In this document: positions 1-64,000 of the stretch, piece by piece
Position numbering within the stretch: the first letter of the stretch is position 1
How the letters are laid out: each line of letters starts with the position of its first letter
From: Eubacterium sp. 14-2
GTDB lineage: Bacteria > Bacillota > Clostridia > Lachnospirales > Lachnospiraceae
Assembly (NCBI RefSeq): GCF_000403845.2
Contig: NZ_KE159567.1
Span: 1,682,911-1,746,910 of the forward strand
Direction of reading: 5' to 3'
Length of the DNA stretch: 64,000 nucleotides
Program-made: the position numbers and the translations under genes
The notes under the pieces: generated by a model
What the model saw: only the letters and a program-made list of their open reading frames with translations
Databases searched by the model: none
What the model was told of the DNA's origin: nothing

Positions 1-120
1 GAATATCCTGATTCTGCAGGCAGGATATTGCGGGGTGAGTATGAAATTGGTAAAATTTTAAGCGAGCAGCAGTTTGAGGAGGTGCTAAGTTATGTGTTAT
101 CTCATTGCGAAAGAATTTAA
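1..120 (+). CDS. C-terminal end of an unidentified protein (partial)
   Basis: The frame starting at base 1 is open for 39 codons and stops at TAA 118-120. It overlaps the next gene by 29 bases, and the next gene's ribosome site (AGGAGG, 77-82) lies inside it. The visible tail is acidic and helical-looking, with no motif I recognise. The 5' part is outside the window. Calling it coding rests only on the open frame and the plausible overlap with a well-signalled gene. Confidence 0.4.
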   Translation, partial: EYPDSAGRILRGEYEIGKILSEQQFEEVLSYVLSHCERI

Positions 121-316
121 TAAAAAGGGCTGCATTGCAGTAAAAACCAGGCATGGTAAAGCATTGGCGGATTTTACTGAAAAGTTACAAAAACAGATAG
201 GAGAGAACGGTGTACAGCTGGTGACGATCAGCCGCCCCAGTGCCTATGGAGAATATGAACCTTATGAAATTATCGAAAGTAAGGAAAAGTTTCAGGAACG
301 TGTTCTGAGCCTGTAG
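92..316 (+). CDS. Small DUF6718-like protein
   Basis: This 74-residue protein begins MCYLIAKEF and continues with a GCIAVKTRHGKAL block. That pattern matches small uncharacterised Lachnospiraceae proteins of the DUF6718 type as I remember them. The start is supported by AGGAGG eight bases upstream. It has no signal peptide or membrane segment, so it should be cytoplasmic. It sits directly before a second small gene (326) and is probably co-transcribed with it. Function unknown. Confidence 0.6.
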   Translation: MCYLIAKEFNKKGCIAVKTRHGKALADFTEKLQKQIGENGVQLVTISRPSAYGEYEPYEIIESKEKFQERVLSL

Positions 317-325
317 AAAAGGATA

Positions 326-517
326 ATGATGGAAAAACCTGTTTTGAGTCCAAATTTTACGATAGATGATATTCATACATTCAGGGAATATGATTATGAA
401 ATAACAAAGCATATGGCAGACGAGGAAAGAATGGATTGCTATAATAAGGCGGGAAGAGCATTTCAGCGTGAAATAGAAGAGGCAAGTTCAGGAAGCTCTC
501 TGATTGAAGTAAAATAG
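326..517 (+). CDS. Small conserved accessory protein (KPVLS family, copy 1)
   Basis: This 63-residue protein starts MMEKPVLSPNFTIDDIH and is followed by REYDYEITKHM. Two relatives occur in the window: a broken one at 2190-2388 and a more distant one at 19480-19662 (MMKPVVSKSFNLEDIRKIR). It begins nine bases after the DUF6718-like gene and precedes another tiny ORF at 525, an order partly repeated around 2.2-2.5 kb. The size and pairing are reminiscent of toxin-antitoxin components, but I cannot assign a function. Confidence 0.6.
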   Translation: MMEKPVLSPNFTIDDIHTFREYDYEITKHMADEERMDCYNKAGRAFQREIEEASSGSSLIEVK

Positions 518-524
518 CGTGGGA

Positions 525-692
525 ATGATTTTTGTGTTACAGAATAAATTACCAGAATACGGTATCTTACTGACCGCGATATACCGCACAGGCGGCTATC
601 GCCCGGAAGTAATACAATGGAAGCTGCGTAAACAGGATATTGGTTATTCCCGCGAGCATGAGGAAAATAGCCGTGTTTACATGGATATTTGA
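525..692 (+). CDS. Tiny ORF downstream of KPVLS protein
   Basis: This is a 55-codon frame (MIFVLQNKLPEYG... to VYMDI) with no recognised domain. It starts eight bases after the previous stop, possibly from GTG 519 or ATG 525. A shortened copy of its 5' half (NKLPVYGIPLT) recurs at about 2407-2470 behind the broken second KPVLS copy, so the two ORFs travel together. It could be a real small partner protein or the eroded end of a larger gene. Confidence 0.4.
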   Translation: MIFVLQNKLPEYGILLTAIYRTGGYRPEVIQWKLRKQDIGYSREHEENSRVYMDI

Positions 693-762
693 CGAACGCC
701 GCGAGGGTCAACAACTGCTGTTTGTTGCAGGTTGTTGACTATTTCACAGGAATTGTAAATAG

Positions 763-804
763 AAATCTCCTGTTACTTTATAAAAAAGTAGCAGGGGATT
801 TTTT
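763..804 (+). terminator. Rho-independent terminator (copy 1)
   Basis: A stem pairs CTCCTGTTACTTT with AAAGTAGCAGGGG (two G-T pairs) and is followed by seven or more T. The same hairpin recurs at 2505-2547. It ends the small-gene cluster that begins upstream of base 92. Confidence 0.85.
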
Positions 805-866
805 TATGTTGTAATGCAGCAGAAAGAAATTCCTGTTTGCCACTGGATGGAGAAGGCACGGAGCAG

Positions 867-1345
867 ATGGTAAGGATAGAAATGCTGACAGGGTTCAATA
901 TTTATAAGCAGGCTGAAAAATGCCATGAACTGATAGATTTATTAAGGGAGAAAAAGATACTGAATAAATTCCGTGGATAGGAAAAGAAAGGCATAAAGCA
1001 TTCGTATGATGATGTCTTTGCACAGATTGAAAAACTGGCGTCCCTGAAAGAGAAAGGACTCATAAGCGAGGAAGAATTTAACCAGAAAATTTTATTGCGG
1101 GAAAAAATATCTAATGTTATGATTAAGATGAGTAAGACAAATGGAATTATGTTCGTAGGCGAATGTTTTGTTAGATATAGAAGTTTGTAAGAATCGTTTT
1201 TCAGAGAATGAAACAGATAGCAGGGAATCAGTAACAGGAAGATTTCCTGAATACGCATATCCGGATTTGAATAAGCAGGAAAAGGACGCATGGAGAAAAG
1301 CGGCAATAAAAAAGAGTATAGAAAATAATTTGCAGATTGAGTGAA
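867..1345 (+). pseudogene. Decayed gene with SHOCT-like segment
   Basis: Pieces of one coding sequence are readable. The frame from ATG 867 runs to a TAG at 978-980, then continues in the same frame through a segment resembling the SHOCT short C-terminal domain (IEKLASLKEKGLISEEEF). It stops at 1188-1190. A second frame from about 1165 gives a clean C-terminal tail ending at TGA 1343-1345. One in-frame stop plus one frameshift indicate a pseudogene. The original function is not recognisable. Confidence 0.5.
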
Positions 1346-1369
1346 AATATATAAAAGGGAGGTTTCCAT

Positions 1370-1639
1370 ATGTTAATGGTAGATGAAAGGGTTTACACTT
1401 GGCAGGAGCTTGTGGAACAATTTCCAGATAAATGGATTGTTGTTGAAAATCCAGAATTAACAGATGCCGGATTTATTAAGTCAGGCAAGTTGATTGGTGT
1501 GTGTAATGATACAGAGATTGATGAATATGTAATTTCCTGTTATAGAGATAACAAAAATATCAGTTATGAAAGAACTACAGAAGAAAGCGGGGTTGGAATT
1601 GTAAATGTCGAAAATTTTATGTATGCAGTTAAGCAATAA
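1370..1639 (+). CDS. Hypothetical protein upstream of retropepsin-like gene
   Basis: An 89-residue cytoplasmic-looking protein with a good ribosome site (GGGAGG) ahead of ATG 1370. It contains TWQELVEQFPDKWIVVENPE and a hydrophilic C-terminus. I do not recognise the family. It overlaps the downstream aspartic-protease-like gene by 35 bases, so the two are almost certainly translated as a unit. It may be an immunity, substrate or regulatory partner, but that is inference. Confidence 0.7.
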   Translation: MLMVDERVYTWQELVEQFPDKWIVVENPELTDAGFIKSGKLIGVCNDTEIDEYVISCYRDNKNISYERTTEESGVGIVNVENFMYAVKQ

Positions 1640-2159
1640 AAGTGCAAAACCTGTTTTTACAACGATAACGCCAGCGAATAAGCAGATTAAATGTATGCTT
1701 GATACAGGTGCGGATATGCCTGTATGGTGTGGAAGCGAAGGGCTGTTAAAAATAGTATTTCCTGAAACAGAAAAAGCAGACAAAAAATTTCTGTTAAGCG
1801 GTTTTGGAAGGAAACCGGAAGTTGTTGATATTTATAAAATTCCTGAATTTTTTATTAAGGATGAAAAGGGGATTCTGACATTTCAAAATTTGTATATAGC
1901 TTCTTCTTTTGGCAGGAATTTTGGATGTGACCTGATTTTAAGCGCGACAATGTTTAAACATATGGACTACTCAATTTTAAATAGAAAAAGAAATACATCT
2001 GTTTTGGAAATAAAGTATGACAGGGATCTATACTACACCCAGTTAATACTAAATCAGAAGAATTCAGAATTTACAGAGAAGATTTTTAGTTTTTCATCTG
2101 TAGAAAGTTATGAATCACAGACAGAGTCGGGAAATATAGAAATAGTCAGAGATTTTTAG
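1605..2159 (+). CDS. Retropepsin-like aspartic protease
   Basis: This 184-residue protein carries LDTGADMPVWCG near residues 32-43, the hallmark D(T/S)G(A/S) motif of retropepsin-fold aspartic proteases, followed by beta-rich sequence. Single-copy retropepsins act as homodimers, and the length fits that class. No signal peptide is visible, so it should act in the cytoplasm. It overlaps the 89-residue gene upstream and is followed by a broken KPVLS gene. Alternative starts at 1617 and 1620 would shorten it slightly. Substrate unknown. Confidence 0.65.
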   Translation: MSKILCMQLSNKSAKPVFTTITPANKQIKCMLDTGADMPVWCGSEGLLKIVFPETEKADKKFLLSGFGRKPEVVDIYKIPEFFIKDEKGILTFQNLYIASSFGRNFGCDLILSATMFKHMDYSILNRKRNTSVLEIKYDRDLYYTQLILNQKNSEFTEKIFSFSSVESYESQTESGNIEIVRDF

Positions 2160-2189
2160 TCTGTTTTTGATAAAAAGTAAGGGATGATT

Positions 2190-2388
2190 ATGGAAAAACC
2201 CGTTTTAAGCCCTGATTTTACAATCGAAGATATTCATACCTTATTGAACATTAGCAGTTCAATAAGTGTGAATTGCGGGAATACAATTATGAAATAACAA
2301 AGCATATGTCAGATAAGGAAAGAATGGATTACTATAATAGAAGAGGGCGGGAAGTTCAGAAGAAACTGGAAAAAATGAAAGACTTATA
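2190..2388 (+). pseudogene. KPVLS family gene, copy 2, broken by a 32-bp insertion
   Basis: Aligned to the copy at 326-517, this gene begins MEKPVLSPDFTIEDIHT and then contains about 32 extra bases (about 2241-2275) that shift the frame and produce an early TAA. After the insertion the original frame resumes (REYNYEITKHMSDKERMDYYN) and ends at 2386-2388. The inserted bases include an inverted repeat, ATTGAAC and GTTCAAT. Confidence 0.7.
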
Positions 2389-2504
2389 ATCATTTCAGCA
2401 TGGCAAAATAAATTACCAGTATATGGTATACCATTGACCGATAAACACTGCGCAGGCGGCTATCTGTTGCAGGTTATTGACTATTTCACAGGATTTGTAA
2501 ATAG

Positions 2505-2547
2505 AAATCTCCTGTTACTTTATAAAAAAGTAGCAGGGGATTTTTTT
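2505..2547 (+). terminator. Rho-independent terminator (copy 2)
   Basis: This is nearly identical to the hairpin at 763-804 (CTCCTGTTACTTT / AAAGTAGCAGGGG plus a T-run). It lies in a longer duplicated stretch that also includes a truncated copy of the tiny ORF at 525. Confidence 0.85.
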
Positions 2548-2700
2548 ATTCTACAGGAAAGACCTTGTCACACTAAAGCGCGAAAGTGTCTTCCTATAAA
2601 AGAAAAAATAATATGCGTATGCTCTGACGCACCGCAAATGGCGCACAAATCGTCCAGGCCCCTCATGAGGAGGGATTCAGGGAGCTGAAGCGGACCTGCT
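2548..2700 (+). repeat. Structured dispersed repeat, copy 1
   Basis: It starts with an imperfect hairpin (TTCTACAGGAAAG ... CTTCCTATAAAAG) containing CTTGTCACACTAAAGCGCG. A second block at 2651-2698 follows: outer stem CAGGCCC/GGACCTG with one mismatch, inner hairpin CCCTC/GAGGG, and a second hairpin TTCAG/CTGAA. The same arrangement, with compensating base changes, is found at 42495-42730. There is no coding signal. It may be a mobile structured repeat or a transcribed RNA. Confidence 0.6.
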
Positions 2701-2742
2701 CGCGGGGGTGATGTTTATTGCTGCGCAATTCGCTCGAACGCG

Positions 2743-2768
2743 GAGAATGCGCATAGCGCATTCTTTTT
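2743..2768 (+). terminator. Strong terminator
   Basis: A perfect stem GAATGCGC / GCGCATTC with loop ATA is followed by TTCTTTTTT. It separates the repeat region from the regulator genes downstream. The stretch 2769-3175 holds no gene I can support. A TTGACA at 3012 has no properly spaced -10 element. Confidence 0.85.
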
Positions 2769-3181
2769 TAACCAATTTTAACAAATAGCTGACAGAAGGC
2801 AGACAGAGAAAGATTCATATTGCGGAATAGGTTTTCTGATGTTATGATAAACACAGAAAAGACAGGTGAAGATATCTTGATGTTCAGACATGATAAGGAG
2901 AATGGATATTCAGATGGATGAGCCATTGCAGGCAGAACGAACAATTTTTGTTATACCTTTCCTTTTCATGAGCTTCAACGGTACCATACAGATGATGTGG
3001 TATAAAAAAGTTGACACCCCATTCTCCGGGATTGGGTATATAATCAGGGGAATTAGGCCCCATGGCAAACCCACGAATAAATAAATTGTGAACAAAATCC
3101 TTTTTTCTGGCAGGAGAAAAGAAAAGGGGATTTTTCCATGAATGAAATGACTGGCGCTGCGTCTGCTGAAAGGAAATGGCC

Positions 3182-3913
3182 ATGTATAAGATTGGAATTT
3201 GTGATGACGATAAGATTTTATGCTCTGTTTTGGAAGAACAGATCTGCGAACTTTCAAAAGAAACAGGGATAAAAGCTGAGGTTGAGGTATGGTATTCCGG
3301 GGAAAGCATACAAAATGATTTGAAAAAGGGAACAGAATTAGACCTGCTTTTCCTTGACATAGAATTAGTCCGGAAGAATGGCATTGCAGTAGGAAATTTT
3401 ATTCGCGGCGAAATGGAGAATATGCAGACGCATATCGTATATATTTCTTCAAAGGAAAGTTATGCCATGCAGCTGTTTAAAGTTCAGCCATTAGATTTTC
3501 TGATTAAACCCATTTCTGCCGAAAATATAAGAGAAGTGCTAATAAGGAGCGTAAAGCAAAAAAGCAGTGCGGATGCCTGTTTTGAATACCGGAAAGGAAA
3601 ATCTGTTTTCAGAGTTCCGGTAAGGGACATTGCTTATTTTATGAGCATGGATAAGAAAATAATAATTGTAAAAAAAGATGGAAAGGAAGAATTTTATGGA
3701 AAGTTGAAAGACATAGCAAAGACTCTTCCTGCTGATTTTTTGATGATTCATCAGTCATATATTATTAATCAGGCATATGTAAGGGAATATTCCTATGAAA
3801 TGGTAAAAATGACAGATGGAGAAAATTTAAATATCAGTAAGCCATATAGAAAAGAAACCAGAAGTAAAATAATACAGCATCAGAAAGCGAATATGAGTGA
3901 TGGTACCGTATAG
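3182..3913 (+). CDS. LytTR-family response regulator
   Basis: The N-terminal receiver domain starts MYKIGICDDDK; phospho-acceptor Asp is near residue 59 in DLLFLDIEL and the conserved Lys is in LDFLIKPIS. A C-terminal LytTR DNA-binding domain follows (about 135-235; SVFRVPVRDIAYFMSMDKK, ADFLMIHQSYIIN). ATG 3182 has a better-spaced AAGGAAA site than ATG 3176. It overlaps the GHKL kinase gene by 17 bases. An AgrA/ComE-type regulator is expected to control the downstream transporter genes. It binds DNA direct repeats in this family, but I could not identify them here. Confidence 0.9.
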   Translation: MYKIGICDDDKILCSVLEEQICELSKETGIKAEVEVWYSGESIQNDLKKGTELDLLFLDIELVRKNGIAVGNFIRGEMENMQTHIVYISSKESYAMQLFKVQPLDFLIKPISAENIREVLIRSVKQKSSADACFEYRKGKSVFRVPVRDIAYFMSMDKKIIIVKKDGKEEFYGKLKDIAKTLPADFLMIHQSYIINQAYVREYSYEMVKMTDGENLNISKPYRKETRSKIIQHQKANMSDGTV

Positions 3914-5153
3914 CCCTGTCATTGTGTTAATTGTAAATGTTCTCAGAGTTTTGCTGTTAAAGAAAGCCATGGATGTATTTTTTTCAGCAGATGAGATAGA
4001 GGAAAAATCATTAAAAGCTGGTTTGGGGATATATTGCCTGCTGACTACAACAGTGTATAGCATATTTGGGGTATCTGCCCCGTATGAGATTTGTAATTGT
4101 TTAGGGGTCATAGGGCTTACCTGTTTTTATCAGGAACTGTGGAAAAAAAGATTATGGGTATCACTGGTATTATTTAGTTTGGATATGGCAAATTCCCTGA
4201 TCGTCCTTTTTGTTTTTGGGGACGCTGCAAAATTTCAGCAGCCAGCAATTCAGGCCCTGCTGATGCTGATTTGTACAACGGTTATCAGCCATATTTCTTA
4301 TCCACCCGAAGCAAAAGAGGCAGCTTTTGACAGAAAGCAGACATTATTGCTGCTGGTGATCCCTGCAATGAGTGTGATTGTCCTGAGCGTGCTCATGCTA
4401 GAAGACCTCCCGAAAATGTTTGCGATCCTGATTAGCGGCTGTATGTTAATTATCAATATCAGTGTATTTTATCTATATAATATCATGATAGAAAATTATA
4501 TAAATTTAAGGGAAAATGACATCTATAAACAACAAACATATGCATATCAAAACCAGTTAGAAGTCATTATGGAATCCGGGAATCGAGTTCGTGCTTTAAG
4601 ACATGATATGCAAAACCACATGTTAGCGTTGCAGGCCTTAATACAAAGGAAAGAGACAGAGGAAACGAAGCAATATTTAGATTCTATGAAGAATTTTATG
4701 ACCAATCCGGAGGAATATGTGAAGACAGGAAATGATATGGTCGACAGTTTGCTGAACTATAAGATACAAAAGGCGAATGAGGTTTTAAACGTGGTAGAAA
4801 CAAAAATCAGCATACCAGAACAGCTGCACCTGCGTTCCTTTGACTTGAACGTACTTTTGGGAAACCTGCTGGATAATGCAACAGATGCTGCTTTGCAGAC
4901 AGAAGATAAGAAACTGAAAATAACATTAAAACTGGATAAGGGAATTTTATTTTTAAATATTTGCAATAGCTGCCAGAGGATTGCAGACGGAAGAAAGGGT
5001 TTTTTGGAAACCACAAAAGAAGATAAAGTAAATCATGGGACAGGGCTTAAAAACGTCCGTCGTATTGTGAAAAAGTATCATGGAGATATGGTGTTTTTAT
5101 ATGAAAATGATTCTATGGAAACAGATGTTATGATGTATATAAAAGAAATGTAG
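3897..5153 (+). CDS. GHKL-domain sensor histidine kinase (AgrC-like)
   Basis: This 418-residue protein has an N-terminal half of about six hydrophobic helices and a coiled-coil linker. An atypical H-box follows, RALRHDMQNHM (His about 236). The C-terminal GHKL ATPase domain has N-box LLGNLLDNATDAA (about 321-332) and G-box HGTGLKNV. That layout is characteristic of peptide-sensing AgrC/ComD kinases. Start GTG 3897 or ATG 3900, inside the end of the response regulator gene. The signal is probably an extracellular peptide or an antimicrobial handled by the neighbouring transporter. Confidence 0.9.
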   Translation: MMVPYSPVIVLIVNVLRVLLLKKAMDVFFSADEIEEKSLKAGLGIYCLLTTTVYSIFGVSAPYEICNCLGVIGLTCFYQELWKKRLWVSLVLFSLDMANSLIVLFVFGDAAKFQQPAIQALLMLICTTVISHISYPPEAKEAAFDRKQTLLLLVIPAMSVIVLSVLMLEDLPKMFAILISGCMLIINISVFYLYNIMIENYINLRENDIYKQQTYAYQNQLEVIMESGNRVRALRHDMQNHMLALQALIQRKETEETKQYLDSMKNFMTNPEEYVKTGNDMVDSLLNYKIQKANEVLNVVETKISIPEQLHLRSFDLNVLLGNLLDNATDAALQTEDKKLKITLKLDKGILFLNICNSCQRIADGRKGFLETTKEDKVNHGTGLKNVRRIVKKYHGDMVFLYENDSMETDVMMYIKEM

Positions 5154-5157
5154 AAGA

Positions 5158-5212
5158 GGGCTGTTGCGAATTCATGCTGAAAGATGCGATATGATTTTGC
5201 AACAGTTCTTTT
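5158..5212 (+). terminator. Probable terminator after kinase gene
   Basis: GGCTGTTGC (5159-5167) pairs with GCAACAGT (5199-5206), enclosing about 30 bases, followed by a short T-rich run. The loop is long, so this is a moderate call. Confidence 0.5.
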
Positions 5213-5376
5213 AGGTTAATTTCGGCAATTATGTAGTCGGATTTCGCAAAACAGAAGAAAATGAAAAAAATTGTATTTATAATATGGCTTATAAGAAATT
5301 CACCTGCCTGCAAAGATGGATTTCATAAGCGAACGAACAGCTATGCTGTGAGTAATAAATCGTACAGGAGGCAATT

Positions 5377-6534
5377 ATGAGAAATAAAATTTTCAGACTG
5401 GCAGTGATAACAATGTTGATGGCGGCTGACATTTGCGGCTGCCAGGAAGCTCCGGAAAGTTCAATCCATGGGGATATTCTTCATGCAAAAGATTCCGCAG
5501 AAGATGAAGTGGCCGCAATCGTGGATGGGCCTGGGAGTGAAACGGAACATGGTATGCAGGAAATTAACAGTGTTATTGGTACAAAAGATCATGCCATCAG
5601 AATTCAGGCACAGATGCCGGACGTTCCACAAAATGTTAAAACCATAGTGCTTGGTGAAAATGAGGCGCTTACAAAAGACGTTTTGACAGAATTTTTGGGA
5701 AGCGAAACAGGGAATATTAAGGATTTATCAGAGGAAGCACAAAAGGAAACAGAACAGTCTGAGGCAGAAAACCAACAGGGAGAAGAACGGGCAGTATTTT
5801 CGATCTTTGGCAATGCTCCTGTTTATAAGATGTCGGATGGACAAAAGACAGCAGGTTTTTCATATGGGACAGGTGCATATTATCAGGATGAACTCTTATA
5901 TGAAAAGTGTGCGTCTGTTTATAAAACTGCAGATGAAACTGTGTTAGAAGAAGCAGACAGTGAAACTATTTATATGGAAGCAGAAAAAATACTGTTAGCA
6001 AAGATTTCCGTAATTGGTATGACAGAAATTGATATTTATAAAATTACGCAGTATCAACACGAAAGCGTTACATTTTATGAAATTGAGTTTACCCCGTCTT
6101 ATGGGGGGATGGGGGTTGTCCATGAATTTGGCTCTGTAGCGTCAGGAGAAATTTTCCCGTTAGGAACAGCATGGATATGTGAAGAAAGTATTGCGTCCTT
6201 AAGTCTGGACGCCTGCCTGGGAAAAGCGGAGACACAGGAAAAATGCGGGACAGTGTTGTCATGGGGGCAGATTGAAAAGATTTTGGAAACGTATCTGAAC
6301 AGTGGAAAAATTAATGGAAGCAATCAGACGGTTCTGACGGAAGCCGCGTTTTTATATTATCCGGTTTTTAAAGAAGATGAAAATAAATTAGAACTGGTTC
6401 CTGTATGGCATATTTATACGCCAATGTCTGCATGGATGGAGAAGAAGGAATTCGCAGAAGCAGTTGCGGAAAATAACGCCACATGGAGTATTTGCATAAA
6501 TGCAGTATCGGGAGAAATCGTAAGGAGTGAGTAA
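5377..6534 (+). CDS. Secreted lipoprotein associated with ABC transporter
   Basis: This 385-residue protein has a signal sequence ending in a lipobox-like ICGC (Cys about 22), so it is probably lipid-anchored on the outside. A low-complexity acidic linker follows, then a folded beta-rich domain. A GAGG-type site precedes ATG 5377. It resembles large uncharacterised clostridial lipoproteins (DUF6034-like) that often sit beside ABC-2 transporters, a resemblance from memory only. The downstream permease starts two bases after its stop, so it belongs to the transporter operon. It may be a substrate-binding or immunity lipoprotein, like LanI. Confidence 0.7.
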   Translation: MRNKIFRLAVITMLMAADICGCQEAPESSIHGDILHAKDSAEDEVAAIVDGPGSETEHGMQEINSVIGTKDHAIRIQAQMPDVPQNVKTIVLGENEALTKDVLTEFLGSETGNIKDLSEEAQKETEQSEAENQQGEERAVFSIFGNAPVYKMSDGQKTAGFSYGTGAYYQDELLYEKCASVYKTADETVLEEADSETIYMEAEKILLAKISVIGMTEIDIYKITQYQHESVTFYEIEFTPSYGGMGVVHEFGSVASGEIFPLGTAWICEESIASLSLDACLGKAETQEKCGTVLSWGQIEKILETYLNSGKINGSNQTVLTEAAFLYYPVFKEDENKLELVPVWHIYTPMSAWMEKKEFAEAVAENNATWSICINAVSGEIVRSE

Positions 6535-6535
6535 T

Positions 6536-7291
6536 ATGCAAGGGTTCTTTTTACATGATTTGAAAAGAAGTTTCTTAAACAGAGGTTTCTTTGCAGGCCT
6601 TATAATAGTCACATGGATTTTAGTGTCGGCAGCATTCCATGCGCCGCTTAACAGGAGCAGAAGCAGTTATTTTATTCTAACGGAAGTATTTGCAGCGTCA
6701 GGATTTGGACCGTTTGCGGCGATATTTCCGAGCCTTGCTTATGCCTCCGTCTTTTGTGAAGAGTATAACAGTGGGTACTTAAACATGATTTATTCCAGAA
6801 TGTTACCGGGAAAATTTGCTCTTACCCGTATTGTTACAGTCGCGCTTTCCGGCGGAACGATGCTGGCGGTTCCATTTATCATTGTTTTAAGTATGGCATA
6901 TTGCTTCGGGATTCCTGGTATACCAGCGGGAAGTGACGAGGGGCTTCTAAAAGGTGCAGTATTGCTTTTTTATATAGAAAACTATGGAGAGTGGTATGTT
7001 TTTCTATGGAAAGTAATATTAGGTTTTCTGTTTGGATGTCTATGGGCGCTGGCAGGCCTTGCATTTGCAGTATGGATTTCCAATAAATATGTGGCGTTGA
7101 TTGCGCCGTTTGTACTGTATGAGGCTATGTGGCTGGCATTAGGGGAAACTTCGGCGCTGAATCCGATTTATCTTATGCGCGGGGATGATTTGGGCAGTTA
7201 TCCATTGTCTGGGTTTATCGAAGGTATGTATATTTTGCTGGTATCATTTGTGGTCGTGTGGGGATTGAAAAGGAGGTGCCAAAATGGGTAG
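6536..7291 (+). CDS. ABC-2 type permease, subunit 1
   Basis: About 251 residues with six predicted membrane helices, an N-terminal cytoplasmic stub (MQGFFLHDLKRSF) and a conserved CEEYNSGYLNMIYSR cytoplasmic segment typical of ABC-2/LanE-like permeases. I prefer ATG 6536 to the in-frame GTG 6527, because AAGGAG (6522-6527) lies eight bases upstream of the ATG. It overlaps the next permease gene by eight bases. It should form the membrane channel with the following subunits and the ATPase at 8764. Confidence 0.8.
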   Translation: MQGFFLHDLKRSFLNRGFFAGLIIVTWILVSAAFHAPLNRSRSSYFILTEVFAASGFGPFAAIFPSLAYASVFCEEYNSGYLNMIYSRMLPGKFALTRIVTVALSGGTMLAVPFIIVLSMAYCFGIPGIPAGSDEGLLKGAVLLFYIENYGEWYVFLWKVILGFLFGCLWALAGLAFAVWISNKYVALIAPFVLYEAMWLALGETSALNPIYLMRGDDLGSYPLSGFIEGMYILLVSFVVVWGLKRRCQNG

Positions 7292-8126
7292 GTTAAAACA
7301 AATCTTTTACATGACGAAAACTACTTTTCTGGAAGAATGGCACAATAAGCGGGTAATCATGGGCTTCCTGCTGGGAATGGCATTGTTTGGATACTGGCTG
7401 AATTTATTTTTACGGTATGCATCAGATATGGGGGAACCCGTTAATATCCTGGAAGCCTTCATTGTAGTGGAGCATCATCACAAAAGTATTTTGTTCCTTG
7501 TCGTTGGCTGGTTATTGATTATATCAGATGCTCCTTTTATAAAAAGAAACACATATCTGTCATTATACAGGAGCAGCCGGAAAAAATGGGAATCAGCTAT
7601 GCTGCAATATATTATGGCCCAGGCGTTTCTATATGTTGCCAGCATAGCTGTTGTATCGGTAGCTGCCAGTTTGTTGTATGGTTTTTTTGGAAATATGTGG
7701 AGCAGCCCGGTTTATGATCTGGCAATGGATACAGGGAATGATCTGGGAGTGAAATATAATATTTCATTTCCATGGGCGAATGTTATGCAGGCAATGACAG
7801 TGCCGCAGGCATTTATGGTTACTTTCGCCTTTCTGTTCCTGTATTTGGTATTGGTTGGGTTTTTGCTTTATGTGTGCAATCTTTTGTTAAAAGAAATTTA
7901 TGGAATATTGATTGTATTTAGTATACAGATTTCAGGATATCTATTACAACAGGAGGGGTTTACACATTTATCTTTTATGGCAAAAGCAATTCCCGGATAT
8001 GCCATAGATGGAAATGGCGGACAATGGAAAGCCCTGGTTTTGTTTTGTGCAATTATATTGATTTTGGCATTGATTTCTTTCTGGCTGATTGGCTGGGTAG
8101 ATTTTAAGGATGAGGTGGAGGGATAA
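7284..8126 (+). CDS. ABC-2 type permease-like membrane protein, subunit 2
   Basis: 280 residues with about six hydrophobic segments and a basic cytoplasmic N-terminus (KTTFLEEWHNKRVIMGF). The ribosome site GGAGG lies inside the previous gene's end. It overlaps that gene by eight bases and abuts the next one directly. Its position in the operon and its topology suit the LanG-like second permease. No catalytic motifs are present. Confidence 0.75.
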   Translation: MGRLKQIFYMTKTTFLEEWHNKRVIMGFLLGMALFGYWLNLFLRYASDMGEPVNILEAFIVVEHHHKSILFLVVGWLLIISDAPFIKRNTYLSLYRSSRKKWESAMLQYIMAQAFLYVASIAVVSVAASLLYGFFGNMWSSPVYDLAMDTGNDLGVKYNISFPWANVMQAMTVPQAFMVTFAFLFLYLVLVGFLLYVCNLLLKEIYGILIVFSIQISGYLLQQEGFTHLSFMAKAIPGYAIDGNGGQWKALVLFCAIILILALISFWLIGWVDFKDEVEG

Positions 8127-8762
8127 ATGGGAATGACTTTGTTTTTTCGGTTATTTGCAGGCGTGCCTGTGGATGAAATGGATACGTTTCCGTTAGTTCC
8201 TCTGGGATGCTGGCTATTTCCGATGGGGATTTATTTATTGGCAATTGGTTACAGGCTTGGCATGGATAAGCAAAATAGACGTTTTGTTATTGTCCGGTGT
8301 GGGTGGATACAGAAATGGTGGAAGCATTATTTCCTGAGGGCCTTGTGGAATGGGGCGTTTGCAGCGGTTAGTTTATTGGCGTTATTTCAGATGGTTGATT
8401 TGTTTGCATTCCAGGCGTTTACGGGAAACCTGAAAGAAATATCAGTGATTTTTGTTTTATGGACCGTTCATGCCATGGCTTTGTCATCATTATTTCTTTT
8501 TTTGGAAACTTTAAGGATAAAAAAAATGATACCGGCAGCGTTGTTGTTATTAGAAGGCTTCACATTTCTGAGCGGTTTCCATTTTAGAAAGAGCGCAAGG
8601 TTTATGTTTGGCTCATGGGGGATGTATGTGCAAAGTAATTTATATGAAGATATGTATGGCTTCTCTGTGATAAGCGTAATTATTGTGCAAGCCATAATCA
8701 TGATTGTTTGTTACCGGCTGGGCGGCTATTTGCTGAAAGGCAAAGAAATGGAAGGAGTTTAA
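8127..8762 (+). CDS. Membrane protein of the ABC operon, subunit 3
   Basis: 211 residues, strongly hydrophobic with about six helices. The start codon follows the previous stop immediately. No family recognised. Its location between two permease genes and the ATPase, with no gaps, makes it part of the same transporter or an accessory immunity membrane protein. Confidence 0.7.
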   Translation: MGMTLFFRLFAGVPVDEMDTFPLVPLGCWLFPMGIYLLAIGYRLGMDKQNRRFVIVRCGWIQKWWKHYFLRALWNGAFAAVSLLALFQMVDLFAFQAFTGNLKEISVIFVLWTVHAMALSSLFLFLETLRIKKMIPAALLLLEGFTFLSGFHFRKSARFMFGSWGMYVQSNLYEDMYGFSVISVIIVQAIIMIVCYRLGGYLLKGKEMEGV

Positions 8763-8763
8763 G

Positions 8764-9441
8764 ATGATGGAAAGCATTATAAAAGTTGATAAAGTAATAA
8801 AAAAATTTGGTTCAGATATTGCTCTTGGCAATGTTTCCGTAGAATTTGAAAGAGGAAAAATTTATGGGATCGTTGGAAGGAACGGTTCTGGAAAAACTGT
8901 TTTATTTAAGACAATCACAGGATTTTTAAAACCTTCCAGCGGCAGAGTCATTGTTGATGGTAAAGAAATCGGCAAGGATACAGATTTTGCTGATAATATA
9001 GGAATTATCATTGAAACCCCAGGTTTTCTCAGCTCTTATAGTGGATATAAGAATCTTGAGTATCTTGCCAGTATTAAAAATATAATTGGGAAAAAAGAAA
9101 TAAAGAAAAGCATGGAACGAGTTGGGCTTGATGCGGACAGTAAAAAGAAAGTTGGAAAATATTCTCTGGGGATGCGTCAAAGGCTTGGGATTGCACAGGC
9201 TATTATGGAAAATCCGGATATTCTGATTTTAGATGAGCCAATGAACGGTCTGGACAATCAGGGCGTGGAAGATGTCAGGGAAATCCTTTTAAATTTAAAG
9301 GAAGAAGGGAAAGCTATTATTCTGGCAAGTCATAACAAAGAGGATATAGAAGTGCTGTGCGATGAAGTGTACGAGATGGATCATGGAAAGCTGACAGTTT
9401 CAGACAGACAGCTTAAAAACAGGCGCAGACAATTAAACTGA
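8764..9441 (+). CDS. ABC transporter ATPase (LanF/BcrA-like)
   Basis: 225 residues. Walker A GRNGSGKT (38-45), signature SLGMR (134-138), Walker B ILILDEP (153-159) and an H-loop ASHNKED are all present. The Q-loop position reads GIIIETPGF, with Glu (84) instead of Gln. This substitution is characteristic of LanF ATPases from lantibiotic-immunity transporters. AAGGAG precedes ATG 8764. Together with the upstream permeases and lipoprotein it suggests export or exclusion of antimicrobial peptides, regulated by the LytTR system at 3182-5153. Confidence 0.85.
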   Translation: MMESIIKVDKVIKKFGSDIALGNVSVEFERGKIYGIVGRNGSGKTVLFKTITGFLKPSSGRVIVDGKEIGKDTDFADNIGIIIETPGFLSSYSGYKNLEYLASIKNIIGKKEIKKSMERVGLDADSKKKVGKYSLGMRQRLGIAQAIMENPDILILDEPMNGLDNQGVEDVREILLNLKEEGKAIILASHNKEDIEVLCDEVYEMDHGKLTVSDRQLKNRRRQLN

Positions 9442-9499
9442 TTGTAATTGCTGTTGCCTGCGCTCTTATCCTTACAAAAACACTCCCCAAAAGCAGGGC

Positions 9500-9560
9500 G
9501 TGAATACAAACAGGAAGATACTTTCGCGTGACAGGGTCTTTCCTGTAGAAGAAAAAAAAT
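9500..9560 (-). repeat. Hairpin of the dispersed structured-repeat family (reverse orientation)
   Basis: ACAGGAAGATACTTTCGCG, then TGACAGGGTCTTTCCTGT followed by an A-rich run. This is the reverse complement of the hairpins at 2550 and 42497. Read on the minus strand it is a stem-loop with a T-tail, so here it may act as a terminator. The rest of 9442-9626 shows no gene. Confidence 0.55.
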
Positions 9561-9626
9561 TTCAGGACAATTCTGCAACATTTGGACAGTATGATACATT
9601 TAAAACAACGGAGAGGACATAAATGT

Positions 9627-10060
9627 ATGAAAAAAATCATTATTGTTGAAGATGATACTTTGTTAAATAAAACCCTTGCTTATAATCTTATATAGATGGT
9701 TATAAGGTTGTTTCTGCATATTCATATTCTATGGCGGTCAGTTTATTAAAGGAAGAGTATCATCTTGCTTTGCTGGACGTCAGGCTGCCTGATGGAAGCG
9801 GGCTTGATTATTGCAGCATCTTAAAAGAAAAATATCCGGAAACTTACATTATTTTTTTAACCGCCAACGATAAGGAAAGCGATATGCTAAAGGGGTATGA
9901 GGCAGGTGGAGCTGACTATATAACAAAGCCTTTTTCGGTAGCGGTACTTTGTAAGAAAATAGCCGCTGTATTTGAAACCATAGAACAGCATCGGCCAGGT
10001 CATGACGTATACGAGGACGGTTTTCTCAGAATTTATCAGTCCGGGCATTTCTGCGGTTAG
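9627..10060 (+). pseudogene. OmpR-type response regulator, frameshifted and lacking its DNA-binding domain
   Basis: It begins MKKIIIVEDDTLLNKTLAYNL and hits TAG 9693-9695 through a one-base frameshift. The receiver then continues in another frame (ALLDVRLPDGSG with the phospho-Asp, IIFLTAN, YITKPF). The linker VYEDGFLRI that normally opens the winged-helix domain is present. The sequence then runs straight into what should be a kinase N-terminus. The whole effector domain is therefore deleted. Confidence 0.85.
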
Positions 10061-11048
10061 TGATCGTGGGGGTAGCTTCTACTTCAGTTTTTTTACTTTT
10101 CATTTTTTATTTCTTTACTGGCAGCGGCGTTCTTACACTTTGTGGATTGTTTCTTACCATTATTTTTTTGCGTGGGGAATTTTTTTCCTGAAATTTTTTC
10201 AGAAAAGACTTTCGGAATTTACAGACAGCTTATGCAGGACGCTTGACGATATGGTAAGCGGAAACGAAAGAACATTTACAGACCTGGAGGCAGAAACCTT
10301 GTTTGCCCGCATTTCACACCGGCTGGAACGGCTCTACAATATCATGCAGATAAACCGTCATAAGGCAGAAGATGAAAAGGCAGAGCTGCAGTCCCTGTTG
10401 TCAGACATTTCACATCAGACAAAAACACCCATTTCAAATCTCAAAATGATAAACGATACTCTGCTGACAAGGAGAATGACGGAAGAAAAGCAGAAAGAGT
10501 TTCTGCAGGCTGCAGGAAGCCAGCTGGATAAACTGGATTTTCTGATTCAGGCAATGGTAAAAACTTCCCGGCTTGAAACGGGCGTTATTACACTGGAAAA
10601 GAAATCAGTTCCTTTCACAGATACGCTCACTGCTGCATTAAACAGTGTTCTTGCACTCCTTGAAAAAAAGCAGATTACGTTGTCTGTGCATTGTCCGGAT
10701 CATCTGACTTTTTTTCATGACAGCCGCTGGACAGCAGAAGCGTTATATAATATTTTGGATAATGCGGTGAAATATACCCCGGCTTATGGCAGTATCAGTG
10801 TGAACGTGCAGGAATGGGAAATGTATTTTAAGATTGATATTGCAGATACAGGCAGGGGGATTCCTGAAAAAGAGCAGGCAGCAATTTTCAAACGCTTCTA
10901 CCGGGAGGAAGCGGTACATGATATAGATGGTATAAGCATCGGCCTTTTTCTTGCCCGTGAGATTATTACCATGCAGGGCGGTTATATCCAGGTTACTTCC
11001 AGTGTTGGATATGGCTCTGTTTTTTCCGTTTTTCTGCCGCGAAAATAA
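10018..11048 (+). pseudogene. Sensor histidine kinase, frameshifted
   Basis: One frame gives the two-helix membrane segment (SVRAFLRLVIVGVAS ... LTLCGLFLTIIFLRG) and ends at a T-rich tract near 10185. A second frame gives the cytoplasmic kinase: H-box SDISHQTKTPISNL, N-box LYNILDNAVKYTP, G1 DTGRGIPEKEQ, F-box IFKRFYREE and G2 GIGLFLAREII (reading SIGL). The catalytic core is well preserved, but the gene cannot make a membrane-anchored kinase without frameshifting. It is cognate to the broken regulator upstream. Confidence 0.8.
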
Positions 11049-11158
11049 AATGTCCTGAAATTGAAAGAATTCAAATCATATTTCCATAGCATTTGGGACA
11101 TTTCTGTTACATTTTAATTTTATGATATGTCTGTCAGAAAAAGAAAGGAGGTATTCGC

Positions 11159-11512
11159 GTGAGTATCTTACAGACAACAGGTTTGAAAAAATATTATGGA
11201 GCCGGGCCAGGCATTACCAGAGCCCTTGACGGGGTGGATTTTTCGGTGGAACAGGGGGAATTTGTGGCGGTGGTGGGCACTTCCGGCAGCGGAAAATCCA
11301 CTTTGCTGCATATGATGGGAGGTCTTGATATTCCCACCTCCGGTTCTGTCTGCATCAGGGGGAAAGAACTTGCAGAAATGAATGATGAACAGCTTACTGT
11401 TTTCCGCCGCCGCAACATTGGTTTTATCTTCCGGAACTTTTCCGGAGGTCAGCAGCAGAGGGTAGCCATTGCCCGTGCCCTTGTGACAAAGCCGGCTATC
11501 GTATTGGCAGAT
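11159..11512 (+). pseudogene. MacB-type ABC ATPase, internally deleted and truncated
   Basis: GTG start with AAGGAGG. Walker A GTSGSGKST and the D-loop-side sequence are normal. The sequence then jumps from RRRNIGFIF (Q-loop region) directly to FSGGQQQRVAIARAL, losing the helical domain. It stops matching the family at IVLAD, exactly where DEPTG should follow. The remaining codons to 11683 are unrelated. Its natural partner, an FtsX permease, survives as a fragment at 34337-35526, which marks 11512 as the left edge of the foreign island. Confidence 0.85.
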
Positions 11513-11699
11513 GTTAAGTACAGTATAGTTTTAATTGTGTATGGTGTGTATAGAGTAAGGGAAAAGCTGAAAATAGGAACTACATACACAAACAGAAAGA
11601 AAAATGTATATGACGTTACATGGAAGAGAATTAGAAAAATCCTTAAGTCAGGGATAGGTTCTGGTTCTTTTTTTATGCCTTAAGGAAGGGGATGTTTCG

Positions 11700-12293
11700 A
11701 TGGATTATATAGAACTGATTGAAGAAATAAGAGCAGAACTGCTGCAGGTTGTGAATCAGAGATGCGATGACATGATCCGGATGTATCAGAATGGGGAACC
11801 ATACAATCGTTCAGAGATCAGGAGCAGGGAATGCCGCCTGGGGAGTACTTCCCCGTCCATGCTCAAAGGGAAGAGGCCGGTCTCTGTTACATTTGCTTCT
11901 GGTGAGACCATAGAAACACCCACATGGAAAAAGGCAGTCCAGACCATCCTGAAGCACTGCAACGGGCAGCCGGACATGCATGAAAGATTGATGCAGCTGA
12001 GGGGAAAGGTATTCGGCAGGCAGCGGACGATACTGGGGAAGGATCCGGCAGGCATGGATGTACCGATCCAGATCGATAAGGATCTGTATTTTGAGGCCAA
12101 GTTTGATACGGAGGCATTACTGACAATGATGGAGAAAAAAGTACTGGAGCCTGTGGGCTATGACTTTTCCGGGATCGTTATCCAGTATACAGAAAAGAAA
12201 CCGGCGATATCAGAAAGCCTGAAGAGTGTGCAGGACGAAGGCAGGGAAGATGCGCCGGAAGAGGAACAGAGCGGAGGGATGACGCTGAGTTAG
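11700..12293 (+). CDS. Mobile-element accessory protein
   Basis: 197 residues, soluble, with a conserved-looking middle (SGETIETPTWKKAVQTILKH, then RLMQLRGKVFGRQRTILG) and an acidic tail. Ribosome site AAGGAAGGGGA before ATG 11700. The family is familiar from clostridial integrative elements but I cannot name it. It heads a run of accessory genes up to the Xis/Int pair. A fragment of its 3' end recurs in degraded form at about 33655-33725. Confidence 0.65.
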   Translation: MDYIELIEEIRAELLQVVNQRCDDMIRMYQNGEPYNRSEIRSRECRLGSTSPSMLKGKRPVSVTFASGETIETPTWKKAVQTILKHCNGQPDMHERLMQLRGKVFGRQRTILGKDPAGMDVPIQIDKDLYFEAKFDTEALLTMMEKKVLEPVGYDFSGIVIQYTEKKPAISESLKSVQDEGREDAPEEEQSGGMTLS

Positions 12294-12317
12294 AAAAAAG
12301 GATATCTGTATATGAGG

Positions 12318-12357
12318 CAGAAGGGACTTCCATAACCGGATGGATCCTTCTTTTTTA
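12318..12357 (+). terminator. Terminator between accessory genes
   Basis: AGAAGGGACTTCC, loop ATAACC, then GGATGGATCCTTCT and T-run. A diverged copy occurs at 33750-33792. Confidence 0.7.
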
Positions 12358-12412
12358 CTGCCTGAACAAAAGCCATATAGGAAGAGACTTTAGCAGAAGG
12401 GAGAGAGGATGC

Positions 12413-12808
12413 ATGAAATCAGAAGATGAACAGATGATCCAGCGGATCATGGACACCGACACCATGGGTTATGCCAGTGTGTACGACAGCGGCAGCGGTA
12501 AAAGAGAAGAATACCTGGTTGCGCTGACTGCAGAGAACCTTGCCAGTCTCATCGGCAGAAAGGGCGGGGAGACCCGGCAGATCACCGTGACCGATGTTCT
12601 GGACCGCCTGGTGGCAGACAGCAGAAAGGGGACGCTGGACAACTGCCCGGATCAGAGACTGTGCAGGAAGATCAACCAGTTCCTGGCACCGATCCAGAGG
12701 GGAGAAAAAGAGGCAGGGGAGATCCTGGCCGTGAGCAGGGAGGCGGCGGACGAATACTTTGCAGCGGAAGAGGAGGCAGCCATCCTGGCAGAGTGCCGGA
12801 TGCAGTAA
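12413..12808 (+). CDS. Mobile-element accessory protein
   Basis: 131 residues, acidic and soluble, beginning MKSEDEQMIQRIMDTDTMG; no known domain recognised. GGGAGAGAGG lies just ahead of the start. The last 46 bases of the gene fall within the 433-bp perfect repeat, and a broken 5' fragment (MKSEDEHM) occurs at 33844. Its role in the element is unknown. Confidence 0.65.
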   Translation: MKSEDEQMIQRIMDTDTMGYASVYDSGSGKREEYLVALTAENLASLIGRKGGETRQITVTDVLDRLVADSRKGTLDNCPDQRLCRKINQFLAPIQRGEKEAGEILAVSREAADEYFAAEEEAAILAECRMQ

Positions 12809-13195
12809 AGGATTGGAAAAAACGAAAGGGGAAAGCGATATGGGATGGATACTGGGTATTACAGCAGCAGTAGGGATTCTTTTGGCCGGAATAGCCGGAC
12901 TCGCATGCGTAGCGGTGTACAGAGTCAGTGAATGTCAGAACGATTGAAAAATTCCGTCCATCATGGCGGACAAAAGCGGATCAGAAAGAAAAGGAGCGTA
13001 GCATAACATGATCAGACAGATCGAAAAAGAGGAACTCCGAACGATGCATGGCCGTGAGGGGCTGGTCCTCCAGGGCTGCGGCGGGGATCTGAAGGAGTGG
13101 ACAGACGGGATCAACCAGATGCTGGAGCAGGAAGGGATCCTTCCCAAAGGGAAACGGCTGGATGATGTGGCGGTTTTCCGGAATGAGGGGATGAC
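12763..13195 (+). repeat. 433-bp perfect direct repeat, copy 1
   Basis: Identical, base for base as read, to 33904-34336 at a constant offset of 21141. It contains the end of the 131-residue gene, a complete 35-residue membrane peptide gene, and the first 63 codons of the 188-residue gene. The perfect identity indicates a recent duplication or gene conversion. Confidence 0.95.
12840..12947 (+). CDS. 35-residue single-pass membrane peptide
   Basis: MGWILGITAAVG begins a single hydrophobic helix of about 24 residues followed by a short polar tail (YRVSECQND). GGGGAAAG precedes ATG 12840. Its position inside the accessory operon and its duplication at 33981-34088 suggest a genuine small gene. 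Small hydrophobic peptides in such elements may be structural, holin-like or toxic. I have no evidence to choose. Confidence 0.55.
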   Translation: MGWILGITAAVGILLAGIAGLACVAVYRVSECQND

Positions 13196-13574
13196 CAACC
13201 TGCTCTTTTTCTTTGGGGAAGAAAAGCCGGACATCGGAAAGCTGGCGGTCTGGAGGCTTAAAACACATTTGCAGTTCGGCGGCACATGGATGTCCGACTA
13301 TGTAAATAACCGGCTGGGAGGATTTCTACATGAAGCCGTGGCAGAGAAGCCGGACTGTGCGCTGATCGGTGAGGACGGGAACATCTTCAACCTGATGGGA
13401 ATCGCAGCCCGGACCCTGCGGGAAAACGGGATGAAGGATAAGGCGGAGGAAATGGAGAAGCGCATCACCGAAGGCGGATGCCAGGACTATTATGAGGCAC
13501 TGAACATCATCGACCAGTACGTCACCATCACAGGAAAAGAAGAACCTGAGATGGGCGGGATGGAGATGGAATAG
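13008..13574 (+). CDS. Mobile-element accessory protein
   Basis: 188 residues, soluble. It has a central block FNLMGIAARTLRENGMKDKA and a C-terminal helix EALNIIDQYVTIT. The same sort of protein is common in Lachnospiraceae integrative elements but has no function known to me. AAGGAG precedes ATG 13008. Its first 63 codons are duplicated at 34149-34336, where the copy is cut off. Confidence 0.65.
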   Translation: MIRQIEKEELRTMHGREGLVLQGCGGDLKEWTDGINQMLEQEGILPKGKRLDDVAVFRNEGMTNLLFFFGEEKPDIGKLAVWRLKTHLQFGGTWMSDYVNNRLGGFLHEAVAEKPDCALIGEDGNIFNLMGIAARTLRENGMKDKAEEMEKRITEGGCQDYYEALNIIDQYVTITGKEEPEMGGMEME

Positions 13575-13609
13575 CTGCCTGACAGTGGCAGGATGGAGAG
13601 GAGTCAATC

Positions 13610-14200
13610 GTGGAAGAAAGAGAACCCGTCATAAAGATCCTGTATGAAAATACCATAAGGCCGGTCAATCGGGTCTTACTCACCTTTCCGCTTTCCGGCA
13701 GGGAGAAGCCGGAGCAGAAGATGCTCTCTCTGACCAGAGGGCATGAGGGAAAGAGCAGCATTCCCTTCCGGATCACTAAAGTGGAGTCCCCCATCCCCGG
13801 CCTTGAACAGTATCTGCCTGCGGATGGCTGGTTCCAGGAGATCAGCTGCCTGGCAGAAAAGATCGGGAGGATGGACAGGGAAGAGCAGATGAAGTTTTCC
13901 GGGATCCTGGACTGCCGATCCATCTCCACCATCGGGGATGTCCTGGAAGCGGCGGACAGCCTGCAGCTGTATGAGTGTATCCCCGGTGTGACCTGCAGCC
14001 GGGAGCTGGGAGGATATGTGGTGGAGAACGGCATCATGGAGTTCCCCAGGAAGGTGTGGCCTTATCTGGATTATCATGGCATTGGGGAAGAATACTATGC
14101 GTCCCACAGCTGCGTTTATACACAGACCGGTCTTGTGGTGCGGAAAGAGGAAGCGCCGGAGATGGAAGAAGAACATACTCAGGGGATCCAGCTACAGTAG
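13610..14200 (+). CDS. Accessory protein with one antirestriction-like module
   Basis: 196 residues, translated from GTG 13610 behind GGAGAGGAG. It has a beta-rich N-terminal part (VLLTFPLSGRE, ITKVESPIPGLEQYL) and a helical part (ISCLAEKIGRMDREEQ, VLEAADSLQLYE, SRELGGYVVENG). The same order of elements recurs in the next gene, so this is a modular family. I tentatively associate it with ArdA-like antirestriction proteins of conjugative elements, from memory of similar clostridial proteins. The evidence for the activity itself is weak. Confidence 0.5.
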   Translation: MEEREPVIKILYENTIRPVNRVLLTFPLSGREKPEQKMLSLTRGHEGKSSIPFRITKVESPIPGLEQYLPADGWFQEISCLAEKIGRMDREEQMKFSGILDCRSISTIGDVLEAADSLQLYECIPGVTCSRELGGYVVENGIMEFPRKVWPYLDYHGIGEEYYASHSCVYTQTGLVVRKEEAPEMEEEHTQGIQLQ

Positions 14201-14253
14201 GGAGGAGGGAATGCATTGCGGATATTTGTAAAAAGAGAAAACTGGGAGGATGG

Positions 14254-15238
14254 GTGAATGTTCTGGCAGGTAAGATCAATCAGATAGGCAGGGAGAGCAT
14301 TCCCTGGTATGAGGGAGTGATTGGCTGTGTGGAGTCTGAGCGCGGGGGCCGGGAGTGTTCGGTAAAGGATCTGATCAATGTTGCCGGCAACCTGGAATAT
14401 TTCGGATTTCTGCCATGGATTGTGAGTGATATGGATCTGGGAGAGAGCGCGGTGAATGGGGGATCTGTACAAATGTTACAGGGGCTGCCGGATGAGGTCC
14501 TGGCGTTTTTGGATAAGGAAAAGGTAGGAGCCTGTCTGCGGGAAACAGAAAAGGGTGTCTTTACGAAAGAAGGCTACTGTTACCGGGTAAAGGAGGGATG
14601 GCAGGAAATCTATAATGGCCAGAACCTGCCGGAGCAGGAAACAGGGTCGGATGCAATTCTGTCCGTCAGGCTTGAAAACCGGAAGCACTCGGAACATGGA
14701 AAGGTCTGGCTCTCTCTTCCCTGCAGCACAGAGGGAATGGCTTCTACATATGCTTCTCTTCATGTGGAAAGCCTGGAACAGTGCAGGATCTGGGAGGTCC
14801 GCAGCGCAGTCCCCATCCTGGAAAAGAAGATCCAGTTTTATGATGATGTAGAGATGCTAAATGAACTGGCTGAAAGGCTGCAGCAGATGCCACAGAAAGA
14901 GCTGATAAAATATAAGGCTGTGCTGCAGTTTGAGAACTGGAAAAATATAGAGGAGGCGCTGCTGCTGACAGAGCGGCTGGACTGTTATGTGTTTGATCCC
15001 AGCCAGATCAGCTATGAACACTATGGCAGGAAATGCCTGGAGGATCTGGGGGGGGGTGGACTGCTCGGACCCGGCTTTCCGGAATTTTGATTTTGCTGAA
15101 TACGGCATGAACCGGTTTGACGCTGCGGGGATGAGGAAAACGAACTATGGATGGATATCCTTAGCTCAGAAATCGGAACTTCTGGAGGCTCCAGGGGACA
15201 GCCGGCAAATGAGAGGGAATGACTTTCAGATGATGTGA
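14254..15238 (+). pseudogene. Two-module accessory protein with frameshift at a 9-G tract
   Basis: From GTG 14254 (GGGAGG just upstream) the frame encodes a helical half-module (VLAGKINQIGRES, LINVAGNLEYFGFLPW, KGVFTKEGYCYRV). A full module related to 13610-14200 follows (WLSLPCSTEGMA, EVRSAVPILEKKI, LNELAERLQQM). At 15048-15056 a run of nine G shifts the frame and the protein ends at 15090. The expected C-terminal continuation (FDFAEYGMNRFDAAGMRKTN) is in the next frame and ends at 15238. One G fewer would give a single 327-residue protein. It could be a phase-variable gene, a sequencing error or true decay. Confidence 0.55.
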
Positions 15239-15368
15239 AAAACTGCTTCCTAAAGGCAGGATGGATCAGGAAGAAATCCGTATATATCCCAGGGGATGAC
15301 AGGTATGAAGCATTAATTTTAAAAGTAGTTAAAAAGAAACTTAATGTAAGACAGATAAGGAGAAGGAT

Positions 15369-15635
15369 ATGGAGAAAATAGAGGTAGATAAGGCATTATT
15401 GAGTGTAAAAGAGGTGTGTGCATATTTAGGGATAGGAGAGACCAAGGCAAGAGAGCTTTTGACAAAAACAAACAATAATTTTACAGTACGAATCGGGAAT
15501 CGTGTATATGCCAATAAAATTCAGTTGGATAAGTGGATCGCTCATAACAGCGGCAATAAGGTGGAGAAAAAGCGGACAATTCATAGAAGAATAAAAAGGG
15601 AAGAATCCAGCATGGGAATGCAGATGACGATGTAA
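15369..15635 (+). CDS. xis: Excisionase (Xis), Tn916-type
   Basis: 88 residues with a MerR/Xis-type winged-helix: LLSVKEVCAYLGIGETKARELL followed by FTVRIGNRVYANKIQLDKWI. GGAGAAGG precedes ATG 15369. It sits 33 bases upstream of the integrase, the order typical of Tn916-like and related integrative elements. It directs the recombinase toward excision by bending DNA at attachment sites. It appears complete. Confidence 0.85.
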   Translation: MEKIEVDKALLSVKEVCAYLGIGETKARELLTKTNNNFTVRIGNRVYANKIQLDKWIAHNSGNKVEKKRTIHRRIKREESSMGMQMTM

Positions 15636-15668
15636 AGTCAACTGCGTTTATATGGAGCGGGTGCAAAA

Positions 15669-16934
15669 ATGGGAAAAGATTTAAAGGGAAGAGAACTGGG
15701 AAAGGGTCTGTATCAGCGAAAGGATGGAAGATATGAGGCCAGAACAAAGATAAATGGAAGTGATGTCAGCATCTATGGATTCAATCTGCGGGAACTGAAA
15801 AAAGAATTTCAGGAATTAAAGGAAGAGGCACAGAACAGCATTGATTTTAGAAGGAAACATATAACACTGAATGAATGGTTTGAAGAATGGTTTCAGACAT
15901 ATAAGCTTCCGGTAGTTAAAGAAACCAGTGTTTATCCCATGAAAAATAAATTTTACGGTTCATTCGGCAAATATCTGGGAGAAAGAAAGCTGTGTGATAT
16001 CACCAATATTGACATTCAGAGTGTCATTAACCAAATGAGCAGCGATGGACGGGCGGTTTCGTCCATGCGGGAGGCGCTTGGAAGAATGCGGGAATGTATG
16101 GAATCTGCCAGGAATAACCAGATCCTTTCGATCAATCCCTGCTTTGAGATCAGTGTTCCTTGGGAAAACAGGCAGGTGACACGCCGCTTTCTGTCCAGGG
16201 AGGAACAGAATACATTTTTAAAGACGGTAGAGCATAGCTGGTATAAGGAAATGTTTTATTTGATGTTTCTGACAGGGATGAGGATCGGAGAGGTAGGAGG
16301 CCTGATGTGGAAAGATGTAGATTTTAATGAAAAATGTCTCCGTATCAATCGATCCCTTTCCTGCCAGTACGAATATGGAAAAAAGATGCTGCGCCTCCTG
16401 TCTCCCAAGACCCATAATTCCTACAGGAAGATTCCGTTTTTCGGGGAGGCGGAGGAAATGCTCCTGCAGCAGAAAGCAAAGACTGACTGCCTGAAAAAAG
16501 CGCTGGGAAACCGTTTTAGGGCAACCGGTGAATATGCGGATCTGGTATTTGTCACCACCATGGGAAGCCCGGTGCTCCGCTATCATGCGGAAAAGGAAAT
16601 CAAAAAGGTGGTGAAGGAGAACAATGAGCAGGAGGCATTTGAATCCGTGCAGGAACAGAGAGAACCCCATTATTTTGAGGACATGTACCCGCATGCGATT
16701 CGTCATACCTTCTGCAGCCGATGTTTTGAAGTGGGGCTGCAGCCAAAAGTGGTGCAGAGTATCATGGGGCACCAGCATTACAGCACAACCATTGATATCT
16801 ATACCCATGTGTCGGAGAGCAAATATCAGGAAGAAGTTGGGAAATTTGGGAGGGCAATGGAACTGGAAGAAAGTAGCAGTGGGGAAGAACCAGAGGAGAC
16901 CACAGATCCTGGAATGATGCAGACATTCGGTTAA
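15669..16934 (+). CDS. int: Tyrosine integrase, Tn916 family
   Basis: 421 residues. N-terminal AP2-like arm-binding region (GLYQRKDGRYEARTKINGSD), core-binding SAM-like domain (about 60-165), catalytic domain with Arg 205 (GMRIGE), a Lys in SPKTHNSYRK, HAIRH (His 342, Arg 345), His 368 in GHQHYS and nucleophile Tyr 378 in DIYTHV. All catalytic residues are present, so the enzyme may be active. Two broken copies of its 3' end lie at 18415 and 28440. Core attachment repeats were not identified. Confidence 0.92.
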   Translation: MGKDLKGRELGKGLYQRKDGRYEARTKINGSDVSIYGFNLRELKKEFQELKEEAQNSIDFRRKHITLNEWFEEWFQTYKLPVVKETSVYPMKNKFYGSFGKYLGERKLCDITNIDIQSVINQMSSDGRAVSSMREALGRMRECMESARNNQILSINPCFEISVPWENRQVTRRFLSREEQNTFLKTVEHSWYKEMFYLMFLTGMRIGEVGGLMWKDVDFNEKCLRINRSLSCQYEYGKKMLRLLSPKTHNSYRKIPFFGEAEEMLLQQKAKTDCLKKALGNRFRATGEYADLVFVTTMGSPVLRYHAEKEIKKVVKENNEQEAFESVQEQREPHYFEDMYPHAIRHTFCSRCFEVGLQPKVVQSIMGHQHYSTTIDIYTHVSESKYQEEVGKFGRAMELEESSSGEEPEETTDPGMMQTFG

Positions 16935-17167
16935 GGGGGATGTATTGATTTTCGGGGGCTGACTGCATATAATTTAAGAAAATAATAATCTGTAATAAGC
17001 TATGATTGGATGTAACAGCAAAAGAAGAAGGGTGGAAACGTAAATGCTGACAGGTGGACTATACGGGAAACCATCTCCCTTTTTCTTTTATGAGCTGTTT
17101 TATTGAAAAATATAGCTTATCAGAGATACATATGTTAAAATAGGGATAGCAGAAAGGAGCCTGTTTT

Positions 17168-18166
17168 ATGGAGATTGAGAATATACTGGCAAAAAATATT
17201 ACAGCGGCAGGTGAAAAGGCCGCTTATGATGCAGCATGTAAACGGCTCCTGGCCAATAAGGTCATTCTGGCGTGGATCATGAAAAGCTGTATGGAAGAGT
17301 ATAAGGCCCATAGTATCAATGAGATAGCGGAAAGATATATAGAGGGAATCCCTCAGATTGCAGAGGCAGCTGTCAATCCGGATGAAGATGGATATGAGGG
17401 CAGTGAACAGATCCGGGGAGCGAAGAACGAGGACAGTACAATACAGGAAGGAACGATCACTTATGATATCCGTTTTCTGGCAATCGTTCCGGGAACCGGA
17501 GAGATGATCCGTCTGATCATCAACGTAGAAGCGCAAAATGATTTTTATCCAGGATATCCGATCATTAAGAGAGCATTGTATTATTGCAGCCGGATGATCT
17601 CTTCCCAGTACGGTTCGGAATTTACGGAAACCCATTATGAGAAGATAAGGAAGGTATATTCCATATGGCTATGTCCCAATCCGCCGAAGAAGAGAGAGAA
17701 TACGATCACCAGATACTGTGTTCAGGAAGAAAATCTGGTAGGCCAGGTGTTAGAACAGAAAGAAAATTATGATCTGTTAACTGTGGTCATGATCTGCCTG
17801 GGTCATGCAGGAGATGATAATTATACAGGGATATTAAAGCTGCTGGATGTGCTTTTATCTTCAGATAAAGAAGCGGAAGAGAAGAAGAAAATCCTGCAGG
17901 AAGATTTTGATATTGCGATGACAAAGACATTGGAGAGTGAGGTGTCGGCTATGTGTAACCTGAGTAAAGGGGTAGAGGAAAGAGGAATTGCAATTGGCTT
18001 GGAGCGTGGTATGGAACGTGGTTTGGAACGTGGTTTGGAGGCAGCAACATTAAATGCGATCCGGAATTTGATGGAGACTTTGAAGCTGACAGCAGAGCAG
18101 GCGATGGAGGCGTTGAAGGTACCGGAAGAGGAAAAGGTTAAGTATACAGGGATGTTGAAGAGCTAA
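17168..18166 (+). CDS. Rpn/PD-(D/E)XK nuclease-family transposase
   Basis: 332 residues. The nuclease core shows YDIRFLAIVP (Asp) and IINVEAQNDF (Glu-x-Gln), the variant active site of the Rpn family, followed by YPIIKRALYYCSRMIS. The C-terminus carries a variable GLERG run and a helical tail (LNAIRNLMETLKLTAEQAM). AAAGGAG precedes ATG 17168. Members promote RecA-independent recombination and are often multicopy. Two extra C-terminal tails follow at 18167 and 19174. The 230 bases before it contain no gene. Confidence 0.85.
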   Translation: MEIENILAKNITAAGEKAAYDAACKRLLANKVILAWIMKSCMEEYKAHSINEIAERYIEGIPQIAEAAVNPDEDGYEGSEQIRGAKNEDSTIQEGTITYDIRFLAIVPGTGEMIRLIINVEAQNDFYPGYPIIKRALYYCSRMISSQYGSEFTETHYEKIRKVYSIWLCPNPPKKRENTITRYCVQEENLVGQVLEQKENYDLLTVVMICLGHAGDDNYTGILKLLDVLLSSDKEAEEKKKILQEDFDIAMTKTLESEVSAMCNLSKGVEERGIAIGLERGMERGLERGLEAATLNAIRNLMETLKLTAEQAMEALKVPEEEKVKYTGMLKS

Positions 18167-18382
18167 TTGGAAAGCGAGAAAGCAGTAGTTATGTGTAATC
18201 CGAGTAAAGGGGTAGAGGAGAGAGGAATTGCGATTGGCCTAGAGCGAGGTATAGAAACAACAACATTAAATGCGATCCGGAATTTGATGGAGACTTTGAA
18301 GCTGACGGCAGAGCAGGCAATGGAGGCATTGAAGGTACCAAAAGAGGAAAAGGTTAAGTATGCAGGGATGTTGAAAGGATAG
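18167..18382 (+). pseudogene. Tandem copy of the Rpn C-terminal tail
   Basis: It begins immediately after the Rpn stop codon and in the same frame. It repeats the unit from LESE through KGVEERGIAIGLERG to the MLK end with about 90 percent resemblance by eye. It lacks the catalytic core, so it is a tandem duplication of the gene's last 230 bases. The GLERG run is shorter than in the parent. Confidence 0.8.
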
Positions 18383-18414
18383 ATTTTGCGGAATGCTATC
18401 TGTACTTGTGACTC

Positions 18415-18665
18415 ATGTATCCACATACGATCCGGCATACTTTTTGCAGCCACTGCTTTGAGGCAGGGATGCAGCCCCCAAAGTGGTGCAGAGCATTATG
18501 GGGCACCAGCATTACAGCACAACCATTGATATCTATACCCATGTGTCGGAGAGCAAATATCAGGAAGAAGCTGGGAAAATTGGGAGGGCGATGGAACCGG
18601 AAGAAATGGGGAATGAAGAGGCGGAACAGGAGTTGCGTTTCGGAATGGGGCAGACATTTGGATGA
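18415..18665 (+). pseudogene. Integrase 3'-end fragment A
   Basis: It reads MYPHTIRHTFCSHCFEAGMQP, then shifts frame at CCCCC (about 18474) and continues KVVQSIMGHQHYSTT ... DIYTHVSESKYQEE, ending with GMGQTFG and TGA. It is the last 80 or so codons of an integrase closely related to, but distinct from, the intact one at 15669. No 5' part is present. Confidence 0.9.
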
Positions 18666-18771
18666 GGATAGGGAGATGGATTGCTTTTGGGGATTATTCA
18701 AAACTGATAGATTATTGGGATTCATGCAATGGATGATAAACTAAAGACTGACAGTATAAAACTATAGCAGA

Positions 18772-18827
18772 TTGGTGCAAAATTCAAGAACATAATGAGG
18801 CAGAAAGACTGCACCAAGTTGGTGCAG
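18772..18827. promoter_or_regulatory. TTGGTGCA repeats and palindrome
   Basis: TTGGTGCA at 18772-18779 and a perfect palindrome CTGCACCAAGTTGGTGCAG at 18809-18827 lie upstream of the small antitoxin-like gene. They look like an operator or recombinase site. Assignment is tentative. Confidence 0.4.
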
Positions 18828-18959
18828 AAATATCATTTCCCTTTTTTTTCGGTTTTGTGTCCTGGCGTTATGCACAAATTAATTGAAAACGCTGTATGCG
18901 GTGGTAAAATATGACTAGAAACTAAGATACGGATATTTGTTTGTAAAGGAGGCGAGAAA

Positions 18960-19145
18960 ATGGCTATGTCAAGTATACTGACCAATGTAAAGATTGTTGA
19001 TCCTAAAAAAATTGAATCCTTCATCAAAGCACTTGACGCTTCGGCAGATGATCCCAAAAGAGAGCCATCCACTCCGGTAAGCCGCCAGATGACGAATATT
19101 GATGAGATACGAAGACTCATGGCAAAGAAGGTTCTGATGAGATGA
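18960..19145 (+). CDS. Small antitoxin-like protein paired with GNAT start (copy A)
   Basis: 61 residues (MAMSSILTNVKIVDPKKIESF ... VSRQMTNIDEIRRLM) with AAAGGAGG upstream. In related bacteria I recall this protein directly preceding a GNAT acetyltransferase gene, with MKEY-VVNIW at its start. Here a four-base ATGA overlap with such a start is visible at 19142-19145, but the GNAT is cut after nine codons. This suggests the antitoxin of a GNAT toxin pair that has lost its toxin. A frameshifted copy is at 28826. Confidence 0.6.
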   Translation: MAMSSILTNVKIVDPKKIESFIKALDASADDPKREPSTPVSRQMTNIDEIRRLMAKKVLMR

Positions 19146-19389
19146 AAGAATACACATTAGTTAATATACGGCTATGTGTAACCTGAGTAAAGGTGTGGAA
19201 GAGAAAGGGATTGCGATTGGGCTGGAGCAGGGTTTGGAGCGCGGCATAGAACGTGGTTTGGAGATAGGAACATTAAATGCAATCCGAAATTTGATGGAAA
19301 CTTTGAAGCTAACTGCTGAACAGGCAATGGAAGCGTTGAAAGTACCAGAGGAGGATAAGGTTAAGTATGCGGGGATGCTGAAGAATTAA
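19142..19389 (+). pseudogene. GNAT 5' stub joined to third Rpn C-terminal tail
   Basis: ATG 19142 overlaps the preceding stop and encodes MKEYTLVNI, the start of a GNAT acetyltransferase. At about 19170 the sequence switches to the Rpn tail (MCNLSKGVEEKGIAIGLEQG ... MLKN), which ends at 19387-19389. The join is in a different frame and no nuclease core is present. It is a recombination scar between two gene families. Confidence 0.75.
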
Positions 19390-19479
19390 TTTTTTGATAT
19401 TATTTTGAAATAGTGGAAAGATTTGCTTTTTATCTTTTTAAGAATCTATTCTGCAATGATGGGAAAGGATGACGAAGCG

Positions 19480-19662
19480 ATGATGAAACCAGTAGTCAGT
19501 AAGTCTTTTAATCTGGAGGACATTCGGAAGATACGAGAGTATAATTCTCTGCGTCATGTTCAGATGGATCCGGAAGAAATCATTGAGGATATCCGTAAGG
19601 GTGCGGAAATCATATTGGAGAAAATCCGGCAAAGTGAAACCTGTTGTAAATACCAGGTGTGA
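19480..19662 (+). CDS. Small conserved accessory protein (KPVLS family, divergent)
   Basis: 60 residues from ATG 19480 (MMKPVVSKSFNLEDIRKIREYN) with GGAAAGGA upstream. It is related to the proteins at 326 and 2190. Rather intact compared with the debris around it. Function unknown. Confidence 0.5.
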   Translation: MMKPVVSKSFNLEDIRKIREYNSLRHVQMDPEEIIEDIRKGAEIILEKIRQSETCCKYQV

Positions 19663-19678
19663 AGATTTTGAGGGGGCA

Positions 19679-19709
19679 AGTGGTAGTTGCAAATTTTGCA
19701 ACTACCACT
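19679..19709. promoter_or_regulatory. 31-bp near-perfect palindrome, MarR-operator-like
   Basis: AGTGGTAGTTGCAAA and its exact reverse complement are separated by one T. The core TAGTTGCA...TGCAACTA is typical of operators of MarR-family repressors in Firmicutes. A readable but stop-broken stretch after it (about 19755-19830) may be a MarR gene remnant. The region to 19930 has no intact gene. Confidence 0.45.
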
Positions 19710-19929
19710 CAGTATGGTGCTATAGTCGGAAAAACTCAAACACATATGATGGAATACTATAATCTGGATGTTGTATAAAATCTAGGAGCGGCATTACTTT
19801 CCGAAAAAGGCAGGAATTTGCTGGATGAATAGACAGGGTAGACAGGAAGCTGGTTCTGCCGGAGCGTAAGGTTCTGGTGTGTGGCGAATGAGTGATACCA
19901 GGGTGCCGGTTCCATGCGTATGGAACGGT

Positions 19930-20365
19930 TTTGTGGCGTGAGTGTTCCTGAGTATTCTTAGAGGGAAGTATATTTCCGGTAGAGAGGATCTGGTCGGGTT
20001 TGGCGTGGCGGAGTTTCTGGATGACGGATACACAGGAAGGAATCTGGACCGTCCGGGCTTTCAGGAGCTGATTGGCAGTGCCGGGAAGGTGAGGTGTATC
20101 GTGGTGAAGGACCTTTCCCGGCTTGGGAGGAATTATGTGGAGGTGGGGAACCTGCTGGAGCAGGATTTCCCCTTTCTGGGGGGTAAGGGTTATTTCTGTG
20201 AATGACGGGTACGACAGCGCCATGCTGGATGGGGCAGACGGGCGGTATTGACGTAGCGTTCAGGAATACCCATGAGGGAATCGTGACCCAGGAGGAATTT
20301 GACCGGGCCAATGCCAATATGCGGAGTGTAGTGCCAGGAAAGAAAAATAAGATGGTCCGGCTTAT
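19930..20365 (+). pseudogene. Large serine recombinase remnant
   Basis: Part of the resolvase catalytic domain is visible: EFLDDGYTGRNLDRPGFQEL, then CIVVKDLSRLGRNYVEVG. After a frameshift near 20185 the text jumps to VNDGYDSAMLDGADGR and then NTHEGIVTQEEFDRANANM of the recombinase domain. The catalytic Ser region and C-terminus are missing. It is a multiply deleted relic of a TnpX/Tn4451-type element. Confidence 0.8.
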
Positions 20366-20371
20366 GTATGG

Positions 20372-20659
20372 GTGGTGGCCGGATGAGCAGCTTTCGGATG
20401 AGGTTAAGAGGTATGTGGAGAGCCGGCTGGACAGGCTGGGGTGGATGTGGTGTTGAGTCATACTACGCCGTTGAAGTATGAGCTGGCGGAGGTGTTTATG
20501 GCCGGGGTGGATCAGAATAAGGTGGATAAGTCTACGGAGGAATGGCTGGACGGAATTGAGGATAGGCAGGATTATGGGAAGTGGTATTGCGGGCATTATC
20601 ATACGGAGAAGAGAATAGATAGCCTGCAAATTATGTTTGAGAATTTTGGGGTGGTTTGA
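20372..20659 (+). pseudogene. Metallophosphoesterase C-terminal fragment
   Basis: One frame gives DEQLSDEVKRYVESRLDRLGW. After a frameshift near 20445 the other gives VDVVLSHTTPLKYELAEV and KWYCGHYHTEKRID. CGHYH is the metal-binding GHxH of calcineurin-like phosphoesterases. It is fused to the recombinase relic and has no N-terminal half. Confidence 0.7.
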
Positions 20660-20710
20660 TAAGAGCCGAGATAGCAAAAGAATTTTTAAGATTGTTTGTG
20701 AGGTTTTAGT

Positions 20711-22366
20711 ATGTTGCAAATTATATCAGGTAAGTTTTTTAGCGATAATGGTGAAATAAGACATAATGACTGCTATGGAGTGCTTTATTCTAACTTGGAA
20801 TATTTTGGAAGTGTTAAATATAAAAATATTGAATTGAATACTATTGATTGGAAGAGAGGAATGCCTGCATATGTATTAAACTTTGATAATAATTTAGAGG
20901 TAGTTGATTCAACTAAAATATTGGTAAAAGTAGGAGATGATGAAATTATTCGTCAGATGAAATATATTTTGACGTTTAGTCTGAATGGAATATTTGATGA
21001 AAATGAAAGTGCTGTTGAAAAAATAATTAGGACGAATATTACACAAGGAGATACATCAGAACAATTTCTGGGTGAAATAGTTCGTAATAATAAATTTATT
21101 AGCGATGATGAGCTTCAATATAGCATTTCTTTTTATAATCAAATGATAGGATTAAAAAGGGAAGATTATAAAATCATCATGCAATGTTTAAGCGCATATT
21201 ATTCAGCAATAAGAGTTTTATATGAAGATATTAGTCTTTCGTACAGCATGTTAGTATATTGCATAGAATCCTTATCGTCAAATTATGATAAATATATTCC
21301 TACATGGGATGATTATGACTATGATATAAAGATGAAATTAGAAAAAATTTTGTCTGGATATGATAATGACTTGTTTGATGAAATTAAAAAAATTCTTATT
21401 AAGGATAAACACTTAAAACTTTCAAAACGTTTTGTTAATTTTGTTTTGTCTAATGTTACAAATGATTTTTTTGAAGTAACGGGTAGAAAAGGTATTACTT
21501 ATGATGAACTTGAAAATGCTTTGCAGAATGCTTATAGTATCAGATCCCAATATGCCCATGAATTAAAACCAATAATGAAGCAATTGCAAATTGGAAGTTT
21601 TTCAGACAAATGTGATGTGTTTGAATGGGAGCATGCTATTTTTTTTACATATGGTGGGCTAATAAGGTTAGTCAGACATATTATTATAAATTTTGTTGAG
21701 AAGTGTGAAAAAGTAGAGAAAGAGGATTATCCTTGGCATTCAGAATTGCCAGGGACAGTTAATATAAAGTTATCACCTACAATTTGGTTGGGAATAGCGA
21801 AAGACAATGACGGAAGTAGAGGTATTGCTAATCTTGAAGGGTTACTACAATGTATACAATCGGATCCTAAAAATGTACCCAATATAAATGAGTGTGTGGA
21901 AAGGTACTTAACACATTTTAGTGAAATTAAAAGAAATAATAAAGCGGCCGTTTTAGCGTTATGTTGGATATACATATTATCAATAAGTAGTCTTGACGAA
22001 GCGTATAAAGAAAAAATGGTAAGTAAATTGAAATTGTATTTGGAAATGATATCAGAATGTAACATATACAATATACTTATTTTCGCTATAACACAATTTG
22101 ATTATTTAGAGATTGATTGGACTGTTGATGATATGATAAAAGAGATAAATAAGTATAATAAGAATAAATTCAAAAAGAATCATATTAAGTTGCCTAATAA
22201 TGTAGAAACCAATATATATATTATGATAGCAGAAAGCATGCAGACAAATGAGCAAACTTTATATTGGTACAATAAAGCTTATAAAAATTGTGTAAATAAT
22301 AAAGAACTTCAAGAGCAAATAGGTTTAAGGTTAAAGGAGTTTGGCTGTGATAATCAATTTAATTGA
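20711..22366 (+). CDS. Large AT-rich protein with HEPN-type motif; candidate defence gene
   Basis: 551 residues, mostly alpha-helical after a beta-rich N-terminus (MLQIISGKFF ... CYGVLYSNLEYFG). Near the middle is IRSQYAHEL with Arg 278 and His 283, the RxxxxH pattern of HEPN ribonucleases such as ApeA-like proteins. A hydrophobic helix follows at about 300-325. GC is visibly much lower than in neighbours, which indicates recent acquisition. The ribosome site is weak (GTGAGG about eight bases upstream). It lies about 680 bases before the STAND gene, in the same orientation. Function inferred only: RNA cleavage on phage infection. Confidence 0.6.
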   Translation: MLQIISGKFFSDNGEIRHNDCYGVLYSNLEYFGSVKYKNIELNTIDWKRGMPAYVLNFDNNLEVVDSTKILVKVGDDEIIRQMKYILTFSLNGIFDENESAVEKIIRTNITQGDTSEQFLGEIVRNNKFISDDELQYSISFYNQMIGLKREDYKIIMQCLSAYYSAIRVLYEDISLSYSMLVYCIESLSSNYDKYIPTWDDYDYDIKMKLEKILSGYDNDLFDEIKKILIKDKHLKLSKRFVNFVLSNVTNDFFEVTGRKGITYDELENALQNAYSIRSQYAHELKPIMKQLQIGSFSDKCDVFEWEHAIFFTYGGLIRLVRHIIINFVEKCEKVEKEDYPWHSELPGTVNIKLSPTIWLGIAKDNDGSRGIANLEGLLQCIQSDPKNVPNINECVERYLTHFSEIKRNNKAAVLALCWIYILSISSLDEAYKEKMVSKLKLYLEMISECNIYNILIFAITQFDYLEIDWTVDDMIKEINKYNKNKFKKNHIKLPNNVETNIYIMIAESMQTNEQTLYWYNKAYKNCVNNKELQEQIGLRLKEFGCDNQFN

Positions 22367-22401
22367 AATAAAAAAATTTTGTCCCATGCTTGACATAAGC
22401 T

Positions 22402-22587
22402 GACGGAAATAAACGTATTGCAGCAACCATATTTCTCTATTTCCTGGATAAAAATGATGTTTTGTTTATTGATGGGAAGAAATTAATTGATGATCATACA
22501 TTAGTAGCCTTAACAATCATGGTAGCTGAATCTAGGCCGGAGGAAATGGAGATGATGATTACTGTAATTTTGAATTGTTTGAAATGA
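22402..22587 (+). pseudogene. Fic-domain protein C-terminal remnant
   Basis: It starts at DGNKRIAATIFLYFLDKN, the second half of the Fic motif HPFxxGNKR, and runs to a normal-looking end at TGA 22585-22587. In-frame upstream codons contain a stop and no HPF. AMPylation-type toxin remnant. Confidence 0.75.
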
Positions 22588-22639
22588 TTGTCAGATATGC
22601 AGTGGAGAATAGAGTGCTGATGCAAATAAATTTCTCGAA

Positions 22640-22950
22640 TCCGCCCGGTAGTGGGAAGGCTATAGCCGAAAGTAAGGGTGTCCACTGTGGGATGGGATCT
22701 GAAAGAAGCTGATGTGGGGAATACACTAACCTACGGGCAAATCTCTGATTTGACAAACAGAAATCATATAAGAGATTAAGCATAAGGGTAAGACTGTAGG
22801 ACAAGTTGAAGCTCAATAACTACACGGAGTCATGCATGATAAATGTGACAGATGGATGGAGAACTTGAAAGTCCGAAACAAAATACTAAAACAATATGTG
22901 AATGTGAATACGGTAATATCATTTGAGTGAGCTTTCATTGATATGTTAAC
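22640..22950 (+). ncRNA. Probable 5' fragment of a group II intron
   Basis: Non-coding stretch with blocks I associate with domain I of bacterial group II introns: GCCGAAAGTAAGGGTGTCC (22665-22683), ATCTGAAAGAAGCTGATG, CATATAAGAGATTAAGC and CTTGAAAGTCCGAAAC (22864 on). No intron-encoded reverse transcriptase and no domain V were seen, so it is a truncated relic. Recognised from memory, not by folding. Confidence 0.4.
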
Positions 22951-23044
22951 TTATATATGGTAAGATTTTGGAAAAGAGAGAATTTGGAAAACCTGTATGG
23001 TGCGTAATTAATACTGTAAATCAGATTTATAAAAGGGGACTAGT

Positions 23045-26000
23045 ATGGCATACGAAGCAGGCGGACGGGCAGATAAATCAGGAAATCGTTTTGAGTATAA
23101 TTGGACAATCAACAAAATGTTGGATGTCCTGAATGAAAAAATACAGTATCTTACCATAGAAGCAGTCGGAGACGACGAGCGGGGAGTGGATTTATGGATT
23201 GGAAATAAGGATGGGACTCGTGAAGGGCAGCAATGCAAAGGGCGGTGCCGCAATAATGAATATTGGACATATGGGGAGGTGAACGAAAAAGGAATCTGGG
23301 ATAACTGGAAGGTTCAGCTTGAGAATAGCAAAGCAAATATGGTTTCTCTAGTTTCGCCGCTTGCATTTAATGTATTGGAAGACATAACCCAGATGGCGAG
23401 GAATACAGACGCCGCAAAGCCGAGGAATTTTTACGAATATCAGATAAGGAAGTCAGGAAAAAAGACGGTAAAGTTTTTTCATCACTACTGTGATGCAATG
23501 GGTATAAATCCTGCTGAAGAGAGGGGCATAGCAACGACGATTGACTATATGTCAAGAACGTTTTATCGAAACCCTGGCAACTTTGGATTGAGAGAAATTC
23601 TTCTACAAAGAATTGAACTATTATTTGTTGGCGATGCGGAAGAGATTTTTTCAAAGCTCCTCAAATTTGTTCTCCTAGAGGACATTTGGGGAAAGAAGAT
23701 AGATGCATTGATGATTACAGATTACTGTAAGGATACGGGTATTGTCTTTCGGGATTTGGCAAGGGATGAGAGAATACTTCCAGTTATATTGAACTTAAAC
23801 GAAGAATATCAATCCGTATTCATAAAGTTTCAGAGTGGCTATATTATCCGGAATGAGGCAAAAAGCTGCTGGCAGTGGATATTGGATGGAAAGTCAGTAA
23901 TCATCCATGGACATGCAGGTATGGGAAAAAGTGGATGTATAGAAAACATTATTCAATTCTGTAAGGAATCGGAGACCTTGTATCTGGCTGTCAAGCTGGA
24001 CAAAAGAATACCACATGAAACTGCAGAAAGATGGGGACAAAGCATGGGATTGCCAGCATCTGTTTCGCATTGCTTGAATGCTGTGTCGTGTGATAAAAGG
24101 GCAGTCCTTATTTTCGATCAGTTGGATGCTTTGCGATGGACGCAGGCACATTCGAGCGAGTCTCTTGCCATATGCAGAAAAATAATACGGGAAGTTGAGC
24201 AGATGAATCAGGAGCGCAGGCATAAGATCTCAATTGTTATGGTATGTCGCACATACGATTTGGAAAATGACAATAACATACAAGGGTTATTTAAAGATTC
24301 GGCGAGACGGGGCTGCATGGTAGAGTGGGCAAGGATCCGGGTGGATAAATTGAGCCAGGAAGAGGTGGAAAAGGTTGTTGGTTCTGTTTATAAATCCCTA
24401 TCCCCAAAGACAAGGGATTTGTTGTCAACGGCAAGCAACCTGTATATATGGGAGCACCTGGATGTCAACCGGGAAGTTGAAATATGTACAAAACAGCAGC
24501 TTGTGCGAGAATGGTGGGGACAGCTAAAGAGCAAGGCTGATAGGAATGGCTTCGATTCAGATAAATTGGAAAAGATAAAGGACAACTTCATAAAGTACTG
24601 TGACAGAAGCGGGAAGATGTATGCAAGCTGTTCCCGGCTGAACATGCCAGAGGATTACAGGAATTTTCTGCAGTCGAATGGATTTTTTGTACTAATGGGT
24701 GATAAGGTGTCATTGGTGCATCAATCCATTTTGGATTGTTTTTTTGCGGAGCATATGTTGGATCAGTTTTATGATGATGTCAGCCTTTCAGATATTATAG
24801 GCGAAAAGGACAGACAGACTCCGGGCAGGCGATATCAGGTACAGATGTTCTTGCAGCTTTTGCTGGAAGATTCAGAAGAGGATTTTTTAGCTGTCGGGGA
24901 AAGACTATTAGAATTAACGGATGTGCGGTACAATGTGAAATATGTGTTTATAGAAATCCTCTCCCAGATAACAGAACCGGATAAGAAAGTGTTCAAGTTT
25001 GTCCGAAGATTCCTGTGGGATGATAGATGGGGAAAACACTTTAGGAGCATAGTGGTTTTAGGGAAGCAGGCATATGTAAGAAAACTTCGTGAGTGTGGTG
25101 ACCTGGATATATGGATGCAGTATGAAGATAAATATAGCTATGTAACAGGGCTGTTTCGCAGTATTATTCCGAACTGCAACGTGGAAGATATAGCATTTTT
25201 ACAGAAGTATGTATTAGATCCAGATAAAGCAGATGAATGGATAAAATGTCTGGTAAGGGATATCCATGAAGGCAGTGAGGCCTTTTTTGAACTAAAATTA
25301 AGCTATTACAGACAATTCCCTCAGTCCTTTAAGCAATATAAGAATATTCTGCTGGGAGAAAAAATAAAGGATTTGCGTTCAGTTCAATTAGTGGCATTGA
25401 TGCTGGAACAACACGTGAACGAAGGGTACGATAGCCTTTATCGTTATGATGAAGTCTGTGTATCAGAAGATGCAAATATCTTCAAAACACAATATAAAAA
25501 TATCCTTGAAATATTGATGCCCTTTATACCGATGGAGGATCAGGGTGTTTTTTCTAGGTGGTCTGCAAGATATTCCGGCAAACACAGTTTGGAAAGGGTA
25601 TGTATTCAGATTATAAAAAGTGCGAATAGGCATTTTGCCCAAAATGAGCCTGAGTTATTTCTGTCAAAGGTTTCGTGCTATATAGGTACAGGGGTTCCTC
25701 TGCATAATGAATTGATACTGGATTCCTTTCAGTATCTGCCGGATTTATATGCAGATTATATTTTGGAATATATGTGTGGTGATTTTGAAGAGAGAATATT
25801 TGAATGTACAAGCGGAAATGGGGATAAACTGCTGCTTGCAAAGGCAGTGCTTGAAAAAAATGCCGTGATTTGTTCAGATGAAGCATATTCTGAATTGGAG
25901 TTTTGTATCATCCATTATAAGACACCGGATGCAAAAGAACGATTATATCGCAGGATAGAATATAACAAAACAAAAAAGAAAGGGGATTTGAGAGCATACT

Positions 26001-27589
26001 GCAAGTTCTGTGGGGATCTGCAAAATGATTTGCTGGGAATTCTACCATTAGACCGTATGGGAAAAGAGGCTAAAGAATTAAAAACGGTTTTTGGTAGATC
26101 ATACGAAAATGATTCAATATATCAATATAATGCAGATTGTAAGGGCAGGGGTGTCAATTCCCCAATTGCCGGAAAAAAACTGAACTTTAATGACTGGAAA
26201 AGAATACTTTTGAATAATGAACTGCCCTCAAGGAAATTCGGGGAATTTAAAGAAAAGAACGGGAGGTATATAGATAATTCCCTTGAAGCATTTGCATTAG
26301 AATTTCAAAAGGCAGTTTCAGACGCCCCAGTTGAATTTTTACAAAATATTCTGAAAATGGAGGAAGAGATAAATGCAGTTTTTGTCAGAGCATTGGCCAG
26401 AGGGATTGCTTATAGCAATAAACATGATGAAGTTGACAATGGCAGCATAGAAGAACTGTTTTTGAAGTACCCTTATGATTATGGGACAGGGGTAGCATTG
26501 GAATACTGCGAGATTATAGAAAGGAAACAGGATATTCTTTGGTCTGAATCTACTTTGGACATGCTGTGCAGCATCATCCATAGGCGTAGAGAGTTTATTC
26601 AGGATAAATCAGCAGAGGATGCCGAGGCTTCGAAAGAGACCGTAGAAAAAGCGGAAAGTAAAATGCTATATTCTGTTGTAGGGGTTGCTGTTCAGGCAAT
26701 AGGAGGCATATTGTTCGGAAATAGAAGTGCACTGGAACAATTTAAGGCACCATTTGATGAATTGGTGGATGATGTTGATTTTGTATCGAGATATGCATGT
26801 GTCTATGCCTTATGGACAGCTTACCATATTGACAGGGGCTGGGCGATAGCTAGGATTAGGAGAATGTTTCTTTCAAACTTTCGGTTGGCAGGTATTTCAG
26901 ATAGGGGAATCCATTTTGCCCTGTATAACGAAGATAAAGAAATTGTCCAGAATGTGTTAAGGAATGGATTCTGTTCTGATGATGGTGTCCTAAAAGAAAG
27001 ATGTGGTGAATCCATTGCTGAAATGTATCTCATTTATGATGATTTTGATGATATATTTGATTCCTTTCCATTATTGGATGAACAACAGAAAAAAGCCATG
27101 GTCGGAATGCTTATAGTATATCTTGGAATTGATAAATATCATGAAAAAGCGAAAAAAGAATTAAGCCATATTCTTGAATATAATGACGAGAAACTAATCG
27201 ATTCATGGTCTGGTTTATTCTATATAAGCAGGATATGCCTATCGCAGGACAGAGATTTTCTGATGCAACTAATGACATCAGAACTGGGGGCTAAGATGAT
27301 GTTTGCATTTGAAAAATACATAAGTAAGCATGGCAGTTTATTGGATTATTCAGACATAATCCTTAAAATGGCTTACTATATTTTAGAAGATGCAGATATA
27401 ACCAGGCAGGACAGGTGGTTGATTGAAAGAGATTTGATAAAATTAGTCTGGGGGCTTTATGATGAAGCTAATTCTGAAGAGGATAAGGATGAAGATATTT
27501 CCTCAAGGTGTTTGGATATTTGGGATTTGATGTTTGAGAAGCAGATTGGAGAGACACAGGAATTGACTAGAAAGATGATGGAATTATAA
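23045..27589 (+). CDS. Giant STAND NTPase with N-terminal Cap4-like nuclease (Avs-type candidate)
   Basis: 1514 residues. The N-terminal 70 residues show GNRFEYNW, Asp 49 in GVDLWI and Gln 63-x-Lys 65 in GQQCKGR, a PD-(D/E)XK pattern as in Cap4-type dsDNases. The NTPase has Walker A GHAGMGKS (289-296), Walker B VLIFDQLD (Asp 358) and CRTYDL (Arg 402), followed by a winged-helix-like region. The remaining roughly 950 residues are helical and repeat-like, the usual sensor part. The architecture matches Avs/AVAST antiviral STAND proteins that recognise phage proteins and then cleave DNA. Start ATG 23045 behind AAAAGGGGAC. Single intact frame, no decay. Confidence 0.75.
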   Translation: MAYEAGGRADKSGNRFEYNWTINKMLDVLNEKIQYLTIEAVGDDERGVDLWIGNKDGTREGQQCKGRCRNNEYWTYGEVNEKGIWDNWKVQLENSKANMVSLVSPLAFNVLEDITQMARNTDAAKPRNFYEYQIRKSGKKTVKFFHHYCDAMGINPAEERGIATTIDYMSRTFYRNPGNFGLREILLQRIELLFVGDAEEIFSKLLKFVLLEDIWGKKIDALMITDYCKDTGIVFRDLARDERILPVILNLNEEYQSVFIKFQSGYIIRNEAKSCWQWILDGKSVIIHGHAGMGKSGCIENIIQFCKESETLYLAVKLDKRIPHETAERWGQSMGLPASVSHCLNAVSCDKRAVLIFDQLDALRWTQAHSSESLAICRKIIREVEQMNQERRHKISIVMVCRTYDLENDNNIQGLFKDSARRGCMVEWARIRVDKLSQEEVEKVVGSVYKSLSPKTRDLLSTASNLYIWEHLDVNREVEICTKQQLVREWWGQLKSKADRNGFDSDKLEKIKDNFIKYCDRSGKMYASCSRLNMPEDYRNFLQSNGFFVLMGDKVSLVHQSILDCFFAEHMLDQFYDDVSLSDIIGEKDRQTPGRRYQVQMFLQLLLEDSEEDFLAVGERLLELTDVRYNVKYVFIEILSQITEPDKKVFKFVRRFLWDDRWGKHFRSIVVLGKQAYVRKLRECGDLDIWMQYEDKYSYVTGLFRSIIPNCNVEDIAFLQKYVLDPDKADEWIKCLVRDIHEGSEAFFELKLSYYRQFPQSFKQYKNILLGEKIKDLRSVQLVALMLEQHVNEGYDSLYRYDEVCVSEDANIFKTQYKNILEILMPFIPMEDQGVFSRWSARYSGKHSLERVCIQIIKSANRHFAQNEPELFLSKVSCYIGTGVPLHNELILDSFQYLPDLYADYILEYMCGDFEERIFECTSGNGDKLLLAKAVLEKNAVICSDEAYSELEFCIIHYKTPDAKERLYRRIEYNKTKKKGDLRAYCKFCGDLQNDLLGILPLDRMGKEAKELKTVFGRSYENDSIYQYNADCKGRGVNSPIAGKKLNFNDWKRILLNNELPSRKFGEFKEKNGRYIDNSLEAFALEFQKAVSDAPVEFLQNILKMEEEINAVFVRALARGIAYSNKHDEVDNGSIEELFLKYPYDYGTGVALEYCEIIERKQDILWSESTLDMLCSIIHRRREFIQDKSAEDAEASKETVEKAESKMLYSVVGVAVQAIGGILFGNRSALEQFKAPFDELVDDVDFVSRYACVYALWTAYHIDRGWAIARIRRMFLSNFRLAGISDRGIHFALYNEDKEIVQNVLRNGFCSDDGVLKERCGESIAEMYLIYDDFDDIFDSFPLLDEQQKKAMVGMLIVYLGIDKYHEKAKKELSHILEYNDEKLIDSWSGLFYISRICLSQDRDFLMQLMTSELGAKMMFAFEKYISKHGSLLDYSDIILKMAYYILEDADITRQDRWLIERDLIKLVWGLYDEANSEEDKDEDISSRCLDIWDLMFEKQIGETQELTRKMMEL

Positions 27590-27696
27590 ATGAGGTAAAA
27601 TTTAGAATCATATGGAAGCAGCTAGGGTATGGGAGGATTTTTAGCTGTCTTTCGATACGATTAGAGCCTTTTGATCTGCAGATTGGGAATGGATAG

Positions 27697-27752
27697 GATG
27701 AAGGTAATCGGAGAGAAGGAACTACAGAGTCTTCTCTCCGATTACCTTCATC
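27697..27752. repeat. 22-bp perfect inverted repeat
   Basis: Arms 27697-27718 and 27731-27752 (GATGAAGGTAATCGGAGAGAAG and its complement's reverse) are separated by 12 bases. The inner ten bases recur as the hairpin at 29050-29087. It lies in a region of gene debris between the STAND gene and the helicase. It might be a terminator core, but no T-run follows. Confidence 0.8.
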
Positions 27753-27956
27753 TCCATTAAACGAAAAGTCGAAAGAATTAAACTGAGGTACAGTAAGCAT
27801 TTCAGGGAATCCAGACACCTATGGATGTTGCCTCTTATTGATAATATCAGATTAGAGGAGATTAAAAAGCAACTGCCTACAGAGAAAGAGATCCAAAGGC
27901 GTATTGAATTAGCAGAAGAAGAATTTAATTTGAATAGAAAGAAGCAGAATAGATGA
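27735..27956 (+). pseudogene. C-terminal fragment of an unidentified basic protein
   Basis: One frame is open for about 70 codons to TGA 27954-27956 and reads like real protein: RIKLRYSKHFRESRHLWMLP, then IKKQLPTEKEIQRRIELAEE. No start codon with a ribosome site fits. The remaining DNA to 28440 contains only low-complexity and TTTACCAA-type motifs, with no supportable gene. Confidence 0.4.
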
Positions 27957-28439
27957 TATTGGATAGTATACGACAGATGGGATGAAAACTTCGCTTGTTT
28001 CTTCTGTATATAGAAGAAACAGCATTTTACCAACTTCCAAAACAGATTTACCAATTTTTAAAACCATTGGATTTAGGGAAGAAAATAAGAGGCAAAAATT
28101 CTTTACCATCTCGAAAACTGGTAAACTCAAAACAGAACCCCTCTCAACCCCGCATAAATCCAACATTCCATCAAAAAGTTCGCAAAGCAGATGGGGGCTA
28201 TGTAAGATAGTCTGTTTGGATCTAATAGTAAAGATTGAAGGGCTTCAGAGAGATCTGGGGCTCTTTTCTTTTATGAAACTGGAATTTGGATTGTAGCACA
28301 AGAAAATATTTGTGAAAAATAGTTCAAAAACAAATTATTTTGACCGAAAAATAAACAGTGAAGCAGTATGAAATTAAAAATATCCAGTATTCACGACGGA
28401 ATATGTAAATCAATCCTATGAAAACATTGTATTCTGAGG

Positions 28440-28660
28440 ATTTATATTTCCATGCCATATGTCACATATTCTGCCGCTGATGCTTTGAGGCAGATATGCA
28501 GCCAAAGGTGGTGCAGGGTATCATAGAATATCAGCATTACAATACAACAATTGACATTTATACTTATATGGCGGATGAGAAGTAGGAAGAAAGTGGAAAG
28601 TTTGGAAAGGCTATGGAGGTTGCTGAATTGGGAGAATTGGACAACTTGGGGATGGCGTAG
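28440..28660 (+). pseudogene. Integrase 3'-end fragment B
   Basis: The homologous frame reads HAICHIFCR, stop, CFEADMQPKVVQGII ... QHYNTTIDIYTYMADEK, stop. The catalytic Arg of HxxR is Cys here, and GHQHY reads EYQHY. With two in-frame stops, this copy is older than fragment A. It is again followed by the small antitoxin and GNAT start. Confidence 0.85.
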
Positions 28661-28825
28661 ATGCTTCAGTGAGGTGTATATATTAAAATAGGAAATAATC
28701 GCAAAGTGACAACAAATGATTGAGAATCTGAAAATTGCATAACCCGATTGAAAAAAGGGACCTGAGATGATAAGATAAAAATAAAAGTAGAAAAACAAGT
28801 GTTTTGTTGAAGAAGAGGCGATAGA

Positions 28826-29004
28826 ATGGCTACATCCAGTATACTGACCAATGTAAAGATTACTGATTCGAAAAAATTGAATCTTTTATCAAAGATTTTG
28901 ATGCTTTGGCAGATGCTCCCAAAAGAGAGCCATCCGCACCGGTGAGTCGCCAGATGACAAATATAGACGAGATACGGAGCTTGATGTCCAAGAGGGTTCG
29001 ATAA
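28826..29004 (+). pseudogene. Small antitoxin-like gene, copy B, frameshifted
   Basis: It begins MATSSILTNVKITDSKK like the gene at 18960, loses frame near 28875, and regains it at REPSAPVSRQMTNIDEIRSL before TAA 29002-29004. It is the second copy of the integrase-end, antitoxin, GNAT-start arrangement. Confidence 0.85.
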
Positions 29005-29005
29005 A

Positions 29006-29092
29006 ATGAAAGAATACAGAGTAGTCAATATATGGGACATGTTGGAAGCAATCGGAGAGGAGAACTTAAGTGCAATTCTCTCCGATTTTTGA
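29006..29092 (+). pseudogene. GNAT acetyltransferase 5' stub, copy B
   Basis: ATG 29006 gives MKEYRVVNIWDMLEAIGEENL and ends at TGA 29090-29092 after 28 residues. This is the conserved start of the GNAT that normally partners the preceding small protein; the catalytic domain is gone. The stub's end forms a hairpin AATCGGAGAG / CTCTCCGATT followed by TTTT, resembling a terminator. Confidence 0.65.
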
Positions 29093-29120
29093 TAATTGCA
29101 GTCATAAGGAGCAGATCATT

Positions 29121-29168
29121 ATGGCAACAGCCCCAATATTTGAAAATGGCAGAAGCCTGACAGCATAG
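29121..29168 (+). pseudogene. VapB-type antitoxin 5' remnant
   Basis: ATAAGGAG precedes ATG 29121, which encodes MATAPIFENGRSLTA then TAG. This is the typical start of AbrB-fold VapB antitoxins (normally FENGRSQAVRLPKE). Nothing of VapC is seen. The following 200 bases up to the helicase hold no gene. Confidence 0.6.
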
Positions 29169-29367
29169 GTTTGGGCAGGGAGAAGGCAGAGCCGCTGAGG
29201 AAGAGAGGATACCTATAAGTCTATAGGAAGCATTGATTACAGTGTGTGAAAAATCAGACGTTAATATTGATGAGCAATCATATAGATGACTTTGTCAAAG
29301 TGAACGGATTAATAGTAGAGGATTGGGGATAAAATACAGAAATACACATTGCAGGGGTGTAGATTTC

Positions 29368-32316
29368 ATGAATATAGAAGCATATAATCTGGATTCTCTT
29401 CGGAGATTAGTACGGAGTCTTCAGGATGAAAATAAAAGACTGAAACAACAGCTGGATAAAGCCAATATTCCCTATGAAACGGAAAATATGTTTGCGGGAA
29501 AAATAGAAAACACCCAGGAATACGATCCGGATCAGGGAGGGCGTATTCAGAACCAATTTATCACGCGGGAACTGGCAAACCGGTATTTTTCCATGTTCTG
29601 GGGCAGAACCGATGTATATGCAAAAAGAGGAGCGAAAGGCGGGTATTTTCCGCAGTGTAATAATCGCTGGGATAACCGCCTTTGTCCAAAGCAGCAGGGT
29701 GAGAAGCAAAGCTGCGAGGTATGTGAACATAGGGAGTGGACAAAGCTTACACCGGAGAAACTCATGAACCATTTACTTGGGATGAAAGAAGATGGTTCTG
29801 ATGTGTTAGGGGTATATCCTCTTCTTGCAGATGGCACATGCCGGTTTCTTGTATTTGATTTTGACAACCATGAAAAAGACGCGGAGCAGACAGATTTCGC
29901 AAACATGGATGAGGAGTGGCATGAGGAAGTGGATGCCATCAGGATGATGTGTGAACTTAACGGCATTACACCATTGGTAGAGAGATCCCGGTCAGGGAGA
30001 GGGGCCCATGTGTGGATTTTTTTTAAGAAACCCATATCTGCGTCTTTGGCAAGAAACTTTGGATTTTTGTTACTGGACAAAGGTTCTGCTTCCATCAATT
30101 TAAAGTCTTTCCATTATTATGACCGAATGTATCCCTCTCAGGACGCAGCAAGTGGTATTGGAAATCTGATCGCGCTGCCATTGCAGGGAGGGGCGCTTAA
30201 AAACGGCAACAGCGCTTTTGTGGATAAGAACTGGAATGCATATCCGGATCAATGGGACGTTCTGTTAAATCGGACAGAGAAGCTTGGAAATGATGAGATA
30301 GAGCGTCTTATGGCAAAGTGGCAGGGAGAACTGTCACAAACTACGGGGATATCGGCTGCTGTAACGATACAGAACAGACCGAAACCCTGGAAGAAAAAAG
30401 TCGGTTTTATAAAGTCCGATGTTGTAGGGAAAATGCACATTGTACTGGGCGACGGGATCTATGTTGACACTCTGAATCTGATGCCCAGGCTTCAGAACCA
30501 GATCAGGAGCATGGCGGCTTTCGATAATCCTATATTTTATAAAAATAAGCGGTTAGGCTATTCCAACTATAATAATTTCAGCGCTGTGTATATGGGAAAA
30601 GATGTGGATGGCTACATCGCCATTCCCCGGGGCTTGAGAGACAATCTGATTTTGTCCGCAAAAGAAGCGGGGATTGAATGTGAGATAGAAGATCAGAGAG
30701 AAAAGGGAAGACCAATCCGGGTATCTTTCCAGGGAGACTTGAAAACACAGCAGGATTTGGCAGCGCATAGGCTTCTTGCCTATGACCACGGTGTTTTAAG
30801 CGCGGCTACCGCATTTGGTAAAACGGTGGTGTGCAGTTATCTTATATCGGAGAAAAAAGTGAATACGCTCATTCTGCTTCAAAGTAAAGATCTGCTGGAA
30901 CAGTGGGTGGAAGAACTGAATAAGTTTCTGACCATAGATGAGGAACCGCCTTTTTATAAAACGAAAACAGGGCGTGAGAAACGAAGAGACAGTGTGATCG
31001 GCATCCTGCATGGAAACAAGAATACTCTCACGGGTATTATTGATGTAGCCATGATTGGCTCCATGTACAGCAAAGGAAAATTCAATAAAAGAATCAATTC
31101 CTATGGAATGGTCATTATGGATGAGTGCCATCACGCAGGCTCCGCAACTGCAACCCAAGTTCTGCAAAAGGTAAACGCCAGATATGTTTATGGAGTAACT
31201 GCAACTCCAAAGCGGGGCGATAATCTGGAGAAGATCATCCATATGCTGCTTGGGCCGGTCCGGCACAGCTACACGGCAAAAGAACGGGCTATAGAGCAGG
31301 GGATCGGTCATTATGTGTATCCGAGATATACGAGGGTAATAGATACAAGAGAGGATAGGGGAGATATCAATGGAGCCTATGCATTGATTGGCAATAGCAC
31401 GGTAAGAAATGACATGATTCTTGAAGATACCAGGGCTTGTGTTAAGGATGGAAGGACTCCGGTTATTTTGACCAGATATAAGGAACAGGCGAAATATTTG
31501 TATGAGAATTTACAAAAAGGTGCAGACCATGTGTTTCTCTTTTATGGAGATAACAGTGATAAAGAGAATTCATCCATAAGGCAGCGCCTTAAAGAAGTTT
31601 CAGAGGATGAGAGCCTGATCTTGGTGGCAACGGGACAGAAGATTGGCGAGGGATTCGATTACCCAAGACTTGATACCCTGATGTTGGCGGCTCCAGTATC
31701 ATTTGAGGGAAGGCTGGAGCAGTACATTGGCAGACTAAACCGGGATTATGAGGGAAAGAAGGAAGTGATTGTCTACGATTATATTGATTCCCATATCCGG
31801 GTTTTTGACAATATGTATGTAAAAAGGCTTCGTACCTATAAGAGAACAGGCTTTGAACTGATTGCAAATGGTGTTTTGGCAAAGCAGAACGTGAACGCAA
31901 TTTATGACAGCGGCAGCTATATGGATGTATTCGAACAGGATATTGTAGAATCTGAGAAGAAGATTATCGTGTCCAGCCCGGAGATTACCGAAGACAAGGT
32001 GGATCGTTTTTTATGTCTTGTGAAAGCAAGGCAGGAAGCAGGCTGCAAAGTTATGGTAATTACGACAGAGCCGCAGAATATTGCCTATGGCAGTCCGGAA
32101 TTTTGCCAAAGACTTATTGATACTATGCGGGAAAGTGGTATTCATGTTATCATAAAAGAAAATGTGGAAGAGCACTTTTCTGTCCTGGATGATGAACTTG
32201 TCTGGCATGGCGGAATGAACCTTCTTGGCAAGGAAGATGTATGGGACAATTTGATAAGGGTTAGGTCGGCTCAGATAGCGGCAGAATTATTGGAGATAGC
32301 TCTGAAAGAGGAATGA
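29368..32316 (+). CDS. AEP primase / SF2 helicase / PLD-like fusion (TOTE-type)
   Basis: 982 residues from ATG 29368 (GGGGTG upstream; an in-frame TTG 29323 is less likely). N-terminal coiled coil, a Cys cluster (LCPKQQ ... CEVCEH), then an archaeo-eukaryotic-primase-like domain with LVFDFDNHE (Asp 164, Asp 166) and SRSGRGAHVWIFF. A superfamily 2 helicase follows with ATAFGKT (Lys 485), DECHH (585-589), TATPKR, GEGFDYP and QYIGRLNR. The end looks like a degenerate phospholipase-D domain (LVWHGGMNLLG). This combination matches the AEP proteins of TOTE conflict systems. It is probably a defence or element-replication factor. Confidence 0.75.
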   Translation: MNIEAYNLDSLRRLVRSLQDENKRLKQQLDKANIPYETENMFAGKIENTQEYDPDQGGRIQNQFITRELANRYFSMFWGRTDVYAKRGAKGGYFPQCNNRWDNRLCPKQQGEKQSCEVCEHREWTKLTPEKLMNHLLGMKEDGSDVLGVYPLLADGTCRFLVFDFDNHEKDAEQTDFANMDEEWHEEVDAIRMMCELNGITPLVERSRSGRGAHVWIFFKKPISASLARNFGFLLLDKGSASINLKSFHYYDRMYPSQDAASGIGNLIALPLQGGALKNGNSAFVDKNWNAYPDQWDVLLNRTEKLGNDEIERLMAKWQGELSQTTGISAAVTIQNRPKPWKKKVGFIKSDVVGKMHIVLGDGIYVDTLNLMPRLQNQIRSMAAFDNPIFYKNKRLGYSNYNNFSAVYMGKDVDGYIAIPRGLRDNLILSAKEAGIECEIEDQREKGRPIRVSFQGDLKTQQDLAAHRLLAYDHGVLSAATAFGKTVVCSYLISEKKVNTLILLQSKDLLEQWVEELNKFLTIDEEPPFYKTKTGREKRRDSVIGILHGNKNTLTGIIDVAMIGSMYSKGKFNKRINSYGMVIMDECHHAGSATATQVLQKVNARYVYGVTATPKRGDNLEKIIHMLLGPVRHSYTAKERAIEQGIGHYVYPRYTRVIDTREDRGDINGAYALIGNSTVRNDMILEDTRACVKDGRTPVILTRYKEQAKYLYENLQKGADHVFLFYGDNSDKENSSIRQRLKEVSEDESLILVATGQKIGEGFDYPRLDTLMLAAPVSFEGRLEQYIGRLNRDYEGKKEVIVYDYIDSHIRVFDNMYVKRLRTYKRTGFELIANGVLAKQNVNAIYDSGSYMDVFEQDIVESEKKIIVSSPEITEDKVDRFLCLVKARQEAGCKVMVITTEPQNIAYGSPEFCQRLIDTMRESGIHVIIKENVEEHFSVLDDELVWHGGMNLLGKEDVWDNLIRVRSAQIAAELLEIALKEE

Positions 32317-32338
32317 GAATTGGAAAGAGGCAATTATC

Positions 32339-32449
32339 ATGCGGAAGGGATTTTGGAAACAGTTATTCTACGAAGATAAATTTGATAGAAAATATAAGAG
32401 GAGAAATCGGAGAACAGCCAGAAGAAAGTTGAAGCAAATGGGGGAATAA
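32339..32449 (+). CDS. 36-residue basic peptide
   Basis: It starts MRKGFWKQLFYEDKFDRKYK and continues with an Arg/Lys-rich stretch, ending in TAA 32447-32449. GAAAGAGG lies ahead of the ATG, 20 bases after the helicase stop. Very basic, so it could bind nucleic acid. It may equally be a chance ORF. Confidence 0.35.
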   Translation: MRKGFWKQLFYEDKFDRKYKRRNRRTARRKLKQMGE

Positions 32450-32467
32450 AGAAAAATATATATTTTA

Positions 32468-32540
32468 TTGACTAATATGTACCAATTAACATATAATATT
32501 TAGTACAATAAATAGTACGGTTTTAAGTACTGGAAGGGGT
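32468..32540 (+). promoter_or_regulatory. Promoter and operator of the Phd/YoeB module
   Basis: TTGACT (32468-32473), 18 bases, TATAAT (32492-32497). Four GTAC-centred elements (ATGTACCAA, TAGTACAAT, TAGTACGG, AAGTACTGG) overlap or follow the -10. They are likely operator boxes for the antitoxin, since YefM-type operators have TGTAC-like cores. Confidence 0.65.
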
Positions 32541-32545
32541 GCGCT

Positions 32546-32803
32546 ATGATCGCGACAAAACAGATGGATGTAAGAGCAAATATAAAAAAATATTTTGATA
32601 TGGCTTTTAGCGGGGAGACGGTAATCGTATCTCGTAAAGAGAATAAGAATGTGGTTATTATATCAGAATCAGAGTACAATGAATTAGAAAAGGCCAAAAA
32701 GAATGTTGAGTATTTGGCAAAATTAAACAGGGCAGATGAACAGGTCAAAAACGGGCAGGTGGTAACAAAAACCATGGATGAACTTCTGGCCATGGAGGAA
32801 TAG
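32546..32803 (+). CDS. Phd/YefM-family antitoxin
   Basis: 85 residues: MIATKQMDVRANIKKYFDMA, ETVIVSRKENKNVVIISESEYNEL, the classic Phd/YefM fold that binds its own operator, with a C-terminal toxin-wrapping tail. AAGGGG precedes ATG 32546. Three bases separate it from the toxin gene. It represses the promoter upstream and neutralises the YoeB-like toxin. Appears intact. Confidence 0.92.
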   Translation: MIATKQMDVRANIKKYFDMAFSGETVIVSRKENKNVVIISESEYNELEKAKKNVEYLAKLNRADEQVKNGQVVTKTMDELLAMEE

Positions 32804-32806
32804 TTT

Positions 32807-33097
32807 ATGAAAATCACTTTTGCAGAAGAAGGATGGAGTGAATATCTTTATTGGCAGACACAGGATAAAAAGATATTAAAAAGGATCAATCAGTTATTGC
32901 AAAGCATAGAGAGAGATGGAGTATTACATGGAATTGGAAAGCCTGAGCCGCTGAAATATGGAAAATCCGGTTCATTCAGCAGGCGAATCGATGAAGCCAA
33001 TCGTTTAGTTTATGAGGTTTCAGATAACCAAATTATTGTGAAATCCTGTAAGGGCACTATAAGGATTGATTCTGCAGCAAAAGAGATGGGAATGTAA
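32807..33097 (+). CDS. YoeB/Txe-family mRNA interferase toxin
   Basis: 96 residues of the RelE/YoeB fold: FAEEGWSEYLYWQTQDKKILKRI, then GKPEPLKYGKSGSFSRRID and NRLVYEVSDNQIIVKSCKG. The family cleaves mRNA in the ribosomal A site. The usual C-terminal HY is replaced by a longer tail (DSAAKEMGM), so activity may differ. Co-transcribed with the antitoxin at 32546. Confidence 0.9.
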   Translation: MKITFAEEGWSEYLYWQTQDKKILKRINQLLQSIERDGVLHGIGKPEPLKYGKSGSFSRRIDEANRLVYEVSDNQIIVKSCKGTIRIDSAAKEMGM

Positions 33098-33120
33098 TTC
33101 CAATTTCATAAGATGAAGCA

Positions 33121-33158
33121 AAACGCTGGAAACCCGCAAGGTTCCAGCGTTTTTTGCG
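33121..33158 (+). terminator. Terminator after toxin-antitoxin module
   Basis: AACGCTGGAAACC ... GGTTCCAGCGTT with loop CGCAA, followed by TTTTTT. Confidence 0.9.
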
Positions 33159-33205
33159 TTTCTGGGGTGTCATTTGGGGATGATGGAAATTAGAGGATTT
33201 TGCGG

Positions 33206-33258
33206 AAAAGTTGGTAAAAAACTGGTACGGGAATTGGTAAAATCTTTTACCAACTTTT
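33206..33258. promoter_or_regulatory. TTGGTAAAA repeats forming an inverted repeat
   Basis: AAAAGTTGGTAAAA (33206-33219) is the exact inverse of TTTTACCAACTTTT (33245-33258). A further TTGGTAAAA and CTGGTA lie between. It is upstream of an AbrB-like gene and so a candidate operator. Confidence 0.45.
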
Positions 33259-33322
33259 AAGGGGCGAAGTTTGCAGGTTTTTTATAGAGAAGGAACGAGT
33301 GGGATTTTTTACGAAGGAAGCA

Positions 33323-33538
33323 ATGAAAAAAATGATGAAAGAGAGGACGAAGTGCATGGAATTGATTGAGATGATGGTGGTGATGGGGAAGAACCGGATG
33401 ATCCAGCTGCCGGAAGAGGAAGTGAAAGTAATGGGGCTGAAGGAAGGGGATGAGCTGTGTCTGTCTTATCTGGTGGATGATTGGATGGAGGGGAAGGTGA
33501 ATGAGGCGGGGGAGTTTTTGGTGGAGAGGGTAAGATGA
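33323..33538 (+). CDS. AbrB/SpoVT-type DNA-binding protein
   Basis: About 71 residues. The core ELIEMMVVMGKNRMIQLPEE followed by VMGLKEGDELCLSYL matches the swapped-hairpin AbrB fold found in MazE/VapB/SpoVT regulators. Start uncertain: GTG 33299, ATG 33323 (GAAGGAAG upstream) and ATG 33356 are all possible. No toxin gene follows. It may regulate itself through the repeats at 33206-33258. Confidence 0.6.
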   Translation: MKKMMKERTKCMELIEMMVVMGKNRMIQLPEEEVKVMGLKEGDELCLSYLVDDWMEGKVNEAGEFLVERVR

Positions 33539-33654
33539 TTAATATATAAGAACAAGGGATTTTAAATGGTAATGATGGAGAAAAAGCATTAGAACATGTG
33601 GAATATGTTTTCTCCGAAATTCTTATTTAGTATACAGATTAAGAAACAGCCTAT

Positions 33655-33903
33655 GTCAGAAAACCTGAAGACAACACAGGTCAAAAATAGGGAAGAAGTG
33701 CAGAGCGGATCAATGAAGTTGGGTTAGAAAAAAGATATTTGTATATGAGATAGAAGGAACTTCCATAATCGGAGGTATCCTTCTTTTTTTATTGCTTGAA
33801 CAAAAGCCGTATAGAAAAAAATGACCAGAAGGAGACGAGGTACATGAAATCAGAGGATGAACATATGAGAAGCAGGGAAAATTCTGGTTATAAGCAGGGA
33901 CGT
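33655..33903 (+). pseudogene. Diverged, deleted copy of the accessory block 12190-12762
   Basis: It parallels the 3' end of the 197-residue gene (AAACCTGAAG...), its terminator (33750-33792) and the start of the 131-residue gene (MKSEDEHM at 33844). About 330 bases of that gene are missing before the perfect repeat begins at 33904. Similarity here is clearly lower than in the perfect repeat. Confidence 0.75.
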
Positions 33904-34336
33904 AGCGGAAGAGGAGGCAGCCATCCTGGCAGAGTGCCGGATGCAGTAAAGGATTGGAAAAAACGAAAGGGGAAAGCGATATGGGATGGATACTGGGTAT
34001 TACAGCAGCAGTAGGGATTCTTTTGGCCGGAATAGCCGGACTCGCATGCGTAGCGGTGTACAGAGTCAGTGAATGTCAGAACGATTGAAAAATTCCGTCC
34101 ATCATGGCGGACAAAAGCGGATCAGAAAGAAAAGGAGCGTAGCATAACATGATCAGACAGATCGAAAAAGAGGAACTCCGAACGATGCATGGCCGTGAGG
34201 GGCTGGTCCTCCAGGGCTGCGGCGGGGATCTGAAGGAGTGGACAGACGGGATCAACCAGATGCTGGAGCAGGAAGGGATCCTTCCCAAAGGGAAACGGCT
34301 GGATGATGTGGCGGTTTTCCGGAATGAGGGGATGAC
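33904..34336 (+). repeat. 433-bp perfect direct repeat, copy 2
   Basis: Identical to 12763-13195. It contains a second complete 35-residue membrane peptide gene (33981-34088) and the first 63 codons of the 188-residue accessory gene (from 34149). It ends exactly where FtsX permease sequence begins, marking the right edge of the island. Confidence 0.95.
33981..34088 (+). CDS. 35-residue single-pass membrane peptide, duplicate
   Basis: Identical to the gene at 12840-12947, including its ribosome site. Intact, because it lies wholly inside the perfect repeat. Confidence 0.5.
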   Translation: MGWILGITAAVGILLAGIAGLACVAVYRVSECQND

Positions 34337-35526
34337 TGGCAAAAATCCAAATTTTGCGTTACAGGAAAAAGAATATGCTGACCATAAGTTCCCTTATCCT
34401 GACAGGAGTATTGCTGCTGGGGCTGTCATCTGTCCTTTCTTCAATAGATGCCAGAGAGATGTCTCTGTCCGGTTTTACAAGAGGGCAGTTTGTGATAGGA
34501 TTTACCAGTCAGGAACTGCGGGAAAATCCTTTGGAGAAGGTTCAGACGGAAAGCCCCTTTACGGATGAAATATACCATGCCCTGGCCAGCGTTTCCGGTG
34601 TAAAAGAAATTGCAGATGACTGGCATCTTCCTGTGTCCGTTGATTTACAGGCAGCGGAGTCGGATGCAGAAATTGTGGGGTTTGTACAGGATGATATGGA
34701 ATTACTGCAGAGTTGTATTTCAGACGGGATAATTCCTGATTATGAGAATCTGGTATCGCAGAATCAGCTTATTATCGGCAGGCCTGATGATTTTGAGGAA
34801 ACTTTCCGTATACAGCCAGAGGTGGGCGTATCTGTTACATTGAAGGTTTTTGACGGAAATCACAGTGAGAATATGCAATTTGAGATAGCGGCAGTTCTTG
34901 ATGAAACTAAAAGGGGAAACAATGGGGATAAAATTGATATGTTATTACTGTCAGTTGATTCCATGAAAAAGATTGCAGACAGTAACTTAACGTATCAATA
35001 TGTAATCCGTGTGGGAGATGAGTTTGAACAGCAGGCGGAAAAAGAAATAGAACAGATTTTGGCAGAACATCCCCGTTTGGATGCTGTCACCCTTTCGTCT
35101 GCTGTTGCCCAAAACGAAAATTTCCTGCAGGGAACAGAATTTGCGCTTGCAGCTGCAGTCATATTCATAGGTTGTTTTTCAGTGATGAATTTACTGAATA
35201 CGATATTGACGGGTATTATAACAAGACGTAAAGAGTTTGCACTTATGCGCTCTGTGGGAATGTCAGAAAAGCAGCTTTCCTCCATGGTACATTACGAAAG
35301 TCTGATTGTGGTATCTGTGGGGCTTGTCCTGTCACTTTCCATTGGCGGCGGCATTGGATATGCTGTTTGCAGTTTTCTGAAAAGCAGCCTGATGAGTTAT
35401 CTGAATTATCAGTTTCCGTATGGTATTGCTGTTTTTTACGGGATCATTGTCATTTTGTGCAGCAGTATTATGACAGAAGCGGCATTAAAATATCAAAATA
35501 AACTGTCGGTAACAGAGTTATTTTGA
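34337..35526 (+). pseudogene. FtsX/MacB-type permease, N-terminus missing
   Basis: In frame from 34339: AKIQILRYRKKNMLTISSL, a membrane helix, a roughly 200-residue extracellular domain, then the FtsX core (TRRKEFALMRSVGMSEKQL) with three C-terminal helices and the end SVTELF. The usual first half of an 800-residue permease is absent and the 5' side is accessory-repeat DNA. It would naturally follow the truncated ATPase at 11159-11512. A TTG at 34354 could start a 390-residue product, but no ribosome site is obvious. Confidence 0.85.
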
Positions 35527-35693
35527 TTTTTATTGTAAGAAAGAAGGAACCGTGCTAAAATAAAAAGAAAGCGAAACATGGCAGGCACAGAGAAACTGCA
35601 GGAAATGTTTCGGAGGGGTGTGTATAAGGGATGTTTTTCTGCGGTAACATGAAAACTCACACATAAGCATGTCAGGAAAGGACGAAGGATAAT

Positions 35694-35915
35694 ATGAAAC
35701 AGTATAAAGCAGTAGCAGGACCAAAAAATTTCAGTGTTGCCAAAGGCGATTCTCAGGCCGCATTTGATACGTTTGCAGAAATCATCAATCGTGAGGCAAC
35801 AGAAGGGTGGGAATATCATTCCATGGAAAACATCAGTGTCACCGAAAACCCAGGCTGTACGCAGAAGCCTTTCACCATAAACTATTATATGTTGATCTTT
35901 GTAAGAGATATCTAA
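35694..35915 (+). CDS. DUF4177-like small protein
   Basis: 73 residues, MKQYKAVAGPKNFSV, then AEIINREATEGWEYHSMENI and a beta-rich end. This matches the small DUF4177 fold, where EGWE is the conserved turn. Cytoplasmic, function unknown. AGGAAAGGA precedes the start. First gene of the backbone after the island. Confidence 0.75.
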   Translation: MKQYKAVAGPKNFSVAKGDSQAAFDTFAEIINREATEGWEYHSMENISVTENPGCTQKPFTINYYMLIFVRDI

Positions 35916-35969
35916 AATACAAAAGACAGAACTTGTGTGTGAGATTTTATACAGTCTGGAGGGAATAGT

Positions 35970-36443
35970 TTGAAAACTGTAATTTTTACAGAAGAACAGC
36001 TGCTCAGTCCGGAAGAGATTGGCAGGGCTCTGTTTCAGGACGAACAGGACCCGCGGAGTTCAGCGTATGTCAGAAAACTGAAGCGTCCGCCCGTTAGCTG
36101 GAGCAGAATTATGATACGCCTTATCAGCCATTTCTTTGGATTGGGAATATTTATGGCAGGCTTAAGATACCTGGGCCTGTCTGTGGCCGTATCTGTTGTT
36201 TTCACAATAATTGTTCTGGCGGCAGATGTCATCTTCGCTTTGAAGCGAATCACCATTTGTCTGATAAAGATTTATCAAAGATATACACCGGCTTCCGTTC
36301 GAAATAAATGTCGGTTTGAACCATCCTGTTCCGAGTACATGCTTCTTGTCATTGAGAAATACGGTTTAAGGAAAGGATTGCAAAAAGGAATCAGCCGTCT
36401 GAAACGATGCAATATCAATGGCGGAGGATTTGATTTTCCATAA
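35970..36443 (+). CDS. yidD: YidD-family membrane-protein insertion efficiency factor
   Basis: 157 residues. The C-terminal half is YidD: IYQRYTPASVRNKCRFEPSC, SEYM, then LRKGLQKGISRLKRCN and the terminal GGGFDFP. It assists YidC-dependent insertion of membrane proteins. Unusually, about 85 extra N-terminal residues include two hydrophobic helices, whereas YidD is normally 70-110 residues with an amphipathic start. TTG start with GGAGGG eight bases upstream. It stands alone, away from rnpA/yidC. Confidence 0.9.
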   Translation: MKTVIFTEEQLLSPEEIGRALFQDEQDPRSSAYVRKLKRPPVSWSRIMIRLISHFFGLGIFMAGLRYLGLSVAVSVVFTIIVLAADVIFALKRITICLIKIYQRYTPASVRNKCRFEPSCSEYMLLVIEKYGLRKGLQKGISRLKRCNINGGGFDFP

Positions 36444-36451
36444 AGCAGATG

Positions 36452-36483
36452 AAAAGATGCAGGCCTGGCGCCTGCATCTTTTA
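36452..36483 (+). terminator. Terminator after yidD
   Basis: Perfect stem AAAAGATGCAGGC / GCCTGCATCTTTT with a short loop. Symmetric enough to work in both directions. Confidence 0.85.
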
Positions 36484-36532
36484 GTTACACATCATGTCAG
36501 AATAATATCTGACTCTTTTTCATCATTTATTG

Positions 36533-36560
36533 TTGATTTATATCATCAATATGTTATAAT
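36533..36560 (+). promoter_or_regulatory. Sigma-A-type promoter for surface module
   Basis: TTGATT (36533-36538), 16 bases, TATAAT (36555-36560), about 45 bases ahead of the gene at 36606. Confidence 0.6.
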
Positions 36561-36605
36561 TTTACATGCAAGATATAAAAAATAAAAGAAGGAAGGAAAA
36601 AATTT

Positions 36606-38600
36606 ATGGAGAGAAGGAAATTTCCAGCTCGTTTCTGCGCGTTTTTACTGGCAGCAAGTCTCAGCGTTGCTGATACATTGCCTGTATATGCGGCCTCAGT
36701 ATCGAAGGAACCGGTAACGGATAAACAGCAGATGGAAGAAAATGCTGATGAAAAAATCGTTTCCGAAGAGGATACAGAAACAGCTGCTGAATCGGACAAA
36801 ATGGAACCGGAATCAGAAGTGGAAACTTCTGATATAACAGAAGCAGAAGAGAAAGCAGTTGGTGAAACCGAAATGGGAGCGGAGCCGGAAGCAGTTTCTG
36901 AGCCGGGAACAGGGGAAAGCCAGGAAGCGGCAGCCGGAATACAGACAGGCAGCGACGGACTGATTTATCTGGATGGTGTGCTCTATAACGGCTACTATAT
37001 GGACAGCGCAGGCATTCTATATCTGGTAACCAACGGAGGGGCAGAAGCGAAAACAGGAACTGTGGGCGCAGGAACTGTATATTACAGCATACCGGACAAT
37101 GGGATGATAACGCTCCCTGTCCAGACCGTGTATGTTGCAGGAAAAGTCTATACCGGATATTATCTGGAAGCGGATGGCATTCTGTATCTGGTAACTAATG
37201 GAGCAGCGGAAATAAAAACAGGAACTGTGGACGCTGGAACCGTGTATTACAGCATACCGGACAATGGGATGATAACGCTCCCTGCCCGTACCGTGTATGT
37301 TGCAGGAAAAATCTATACCGGATATTATCTGGAGGCAGATGGAATTCTGTATGCGGTAACCAATGGAGCGGCAGCGCCGGAAAGCAAAATCATCAGTGCA
37401 GGAACCGCATATTACAGTATACCGGACAATGGGATGATGACCCTGCCGAAGCAGACGGTGTATGTGGACGGTAAAGTATATACCGGGTATTATTATAACA
37501 GCAAAAAGAAGATGTACCAGGTGAAAAAGGGTACCCCCACACTGAAAACCGGAATTGTGAAAAAAGGTACCAGATATTACAGTTATAATGAAAAAAAGAA
37601 ACAGAAGCTGTCAAAAGAAACTTTGTATGTCAAAGGAAAAATCTATACCGGTAATTATCTGGACAGTAAAAAAAGAATGTACGGAGTGAAAAAGGGTACC
37701 CGTACACTGAAAACCGGAATTATGAAAAAAGGTACCGGATATTACAGTTATAATGAAGGAAAGACCCGGAAACTGTCAAAGGAAACCGTATATGTGAAGG
37801 GAACAGTCTATACGGGATATTACCTGAACAGTAAAAAGAAGATGTACAGCGTAAAAAAGGGAGCCGGTACACCGGAAACCGGAATCCTTCCGTCAGGAAC
37901 TAAGTATTATGGATATAAAGCGGGAAAAACACAGGAGCTGTCAAAGGATACACTGTATGTGGATGGAAAAGTGTACACGGGATATTATCAGGACAGCGGA
38001 AATCTTATGTACAGTGTAAATAAGGGAACCTGTTCTCTGATTACTGCAACCCTGAACGCCGGAACCGGTTATTACAGCCAGAATGCAAAGAAAATGCAGA
38101 CACTTTCCGCAACCACCGTGTATATCAATGGAAAATCAATGGAGGGCATGAGTCCCGAATCACTGGCAACCCTTCAGAGGGCCCAGGCAGTTGTGGCAGG
38201 TATTACAAATGACAGTATGACCAGGGAAGAAAAACTGAGAGTATGCTTTGATTATGTGAAAGCGGCTTATCCGGAAATCAAGCCAAGAATCCCCCATTAT
38301 CTGGGAATGGACTGGCCGGTGATTTATGCAAATGACATGTTTGTAAACGGAGCCGGAAATTGCTGCAGTTATGCGGCAGCATTTGCATATATGGCAAAAG
38401 CCATTGGGTACGAGGAAGTGTACTGCTGCAACAGCGGCGGCCATGGATGGGCTGAAATTGACGGGCTGATTTATGATCCGGAGTGGAGCAAATGGCACCA
38501 TGTCTATAACTATTTTGCGCTCAGCTATGATACTCCCACAGACCAGGGATATAAGGGAGCCATTGGAGCCGGAAAGCCCTGGATGCGGGTGAAAATCTGA
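36606..38600 (+). CDS. Secreted protein with 55-residue repeats and transglutaminase-like domain
   Basis: 664 residues. Signal peptide (about 1-31, ending PVYAA), an acidic low-complexity linker to about residue 115, then seven tandem repeats of about 55 residues (pattern GKVYTGYY ... GTVYYS ... TVYV) that resemble wall- or glycan-binding repeats. The C-terminal transglutaminase-like core has Cys in GNCCSYAAAF, His in GGHGWAEI and Asp in YDPEWS, a complete triad. It probably cross-links or cleaves peptide bonds at the cell surface. First gene of a block with O-acetylation proteins. Confidence 0.85.
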   Translation: MERRKFPARFCAFLLAASLSVADTLPVYAASVSKEPVTDKQQMEENADEKIVSEEDTETAAESDKMEPESEVETSDITEAEEKAVGETEMGAEPEAVSEPGTGESQEAAAGIQTGSDGLIYLDGVLYNGYYMDSAGILYLVTNGGAEAKTGTVGAGTVYYSIPDNGMITLPVQTVYVAGKVYTGYYLEADGILYLVTNGAAEIKTGTVDAGTVYYSIPDNGMITLPARTVYVAGKIYTGYYLEADGILYAVTNGAAAPESKIISAGTAYYSIPDNGMMTLPKQTVYVDGKVYTGYYYNSKKKMYQVKKGTPTLKTGIVKKGTRYYSYNEKKKQKLSKETLYVKGKIYTGNYLDSKKRMYGVKKGTRTLKTGIMKKGTGYYSYNEGKTRKLSKETVYVKGTVYTGYYLNSKKKMYSVKKGAGTPETGILPSGTKYYGYKAGKTQELSKDTLYVDGKVYTGYYQDSGNLMYSVNKGTCSLITATLNAGTGYYSQNAKKMQTLSATTVYINGKSMEGMSPESLATLQRAQAVVAGITNDSMTREEKLRVCFDYVKAAYPEIKPRIPHYLGMDWPVIYANDMFVNGAGNCCSYAAAFAYMAKAIGYEEVYCCNSGGHGWAEIDGLIYDPEWSKWHHVYNYFALSYDTPTDQGYKGAIGAGKPWMRVKI

Positions 38601-38637
38601 TGAAATAACGTAATATTTTTGGAACAGAGGAGAAAAA

Positions 38638-40053
38638 ATGGTTTTCAGTTCATTGGTATTTTTATGCATATTTTTTCCGGTTGTATTTTGTCTGCACAGC
38701 GTGATACCTTCCATAAAGGTGAGAAATGCGCTTTTGATTCTGGCGAGCCTGATTTTTTATGCTTTTGGCGAGCCGGTTTATGTGGTTGTAATGGTGATAA
38801 GTGCATTTCTCAATTACCTGTGCGCAATGCTTATGGAAAAAATAAACCGGAAAGCTGTGCTGGCCGGGGCAGTGGCGCTCAATATCGGTATGCTGAGCGT
38901 ATTCAAATATACCGGATTTTTTATCACCACCATAAACAGTGCACTGCACTTACACATAGAAGTCCCTCAGATTGCACTGCCCATCGGTATCTCCTTTTTT
39001 ACCTTTCAGGCGCTGTCCTATGTGATTGATGTCTGGCGGGGGCAGGTAGAGGTTCAGAGGAAATTCAGCAAAGTGCTGCTGTACATATCGTTCTTTCCTC
39101 AGTTGATTGCAGGGCCTATTGTAAAATACAGGGACATTGCCTGTGAAATAGACAGCCGCAGGGTGGATCTGAGGGAAGCGGCTGCCGGTCTGAGGCGTTT
39201 TATCTGTGGTCTGGCGAAAAAGATACTGATTGCCAATACCATGGCCCTGACTGCCGACCGTGTATTTGCCCTGGAGATGGATTCTCTGAATATCCTGGGA
39301 GCCTGGCTTGGCGCAGCTGCCTATACCATGCAGATTTACTTTGATTTCAGCGGATACAGTGACATGGCCATCGGACTGGGGCGGATGTTCGGTTTTCATT
39401 TCAGGGAAAACTTTGAATATCCATACGGTTCCCTTACCATTAAGGAATTCTGGCGCCGCTGGCATATTTCCCTGTCCTCCTGGTTTAAGGAGTATGTGTA
39501 TATTCCCCTTGGCGGCAACCAAAAAGGCAGAGTGCGGACAGGAATCAATAAGATGACGGTATTCTTCCTGACCGGACTCTGGCATGGCGCCAACTGGACC
39601 TTTGTGGTATGGGGACTGTTTCATGGAGCCTTCAGTTTTCTGGAAGAATTTGTTCCATCCCTGAAAAAACTGCCTCGCGTGCTGCTGCATGTATATACCA
39701 TGACCGTGGTGACCTTGGGGTTTGTGATTTTTCGGGCAGATACCCTGGGCCTTGCTTTTGGCTTTATTGGAAAAATGTTTACAGGATTTGAATTTACAGC
39801 ATCTTCCATGTCCTTTGTATACCGGCAAATGACGCCATTTTTCCTCGTCATATTACTGGCAGCTGTCATCGGATGTGCTCCGGTCCGGCGTCTTACCCTG
39901 AAACTGAGAGAAGTATCCGGGAAAGAGGAAATGACTTCGAAAGAAAACGCGGTGCAGGCCATTTTGTACCTGGCTGCATTTGTGCTGCTTTTGTGGTGTA
40001 TCATCAGACTGTCAGGAGGTTCCTATAATCCTTTTATCTATTTCAGATTTTAG
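38638..40053 (+). CDS. MBOAT-family O-acyltransferase (AlgI/DltB-like)
   Basis: 471 residues, about 11 membrane helices. Conserved AlgI-type segments: FPQLIAGPIVKY, FDFSGYSDMAIGLG, WRRWHISLSSWFKEYVYIPL and the catalytic-His region TGLWHGANWTF. It should move acetyl groups across the membrane to a surface or exported polysaccharide, working with the DHHW protein downstream (36-base gap). GAGGAG precedes ATG 38638. Acetyl acceptor unknown. Confidence 0.92.
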   Translation: MVFSSLVFLCIFFPVVFCLHSVIPSIKVRNALLILASLIFYAFGEPVYVVVMVISAFLNYLCAMLMEKINRKAVLAGAVALNIGMLSVFKYTGFFITTINSALHLHIEVPQIALPIGISFFTFQALSYVIDVWRGQVEVQRKFSKVLLYISFFPQLIAGPIVKYRDIACEIDSRRVDLREAAAGLRRFICGLAKKILIANTMALTADRVFALEMDSLNILGAWLGAAAYTMQIYFDFSGYSDMAIGLGRMFGFHFRENFEYPYGSLTIKEFWRRWHISLSSWFKEYVYIPLGGNQKGRVRTGINKMTVFFLTGLWHGANWTFVVWGLFHGAFSFLEEFVPSLKKLPRVLLHVYTMTVVTLGFVIFRADTLGLAFGFIGKMFTGFEFTASSMSFVYRQMTPFFLVILLAAVIGCAPVRRLTLKLREVSGKEEMTSKENAVQAILYLAAFVLLLWCIIRLSGGSYNPFIYFRF

Positions 40054-40089
40054 GATAATCAGCAGGGGAATGTCTGTGCAAAGAGGAGA

Positions 40090-41490
40090 ATGTATATGAA
40101 GAAAAGTTTAATATTCATCCTGGCCTGTATGGCGGTCTGTCTGCTGCCGCTGGCAGGTATGGCTGTGCGGCCCACAACGGTGAGCACAGAAAACAGGGCA
40201 ATGTCTGATTTTCCGGATTTGAAGAGAGAGGATGGAGGATGGAATCAGGAGTTTTTCCGGGAATTTGAGAAATATTTCAATGAGCATTTTGCATTCCGAA
40301 ATGAACTGGTTTATGCAGATGCTGTGATTCAGACCTCCCTTTTCCAGGTTTCCAGTGTGGACACCGTAACGTATGGGAAAGACGGATGGCTGTATTATAC
40401 ATCCACGCTGGATGACTATCTGGGAACCGGCAGAATGACGGACCGTCAGATTTACAGCCTTGCCCATAATCTTTCACTGGTCTGGCAGTATGTGGAGGAA
40501 GCAGGAAGTGATTTTCTTCTGGCAGTTCCGCCCAATAAAAATACATTGTACGGAGAACATATGCCATACTATGATTCCTGGATTGTGGATCCGGCGCACA
40601 ATGTGGATCTGCTGGCAGTAAGGCTGCAGGAACTGGGCATTCCCTGTGCAGATTTGCCAGAGCTGTTTCGCAGTGAAAATGAGGTACTGTATTTAAAACG
40701 GGATTCCCACTGGAATATGAAGGGAGCTGTTCTGGCATACAACTGCATCATGGACGCTCTGGGCTATGTCCATGAAGATTATGGGGACACCCCTGTGAGC
40801 CGGGTAAAAGACGAGGACGGCGATTTGAATCGGATGCTCTATACTCTGTATGGGGAAAAAGAACTGAATTACAGATATGATATGGAGCAAAAATATACCT
40901 GTACCAATGGGGCAGAAAGCGTGGAAGACCCATGGATTGAAACAGAGGGCGGAACCGGAAACGGTACCCTGCTTATGTTTCGTGACTCTTTTGGAAACAC
41001 GCTGCTGCCTCTGATTGCAGATCAGTTTGAAAAAGCATGGTTTACAAAAGAGGTTCCCTATGGGCTGGAAAGCCTGATGGAACAGTATCATCCCGACACC
41101 GTAATATTTGAAAAAGTGGAGCGTAATCTCTCGGAATATATCAGTATGCCGCCGATTATCTCCGGGGTGGAAACGGAAATTTCCCGGATTGAGGAATCTG
41201 TGGAATCCCATGCTGAAATTTCTGTGAAATCCCTGGATTACGATTTTAATTATTACAAAATCAGCGGGAAAGTGGATGAAGAACTTCTGGGGGATGAGAC
41301 GGATATTCTGGTACGAATCAACGACACTTATTACAAGGCGTACCATATTGGATGTAATGGTTATGAACTTTATGTGAAAAAGGAAAAGATACAGACCTGG
41401 CCTGCGGAACTTGAGGTACTGACAGAGGACCAGGGAATTTACAGGTCGGTTCAGGTGAAAAAAGTAAAAGAAGGAGAACTGCTGCCATGA
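40090..41490 (+). CDS. DHHW/AlgX-like O-acetylation partner protein
   Basis: 466 residues with an N-terminal membrane anchor or signal (IFILACMAVCLLPLAGMAV). SGNH-hydrolase-like AlgJ/AlgX core: FEKYFNEHFAFRNELV, YGKDGWLYY, LKRDSHWNMKGA (the DxHW motif) and LMFRDSFGNTLLPL (catalytic Ser). In such pairs the MBOAT exports the acetyl and this protein transfers it. ATG 40096 is an alternative start close to GTATATG. Overlaps the next gene by four bases. Confidence 0.88.
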   Translation: MYMKKSLIFILACMAVCLLPLAGMAVRPTTVSTENRAMSDFPDLKREDGGWNQEFFREFEKYFNEHFAFRNELVYADAVIQTSLFQVSSVDTVTYGKDGWLYYTSTLDDYLGTGRMTDRQIYSLAHNLSLVWQYVEEAGSDFLLAVPPNKNTLYGEHMPYYDSWIVDPAHNVDLLAVRLQELGIPCADLPELFRSENEVLYLKRDSHWNMKGAVLAYNCIMDALGYVHEDYGDTPVSRVKDEDGDLNRMLYTLYGEKELNYRYDMEQKYTCTNGAESVEDPWIETEGGTGNGTLLMFRDSFGNTLLPLIADQFEKAWFTKEVPYGLESLMEQYHPDTVIFEKVERNLSEYISMPPIISGVETEISRIEESVESHAEISVKSLDYDFNYYKISGKVDEELLGDETDILVRINDTYYKAYHIGCNGYELYVKKEKIQTWPAELEVLTEDQGIYRSVQVKKVKEGELLP

Positions 41491-42437
41491 AGATGATGAA
41501 AAAGATAATAATGTCCGGTCTGGCCATCTTTTTTCTGATGGGGCTGTGTGCCTGCGGGAAGGTGACCGTTAAGATTAACGATGGCGGCGTTATGACAGAG
41601 ATGGAGGTTTCTTCCTCAAAGACAGTGGAACAGGCCCTGGAGGAAGCGGAGATTACGTTAAATGAGGGAGATGAAGTCAGTCCGAAATCAGATACAAAAG
41701 TATCTGACGCACAGGAGATTGTGGTTTCCAGAAAAAATACCGTCAGCCTTTCCATGGACGGAACTGCCAGGGAAGTGGTGATGGTGGGAGGAACGGTGGG
41801 CGATTTATTAGAACAGGAAGAAATCACCCTGGGAGAAAAGCAGCATGTGAATTATGATCTGGATGAATATCTGAAAGATGGAATGGAAGTAAAAATTTCT
41901 TATTCTTTCAGTCTGGAAGTTCAGTGCGACGGGAAAACTTACAGTCAGGAAATGGAGGCGGAAACCGTGGGCGACGTACTGGAGGAGCTGAAAATCACCC
42001 TGGGAGAAGACGACCGGGTAACTCCTTTAGCCACAGAAGCAGTGACGGAAGGTATGAAAATTGTGGTAAACCGCGTGACTTTTGATACTGTTGTGGAAAC
42101 AGAGGAAATGGAATACGAAACGGTATATGAAGATGACGGCTCCCTGGCAAAAGGGAAAGAAGAAGTCAGCGTGAAAGGAGAAAACGGTGAAAAAGAAGTG
42201 ACTTATAAAGTTACTTACCTGGACGGAACGGAAGAGTCCAGAGAGGTGGTAAGCGAAAAGGTCACAAAAGAACCGGTAAATAAAGTTGTGAAAGTGGGAA
42301 CAAAGGCAGAATTTTCCTCCGGCGGTTCCGGGAGAGGGGTGGTATCGAAAAAGGCCTTCTATGACTGTGATGGTTCCGGACATGGATATTATGAGATAAC
42401 ATATTCAGACGGAAGTGTGGAATATCAGGAATTCTGA
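41487..42437 (+). CDS. Lipoprotein with DUF348 repeats and G5 domain
   Basis: 316 residues. Lipobox LCACG near residue 23. Three ubiquitin-like DUF348 units (VTVKINDGGVMTEMEVSSSK, SLSMDGTAREVVMVGGTVGD, LEVQCDGKTYSQEMEAETVG) are followed by a G5 domain (about 205-280, ending VNKVVKVGTK). This is the YabE/RpfB layout without the lytic catalytic domain. G5 binds sugars, so it probably anchors to the wall. The ATGA overlap with the DHHW gene shows translational coupling. Confidence 0.88.
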   Translation: MKMMKKIIMSGLAIFFLMGLCACGKVTVKINDGGVMTEMEVSSSKTVEQALEEAEITLNEGDEVSPKSDTKVSDAQEIVVSRKNTVSLSMDGTAREVVMVGGTVGDLLEQEEITLGEKQHVNYDLDEYLKDGMEVKISYSFSLEVQCDGKTYSQEMEAETVGDVLEELKITLGEDDRVTPLATEAVTEGMKIVVNRVTFDTVVETEEMEYETVYEDDGSLAKGKEEVSVKGENGEKEVTYKVTYLDGTEESREVVSEKVTKEPVNKVVKVGTKAEFSSGGSGRGVVSKKAFYDCDGSGHGYYEITYSDGSVEYQEF

Positions 42438-42447
42438 AACAGTATGA

Positions 42448-42495
42448 GGTGCAGCACCGGCGGCTGAAAAGTCGGCGGCGCTGCATCTTTTTTTT
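42448..42495 (+). terminator. Terminator of the surface module
   Basis: GGTGCAGCACCGGCGGCT / GTCGGCGGCGCTGCATC stem with loop GAAAA, then eight T. Confidence 0.85.
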
Positions 42496-42735
42496 ATTCT
42501 ACAGGAAATACCTTGTCACGCTAAAGCGCGAAAGTATCTTTCCTGTAGAATAAAAAAGAATATGCACGCTCGTGCGAATAGAAGATGTCACTGCGTGACC
42601 GCACTCGGCGCAGCAAACCGTCCAGGTCCCTCATGAGAGAGGGATTCAGGGAGCCCCTGCGGACCTGTCCGGTTTGTTCTTCTATAGGAAAAATCTTGTC
42701 ACGCTAACGCGTGAAAATGTTTTCCTGTAAGACAA
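42495..42735. repeat. Structured dispersed repeat, copy 2 (most complete)
   Basis: Left hairpin ATTCTACAGGAAA ... TTTCCTGTAGAAT (42497-42552). A central multi-stem block follows: CAAACCG/CGGTTTG outside, CAGGTCC (42623-42629) with GGACCTG (42661-42667), inner CCCTC/GAGGG and CAGGG/CCCTG hairpins. A right hairpin TTCTATAGGAAA ... TTTTCCTGTAAGA closes it (42679-42733). No ORF. Compared with 2548-2700, stems are kept while bases change. It fills the gap between convergent genes. Confidence 0.65.
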
Positions 42736-42741
42736 AAACAA

Positions 42742-43389
42742 TTATTTTTCCGCAGTCCTTTTTGCCTGTTCGCTGTTTCTGACCGTTTCGATATGCAGCA
42801 GCAGGCCCACCACATCCACACAGCCAAGGGATGGAAGTACAGATTCTCCTTCTGAGCGTTCCACATCGTACAGCCGGCCGTTTCTGCCTTTTCGGATGGC
42901 AAAACATCCATGTTCGCCCAAAGCAGGCATATCAGAAAAAAATGTCTGGCCAATGATATTGTATTCGTACAGCCCGGTTCCGGACGGGAGTTTCCTGGCT
43001 GCAAGATAGCAGCCGCTGCATTGATTATCCGGGCCATATTGCCGGCAGTCTGCGGCCGCATAGTAGAAATCCGCATTCTGAGACAGCCTTTCCAGAATCT
43101 GGCATGAGCCGTCATGCAGAATGGAATCGACTGACGCTGTTGTCTTATGGGGGTCCGCGGGAATTTCTGAGGAAATGAAGCCTGAATGCTTCAGACGATG
43201 CTGCAGAAGATATGCCCGGATGGCGCCGGCCATACTCTGATATGAATGAATCTGCACGGTTTCCAGCATGTTTCGGATTTCTTCCGGCAGGATATTGCCC
43301 TCAAAAGAAAGAGAATACAGCATTTCATCACTTCCAAAATCAAACTGGTATTTCCATGAACTTATGGGTTTCAGAATTGTGTCTGGCAT
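42742..43389 (-). CDS. Hypothetical protein
   Basis: 215 residues from ATG 43389 (AAGGAGG on the minus strand). No family recognised. It contains a Cys cluster CRQYGPDNQCSGC that could bind metal, and otherwise looks soluble. It is convergent with the surface module and divergent from the XRE repressor gene, with AT-rich DNA between 43390 and 43583 that should hold both promoters. Confidence 0.7.
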   Translation of the reverse strand: MPDTILKPISSWKYQFDFGSDEMLYSLSFEGNILPEEIRNMLETVQIHSYQSMAGAIRAYLLQHRLKHSGFISSEIPADPHKTTASVDSILHDGSCQILERLSQNADFYYAAADCRQYGPDNQCSGCYLAARKLPSGTGLYEYNIIGQTFFSDMPALGEHGCFAIRKGRNGRLYDVERSEGESVLPSLGCVDVVGLLLHIETVRNSEQAKRTAEK

Positions 43390-43583
43390 AATAAACAAAC
43401 CTCCTTTTTCTATTGTGAGAAAATCATAACATTTTTGACGGGGCTGCTTATTTTACAGACAGTCTGGGGGACAGGTTTCTTAATAAAGTATATCATACTG
43501 TTGTAACTTGTCAACAACGCAGGATTACAAGCAAGGCACATTGTTGATATAATTTAACATCAAAAAGAAAGGTGGAGAGAATA

Positions 43584-43922
43584 ATGGATGTGGAACTGTG
43601 CCTGAAGGAAATGGGGAGGAGAATTATGGAAAGGAGGAAAGGCATGGGACTGACCCAGGAGGCCCTTGCTGAGAAAAGTGATCTGACTACTCAGTTTGTT
43701 TCTTATGCAGAGAGCGGAAAGAGAGGCATGAGACCTGAAAATCTGATGAAGATGGCAGAGGCGTTGGGTGTCAGCACGGATTACCTCCTTACCGGGGACA
43801 TTATTGACAAGGATAAACTGTTGTTGTCAGACAAGCTGGACAGGCTCACACCCCGGCAGGTAAGGCTGGTGGAGAGTATTATAGACGAGTGTATCCTTCT
43901 TTATGACGGGGAGAACTGCTGA
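43584..43922 (+). CDS. XRE-family transcriptional regulator
   Basis: 112 residues from ATG 43584 (AAAGGTGGAGAG upstream). Helix-turn-helix of the Cro/C1 type at about 8-62 (RRKGMGLTQEALAEKSDLTT, YAESGKRGMRPENLMKMAEA), then a short dimerisation tail. The next gene is an ImmA/IrrE peptidase, whose family degrades XRE repressors, so the two probably form a repressor/anti-repressor switch. Confidence 0.9.
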   Translation: MDVELCLKEMGRRIMERRKGMGLTQEALAEKSDLTTQFVSYAESGKRGMRPENLMKMAEALGVSTDYLLTGDIIDKDKLLLSDKLDRLTPRQVRLVESIIDECILLYDGENC

Positions 43923-43976
43923 TTTCAGACAAAAAAGAATGCGTTTGACGCATTCTTTTTTGTCTGAAATCAGCAG
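43916..43976. terminator. 28-bp perfect inverted-repeat terminator overlapping a stop codon
   Basis: Arms 43916-43943 and 43949-43976 are perfectly complementary with a five-base loop. A-rich and T-rich halves inside the stem would allow bidirectional termination. It includes the TGA of the XRE gene, so it partly separates that gene from the peptidase gene. Confidence 0.85.
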
Positions 43977-44109
43977 GAGAGGGCTTCCGGCCTCTGGCCA
44001 GCGGCAAATCGGCCGCTTTGTCGACAGCGTTTTACAAATGCAGATATGCAAAGTATGTCATATTATTGGTAATTTCCGGATTTATCAGAAAAAAATGACG
44101 AGGTAAGGT

Positions 44110-44775
44110 ATGAAAAGCAATATTATTGAATTTCAGAACTACCAGAGAAAATGCCCTCCGGGCGTGAAATATACAAAAAGAGTGAAAAGAAAAGATATTT
44201 CCAGAGTACGAAAAAAGAAGATAGAAGCAGTGGTAAGCGAGCTTCTGGAGGAGAAAGGCGTGGAGGCGTCCGGAGGTGTGGATATTGTCTCCATAGCAAA
44301 ATGGGAAGGATTTCTGGTACAGAAGGTATACCTTCCGCCGGAAACCGTGGGCTTTCTGGCAGTCAACGAAGAAGAATTTATTGAAGGGACAGAAAGCCAT
44401 AAATGGATTGTGATTAATCGGGGATTTGTGAGTGCGGAAAATGAGGCGGGGCTGGAGCTGAAAAAGAGCCGGTTTATTACAGCCCATGAATATGGCCATT
44501 ATATGCTGCACAGAAAAGATTTAAAGAAATTTGCCCATAAGGACACCGGGGAAAGCAGCAGCCTGGAGGATCTGGAGGCAGATTATTTTGCCAGAAGTAT
44601 TTTAATGCCGCTGGATATTTTTCAGATCGTCTGCAGAATGCTGGCAGGAAGCATTTCAAGGTCTGAAGAGGAAGAAGATTACGACCGGAAAGTGGAGTAT
44701 CTGTCTGATATTTTCAAGGTAACAAAAGAATGCGTCAGACGGAGGCTGGAAGATTTGCTGGAACTGTTAAATTAA
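44110..44775 (+). CDS. ImmA/IrrE-family metallo-endopeptidase
   Basis: 221 residues. Zinc motif HEYGH at 126-130 (FITAHEYGHYMLH) and a downstream acidic ligand region LEDLEADYFARSILMP, the conserved ExxxA pattern of this family. A basic N-terminal tail (KYTKRVKRKDISR) precedes it. GAGGTAAGG lies ahead of ATG 44110. It should cleave a repressor, most obviously the XRE protein at 43584, in response to stress. Confidence 0.9.
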   Translation: MKSNIIEFQNYQRKCPPGVKYTKRVKRKDISRVRKKKIEAVVSELLEEKGVEASGGVDIVSIAKWEGFLVQKVYLPPETVGFLAVNEEEFIEGTESHKWIVINRGFVSAENEAGLELKKSRFITAHEYGHYMLHRKDLKKFAHKDTGESSSLEDLEADYFARSILMPLDIFQIVCRMLAGSISRSEEEEDYDRKVEYLSDIFKVTKECVRRRLEDLLELLN

Positions 44776-44786
44776 CGGAGAACGAC

Positions 44787-44815
44787 TTGCCAGAATCCGG
44801 TATTTTTATTATACT
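44787..44815 (+). promoter_or_regulatory. Sigma-A-type promoter of the dehydrogenase gene
   Basis: TTGCCA (44787-44792), 17 bases, TATACT (44810-44815). Ribosome site AGGAAAGG follows at about 44860. Confidence 0.75.
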
Positions 44816-44876
44816 GTATAATGGTGTAAATGTCTTTATGACAGTTATAGAAAACCGGAAAGGAAAGGTGAGTCGT

Positions 44877-46133
44877 TTGCAGACAAAAGCAGTGCGTATT
44901 TATGGAGTGAAAGATTTAAGGCTGGAAGAATTCGAGCTTCCGGTTATGGGGGAAGATGAGATACAGGCCCGTATCATAACGGACAGCCTCTGTATGTCCA
45001 CATATAAAGTGGCAAATCAGGGAGCCAGACATAAAAAACTGCCGGATAATCTGGCAGAGAATCCGGTAATTATGGGCCATGAATTCTGCGGTGTAATTGA
45101 GGCTGTGGGAAAGAAATGGCAGCATCTTTACAAACCGGGGGATAAATTTGTGGCTCAGCCCAATCTGGGACGGGCAGATACGTTCTCTCTGGGGTATTCC
45201 TTCCCTTATGTGGGCGGTGAGGCAACAAAGGTTATTTTTATGAATGAGGCCATGGAGAAAGGCTGCCTGCTTCCCTACCGGGGAGAGAGTTTTTTTGAAG
45301 GGGCCCTGGTAGAGCCCCTGTCCTGCGTGATTGCAGGCTTTAAAGCCAATTTCCATCTGAGAGACCGGAACGAATACGACCACACCATGGGAATCCGGGA
45401 GGGCGGAGCCATGGTTATTCTGGGCGGAACAGGCCCAATGGGTTCTCTGGCTGTGGATTACGCCATTCACGGAGAAAAGAAACCTTCTGTGCTGGTGGTA
45501 ACCGGAAGGACTCAGGAGAAGTTAGAGCGCAGCAAAGCACTGTACCCTCCAAAAGAAGCAGAAAAATACGGTGTTTCACTTCACTATGTATGTACGCCGG
45601 GGGAAAGTGACTTTGTGGAAGAATTAAAATCCCTGACCCCTGGAAATCAGGGATTTGATGATATTTTCCTGATGGTGGCCCAGGAATCCATGGTTACCGC
45701 TGCGGAAGCTCTTCTGGCGCCGGATGGCTGCCTGAACTTCTTTGCAGGTCCGGCGGATTCCGGATTTTCCGCACGGATGAATTTTTATAATCTGCACTAC
45801 AATGCCACCCATTTTGTGGGTACCAGCGGAAGCAATACGCAGGATATGAAGGACGCCATTGCCTGTATAGAGCAGAAAACAGTCAATCTGGCCAAAATCG
45901 CCACTCATATCATGGGCCTGAATGATGTGTGCCGGTCCATTCTTCAGATTCCTGAACTGCCCGGCGGAAAGAAGATTGTGTATTCACAGAAAAATTATCC
46001 CATTACCGATGTGGGAGCATTTTCAGAGCAGGATGAGCTGGGAGCAGCTTTAAAAGCGCTGGTGGAGAAACATGACGGCCTGTGGAATGCAGAAGCAGAA
46101 GCATATTTTCTTGCAAACTGCCCTGAAATATGA
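44877..46133 (+). CDS. Zinc-type alcohol dehydrogenase, L-sorbose-1-phosphate-reductase-like
   Basis: 418 residues from TTG 44877 (ATG 44838 is possible but lies close to the predicted transcript start). Medium-chain dehydrogenase with GHEFCGVIEAVG (zinc-site His-Glu), a catalytic-side Cys in DSLCMSTYK and a Rossmann loop VILGGTGPMGSLAVDYA. It closely resembles the SorE-type sugar-phosphate reductases. The structural-zinc Cys cluster of classical ADHs is not apparent. Monocistronic by its own promoter. Substrate inferred, not proven. Confidence 0.8.
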   Translation: MQTKAVRIYGVKDLRLEEFELPVMGEDEIQARIITDSLCMSTYKVANQGARHKKLPDNLAENPVIMGHEFCGVIEAVGKKWQHLYKPGDKFVAQPNLGRADTFSLGYSFPYVGGEATKVIFMNEAMEKGCLLPYRGESFFEGALVEPLSCVIAGFKANFHLRDRNEYDHTMGIREGGAMVILGGTGPMGSLAVDYAIHGEKKPSVLVVTGRTQEKLERSKALYPPKEAEKYGVSLHYVCTPGESDFVEELKSLTPGNQGFDDIFLMVAQESMVTAAEALLAPDGCLNFFAGPADSGFSARMNFYNLHYNATHFVGTSGSNTQDMKDAIACIEQKTVNLAKIATHIMGLNDVCRSILQIPELPGGKKIVYSQKNYPITDVGAFSEQDELGAALKALVEKHDGLWNAEAEAYFLANCPEI

Positions 46134-46184
46134 TATAAGATTAAAATTTATACTTAATAATTTTAACAGGAGGACTTTAGTTTT

Positions 46185-48320
46185 ATGTCATCAGAAAAGA
46201 AAAAGAACAGAAGAACATCCGCTAAAAGTCTGAGCGGGAAAATTATTGCAAAACTTGTCCTGATCGTTGCATTTATGTTCCTGCTGATTGTAATGATATC
46301 CGGATGGATTTCCATGAAATCCCTGATGGCCATTACCAATGATAAGCTGATATCGGTTGCATATGAAAATGCTTTTATTATTGAGAAAGAGATTGAAAAT
46401 GCCTATGGACAGGCCAGAGGATTTGCCAATTCCCTGAAAAACATTTCCGCCCTTCCTCCGGAAGAACAGAGAGACGCCATTGATTACGCACTGGCAGGGG
46501 TTCTGACAGGAGACGACAGTTTTACTACGGTATTTGCATATTTTGAGCAGAATGCCATTGCAGACGCCAACGGACAGCCCTACAGCGTACATAAAAAGGA
46601 CATTGCATATGAGGCGGTAGCTTATCTGGACGAGAACGGAGAAAACGTTATATTTGAAAAGCATGAGGATGCTTTTGACAATTTTGAAAAAGATTATTAT
46701 GTGAGCATCAGGGAAACCGGTGAAGTCTATGTTATGGAGCCTTACGTTTATCAGCTTCAGGGAAAAGATATCATGATGATAAGCGTAATTGCTCCCATCT
46801 ATGATGCAGAAGGAGAATTTCTGGGCGTAGCCGGCTGTGATGTGGCGCTTCAGGATATGCAGAGCCGGCAGTATGCGGCCACAGGCTATAAATCCACCCA
46901 TATGATGGCTTTTTCAGAGGATGGAACAATCCTGCTGGACAGCAGCGATGCTTCCCGTGTGGGAAAATCAGCTTCAGAATCCGGGTATGACGCTGTACAG
47001 GCTGACGCGGAGAAGCTGAAAAACATGAAAGAAGGGAAATATTCCAACAGCAATTACATACTGCATGAGAAAACCGTTAATTTTGCCACCGGGAAAACAG
47101 GGCTTTCCATCCTGGTACCTATGAAGTTAAACAGCGGAAACATCTGGTCTTTGTACATTGCCATTGACAAAAGTGAATTTGACGGAAATATTAAGGAAGA
47201 CACATTCCGGCTGTCCCTGGTGGTAATCTTTTTCGGCGTTCTACTGCTGACAATTATTTATTTCGTTGTCAGGAGTTCCCTGGCTCCCGTGAAAAAGATC
47301 ATGAAAGGCGCCGCTCAGCTTGAAGAAGGAAATCTGAAAATCAAAATTGATGTGAATACAAATGACGAACTTGGGCGTCTGGCAAAAGCCATCAACCATA
47401 TCAGCGTTATTATGGATAATTATGTCAATGACATTTCCAGACAGTTATCCAGAATGGCTGAAAATAATATGGATGTGAAAATAGACCAGAAATATATTGG
47501 AGATTTCATTCCCATTCAGGCGTCTATTGAGAAGATTACAGATTCTCTCAACCGTACCCTGGGACAGATTATTATTTCCGCGGACCAGGTGGCATCCGGC
47601 TCGGAACAGGTATCTTCCGGTGCCCAGACCCTTTCAAAAGGCGCAACGGAACAGGAGGCGGCAGTCAATGAGCTGGCGGCTTCCATTGACAGTCTGGCCG
47701 AAGATGTTACAGCCAATGCAGATGATGCTCAGGAAATGAATATAACAGTTACAGAAGTAAGTGAGCGGATTGGAAAATGCAACGATGAAATGAAAAAATT
47801 AATTGAGGCAATGACAGAAATCCGTAATTCATCTGCAGGCATTGAAAAGGTAATCAGGACAATCGAAGACATTGCCAGACAGACAAACCTGCTGTCCCTG
47901 AATGCTTCCGTGGAGGCGGAACGGGCAGGAGAAACAGGAAAAGGATTTGTGGTGGTTGCCCATGAAATAAGGGATCTGGCAACCAGGAGCGCAGAATCTG
48001 TGAAACAGACCACAGAGCTGATTGAGCATTCCTTCAGGGCAGTGCGCAATGGGGCTGCCATCGCAGATGATACGGCAAAATCCCTTTCCGCAGTTGTGGA
48101 CGGTGCGGAAAAGATTACTGATGTGGCAAACAAGATAAACGTTGCCTCCCAGAATCAGAAGATGATTCTTCAGGATCTGACAAAAAGTGTGGACATGATT
48201 GAGGAAGTCGTTCAGCATAATACCACCGTTTCCCAGGAAAGCGCCGGCACAAGTACGGAACTGTCACAGCACTCAAAACGTCTGCATGAACTGGTATACA
48301 AATTTAAACTGAAGAATTAG
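46185..48320 (+). CDS. Methyl-accepting chemotaxis protein (dCache)
   Basis: 711 residues. Membrane helix about 21-43, large extracellular dCache-like sensor (about 45-340), second helix about 343-363 (LSLVVIFFGVLLLTIIYFVV), HAMP (about 365-420), then the coiled-coil signalling domain. The hairpin tip reads DIARQTNLLSLNASVEAERA and GFVVVAHEIRDLA. It signals to CheA/CheW. AGGAGG precedes ATG 46185. The ligand is probably a small molecule. No chemotaxis operon is adjacent. Confidence 0.95.
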   Translation: MSSEKKKNRRTSAKSLSGKIIAKLVLIVAFMFLLIVMISGWISMKSLMAITNDKLISVAYENAFIIEKEIENAYGQARGFANSLKNISALPPEEQRDAIDYALAGVLTGDDSFTTVFAYFEQNAIADANGQPYSVHKKDIAYEAVAYLDENGENVIFEKHEDAFDNFEKDYYVSIRETGEVYVMEPYVYQLQGKDIMMISVIAPIYDAEGEFLGVAGCDVALQDMQSRQYAATGYKSTHMMAFSEDGTILLDSSDASRVGKSASESGYDAVQADAEKLKNMKEGKYSNSNYILHEKTVNFATGKTGLSILVPMKLNSGNIWSLYIAIDKSEFDGNIKEDTFRLSLVVIFFGVLLLTIIYFVVRSSLAPVKKIMKGAAQLEEGNLKIKIDVNTNDELGRLAKAINHISVIMDNYVNDISRQLSRMAENNMDVKIDQKYIGDFIPIQASIEKITDSLNRTLGQIIISADQVASGSEQVSSGAQTLSKGATEQEAAVNELAASIDSLAEDVTANADDAQEMNITVTEVSERIGKCNDEMKKLIEAMTEIRNSSAGIEKVIRTIEDIARQTNLLSLNASVEAERAGETGKGFVVVAHEIRDLATRSAESVKQTTELIEHSFRAVRNGAAIADDTAKSLSAVVDGAEKITDVANKINVASQNQKMILQDLTKSVDMIEEVVQHNTTVSQESAGTSTELSQHSKRLHELVYKFKLKN

Positions 48321-48403
48321 GAAATCCTGTTACCATTTTCCATATTTATCCGATATAAACAGTAACATGGAGTACAAAGTTATATTTCAGGGAGGAAATG
48401 GAT

Positions 48404-49123
48404 ATGATCACCAATGGGATAGGAAATGCGTATGCACAGGCAGCAGCCGCAGCAAAGCCGAAGGAAACCGGAAGGACGGGAAAAGCCGGACAGAAAGAGA
48501 TTGGCAATCCGCAGTTAAGCGAGAAAGCACAGAAATATTACGAGCAGTTACAGAAGAAATTTTCCAATATGGATTTTATTCTGGTCAGTGCAGATAAGAA
48601 AGAGGAAGCCCAGGCAAATCTCAGCAAGTATGGAAACAATAAGAGCCTTGTGGTGCTGATTGATGAGGAAAAAATCGAAAAAATGGCTGAAGACCCGGCA
48701 TACCGGGAAAAATATGAAAAGGTACTGCGGGGCGCAACCACTCAGTTTGCCCAGATGAAAAGCGATTTGGGAAGCAATGCTGATATTGTGAAATCTTTCG
48801 GTATGAAAGTAAACGATGATGGGACCGCTTCTTTCTTTGCAGTAGTCGACAAGTCTCTGGCAGCCCAGAAAAAGAGGATTGAGGAAAAAGCGGAACAGAG
48901 AAGAGAAGACAGAAAGAAAACTGAGGCAAAAGAGAAACAGGAACGGACAGAAGAAAAATATGCTGACGGGCTCAGAGAGAAAGATGACGATACCGTTACG
49001 GTGACAGCTTCTTCCTGGGAGGAGCTGCTTCGGAAAATTAATGCTGCTGTGTCTTCCTGTGGAGATAAGATAAGAACAGAAGAAGAAACATGGGCGGGCA
49101 GCCGGTTTGATTACAGTATTTAA
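48404..49123 (+). CDS. DUF6033-like protein
   Basis: 239 residues from ATG 48404 (GGGAGG eight bases upstream; ATG 48398 is too close). It begins MITNGIGNAYAQAAAAAKPK, then a soluble domain (LSEKAQKYYEQLQKKFSNMD, FILVSADKKEEAQ) and a long charged coiled coil (about 150-200). It matches the uncharacterised DUF6033 family of Lachnospiraceae as I recall it. No signal peptide. It follows the chemoreceptor by about 80 bases and may have a flagellar or surface role, but that is a guess. Confidence 0.75.
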   Translation: MITNGIGNAYAQAAAAAKPKETGRTGKAGQKEIGNPQLSEKAQKYYEQLQKKFSNMDFILVSADKKEEAQANLSKYGNNKSLVVLIDEEKIEKMAEDPAYREKYEKVLRGATTQFAQMKSDLGSNADIVKSFGMKVNDDGTASFFAVVDKSLAAQKKRIEEKAEQRREDRKKTEAKEKQERTEEKYADGLREKDDDTVTVTASSWEELLRKINAAVSSCGDKIRTEEETWAGSRFDYSI

Positions 49124-49212
49124 CAGCAGAAATGGCAGGAGTTTTTGCCTGGGACGGGCGTTTTGTGAACTGTAATACCTTCCCTTTGCCGGGGAGCCCC
49201 TGCCATAACAGC

Positions 49213-49256
49213 TTATATTCTGCAGGAAATTTTTCTGAATTTCCTGCAGAATATAA
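49213..49256. terminator. 18-bp perfect palindromic hairpin
   Basis: TTATATTCTGCAGGAAAT (49213-49230) and its reverse complement (49239-49256) enclose TTTTCTGA. The inner TTCTGCAGGAAA resembles the outer stem of the dispersed repeats (TTCTACAGGAAA). It lies between convergent genes, so it is probably a bidirectional terminator derived from that family. Confidence 0.7.
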
Positions 49257-49301
49257 ATGACATGGGGTGGCCGGATAAAGAGCGTCCATAAAAAGACCTG
49301 T

Positions 49302-49553
49302 TTATTTTACCTGTTCTTTCTCCGTTTTGTTATTGTTCAGCATGTCGATTTTCACGTCATTTGGGTGGGCAAAGGCACACTGGGGAAGAAAGTTATAAAC
49401 ATCCAGATAAGAATCCAGCTCTGCACTGGTCTGGGGCGGTCTGGGCACTGCGCCGGTACAGTCCATGGCAGAACTTGCTTTTAAATAATCATAGTTTTCA
49501 TCATGCAGGTCAGGCACCGGATGGGTGTCTTTTTTTCTGTCCATTTCACTCAT
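49302..49553 (-). CDS. Small hypothetical protein
   Basis: 83 residues on the minus strand with an ideal ribosome site (AAGGAGGG) before ATG 49553. Sequence MSEMDRKKDTHPVPDLHDEN, then a SSAMDCTGAVPRPPQ segment. Pro-rich and soluble, with no recognised domain. The strong start signal is the main evidence that it is real. Divergent from the metF operon. Confidence 0.7.
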   Translation of the reverse strand: MSEMDRKKDTHPVPDLHDENYDYLKASSAMDCTGAVPRPPQTSAELDSYLDVYNFLPQCAFAHPNDVKIDMLNNNKTEKEQVK

Positions 49554-49614
49554 AAAATCCCTCCTTACAGTAACAGTATGACGAAAAAAGCAATTTTTAT
49601 GCAGCCTGCAATTT

Positions 49615-49695
49615 GACTTTTACAGGATAAATCCTTATAATATAAAAAATTAACAGCTGTTCAGAATAACAGTTTTAAAATTATAAGGATTCAGA
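49615..49695 (+). promoter_or_regulatory. metF operon promoter with flanking dyad
   Basis: TTGACT (49615-49620), 17 bases, TATAAT (49638-49643). The -10 lies in ATCCTTATAAT, whose exact inverse ATTATAAGGAT appears about 40 bases downstream. The palindrome AACAGCTGTT and another AACAG lie between them. The leader is too short for a SAM or cobalamin riboswitch, so control is likely by a DNA-binding repressor. Confidence 0.6.
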
Positions 49696-49705
49696 GGCAT
49701 AAAAT

Positions 49706-50611
49706 ATGAAAATTTCAGAATTATTAAGAACAAAAGAAGTAACCATCAGCTGTGAGCTGTTTCCGCCAAAAAAGGGTTCCGAGCTGGCGAAAGCCCATGA
49801 GGTGGTCCGGGAAATGGCCAGGGTAAAGCCGGCTTTCATGAGTGTGACCTATGGGGCCAGCGGCGGCATCAGCGAGCATACGGTAGATCTGGCAAATGAA
49901 GTGCAGAATGTAAACGGTGTGCTGGCTCTGGCGCATCTGACCTGTGCGTCTTCCGGCCGGGACAAGATTCAGGAGGTTCTGGGGGAATTGCAGAATCGGA
50001 AAATTGAAAATATTCTGGCGCTGCGGGGTGATATTCCTGCGGATCTGGATTTTCCTCTGCCCAACCAGTATCATCATGCCAGCGAACTGATAGAGGAAAT
50101 CAAAGCATTCGGAGATTTCTGCATTGGCGGAGCCTGCTACCCGGAAGGCCATCCGGAAGCGGACTCTGTGGAGGCGGATATTGAATATCTGAAACAGAAG
50201 GTGGACGCAGGCTGCGAATTCCTCACCACCCAGATGTTTTTTGACAACAATATTCTCTACAATTTCCTGTACAGAGCTTTGAAAAAAGGAATCGAAGTAC
50301 CGGTGATTGCAGGCATTATGCCGGTAACCAATGCAAATCAGATTAAACGGATTACTTCTCTGTCCGGCACTGCACTGCCTGCCCGGTTCAGGGCTATTGT
50401 GGAGCGGTTTGCTGACAAACCGGCGGCTTTGAAGCAGGCAGGAATTGCCTATGCCACAGACCAGATTATTGACTTAATCGCAAACGGAGTCAATAACATA
50501 CACATTTATACCATGAACAAACCGGATGTAGCGGGGGCTATATTTCAAAATCTTTCTGAAATTTACATACCGGGACAGGAACCGGAAGATGGAAGGAATC
50601 AGAAGATATGA
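49706..50611 (+). CDS. metF: Methylenetetrahydrofolate reductase
   Basis: 301 residues, TIM-barrel flavoprotein: ISCELFPPKKGSELAKAHE, FMSVTYGASGG, LAHLTCASSGRDKI, ALRGDIP and FLTTQMFFDNN are conserved MetF segments. It reduces 5,10-methylene-THF to 5-methyl-THF, the methyl donor for MetH two genes downstream. Four-base overlap (ATGA) with the next gene. In anaerobes the electron donor is often not NADH, and no partner (MetV) is next to it. Confidence 0.95.
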   Translation: MKISELLRTKEVTISCELFPPKKGSELAKAHEVVREMARVKPAFMSVTYGASGGISEHTVDLANEVQNVNGVLALAHLTCASSGRDKIQEVLGELQNRKIENILALRGDIPADLDFPLPNQYHHASELIEEIKAFGDFCIGGACYPEGHPEADSVEADIEYLKQKVDAGCEFLTTQMFFDNNILYNFLYRALKKGIEVPVIAGIMPVTNANQIKRITSLSGTALPARFRAIVERFADKPAALKQAGIAYATDQIIDLIANGVNNIHIYTMNKPDVAGAIFQNLSEIYIPGQEPEDGRNQKI

Positions 50612-51336
50612 AAGCAGACAGAGCGGAAACTTTGCGCTACCTGGGGTATCGGGGCCAGAAAATCGACAGTCAGACACAGGAACTTCTGGAAAAAGTAAGT
50701 GCAAAACTGGAGCAGAACAGTGCTCCCAGAAGCGTATACCGGGAGTATGACTGCAGGGTTACAGACAGTACCGTTTCTATTGGAGGGCTTACCGTCACAA
50801 GCAGGAATCTGGCAGGAAATCTCAGAGGATGTGAAAAAGCAGTGCTTCTGGCAGCCACCATTGGACGGGCTGCAGATTTGATGATTCGGCAGTATTCGGT
50901 GACAAATCTGGCAGGGGCTGTAATTGTGCAGGCAGCGGGGGCAGCCTGTATGGAGAGCTATGTGGATGAAGTGGAAGATTCCATACGTCAGGAGGCGGAA
51001 AAGCGCGGACTGTACCTGAGGCCCAGATTCAGTCCGGGATACGGAGATTTTTCACTGGAGTATCAGAAAGATATTTTTGCCATGCTGGAATGTGAGAAGC
51101 GGGTGGGTATTACGCTGACACAGGACAATCTGATGCTGCCCTCCAAATCTGTAACAGCGATTATCGGACTGACTGCAAAAGAAAGAGAATCCTGTCACAG
51201 GGCGGACTGCAGCCAGTGTGGGAAAACAGACTGCGAATTCCGCCGGACGTCGGAAAATAAGACAGAAGAAAATATTGTAAGCCAGGGCGACAGCACAGTG
51301 CCCGATAACGGAAAGAAGGAAGGGGGAAAACCATGA
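50608..51336 (+). CDS. MetH reactivation-domain protein
   Basis: 242 residues matching the stand-alone vitamin B12-dependent methionine synthase activation domain: a SAM-binding region with LRPRFSPGYGDFSLEYQ, conserved RxxPGYG. A short Cys-rich tail follows (CHRADCSQCGKTDCEF), usual for clostridial versions. It reductively remethylates inactive cob(II)alamin using SAM and complements the MetH protein downstream, which lacks this domain. Overlaps both neighbours by four bases. Confidence 0.9.
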   Translation: MKADRAETLRYLGYRGQKIDSQTQELLEKVSAKLEQNSAPRSVYREYDCRVTDSTVSIGGLTVTSRNLAGNLRGCEKAVLLAATIGRAADLMIRQYSVTNLAGAVIVQAAGAACMESYVDEVEDSIRQEAEKRGLYLRPRFSPGYGDFSLEYQKDIFAMLECEKRVGITLTQDNLMLPSKSVTAIIGLTAKERESCHRADCSQCGKTDCEFRRTSENKTEENIVSQGDSTVPDNGKKEGGKP

Positions 51337-53732
51337 ATTTTACGGAACGGTTGAAAACGGAACTGCTGTTTTTTGACGGTGCCATGGGAACCATGCTGCA
51401 GGCCCAGGGCCTGCAGTCCGGGGAACTGCCGGAAATCTGGAATGTAACCAGAGAAGACGTGATACTGAATATTCATAAAAGCTATCTGAGGGCCGGCTGC
51501 AACATAGTAAAGGCCAATACTTTTGGTATCAATCCTTTTAAGATGAAAGACAGCGGATATACCTGCGAAGAACTGACGGAAAAGGGAGTCCGTCTGGCCA
51601 GGCGGGCGATTACAGAGACCAGAACGGATGCTTATGCGGCACTGGACATAGGTTCTCTTGGCAAATTGCTGGAACCGCTGGGAGATCTGCCTTTTGAGGA
51701 GGCATACGAAGCATTTCGGACAGTATGCCTGGCCGGAGAACAGGCAGGAGCGGATCTGTGCCTGATTGAGACCATGAATGACACTTATGAAATGAAAGCT
51801 GCGGTGCTGGCAGCCAAAGAAAATACCAGCCTGCCGGTGGTGGTCACCATGGTATTTGATGAAAACGGGAAATTGCTGACAGGAGCGGATATAGAGGCGG
51901 CAGTAGCCATGCTGGAAGGGCTGCGGGTGGACGCAGTGGGACTGAACTGCGGATTTGGTCCGGATGTAATGAAAAAATTTCTCCCAAAACTGCGGGAAAT
52001 ATGCTCTGTTCCCATTGTGGTGAATCCCAATGCAGGACTTCCTGTGGTGGTGGACGGTAAAACTTCCTATCATGTAGGGCCGAAAGAATTTGCCGCTGTC
52101 ATGAAAGAAATTGCCCAGGACGGAGTTTCTGCCCTGGGAGGCTGCTGCGGTACCACGCCGGAACATATCCGGGCGCTGGTAACAACCTGCAGAGGAATGA
52201 AACCTCTGAAAATCACAGATAAAAACCGCTCGGTGGTTTCGTCCTACAGCCATGCGGTGGTGTTTGGAAATCATCCCAAAATCATTGGAGAACGTATCAA
52301 TCCCACCGGAAAATCCCGTTTTAAGCAGGCACTGCGGGAACGGGATCTGGAATATATCTATAAAGAGGCATTGAACCAGCAGGAACGGGGCGCACATATT
52401 CTGGATGTGAATGTGGGGCTTCCGGAAATCAATGAAGTGGAACTGATGAAAGAAGTGGTAACCGGACTCCAGGGAATCACAGATCTTCCCCTGCAGATTG
52501 ATACTTCCGACCCGGAAGCCATGGAAACAGCGCTGCGCCTTTATAATGGCAGGCCTCTGCTGAACTCCGTCAACGGCAAACAGGAATCTATGGATACCGT
52601 CTTTCCTCTGGCGGCCAGATATGGCGGCATGGTGGTATGCCTGACACTGGATGAATCCGGAATTCCTGACACGGTACAGGGCAGAATTGAAATTGCTGAA
52701 AAAATCATCCGGGAGGCGGCAAAATACGGTATCCGCAAGAAAGACCTTCTGATTGATACGCTGACCCTGACCATCAGTACCGGACAGGACAACGCCAGGA
52801 TTACCCTGGAAGCCCTGCGGCATGTACGCTATGTGCTGGGCGTTCATACCACACTGGGGGTTTCCAACATTTCCTTTGGACTGCCTCAGCGGGAAAAAGT
52901 CAATACAGCATTTTTCACCATGGCTTTATCACAGGGACTCAGCGCCGGAATTATCAATCCGGGCAGTGAGGCCATGATGTGCGCCTATGATGCTTTCTGT
53001 GCGCTGAACGGCAGCGACAGCCAGTGTGAGGCTTATATCAGACGTTATTCCGGACAGGCGCAGCAGCCTCCGGTACAGCCCTCAGGAACCAGAGAACTTT
53101 CCCTGTTTGACGCAGTGGTAAAAGGCCTTTCAGAAAGCGCGGGACAGGCGGCCCGCAGGGAACTGGAAACCAGAGAACCTCTGGAAGTTATTGACAGAGA
53201 ACTGATACCGGCTCTGGACGTGGTGGGCCAGGGATTTGAGAAAAAGACAGTGTTTCTGCCGCAGCTTCTCATGAGTGCGGAGGCGGCAAAGGCAGGATTT
53301 GACGCTGTAAAGGAACGCCTGAAAGCCCAGGGCGGCAATTCCGGCTCCAAAGGCACCATTGTGATTGCAACGGTAAAAGGGGATATTCACGATATAGGAA
53401 AAAATATTGTGAAAGTGCTTCTGGAAAATTATGGTTTTCAGGTGACAGACCTGGGAAAAGATGTTGCACCGGAACTGGTGGTAAAAGCAGCCAGAGAACA
53501 GAAGGTGAAACTGGTGGGATTAAGCGCTCTGATGACCACCACAGTGGCAAATATGGAACTGACGGTACGGATGCTGAAAAAAGAACTGCCCGACTGCAAA
53601 ATCATGGTGGGAGGCGCGGTACTGACCCAGACCTATGCAGATATGATCGGGGCAGATTTTTATTCCGGAGATGCCATGGGCTCCGTAAGATACGCAAACA
53701 GGCTGTTTGAGACAGAAACCGGTAAGAAGTAA
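51333..53732 (+). CDS. metH: Cobalamin-dependent methionine synthase (without activation domain)
   Basis: 799 residues. Homocysteine-binding barrel (1-300) with zinc Cys in GLNCGFGP and GGCCGTTPEH; pterin-binding domain (about 315-570; GERINPTGKSRFKQAL, LDVNVGLPEINE); B12 cap (about 585-670); cobalamin Rossmann domain with DIHDIGKN (Asp 684, His 686, base-off ligand). About 350 residues shorter than E. coli MetH because the SAM activation domain is the separate upstream gene. It transfers the methyl from methyl-THF to homocysteine. Confidence 0.95.
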   Translation: MNFTERLKTELLFFDGAMGTMLQAQGLQSGELPEIWNVTREDVILNIHKSYLRAGCNIVKANTFGINPFKMKDSGYTCEELTEKGVRLARRAITETRTDAYAALDIGSLGKLLEPLGDLPFEEAYEAFRTVCLAGEQAGADLCLIETMNDTYEMKAAVLAAKENTSLPVVVTMVFDENGKLLTGADIEAAVAMLEGLRVDAVGLNCGFGPDVMKKFLPKLREICSVPIVVNPNAGLPVVVDGKTSYHVGPKEFAAVMKEIAQDGVSALGGCCGTTPEHIRALVTTCRGMKPLKITDKNRSVVSSYSHAVVFGNHPKIIGERINPTGKSRFKQALRERDLEYIYKEALNQQERGAHILDVNVGLPEINEVELMKEVVTGLQGITDLPLQIDTSDPEAMETALRLYNGRPLLNSVNGKQESMDTVFPLAARYGGMVVCLTLDESGIPDTVQGRIEIAEKIIREAAKYGIRKKDLLIDTLTLTISTGQDNARITLEALRHVRYVLGVHTTLGVSNISFGLPQREKVNTAFFTMALSQGLSAGIINPGSEAMMCAYDAFCALNGSDSQCEAYIRRYSGQAQQPPVQPSGTRELSLFDAVVKGLSESAGQAARRELETREPLEVIDRELIPALDVVGQGFEKKTVFLPQLLMSAEAAKAGFDAVKERLKAQGGNSGSKGTIVIATVKGDIHDIGKNIVKVLLENYGFQVTDLGKDVAPELVVKAAREQKVKLVGLSALMTTTVANMELTVRMLKKELPDCKIMVGGAVLTQTYADMIGADFYSGDAMGSVRYANRLFETETGKK

Positions 53733-53756
53733 GAACAAAGCAGACAGAATGAAAAG

Positions 53757-53815
53757 AACTCTCCAAACCTTTCTGACATATATTAGTAAAAAAGAAAGGA
53801 TTTGGAGAGTTTTGA
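53757..53815 (+). promoter_or_regulatory. Stem-loop covering the ribosome site of the next gene
   Basis: AACTCTCCAAA (53757-53767) plus CCTTTCT pairs with AGAAAGG plus TTTGGAGAGTT (53801-53811). The only bulge is one or two bases. The right arm contains the GGAGAG ribosome site of the TTG start at 53812. Only TTTTG follows, so it may be a weak terminator of metH, a translational switch, or both. Confidence 0.6.
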
Positions 53816-54723
53816 GTATTAATTGGATTATTATTGGTATTATTGCAGTCCTTTTACTGCTTTTATGTCTGTGGATATGTTACAGATACCAGTGTTGCCG
53901 GAAAGCAAAACGCCTGGTGTACACCAGAAGCGACTATGAAAAACTTACAGAGCTGAATCAGGCCCTGGCGCCTTTTGGCTTTGTCTATGACCAGCAGAAA
54001 AATATTTTTTATTCCCGTAAAGACGCCTGGCAGCGAAAATTTGGATATGGAAAAATATATGATGAAATGGCTCCCGTTATGAATATGATTATTGACTGTG
54101 AGCCCATTTATTTTGAATATGATAACAGAAGATGGATGATTGAGTGCTGGAAAGGCCAGTACGGAATTACCACCGGGGCAGAGATCGGGATTTATGTGGA
54201 GGGGGAACGGGACGATCAGAAAAACCCGGAAGATGTATTTTATGAATGCGTATCAGAGGAAGAAGAACTTCCCATGGAAATGACCCTCTACAAAAATGGC
54301 AGAAAGGTATTCCAGAGACAGGAAAACCACTGGTGGCTGACGGGATTTGAACTTGGAGAATTCTCCTGGCCGGGAGAACTGATGATGAAAACTGCCATCA
54401 CATTCCGGAATCATGAAATGCTGGAAGCATTTCTGAAAGGCTGTTATCAGGCAGGTTATCAGCCGGAGGATCTTCATGTCTGGGCCCAGCGGGTGGCATT
54501 TTCTTTCTATCAGCCCAAAAATTTGCAGAATTTCCGTTATGGCAGGCTGTTTCGCAGACTGATTCAATGGCAGAACCGTCATAACTGTAAAATTTACCAT
54601 CGGGTAACCAGGGACTTTACCAGAACACTGGATAAACTGGACTATCTGATGCTGGCATATCCCCGAATATTTGCCATGATAACAAACGTCGGAAGAATTG
54701 CCTGGGAGAAAAAAGGCTCATGA
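53812..54723 (+). CDS. DUF4474-like membrane-anchored protein
   Basis: 303 residues from TTG 53812. One N-terminal helix (IIIGIIAVLLLLLCLWICYR), then a soluble domain with YDQQKNIFYSRKDAWQRKFG, KGQYGITTGAEIGIYV and a conserved Trp-rich stretch ENHWWLTGFELGEFSWP. This fits the uncharacterised DUF4474 family of Clostridia. The domain probably faces the cytoplasm or wall side; I cannot say which. Overlaps the phosphoesterase gene by four bases. Confidence 0.75.
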   Translation: MSINWIIIGIIAVLLLLLCLWICYRYQCCRKAKRLVYTRSDYEKLTELNQALAPFGFVYDQQKNIFYSRKDAWQRKFGYGKIYDEMAPVMNMIIDCEPIYFEYDNRRWMIECWKGQYGITTGAEIGIYVEGERDDQKNPEDVFYECVSEEEELPMEMTLYKNGRKVFQRQENHWWLTGFELGEFSWPGELMMKTAITFRNHEMLEAFLKGCYQAGYQPEDLHVWAQRVAFSFYQPKNLQNFRYGRLFRRLIQWQNRHNCKIYHRVTRDFTRTLDKLDYLMLAYPRIFAMITNVGRIAWEKKGS

Positions 54724-55637
54724 AACGTACTGCCAGGCGGCTGGATAAGGCCTATGGGGAGGCTTTGTGCGTTCCCGTTCACATGGGAAGCCGCATTGTG
54801 CTTATGAGTGACTGCCATCGGGGCGTGGGGAACTGGGGAGATAATTTTCAGGCCAACCAGAACCTGTACTTTGCAGCGCTGCAGTATTACAACCGCAGAA
54901 AATTTATTTATATTGAACTGGGAGACGGCGATGAACTGTGGGAAAACCGCAACTTACAGGAAATTGTACGGATACACAGCAATCAGTTCTGGATGATGGG
55001 AAAATTTTATCAGGATCATCGCATGTATATGCTGTATGGCAATCATGACCGGAAAAAAGAGAAAGAAAAATATTTTAAGAATAAATGCAATTCCTACTAC
55101 TGCGAGGCTGAAAATGAGGAGGTGGCCCTGTTTCCGGGTATGAAAGTCCATGAAGCCATCCGTTTACAGGATGCCTGCAGCGGAATGGAATTATTTCTGG
55201 TTCACGGACATCAGGGAGATCTGTGGAACGATACACTCTGGAAGTTCACCCGCTTTCTTGTGCGGTATCTCTGGCGGCCGCTGGAGCTGGCCGGAGGCAA
55301 TGATCCCACCAGCGCAGCCAAAAACTACCAGAAAAAAGAGAGAATCGAAATGCGGCTGGCAGCCTGGGCCCAGAAGCATGAGACTCTTCTGGTGGCCGGC
55401 CATACCCACAGGCCGGTATTTCCAAAACCAGGAGAAGGGTATTATTTTAATGACGGAAGCTGTGTACATCCCCGCTGTATTACCGCTCTGGAACTGGAGC
55501 GCGGATCAATTTCTCTGGTGAAATGGAGTGTGAAAGTGCGGGAAGATAATATGGTCTATATTGGACGTGATGTGCTGGAAGGGCCGGAGTCTCTGGCAGA
55601 TTACAGCAGGGCGAAGGCAGGTCTGCCGGGATTCTGA
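54720..55637 (+). CDS. Calcineurin-like metallophosphoesterase
   Basis: 305 residues with the full metal-site series: SDCHRG (Asp-x-His), GDGDE, YGNHDR, HGHQGD and GHTHRP. Soluble and not signal-bearing. The family hydrolyses phosphoesters in nucleotides, lipids or UDP-sugars (LpxH-like). Coupled by ATGA to the DUF4474 gene, so both likely serve one membrane-associated function. Confidence 0.88.
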   Translation: MKRTARRLDKAYGEALCVPVHMGSRIVLMSDCHRGVGNWGDNFQANQNLYFAALQYYNRRKFIYIELGDGDELWENRNLQEIVRIHSNQFWMMGKFYQDHRMYMLYGNHDRKKEKEKYFKNKCNSYYCEAENEEVALFPGMKVHEAIRLQDACSGMELFLVHGHQGDLWNDTLWKFTRFLVRYLWRPLELAGGNDPTSAAKNYQKKERIEMRLAAWAQKHETLLVAGHTHRPVFPKPGEGYYFNDGSCVHPRCITALELERGSISLVKWSVKVREDNMVYIGRDVLEGPESLADYSRAKAGLPGF

Positions 55638-55847
55638 CCGCAAGTGCGGCAGGCTGGGCCGATTTGCAGCATATTTCAGATCAGGGGCGGTTTCATTCAA
55701 AAGGAATGGAACTGCCTTTTTGCCTGGAATAATCTTCATTATCCTAAGAAAAACTTAAGAATTAGAGAAAGAAATATTGAAAATAATTGTGATAGAATCA
55801 AAATACAATAAAAGAGAATTACGGTATGGAGAAAGGCAGGTGTTTTT

Positions 55848-56468
55848 ATGAGGATTGGAAAAGAAAACTTTATCGTACAGCTACAGCTTCATAATGAAAA
55901 GGCGTTGGAATTTCTGGTTATGGAACATGGAGAACGCCTGATATCCATCATCCGAAAACATCTGTTCACCCTGCCGCACCTGCAGGAAGAATGTCTGACT
56001 GACACTTTCGTGACTGTCTGGAATCATATCGACAGTTTTGACAGGGAAAATGAGTTTGAAAACTGGATTGGCTCTGTGGCCCGGTATCGCTGCCTGAAAT
56101 ATCTGGCCGCCCATCAGAATGAGGCCACCATTGCATGGCTGATCGAAAAAGAAATTCTGGAAGAGAAAGAGATGATGGTGAGCTGCCTGAATGAGCAGGA
56201 GCAGGAACTGTTTTATCGGTTCTATGTGGGGGAGGAACCGGAACAGACCAGGAAGAAAAACCGGAATATATCCTGCCGCAACATGTATGATTTGCTGAAC
56301 CGGGTTGATACAGATATTTTTGAGTATGAGAAAGAGTGTATTTCCCCAGAGGAAAAGGAACGGATGATCCGGCAGCTTCAGGAAATGCTGAGAGGAAAGA
56401 AACGCAGGTTCTCTTTTCGGCATTATCTGAGCAGTTCTTTTCGAAAAGCTGCGCCTTTGAACTGCTGA
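55848..56468 (+). CDS. ECF-like RNA polymerase sigma factor
   Basis: 206 residues. Region 2 is recognisable: EHGERLISIIRKHL, QEECLTDTFVTVWNHIDSFD, FENWIGSVARYRCLKYL. Region 4 is shorter and divergent (LNEQEQELFYRFYVGEEPEQ, then NISCRNMYDLLNRV), with an unusually long basic tail. GAAAGGCAGG precedes ATG 55848. The DUF4367 membrane protein at 56875 is probably its anti-sigma or co-regulated partner, as is common in Clostridia. Confidence 0.8.
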   Translation: MRIGKENFIVQLQLHNEKALEFLVMEHGERLISIIRKHLFTLPHLQEECLTDTFVTVWNHIDSFDRENEFENWIGSVARYRCLKYLAAHQNEATIAWLIEKEILEEKEMMVSCLNEQEQELFYRFYVGEEPEQTRKKNRNISCRNMYDLLNRVDTDIFEYEKECISPEEKERMIRQLQEMLRGKKRRFSFRHYLSSSFRKAAPLNC

Positions 56469-56546
56469 ATCACCGGTGGGCAGATATTCAGTTTGTGCCG
56501 GAACATATTTTGTAAAAAAAGAAAAATAAAAATTATACACAACATC

Positions 56547-56665
56547 TTGACGAATCTGTATATTAGTGATACTATATATCCATAGCTACGATATATCAGC
56601 ACTCTTTCCCCTCAGTTGATATATCAGCTTGCTCCCGATACCACTGGTGTCGGGAGCCTTTTTTT
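56547..56665 (+). ncRNA. Candidate small RNA with own promoter and terminator
   Basis: TTGACG (56547-56552), 17 bases, TACTAT (56570-56575) predicts a start near 56582. The transcript would carry GATATATCAGC twice and end in a perfect terminator GCTCCCGATACC / GGTGTCGGGAGC with seven T (56631-56665), about 80-85 nt in all. No ORF with a ribosome site. It may be a free sRNA or a leader that ends before the DUF4367 gene. Confidence 0.5.
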
Positions 56666-56874
56666 GCAGGTAAAGTTCGGAGAGTTCCAGTATCCGGAAT
56701 TTGCCTGCGGCAATGTTTTATGAAAAATCTGTAGTCAGATACTACTATGTTACTATTTTTGTATATTTAATCGTAATATGTCATAAAAGGATATTGTGGA
56801 TTGTTATTATATTATATGGTAAAATAGATTCCAGAAACAGATAAATTACCATCAAACATTTAAGGAGGGGAAAA

Positions 56875-57609
56875 ATGGCTGATATGGATAAGCTATTAAG
56901 GCAGGCATTTGATGAAATTGCAAAAGAGGAATATGAAAACCGTCCGGAGGTAATACCGGAGCATAAGTTTTCTCTGAAGTTCCGTTGGAAAATGCATCGG
57001 ATTTTACGGAAGATGAAAACAGGGAAAGAAACCCGTGAAGACGGAAAGGGTCATTCTCTTATGGGACTGTATCGCTCCGTTCATTCCAGAAAACGGAGGA
57101 TGGTCATTCTTCTGCTGGTTATTATGGTGCTTGGGGGAACCGCTTTTGCCACAGAGCCAGTCATCCGCTGGTTGTGCAATTACTATGTGAACCAGTATGA
57201 CGACCATGTGAAAATTCAGAGAGATAATACCGAGGAATCGGAAGATAAAGAAAGAGGAACGTTTCGGAAGTATCGGTTGACGGAGATATCAGAGAAATAT
57301 TCTGTGGAATCAGAAAATTTTGATGAAAAATTTCAAAGATATAATGTTACTTATGTTGGAGAAAATGGGGAAGTATTATATTTGCAGCAAACTTGGCAGG
57401 AAGATGAACTTCCAGAAAATATAACGTCTGATACAGAACCATTAGAAGATGTGCAGGTAAATGGATTTACCGGATATTATGCAGAAGATAAAGAAAATGG
57501 CTCGCTGATTCTTTCCAATGGCGTCTATACATTGGTATTACTTGGCACATATTCAAAAGATGAATTGATTGAATTGGCTGGAAATCTGGAACTTGCAGAT
57601 GAACCATAA
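56875..57609 (+). CDS. DUF4367-family membrane protein, probable anti-sigma factor
   Basis: 244 residues. Cytoplasmic N-terminus of about 75 residues, one membrane helix (RRMVILLLVIMVLGGTAFA), and an extracellular DUF4367 domain (VQVNGFTGYYAEDKENG, then LILSNGVYTLVLLGTYSKDE). TAAGGAGGGG precedes ATG 56875. The layout is that of clostridial anti-sigma proteins encoded after ECF sigma factors, here the gene at 55848. The 3' half is more AT-rich than the 5' half. Confidence 0.8.
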   Translation: MADMDKLLRQAFDEIAKEEYENRPEVIPEHKFSLKFRWKMHRILRKMKTGKETREDGKGHSLMGLYRSVHSRKRRMVILLLVIMVLGGTAFATEPVIRWLCNYYVNQYDDHVKIQRDNTEESEDKERGTFRKYRLTEISEKYSVESENFDEKFQRYNVTYVGENGEVLYLQQTWQEDELPENITSDTEPLEDVQVNGFTGYYAEDKENGSLILSNGVYTLVLLGTYSKDELIELAGNLELADEP

Positions 57610-57780
57610 GAGAATAAGTTGAAATGGCTTGGATAAAATTTTTGTAGATAGGACGGATATTAAAAAAGTATAAAAAATTGACAAAAAGTGTCATATTTCT
57701 CCATTTTCGATTGTTATAGTAAGTGGTGGTAGTATGCCTGCTGCCGACTGTACAAAAGAAAAAATGAAAGGAGAGGTGTC

Positions 57781-58206
57781 ATGAAGCGAAGAATATCAAT
57801 GGTGCTGGCAGTGATGTGTTTACTGCTGAATCTGTCTACTGTCAGCTATGCAGCAGAAGTTGCAGGTGCGCAGCCCACAGCCATAGGGGGAGGAGGAACA
57901 GCAGAGCCTTATTATATAAACACTGCAAAAATCAGCGCCGGGTTAATAATTGAAGGGAATACAGCTTATTGTTATTCTGATGTGGTAGCAAAAAAAGTAT
58001 GTTTTATCAATGTGGTTATGCGTCTGCAGCGGAAGGAAGGGACTTCCTGGCATACAGTATCTTCCTGGGTGGAATCAGCCAATGCAGGTTCCAAAGTTTT
58101 AAGTAAATCTTTTGCTTTAAGTACCAGAGGGACTTACCGTGTTTATGCCATCTTTACTGTGGGCGGAGAAGAAATATCCTGTGCAAGTGCAAGTAAAACA
58201 TATTAA
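57781..58206 (+). CDS. Secreted DUF6147-like protein
   Basis: 141 residues with a cleavable signal peptide (about 1-25, ending VSYAA) and a small beta-sandwich domain (AYCYSDVVAKKVCFINVVM, RGTYRVYAIFTVGGEEISC). Two pairs of Cys may form disulphides. AAAGGAGAGG precedes ATG 57781. It matches the DUF6147 family of small secreted Lachnospiraceae proteins as I recall it. It is followed by a 37-residue membrane peptide, likely co-expressed. Confidence 0.75.
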   Translation: MKRRISMVLAVMCLLLNLSTVSYAAEVAGAQPTAIGGGGTAEPYYINTAKISAGLIIEGNTAYCYSDVVAKKVCFINVVMRLQRKEGTSWHTVSSWVESANAGSKVLSKSFALSTRGTYRVYAIFTVGGEEISCASASKTY

Positions 58207-58217
58207 GGGGGAAATTT

Positions 58218-58331
58218 ATGAAAGGGGTAATTGAAGAAACTGTAAAAGATCTTTTAAAAGGAATGGGGATATTGCTGATTAACTTTTTCGGAATCATACT
58301 TTTGAACTATCTGGGAATGTTGTTGGATTAG
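58218..58331 (+). CDS. 37-residue membrane peptide
   Basis: MKGVIEETVKDLLKGMG leads into a hydrophobic helix (ILLINFFGIILLNYLGML). AAGGGGGAA precedes ATG 58218, only 11 bases after the DUF6147 gene. The strong ribosome site and operon position favour a true small protein. Function unknown. Confidence 0.6.
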   Translation: MKGVIEETVKDLLKGMGILLINFFGIILLNYLGMLLD

Positions 58332-58373
58332 AGAATATCACCGCTTTACTATAATTAAGATGATTTTACAGAG

Positions 58374-58425
58374 CAGAATGAAATGGCGAGCCTGTCGGGA
58401 GAGGTTCCTGTTTCATTCTGTTTTT
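58374..58425 (+). terminator. Terminator
   Basis: CAGAATGAAA (58374-58383) and TTTCATTCTG (58411-58420) form the base of a long stem followed by TTTTTG. Confidence 0.8.
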
Positions 58426-58458
58426 GATTGTGGTTTTGGGGAAAAGTGATTATAATAT

Positions 58459-58599
58459 ATGCAGGATGAGGATTATGTGGAAGGGATTTTCAGAGTTTAT
58501 AATCATGAAATCTGTGATGTGATAGATAACTATAACTGCAGTGCATATTTTGAGCCATCCTATGTGATTGCAAGGGCGTATTTTGCAGGAGGATTTTAG
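58459..58599 (+). pseudogene. Short ORF, probable gene remnant
   Basis: 46 codons, MQDEDYVEGIFRVYNHE to YVIARAYFAGGF. It reads like the C-terminal end of a small conserved protein, but no good ribosome site is present. Confidence 0.35.
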
Positions 58600-58607
58600 T
58601 GGCAGAA

Positions 58608-58690
58608 ATACTGCCTTCTTTTGCGCCCTGATTCAATATTTTCCCGAACTCTTTGTAATAAAGTCATATATTTGATCTCCAATATGCAAA
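58608..58690 (-). pseudogene. Duplicated fragment of the Rpn gene
   Basis: The stretch CTGCCTTCTTTTGCGCCCTG ... CTCTTTGTAATAAAGTCATAT repeats bases 58852-58912 of the adjacent Rpn gene with several differences. It is a partial second copy just beyond that gene's 3' end. Confidence 0.7.
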
Positions 58691-58731
58691 ATCAGGGGAA
58701 GCGCATACCTCCCCTGTTAATATGTCTGCTA

Positions 58732-59553
58732 TTATAAAATGTCATATTCCTCATAAAGATGGTTCCTGAAATCAGGATCTTCTAAAGCACGATTTAATTC
58801 ATCCGTGCGGTTTTCAGAAAGAAGGATTTTGATTAAGGAAGCCATCTGGTTGCTGCCTTCTTCGCGCCCTAATTCGATATTTTCCCGGTCTCTTTGTAAT
58901 AAAGTCATATACTCAACCTCCATTTCCTTGCTTTCTTTTACTTCGATCACCTTTTTATGGATCTCTTTTATGAGCGGGCTTCTTGCCTGCAATGCGAAGT
59001 CATCCGTTGTGTTTTCCACATAGAAAAGGAATTCCTGCATTTCCGGCTCGACATCGTGCATGTTACCTTTGGTATTCAGGAAAATCTTAGTGGTTTCATC
59101 TCCCAGCGTAAGGGAGAGGTTTTCCACGCACCTGTTTTCAAAAGTATATAAATGACGACGTTCTCCGAACGGATCAAAAGTGCAGATGAAAATGACAAAA
59201 GATTTTTTCAATTTCCTGTAATCTTCCCCTGTGGAAATGATGTCAAGGTCGATGTTTCCCTGATAGTACCTCGATCTCTTGGGGAGAATGGCTTTTTTAT
59301 GCTTTCCGCGTTCCATTTCCACATTATATACAGTGCCTTCGTTGTCATTCAGATATACGTCGAGCCGGATGCCTTTTCCGTCATAGAGCATGTCAATTGT
59401 TTTCTGCGTGGCAGGTACGGAAACTTCCCGTATGGAAACGCCCAGTATTTTTTCTAATACTTTTCTGCAGATCTCCTTATCGCTCATTACTTTAGCAAAA
59501 AGGAAATCGTCCTCCAGGTTTAATTGATGGATGGTTCTGTTTGTGTTTGGCAT
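58732..59553 (-). CDS. Rpn-family PD-(D/E)XK nuclease / putative transposase
   Basis: 273 residues from ATG 59553 (AAAGGTAT on the minus strand). N-terminal LEDDFLFAKVMSDKEICRKV, active-site region RLDVYLNDNEGTVYNVEMER (Asp, Glu) followed by YYQGNIDLDII, and a helical tail ending ELNRALEDPDFRNHLYEEYD. Distinct subgroup from the Rpn at 17168. Such genes are multicopy and mobile-like. The duplicated 3' fragment at 58608-58690 fits local rearrangement. Confidence 0.88.
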   Translation of the reverse strand: MPNTNRTIHQLNLEDDFLFAKVMSDKEICRKVLEKILGVSIREVSVPATQKTIDMLYDGKGIRLDVYLNDNEGTVYNVEMERGKHKKAILPKRSRYYQGNIDLDIISTGEDYRKLKKSFVIFICTFDPFGERRHLYTFENRCVENLSLTLGDETTKIFLNTKGNMHDVEPEMQEFLFYVENTTDDFALQARSPLIKEIHKKVIEVKESKEMEVEYMTLLQRDRENIELGREEGSNQMASLIKILLSENRTDELNRALEDPDFRNHLYEEYDIL

Positions 59554-59754
59554 AAATATACCTTTCTTTCTCAAATTATAGCATGATTCTGCTATTTTGT
59601 CAGTTGCAATATGAATTTACAGTCAATTACTCCTCAATCCAGCTTTTACAAAACTCGAAGGAGATGGGATGACCTGCAGGGATAAAAGCTCATGTTGCTT
59701 ATTTGTCATGCACCAAAAGAAAACTGAGAGGAAAAAGCCGATACCCAACCGTTG

Positions 59755-60843
59755 TTACCTTGTCAGACATTCCACCAGCCTGTCATTCATTTCACGGCTC
59801 ATAAAGCAGAAGCGGATATACCGGTTGTCCAGAAAGGGGAAGGTGGAGCAGTCCCGAATCATCATTTTCTCCCGGATGGCCCGGTCAAACAGTTCCCCGG
59901 AGGTCATGGAGTCCGACAAAAGGCGCACCAGCATGAAATTGCCGCTGGAAGGATAAGTTCTGAATCGCGGATCTTCGGAAAAAATCCCGTGAATCCGGGC
60001 CCGTTCCGTGGAAATCAGGCTTCTGGTTTCCCGGATGTAATCATTGTCGCGAAACATAAGTTCCCCGGCAATGACAGCCAGAGAATTGATGGTCCAGGGG
60101 TTTTTGCGGGTATTGACAGCTTTGATAAAGTCACGGTTTCCGGTAACTGCATAGCCCAGCCGCAGGCCGGGGGCAGCAAAAAATTTGGAGGTTCCCCGCA
60201 GAATGACGATATTATTGTAAAACGCGGTGAGGGGAACAGAGGTGATCTCTTCGTAGTTGTCTGCAAATTCCACATAGGTCTCATCTACCATCACAAAAAT
60301 ATCATTCTGCTTGCACACATCCAGAATCTGACGCATGATTTTGCGGGGAACAGCCCCGGAAGTGGGGTTGTTTGGATTACAGATCACCAGAAAATCAATG
60401 CTTTCGTTGAGCTGTGATGTGAAATGTTCCACATCCAGTTTGAAATCCAGTTCTTCCTTCAGGGGATAATAGAGGCAGGTGCCGCCGCCCAGTGCAATTT
60501 CACGCTCATATTCGGAATAAGTGGGGCCGATAATCAGGGCCTTTTTGGGATGCTCAATCTGAATAAACAGAGAAATCAGCTCGGTGGAACCATTTCCCAT
60601 AATAATGGATTCGTAATCGGTATCCAGATATTCTCCGATGCATTTGCGCAGAGAGAGATATTCCCGATCCGGGTAGGTGCTGATGGCGTCGATGTGGCTG
60701 GCCAGAGTTTCACGCAGCAGAGGTGAAATTCCCAGAGGATTCACATTGGCGCTGAAACTGGTAATTTCTTCCCTGCGGATACCGTAAATCTGTTCAATTT
60801 TTTCCAAATCACTTCCGTGAAAATGATCCTTATGCTGTAACAT
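59755..60843 (-). CDS. Class I/II aminotransferase (HisC/CobD-like)
   Basis: 362 residues from ATG 60843 (GGAGGAAA upstream on the minus strand). Fold-type I PLP enzyme: FSANVNPLGISP, IIMGNGSTELISLF, NPNNPTSGAVP, VDETYVEF and the PLP lysine in RGTSKFFAAPGLRLGY. The LHGSD-like start and NPLG are shared by histidinol-phosphate aminotransferases and CobD threonine-phosphate decarboxylases. No his or cob genes adjoin, so the exact substrate is open. Confidence 0.85.
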   Translation of the reverse strand: MLQHKDHFHGSDLEKIEQIYGIRREEITSFSANVNPLGISPLLRETLASHIDAISTYPDREYLSLRKCIGEYLDTDYESIIMGNGSTELISLFIQIEHPKKALIIGPTYSEYEREIALGGGTCLYYPLKEELDFKLDVEHFTSQLNESIDFLVICNPNNPTSGAVPRKIMRQILDVCKQNDIFVMVDETYVEFADNYEEITSVPLTAFYNNIVILRGTSKFFAAPGLRLGYAVTGNRDFIKAVNTRKNPWTINSLAVIAGELMFRDNDYIRETRSLISTERARIHGIFSEDPRFRTYPSSGNFMLVRLLSDSMTSGELFDRAIREKMMIRDCSTFPFLDNRYIRFCFMSREMNDRLVECLTR

Positions 60844-60861
60844 AAATTTCCTCCAAAAATA

Positions 60862-60931
60862 TTTACACAAATGTTTGAATGGTTTATAATCAATACAATT
60901 GATATTATAACGAATACTCACAAAAAAGCAA
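60862..60931. promoter_or_regulatory. Divergent promoters
   Basis: Plus strand: TTTACA (60862-60867), 17 bases, TATAAT (60885-60890), for the gene at 60951. Minus strand: TTGCTT (60926-60931), 16 bases, TATAAT (60904-60909), for the aminotransferase. A near-palindrome TTATAATCAAT / ATTGATATTATAA spans both -10 boxes, so one regulator could control both. Confidence 0.6.
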
Positions 60932-60950
60932 CCACAAAGCAGGTGACGAT

Positions 60951-63900
60951 TTGCAGAAGAAATTAGAGGAACTGGCAGCCGGGAACTGCGGCAGCAATTC
61001 TTCCATCCTTAAGTTTTCCGTGGAAAAGCTGGAATTTGAAGTGGTGGAGGAAACCAATTATACAGGTGAATTTACCATGGAAAGCACCAGTGAGATGCCG
61101 GTAAACGGCATTATCTATTCCTCCAGTCCAAGGATGGAGTGTCATAATCCAAAGTTTCAGGGAGAAAAAATTACGCAGACATTTGAATTTCACAGCGAAG
61201 GTCTGACAGAAGGGGATATTCAGAAGGGCAGTTTTCATATTGTCAGTGATCAGGGGGAATATGACCTTCCTTTTTCCGTGTCTGTTTCCGGTAATTATGC
61301 GGGCAGCTCCATGGGAAAAATAAAAAGCCTGTTTGAATTTGCCAATCTGGCAGGAAATTCTTATGAAGAGGCCGTGAAGGTTTTCGGACATCCGGAATTT
61401 ATCCATGTTTTTAAGCCTCAGGAGACGGAAGAACGGCTGATTTATCAGATGCTCAGACGTAAACCATGTACCATGGCTCAGGTGGAAGAATTTTTAATAG
61501 CTGTCAGGAAAAAGAACCGGGTTACATTTCGGATTGAGGAAGCCCGGCGGGATTTTTCCGGTATCCATGAGACAGTAAGGGAGCATATTACCCTGAAAAA
61601 GGAGGAATGGGGCTACATTGCCATTGAGGTGATAAGCGATGCCCCATGGCTGCTGCCGGTGAAAAATATGATTACTGCGGCAGATTTTGTGGGAGACCAT
61701 GGACTGGTGGAATATATGATTGAACCGGAATACCTGCATGCAGGAAAGAATTTCGGAAGAATCACTCTGCAGACTCCTTTTCAGACCAGGAAGGTGGAAC
61801 TTGTGGTGGACCAGGGAGCCAAAGACCAGGAATCATCCCGTCAGATAATCCGCAGAAAGCAGTCGGAGCTGGTCAGCCTTTATATTAACATGGGGATAAA
61901 GAAAATCGTAACCGGAGAATGGGCGAAACAGACGGTGAAGAAGACAGAGGAACTTATGGAGCTGGAGCCTGACAATCTCTGGTATCTGCTGACGAAGGCG
62001 CAGGCATTTCTGGTGAACCGGCAGCGGCAGGAGGGAGAATGGGCGCTGGATGCATTTCCCAGGAATAAGGTGGATAAGGAATCTCCGCTGTATGCCTACT
62101 ATATGTATCTGTGCACGCTGCGGGAACCGGAGCCGGTATATGTGAATAAATTAACAGGAAAAATCCGCAGAATTTACCACAGGAATCAGGAAAATAACCT
62201 GTTGTTGTGGATGCTTTTGTTTCTGGACGAAGAATTAAATTACAGCAAGGGCAGAAAACTGGAGGTAATTGAGAAGCAGATTGAGGCGGGAGGGGAAAGT
62301 CCTGTGCTTTATCTGGAGGCTTACCGGATTCTGGCAAGGGAGCCTTTTCTGATGTACCGGGCAGATGAATTTGAACGGAAGGTACTGCGCTGGGCTGTGA
62401 AACACGAAGTCCTGACCAGAGGAATGGCGGAACAGGTATGCAGGATTGCGCCGGAGATTCCGGAGTATCATCCCGTCTGGTATCAGATTCTCTGTGAATG
62501 TTACAGGGTATTTCCGGAAAAGGATATGCTCCATGCCATCTGCAGTTATTGTATGAAATGGAACTGTTATGGGAAATCTTACTGGAGATGGTATCATCAG
62601 GGGATTATTGAGGAACTGCGTATTGCCGGAATTTATGAGGCATGGATCCTGTCAGCAGGAAAACAGCAGTTAAAGAGAATACCAAAATCTGCGGTTCTCT
62701 ATTTTCAGTACCACAACCATCTGGCTTATCATCCTCAGGCCATGCTTTTTCGGACAATCATTGAGAATAAAACGTCCTGGAAAAACAATTATCCGCACTA
62801 TCTGAAAATGATGGAAGAATTTGTGAAAAAGCAGATTTGTGCGGGAAGAATAGATCAGGATATGGCAGTGATTTACCAGGAGGTTCTCACCCCGGAACTG
62901 ATAACGGAAGAACTGGTGGAACCTCTGGCCAGAATTCTGTTTGTGCATAAAGTCAAATGCAAAGATGACGGTGCACTGCGTCTGGTGGTGCGTCAGCATC
63001 CCCTGAAAAAAGAACTGACGGTTCCGCTGAATCATGGAACCGGGTATGTGAACCTGTACAGCAGTTCATACCAGATTCTGCTGGAGGATTCCAGGGGCGT
63101 ACGTTTTTTGCCGAAAGAGGAATTAACAGTAGTTCCTCTTTTGAACTGCGAGAAATTTCTGGAAAAGGGAATTTCCGGTGCGGAGGAAAAGCTGCCCTGG
63201 CTTTTAAAATATTTTGACGGGAAAAAAATATGGCAGACTTATGAAAAAAAAGACCTTCCATATCTTCAGATGCTGATAGATTCCGAAGTAATCAGTGAAG
63301 AGTACCGGGAAGAACTGCGGCCTCAGATGATTTCCTGGTATTACTATAATTATACCGGTACGGAACTGGATGAATTTCTGCTGTCTCTGTCCTTTGAAGG
63401 AATGCAGAAGCTGGCCAGAGAGAAAATCATGGAATTGCTGGTGGCCAGGCGCCATTACCAGCGGGCCTATGAACTTCTGCTGTCTTATGGCTGCGATAAC
63501 CTTTCGGCTGCAAAACTGGTACATGTTATCTGCCATCTGATGGAGAATCTGGAATCGGAAGACGAAGCAGATGAGTTTTTGCTGGGACTGTGCCGGAGCG
63601 TTTTTCTGCGGGGCAAATATAATGAGCGGATTTTGAATTACATGTGCAGGTTTTTCCATGGGACTTTGGATGAGATGATTCAGCTCTGGCAGGCTTCCTG
63701 TGACTTTGAACTGGACACTTACAGGCTGGAGGAGCGCTGTATTGTACAGTTCCTTTATACAGAGGATTTTTCTCTGAGTGTGGAAAAAATATTTGAAAGT
63801 TATGGGGAAAACCTGGGCCGGGAAACGGTGGTGCTTGCATATCTTTCCTGGATGTCTCACCAGTATGTCACAAAAGACGCAGTGGTGGCAGATTATGTCT

Positions 63901-64000
63901 TTCAGAAGATTTTTTGTCTTTTGCAGGAAAAGCAGGAACTGAATCCGGTGTGCAGAATCGGATTTCTGAAATGGTGTGCGTTTGGCCGGGAGCTGTCTTT
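60951..64000 (+). CDS. DUF5717-like giant protein (5' part, runs off the window)
   Basis: From TTG 60951 (AGGTGAC upstream) the frame is open without a stop for at least 1016 codons to the window's end. It starts MQKKLEELAAGNCGSNSS, followed by beta-rich segments (about 20-250; FEFHSEGLTEGDIQKGSFHI) and then a long helical TPR-like region. It agrees with the DUF5717 family, large cytoplasmic Lachnospiraceae proteins of unknown function, sometimes found beside a similar second gene. Codon use and the lack of interruptions over 3 kb make it certainly coding. Several long antisense frames here are shadows. Confidence 0.85.
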   Translation, partial: MQKKLEELAAGNCGSNSSILKFSVEKLEFEVVEETNYTGEFTMESTSEMPVNGIIYSSSPRMECHNPKFQGEKITQTFEFHSEGLTEGDIQKGSFHIVSDQGEYDLPFSVSVSGNYAGSSMGKIKSLFEFANLAGNSYEEAVKVFGHPEFIHVFKPQETEERLIYQMLRRKPCTMAQVEEFLIAVRKKNRVTFRIEEARRDFSGIHETVREHITLKKEEWGYIAIEVISDAPWLLPVKNMITAADFVGDHGLVEYMIEPEYLHAGKNFGRITLQTPFQTRKVELVVDQGAKDQESSRQIIRRKQSELVSLYINMGIKKIVTGEWAKQTVKKTEELMELEPDNLWYLLTKAQAFLVNRQRQEGEWALDAFPRNKVDKESPLYAYYMYLCTLREPEPVYVNKLTGKIRRIYHRNQENNLLLWMLLFLDEELNYSKGRKLEVIEKQIEAGGESPVLYLEAYRILAREPFLMYRADEFERKVLRWAVKHEVLTRGMAEQVCRIAPEIPEYHPVWYQILCECYRVFPEKDMLHAICSYCMKWNCYGKSYWRWYHQGIIEELRIAGIYEAWILSAGKQQLKRIPKSAVLYFQYHNHLAYHPQAMLFRTIIENKTSWKNNYPHYLKMMEEFVKKQICAGRIDQDMAVIYQEVLTPELITEELVEPLARILFVHKVKCKDDGALRLVVRQHPLKKELTVPLNHGTGYVNLYSSSYQILLEDSRGVRFLPKEELTVVPLLNCEKFLEKGISGAEEKLPWLLKYFDGKKIWQTYEKKDLPYLQMLIDSEVISEEYREELRPQMISWYYYNYTGTELDEFLLSLSFEGMQKLAREKIMELLVARRHYQRAYELLLSYGCDNLSAAKLVHVICHLMENLESEDEADEFLLGLCRSVFLRGKYNERILNYMCRFFHGTLDEMIQLWQASCDFELDTYRLEERCIVQFLYTEDFSLSVEKIFESYGENLGRETVVLAYLSWMSHQYVTKDAVVADYVFQKIFCLLQEKQELNPVCRIGFLKWCAFGRELS

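Follow-up and report, generated by a model that had tools for sequence, protein, structure and literature searches.

Avs proteins carry a nuclease, a STAND NTPase and a repeat region in that order, and the long helical solenoid arms of Avs3 and Avs4 bind protein. We examined a gene with the same order of parts in a window of 64,000 nucleotides (the whole stretch of DNA analysed) from Eubacterium sp. 14-2. The 1514-aa protein encoded at 23045-27589 (+), here P0001, is probably a single-gene Avs-like (STAND/NLR-type) immune receptor of nuclease-STAND-sensor build, which would act in phage defence by oligomerising when triggered. An earlier note on this DNA had proposed an Avs-like gene, and the build bears this out, with the head assigned by motif and profile the STAND part by profile and predicted structure, and the arm by predicted structure.

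The frame is intact, as the earlier note had reported, and GNRF, Asp49, Gln63-x-Lys65, the Walker A at 289-296, Asp358 and Arg402 each fall in the translation where the note had placed them. Full-length colinear relatives share 17-51% identity with P0001, and a 99% identical copy of the gene (L009) differs at 30 codons, 16 of them silent and 14 replacing, with no motif residue affected (crude pN/pS of ∼0.22). The existence of full-length homologues together with this pattern of silent and replacing differences indicates that the frame did not arise by chance, and the gene is under purifying selection. We aligned 9 family members (alignment A1) and a set of 12 rows (A2), and in A2 residues Q63, K65, G289/A291/G292/G294/K295/S296, D358, D361, R402 and H559 are invariant. 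A predicted nuclease head, a STAND ATP switch and a helical arm follow one another with intact catalytic and nucleotide-binding motifs (Table 1).

The gene shares its mobile island with a TOTE gene, and the gene content gives the impression that the host may be a gut bacterium. Its description as sitting among decayed genes holds for the immediate flanks, with integrase-tail fragments and a Fic-type DGNKR fragment at ∼22395-22590 (names assigned by eye), but not for the intact TOTE primase-helicase (of the TOTE conflict system) and 551-codon gene close by. The broken integrase tails and Fic-type fragment would suit a gene being lost, whose frame has by chance survived the decay of the island although it is no longer expressed or of use, but 1514 codons without a stop, the pN/pS ratio and the retention of every motif residue relative to the L009 copy make this explanation highly improbable.

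Table 1. Coordinates of the gene and its predicted parts in the window
Feature	Residues	Position	Strand	Basis
AGGGGA, ribosome-binding-site-like stretch		23034..23039	+	Sequence; 5 bases upstream of ATG
Nuclease-STAND-sensor gene	1-1514	23045..27589	+	1514 codons, intact, ATG start; full-length homologues
Putative PD-(D/E)XK nuclease head	1-125	23045..23419	+	GGRADKxGNRFE, D/E49, Q63-x-K65; conservation, Mrr_cat/Cap4 profiles, 9n00 match
Linker, mostly helical, poorly conserved	126-265	23420..23839	+	Low-confidence secondary structure; mean identity 29%
STAND NTPase	266-445	23840..24379	+	Weak Pfam nSTAND3/AAA; fold and profile comparisons
Walker A, GHAGMGKS	289-296	23909..23932	+	Translation, A2 conservation
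Walker B, VLIFDQLD (contains D358)	354-361	24104..24127	+	Translation, A2 conservation
Arg402 (CRTYD), presumed sensor-1-like arginine	402	24248..24250	+	Translation, A2 conservation
Helical and presumed winged-helix parts, invariant H559-x-S561-x2-D564	446-590	24380..24814	+	A2 conservation, predicted model
Helical (HEAT/ARM-like) arm, putative sensor	591-1514	24815..27586	+	Model, fold and profile comparison
Arm slice	960-1120	25922..26404	+	Slice with the strongest match to the Herpetosiphon relative, E 4.5e-14

In the head, GNRFE occupies residues 13-17 and is followed by D49 and Q63-C-K65 (D/E49-x13-Q63-x-K65), with position 49 an Asp in 9 of the 12 rows of A2 and a Glu in the remaining 3. 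The earlier note had proposed comparing the head with PD-(D/E)XK and Cap4 profiles, and in single comparisons the head profile aligned in register with 13 Mrr_cat (PF04471) sequences (E 1.9e-4, 54 columns) and with 4 sequences of the Cap4 model (PF14130; E 9.2e-4, 91 columns), at modest probabilities of 48% and 23%, respectively. These scores went beyond all controls run: none of 40 shuffles of the columns matched them, nor did any of 9 slices taken from elsewhere in P0001. Motif and profile therefore assign residues 1-125 to the PD-(D/E)XK domains, which supports a putative N-terminal effector nuclease fused to a STAND domain, as in Avs. Of the “Cap4-like nuclease head” first described, the nuclease class is supported by motif and profile; at the sequence level Cap4 and Mrr_cat types are not distinguishable, Mrr_cat scoring slightly better and Cap4 aligning over more columns. 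A Pfam search of P0001 reported no nuclease, Cap4 or Mrr_cat match; one relative (L030) matched Pfam Cap4 at an E of 0.018, under the curated cut-off.

Sequence searches with P0001 alone (Pfam, NCBIfam, PADLOC and PDB) gave weak STAND/AAA matches or none: the Pfam matches (nSTAND3/AAA) were all under curated cut-offs, NCBIfam returned no match, and PADLOC returned only two candidates, PDC-M54A and a weak PDC-S53, each matching within the STAND part. The family profile aligned over 278-571 with the STAND core of Avs2 (E 1.8e-8), represented by four proteins (L072-L075, PADLOC PDLC02162) from genomes of the same class. Structure prediction and comparison with Avs, also proposed in the earlier note, succeeded in part. 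Foldseek placed Avs4-portal (8dgf) first for a 720-residue model of the N-half (E 1.6e-9) and Avs3-terminase (8dgc) in fourth place (E 4.2e-7), the ranks between them going to ORC and archaeal AAA+ proteins, and VIA-align of the N-half model gave NLRP9 at Z 17.4 and Avs4 at Z 16.1 over 419 residues, but with an rmsd of 18.7 Å. The head was mostly below a pLDDT of 50 (residues 1-219) and its nuclease fold was not recovered from the four-row alignment used, which was so small because four scans of viral contigs yielded only two distinct relatives, one of them (L027) letter-for-letter identical to a second family copy in the genome of the window (L006). These comparisons show that the STAND core of the family is homologous to that of Avs2 and has a fold resembling Avs4 and animal NLRs, in line with the NTPase class first proposed, and identify residues 240-700 as a STAND/NLR-type NTPase, comprising a P-loop and STAND-type helical and winged-helix parts (the latter named by analogy to STAND proteins).

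The nature of the NTPase also bears on whether the protein could be a McrBC/Mrr-like type IV restriction enzyme, powered by NTP, in which modified DNA is recognised directly and the solenoid is a scaffold. The Mrr_cat score of the head, at least equal to its Cap4 score, would fit such an enzyme, but McrB-type NTPases differ from the STAND/NACHT-like type seen here, which is closest to Avs4 and NLRs, and Pfam at E ≤ 1 finds no DNA-reading domain in P0001, so that we regard this as very unlikely.

The long repeat-like C-terminus noted from the sequence is an all-helical solenoid in the predicted C-half (residues 590-1514, mean pLDDT of 72). Fold comparison of this half returned PP2A scaffold and importin rows; their Z scores, up to 14.7, indicate nothing beyond a helical solenoid. 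Avs4 was absent among the 50 rows listed. The model thus predicts a C-terminal repeat-built region as in Avs, and this arm would do the sensing. Profile-to-profile comparison of the arm with Avs was made with Avs2, and all four Avs2 arms scored no better than shuffled and reversed sequences (E 0.12, 0.20, 0.52 and 0.64), so that by profile the Avs2 arm appears unrelated rather than homologous. The mean identity is 25-32% in the arm, 29% in the linker and 32% in the part following the NTPase; as the latter two diverge as the arm does, arm divergence says little about receptor evolution.

The suggestion that the sensor differs from well-characterised subtypes fits this comparison and the results of PADLOC, which reported no Avs model, of Avs3 and Avs4 included, for P0001 at E ≤ 1 (a setting at which HMMER filters drop most matches >0.1) and, among the 9 A1 proteins, none at E ≤ 0.01. 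A more distant relative (L025) matched an Avs2 model at an E of 0.025, in the STAND part; PADLOC PDLC02165 is another Avs2 model. By profile, P0001 would therefore fall outside the named subtypes Avs1-5 and appears to be a new member among known Avs-like proteins, with an arm lacking sequence relation to that of Avs2, the sole Avs sensor family compared.

A solved protein of nearly the same length, the 1523-aa “AAA family ATPase” 9n00_A (9n00, 9n01 and 9yix), aligns with P0001 in order through its nuclease and STAND parts. The A1 profile matched it at an E of 4.5e-10, and its residues 46-568, which the comparison covered, matched the N-terminal slice 1-265 (E 1.2e-6) and the STAND slice (E 9e-16) separately; its C-terminal arm matched weakly, in a second stretch at residues 1211-1352 (1.1 bits). 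The PADLOC candidate PDC-M54A was matched by 9 of 9 A1 members (best E 9.1e-20), in the STAND part in the stretches shown, while the best stretch for P0001 covers only 317-474 of 1621 model positions. Two family members also matched in the arm, at model positions 1201-1323 (E 1.1e-5) and 1252-1315 (E 7.6e-4), so that the arm may be distantly related. PDC-M54A was rejected as the true family, its model having met family members only in pieces in 148 genomes. GiPD474 was likewise set aside, being a smaller protein whose coordinates (PMC12724215) span 1,086 bases.

The STAND part and arm of P0001 also occur with different heads. The whole-family profile matched a STAND protein of Nostoc sp. C057 that has a SEFIR head (L086; E 9.1e-39) and a NACHT protein of Segatella copri that lacks a head and is preceded by a DUF2971 gene (L085; E 4.1e-33). 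The arm alone matched the former at E 3e-18 by profile (1.4e-5 for slice 960-1120), beyond a best value of 5.3e-4 among 20 HEAT-repeat controls, and the latter at E 1.7e-6. The profile comparisons thus show that the arm is common to at least one protein with another head (SEFIR). A Haloferax protein (L088) was rejected as a relative by its arm, which at E 5.8e-4 scored about as well as the top unrelated HEAT protein. Since the head has changed in at least one relative that retains the arm, a ligand can be sought with the arm by itself, and different heads can be set side by side on a shared chassis. We advance tentatively, as somewhat short of probable, that the STAND-plus-arm chassis is an unassigned receptor clade with one conserved arm unrelated to that of Avs2, interchangeable heads (PD-(D/E)XK, SEFIR, or no head where a DUF2971 gene adjoins) and mobile-element spread across several bacterial phyla, and that the phage protein it reads is neither terminase nor portal. 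If the gene protects, it would add a receptor clade whose arm lies outside the named Avs models searched and of which PDC-M54A, not named in the literature searched, may be a distant relative.

As to spread, phage records searched with P0001 and with L030, and E. coli genomes searched with part of L030, gave no match, and two family copies within one genome fall in different clades of the tree. Separately, L084 and L086 are placed together in the tree, which may reflect long-branch attraction and was not relied on.

We hypothesize that while the cell is at rest the STAND domain, with ADP bound, would hold the N-terminal nuclease inactive, and that a phage protein would bind the long helical arm. 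By analogy to Avs3 and Avs4, binding would cause the NTPase to swap ADP for ATP and oligomerise, bringing together the nuclease heads, which would then degrade DNA; this would stop the phage, and the cell would probably die as well. Alternatively, the trigger of a STAND-nuclease built in this way could be plasmid or other invading DNA or a stress signal, and the protein would then work against plasmids or in abortive defence generally; relatives found on plasmids and next to recombinase genes could act against competing elements. We consider this unlikely, though less so than the two alternatives above, as the long helical solenoid of the arm is of the protein-binding type seen in Avs3 and Avs4, and the negative Pfam search for DNA-reading domains again stands against it.

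RhuM-like pieces adjoining L032 and L033 were absent by tblastn from the window and ten other loci, so that we claim no RhuM association. The listed neighbours of L026 are metabolic and the nearest genes of L038 sugar-polymer-like (by eye), which speaks against a role in defence. In favour of it are the TOTE gene near P0001, the two family copies of different clades within one genome, and the restriction, SIR2-TPR, GmrSD and AbiH genes that adjoin some relatives, these defence neighbours having been chosen by eye and without a control.

The earlier note had described one intact 1,514-codon frame with GNRF, Asp49 and Gln63-x-Lys65 near its N-terminus, a Walker A motif at residues 289-296, a Walker B Asp358 and Arg402; the single open frame was confirmed, and all of these motifs were found at those residues in the translation (P0001). 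An AGGGGA resembling a ribosome site was seen upstream on sequence inspection. Comparison with a 99% identical copy on a metagenome-assembled contig (L009) revealed 30 differing codons, 16 silent and 14 residue-changing (crude pN/pS, 0.22), with motif residues untouched by all 14 replacements. The open frame, the motifs in place and this comparison indicate that the gene is real, intact and under constraint.

The N-terminal domain of P0001 is a predicted PD-(D/E)XK nuclease, in which GG-x-ADK-x-GN-x2-E, D/E49, Q63 and K65 are kept across 12 aligned relatives. We compared a profile of this domain (17 rows including P0001, 16 kept by hhalign) with domains from other genomes (13 Mrr_cat and 4 Cap4-model), and the catalytic residues fell in register with both Mrr_cat (E = 1.9e-4; probability, 48%; 54 columns) and Cap4 (E = 9.2e-4; probability, 23%; 91 columns). 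None of 40 column-shuffled profiles reached the real values (best, 0.0083 for Mrr and 0.13 for Cap4), nor did any of nine other 140-residue slices of P0001 (best, 0.14 and 0.03). A relative on a prophage-like contig (L030) matched the Pfam Cap4 model at E = 0.018, under that model's cut-off. The head that the earlier note called Cap4-like thus holds up, by motif and profile, as a PD-(D/E)XK nuclease, but the Cap4 type is not singled out, since the domain matches both types.

The proposed STAND NTPase was borne out by a predicted structure and by sequence. A model of residues 1-720 had a mean pLDDT of 65 overall, with residues 240-690 mostly at 70-92 per ten-residue block and dips to 53; it did not recover a nuclease fold for the head. 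Its top Foldseek match in the PDB was Avs4 bound to phage portal (E = 1.6e-9), followed by ORC and archaeal AAA+ proteins, Avs3-terminase in fourth place (E = 4.2e-7), and then NLRC4/NLRP9; VIA-align gave NLRP9 (Z = 17.4; 403 residues, 4.9 A), Avs4 (Z = 16.1; 419 residues, 18.7 A) and Avs5 (Z = 13.1; 249 residues, 12.0 A). The P0001-family profile aligned to four same-class Avs2 proteins in the STAND core only (278-571; E = 1.8e-8). The solved chain 9n00 is clearly related in sequence across residues 49-585 (E = 4.5e-10), and profile slices of the N-terminus (1-265) and of the STAND domain each matched the available part of this chain on their own; our literature search found no paper on it.

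The model of residues 580-1514 (mean pLDDT, 72) is a solenoid made up entirely of helices, for which fold comparison returned generic HEAT/ARM proteins. The whole-family profile matched proteins of Herpetosiphon (L084; 4-1507, E = 6.6e-57), Nostoc sp. C057 (L086; 249-1406, E = 9.1e-39), Segatella copri (L085; 246-1434, E = 4.1e-33) and, in the STAND part, Haloferax (L088; E = 5.6e-15). The Nostoc protein differs from P0001 in carrying a SEFIR domain as its head; the Segatella protein is headless, with a DUF2971 gene lying upstream of it. We then searched nine targets, each with one shuffled and one reversed version, using a profile of the arm only (660-1514), which gave E values of 1.7e-28 (L084), 3e-18 (L086), 1.7e-6 (L085), 5.8e-4 (L088) and 0.29 (L087, an 828-aa protein with a transposase gene next downstream), while all shuffled and reversed versions scored 0.12 or worse. 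Among 20 unrelated HEAT-repeat (PF13646) frames from same-class genomes, one reached 5.3e-4 (56 columns) and the other 19 were at 0.017 or worse. This control strengthened the kinship of the Nostoc arm and led us to drop the Haloferax protein, whose value is indistinguishable from chance. As judged by these profiles, the Herpetosiphon and Nostoc proteins share a P0001-type arm, and the Segatella protein probably does. The likeness is concentrated in 860-1260 in slice-wise comparison; slice 660-860 was weak in all targets (best, 7.3e-4), and no Segatella slice by itself outscored the best of the HEAT controls.

With the arm profile, the four Avs2 proteins stayed at control level (E = 0.12, 0.20, 0.52 and 0.64), so that P0001, judged by its arm, is not an Avs2, and no PADLOC Avs1-5 model was reported for it, in keeping with the earlier suggestion of a sensor unlike the well-characterized subtypes. 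The PADLOC candidate model PDC-M54A also reaches into the arm in two family members (E = 1.1e-5 and 7.6e-4); we found no paper naming PDC-M54, and none on the P0001 family among the matches listed. Relatives average 45% identity to P0001 in the head and NTPase and 25-32% in the arm, a divergence not peculiar to the arm because the linker (29%) and the part behind the NTPase (32%) diverge alike. According to passages of the Avs5 paper, STAND proteins join an N-terminal effector, a central NTPase and a C-terminal sensor, Avs1-4 effectors include nucleases, and recognition targets are terminase, portal or Ksap1 (PMC12931631); passages of a second paper deal with the activation of nucleases by proteases in Avs1 and Hachiman (PMC12799240). 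We predict, with high likelihood, that P0001 works like an Avs protein.

With P0001 as query (E <= 0.001, own genome included in each count), matches were found in 5 of 99 relatives' genomes, 11 of 397 same-family genomes (including hits of the 99-genome set) and 8 of 391 same-class genomes, two of these weak and partial (E = 3.6e-4 and 7.7e-4); the matches include several truncated or split pieces. A second full-length copy (G000:C1:322380-326927; 36% identity), identical to a gene in a viral-contig record (L027), is present in the own genome. The gene content of this genome gives the impression of a gut-type Lachnospiraceae host. Full-length relatives are also plasmid-borne in an Isosphaeraceae planctomycete, Sinorhizobium and Rhizobium, and one lies on the prophage-like contig L030. 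In a 16-row tree the own genome's two copies fall in different well-supported clades, P0001 grouping with a member from another genus, a placement that fits horizontal transfer. We note that one relative (L003 and L008, G036 contig C37) is split: its residues 117-1513 and 2-138 are encoded on the same strand but separated by ~16.8 kb, a layout that insertion of an element into the gene would produce.

Features in and around the island of the P0001 gene (window positions)
Feature	Position	Strand	Remark
ABC-transporter ATPase gene	11159-11683		3' part apparently broken; by eye; one flank of the island
Exact direct repeat, 433 bp	12763-13195 and 33904-34336		copies 21,141 bp apart
Tyrosine integrase	15669-16934		within island
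Decayed integrase tails	~18380-19134 and 28450-28999		by eye; each followed by a related small-gene fragment
2.5-kb stretch	20000-22520		intact 551-codon gene, no Pfam or PADLOC name
Predicted nuclease-STAND-sensor gene (P0001)	23045-27589	+	single open frame, 1514 codons
TOTE primase-helicase gene	29323-32316		intact; archaeo-eukaryotic primase and helicase
FtsX-type permease gene	34354-35526		other flank, 23 kb downstream of ABC gene
Secreted-looking 664-codon protein	36606-38600		tandem 165-bp repeats at 36982-37937

The island lies between the ABC ATPase and FtsX-like genes as if it had split an operon. The direct repeat encloses the integrase, the Avs-like gene and the TOTE gene (C-terminus with a weak PLD-like match), and recombination between its copies could lead to loss or circularization of the enclosed unit. 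The two integrase-tail units, one on each side of the Avs-like gene, are separated by ~9.87 kb and resemble elements inserted one after another at a single site. The 2.5-kb stretch is missing from L009, where identity is 99% on either side, and so appears to have been inserted or lost separately.

We viewed 13 neighborhoods of nuclease-headed members (the window, L024, L025, L026, L030 and L032-L039), six of which contain a recombinase gene: the window (Pfam), L024 and L025 (annotation), and L030, L032 and L038 (by eye). No neighbor gene common to all copies was seen by eye in those viewed, which fits a single-gene system. Ten defense-looking neighbor genes from four neighborhoods, chosen by eye and without a random control, were scanned. 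Seven of them had a PADLOC match at E <= 1e-5, namely two type I restriction subunits, a GmrSD-like, a SIR2-TPR and an FRG protein, a type IV-like helicase protein and one recognized through its protease domain; an eighth gave a match to Pfam AbiH. Beside the prophage-borne relative, AAA ATPase and HNH-type genes (L030, 283-2609) look by eye like a Septu pair. Pieces of a RhuM-like gene, so named by eye, lie directly downstream of two relatives (L032, 13952-14224; L033, 6965-7441), one of which is the own genome's second copy.
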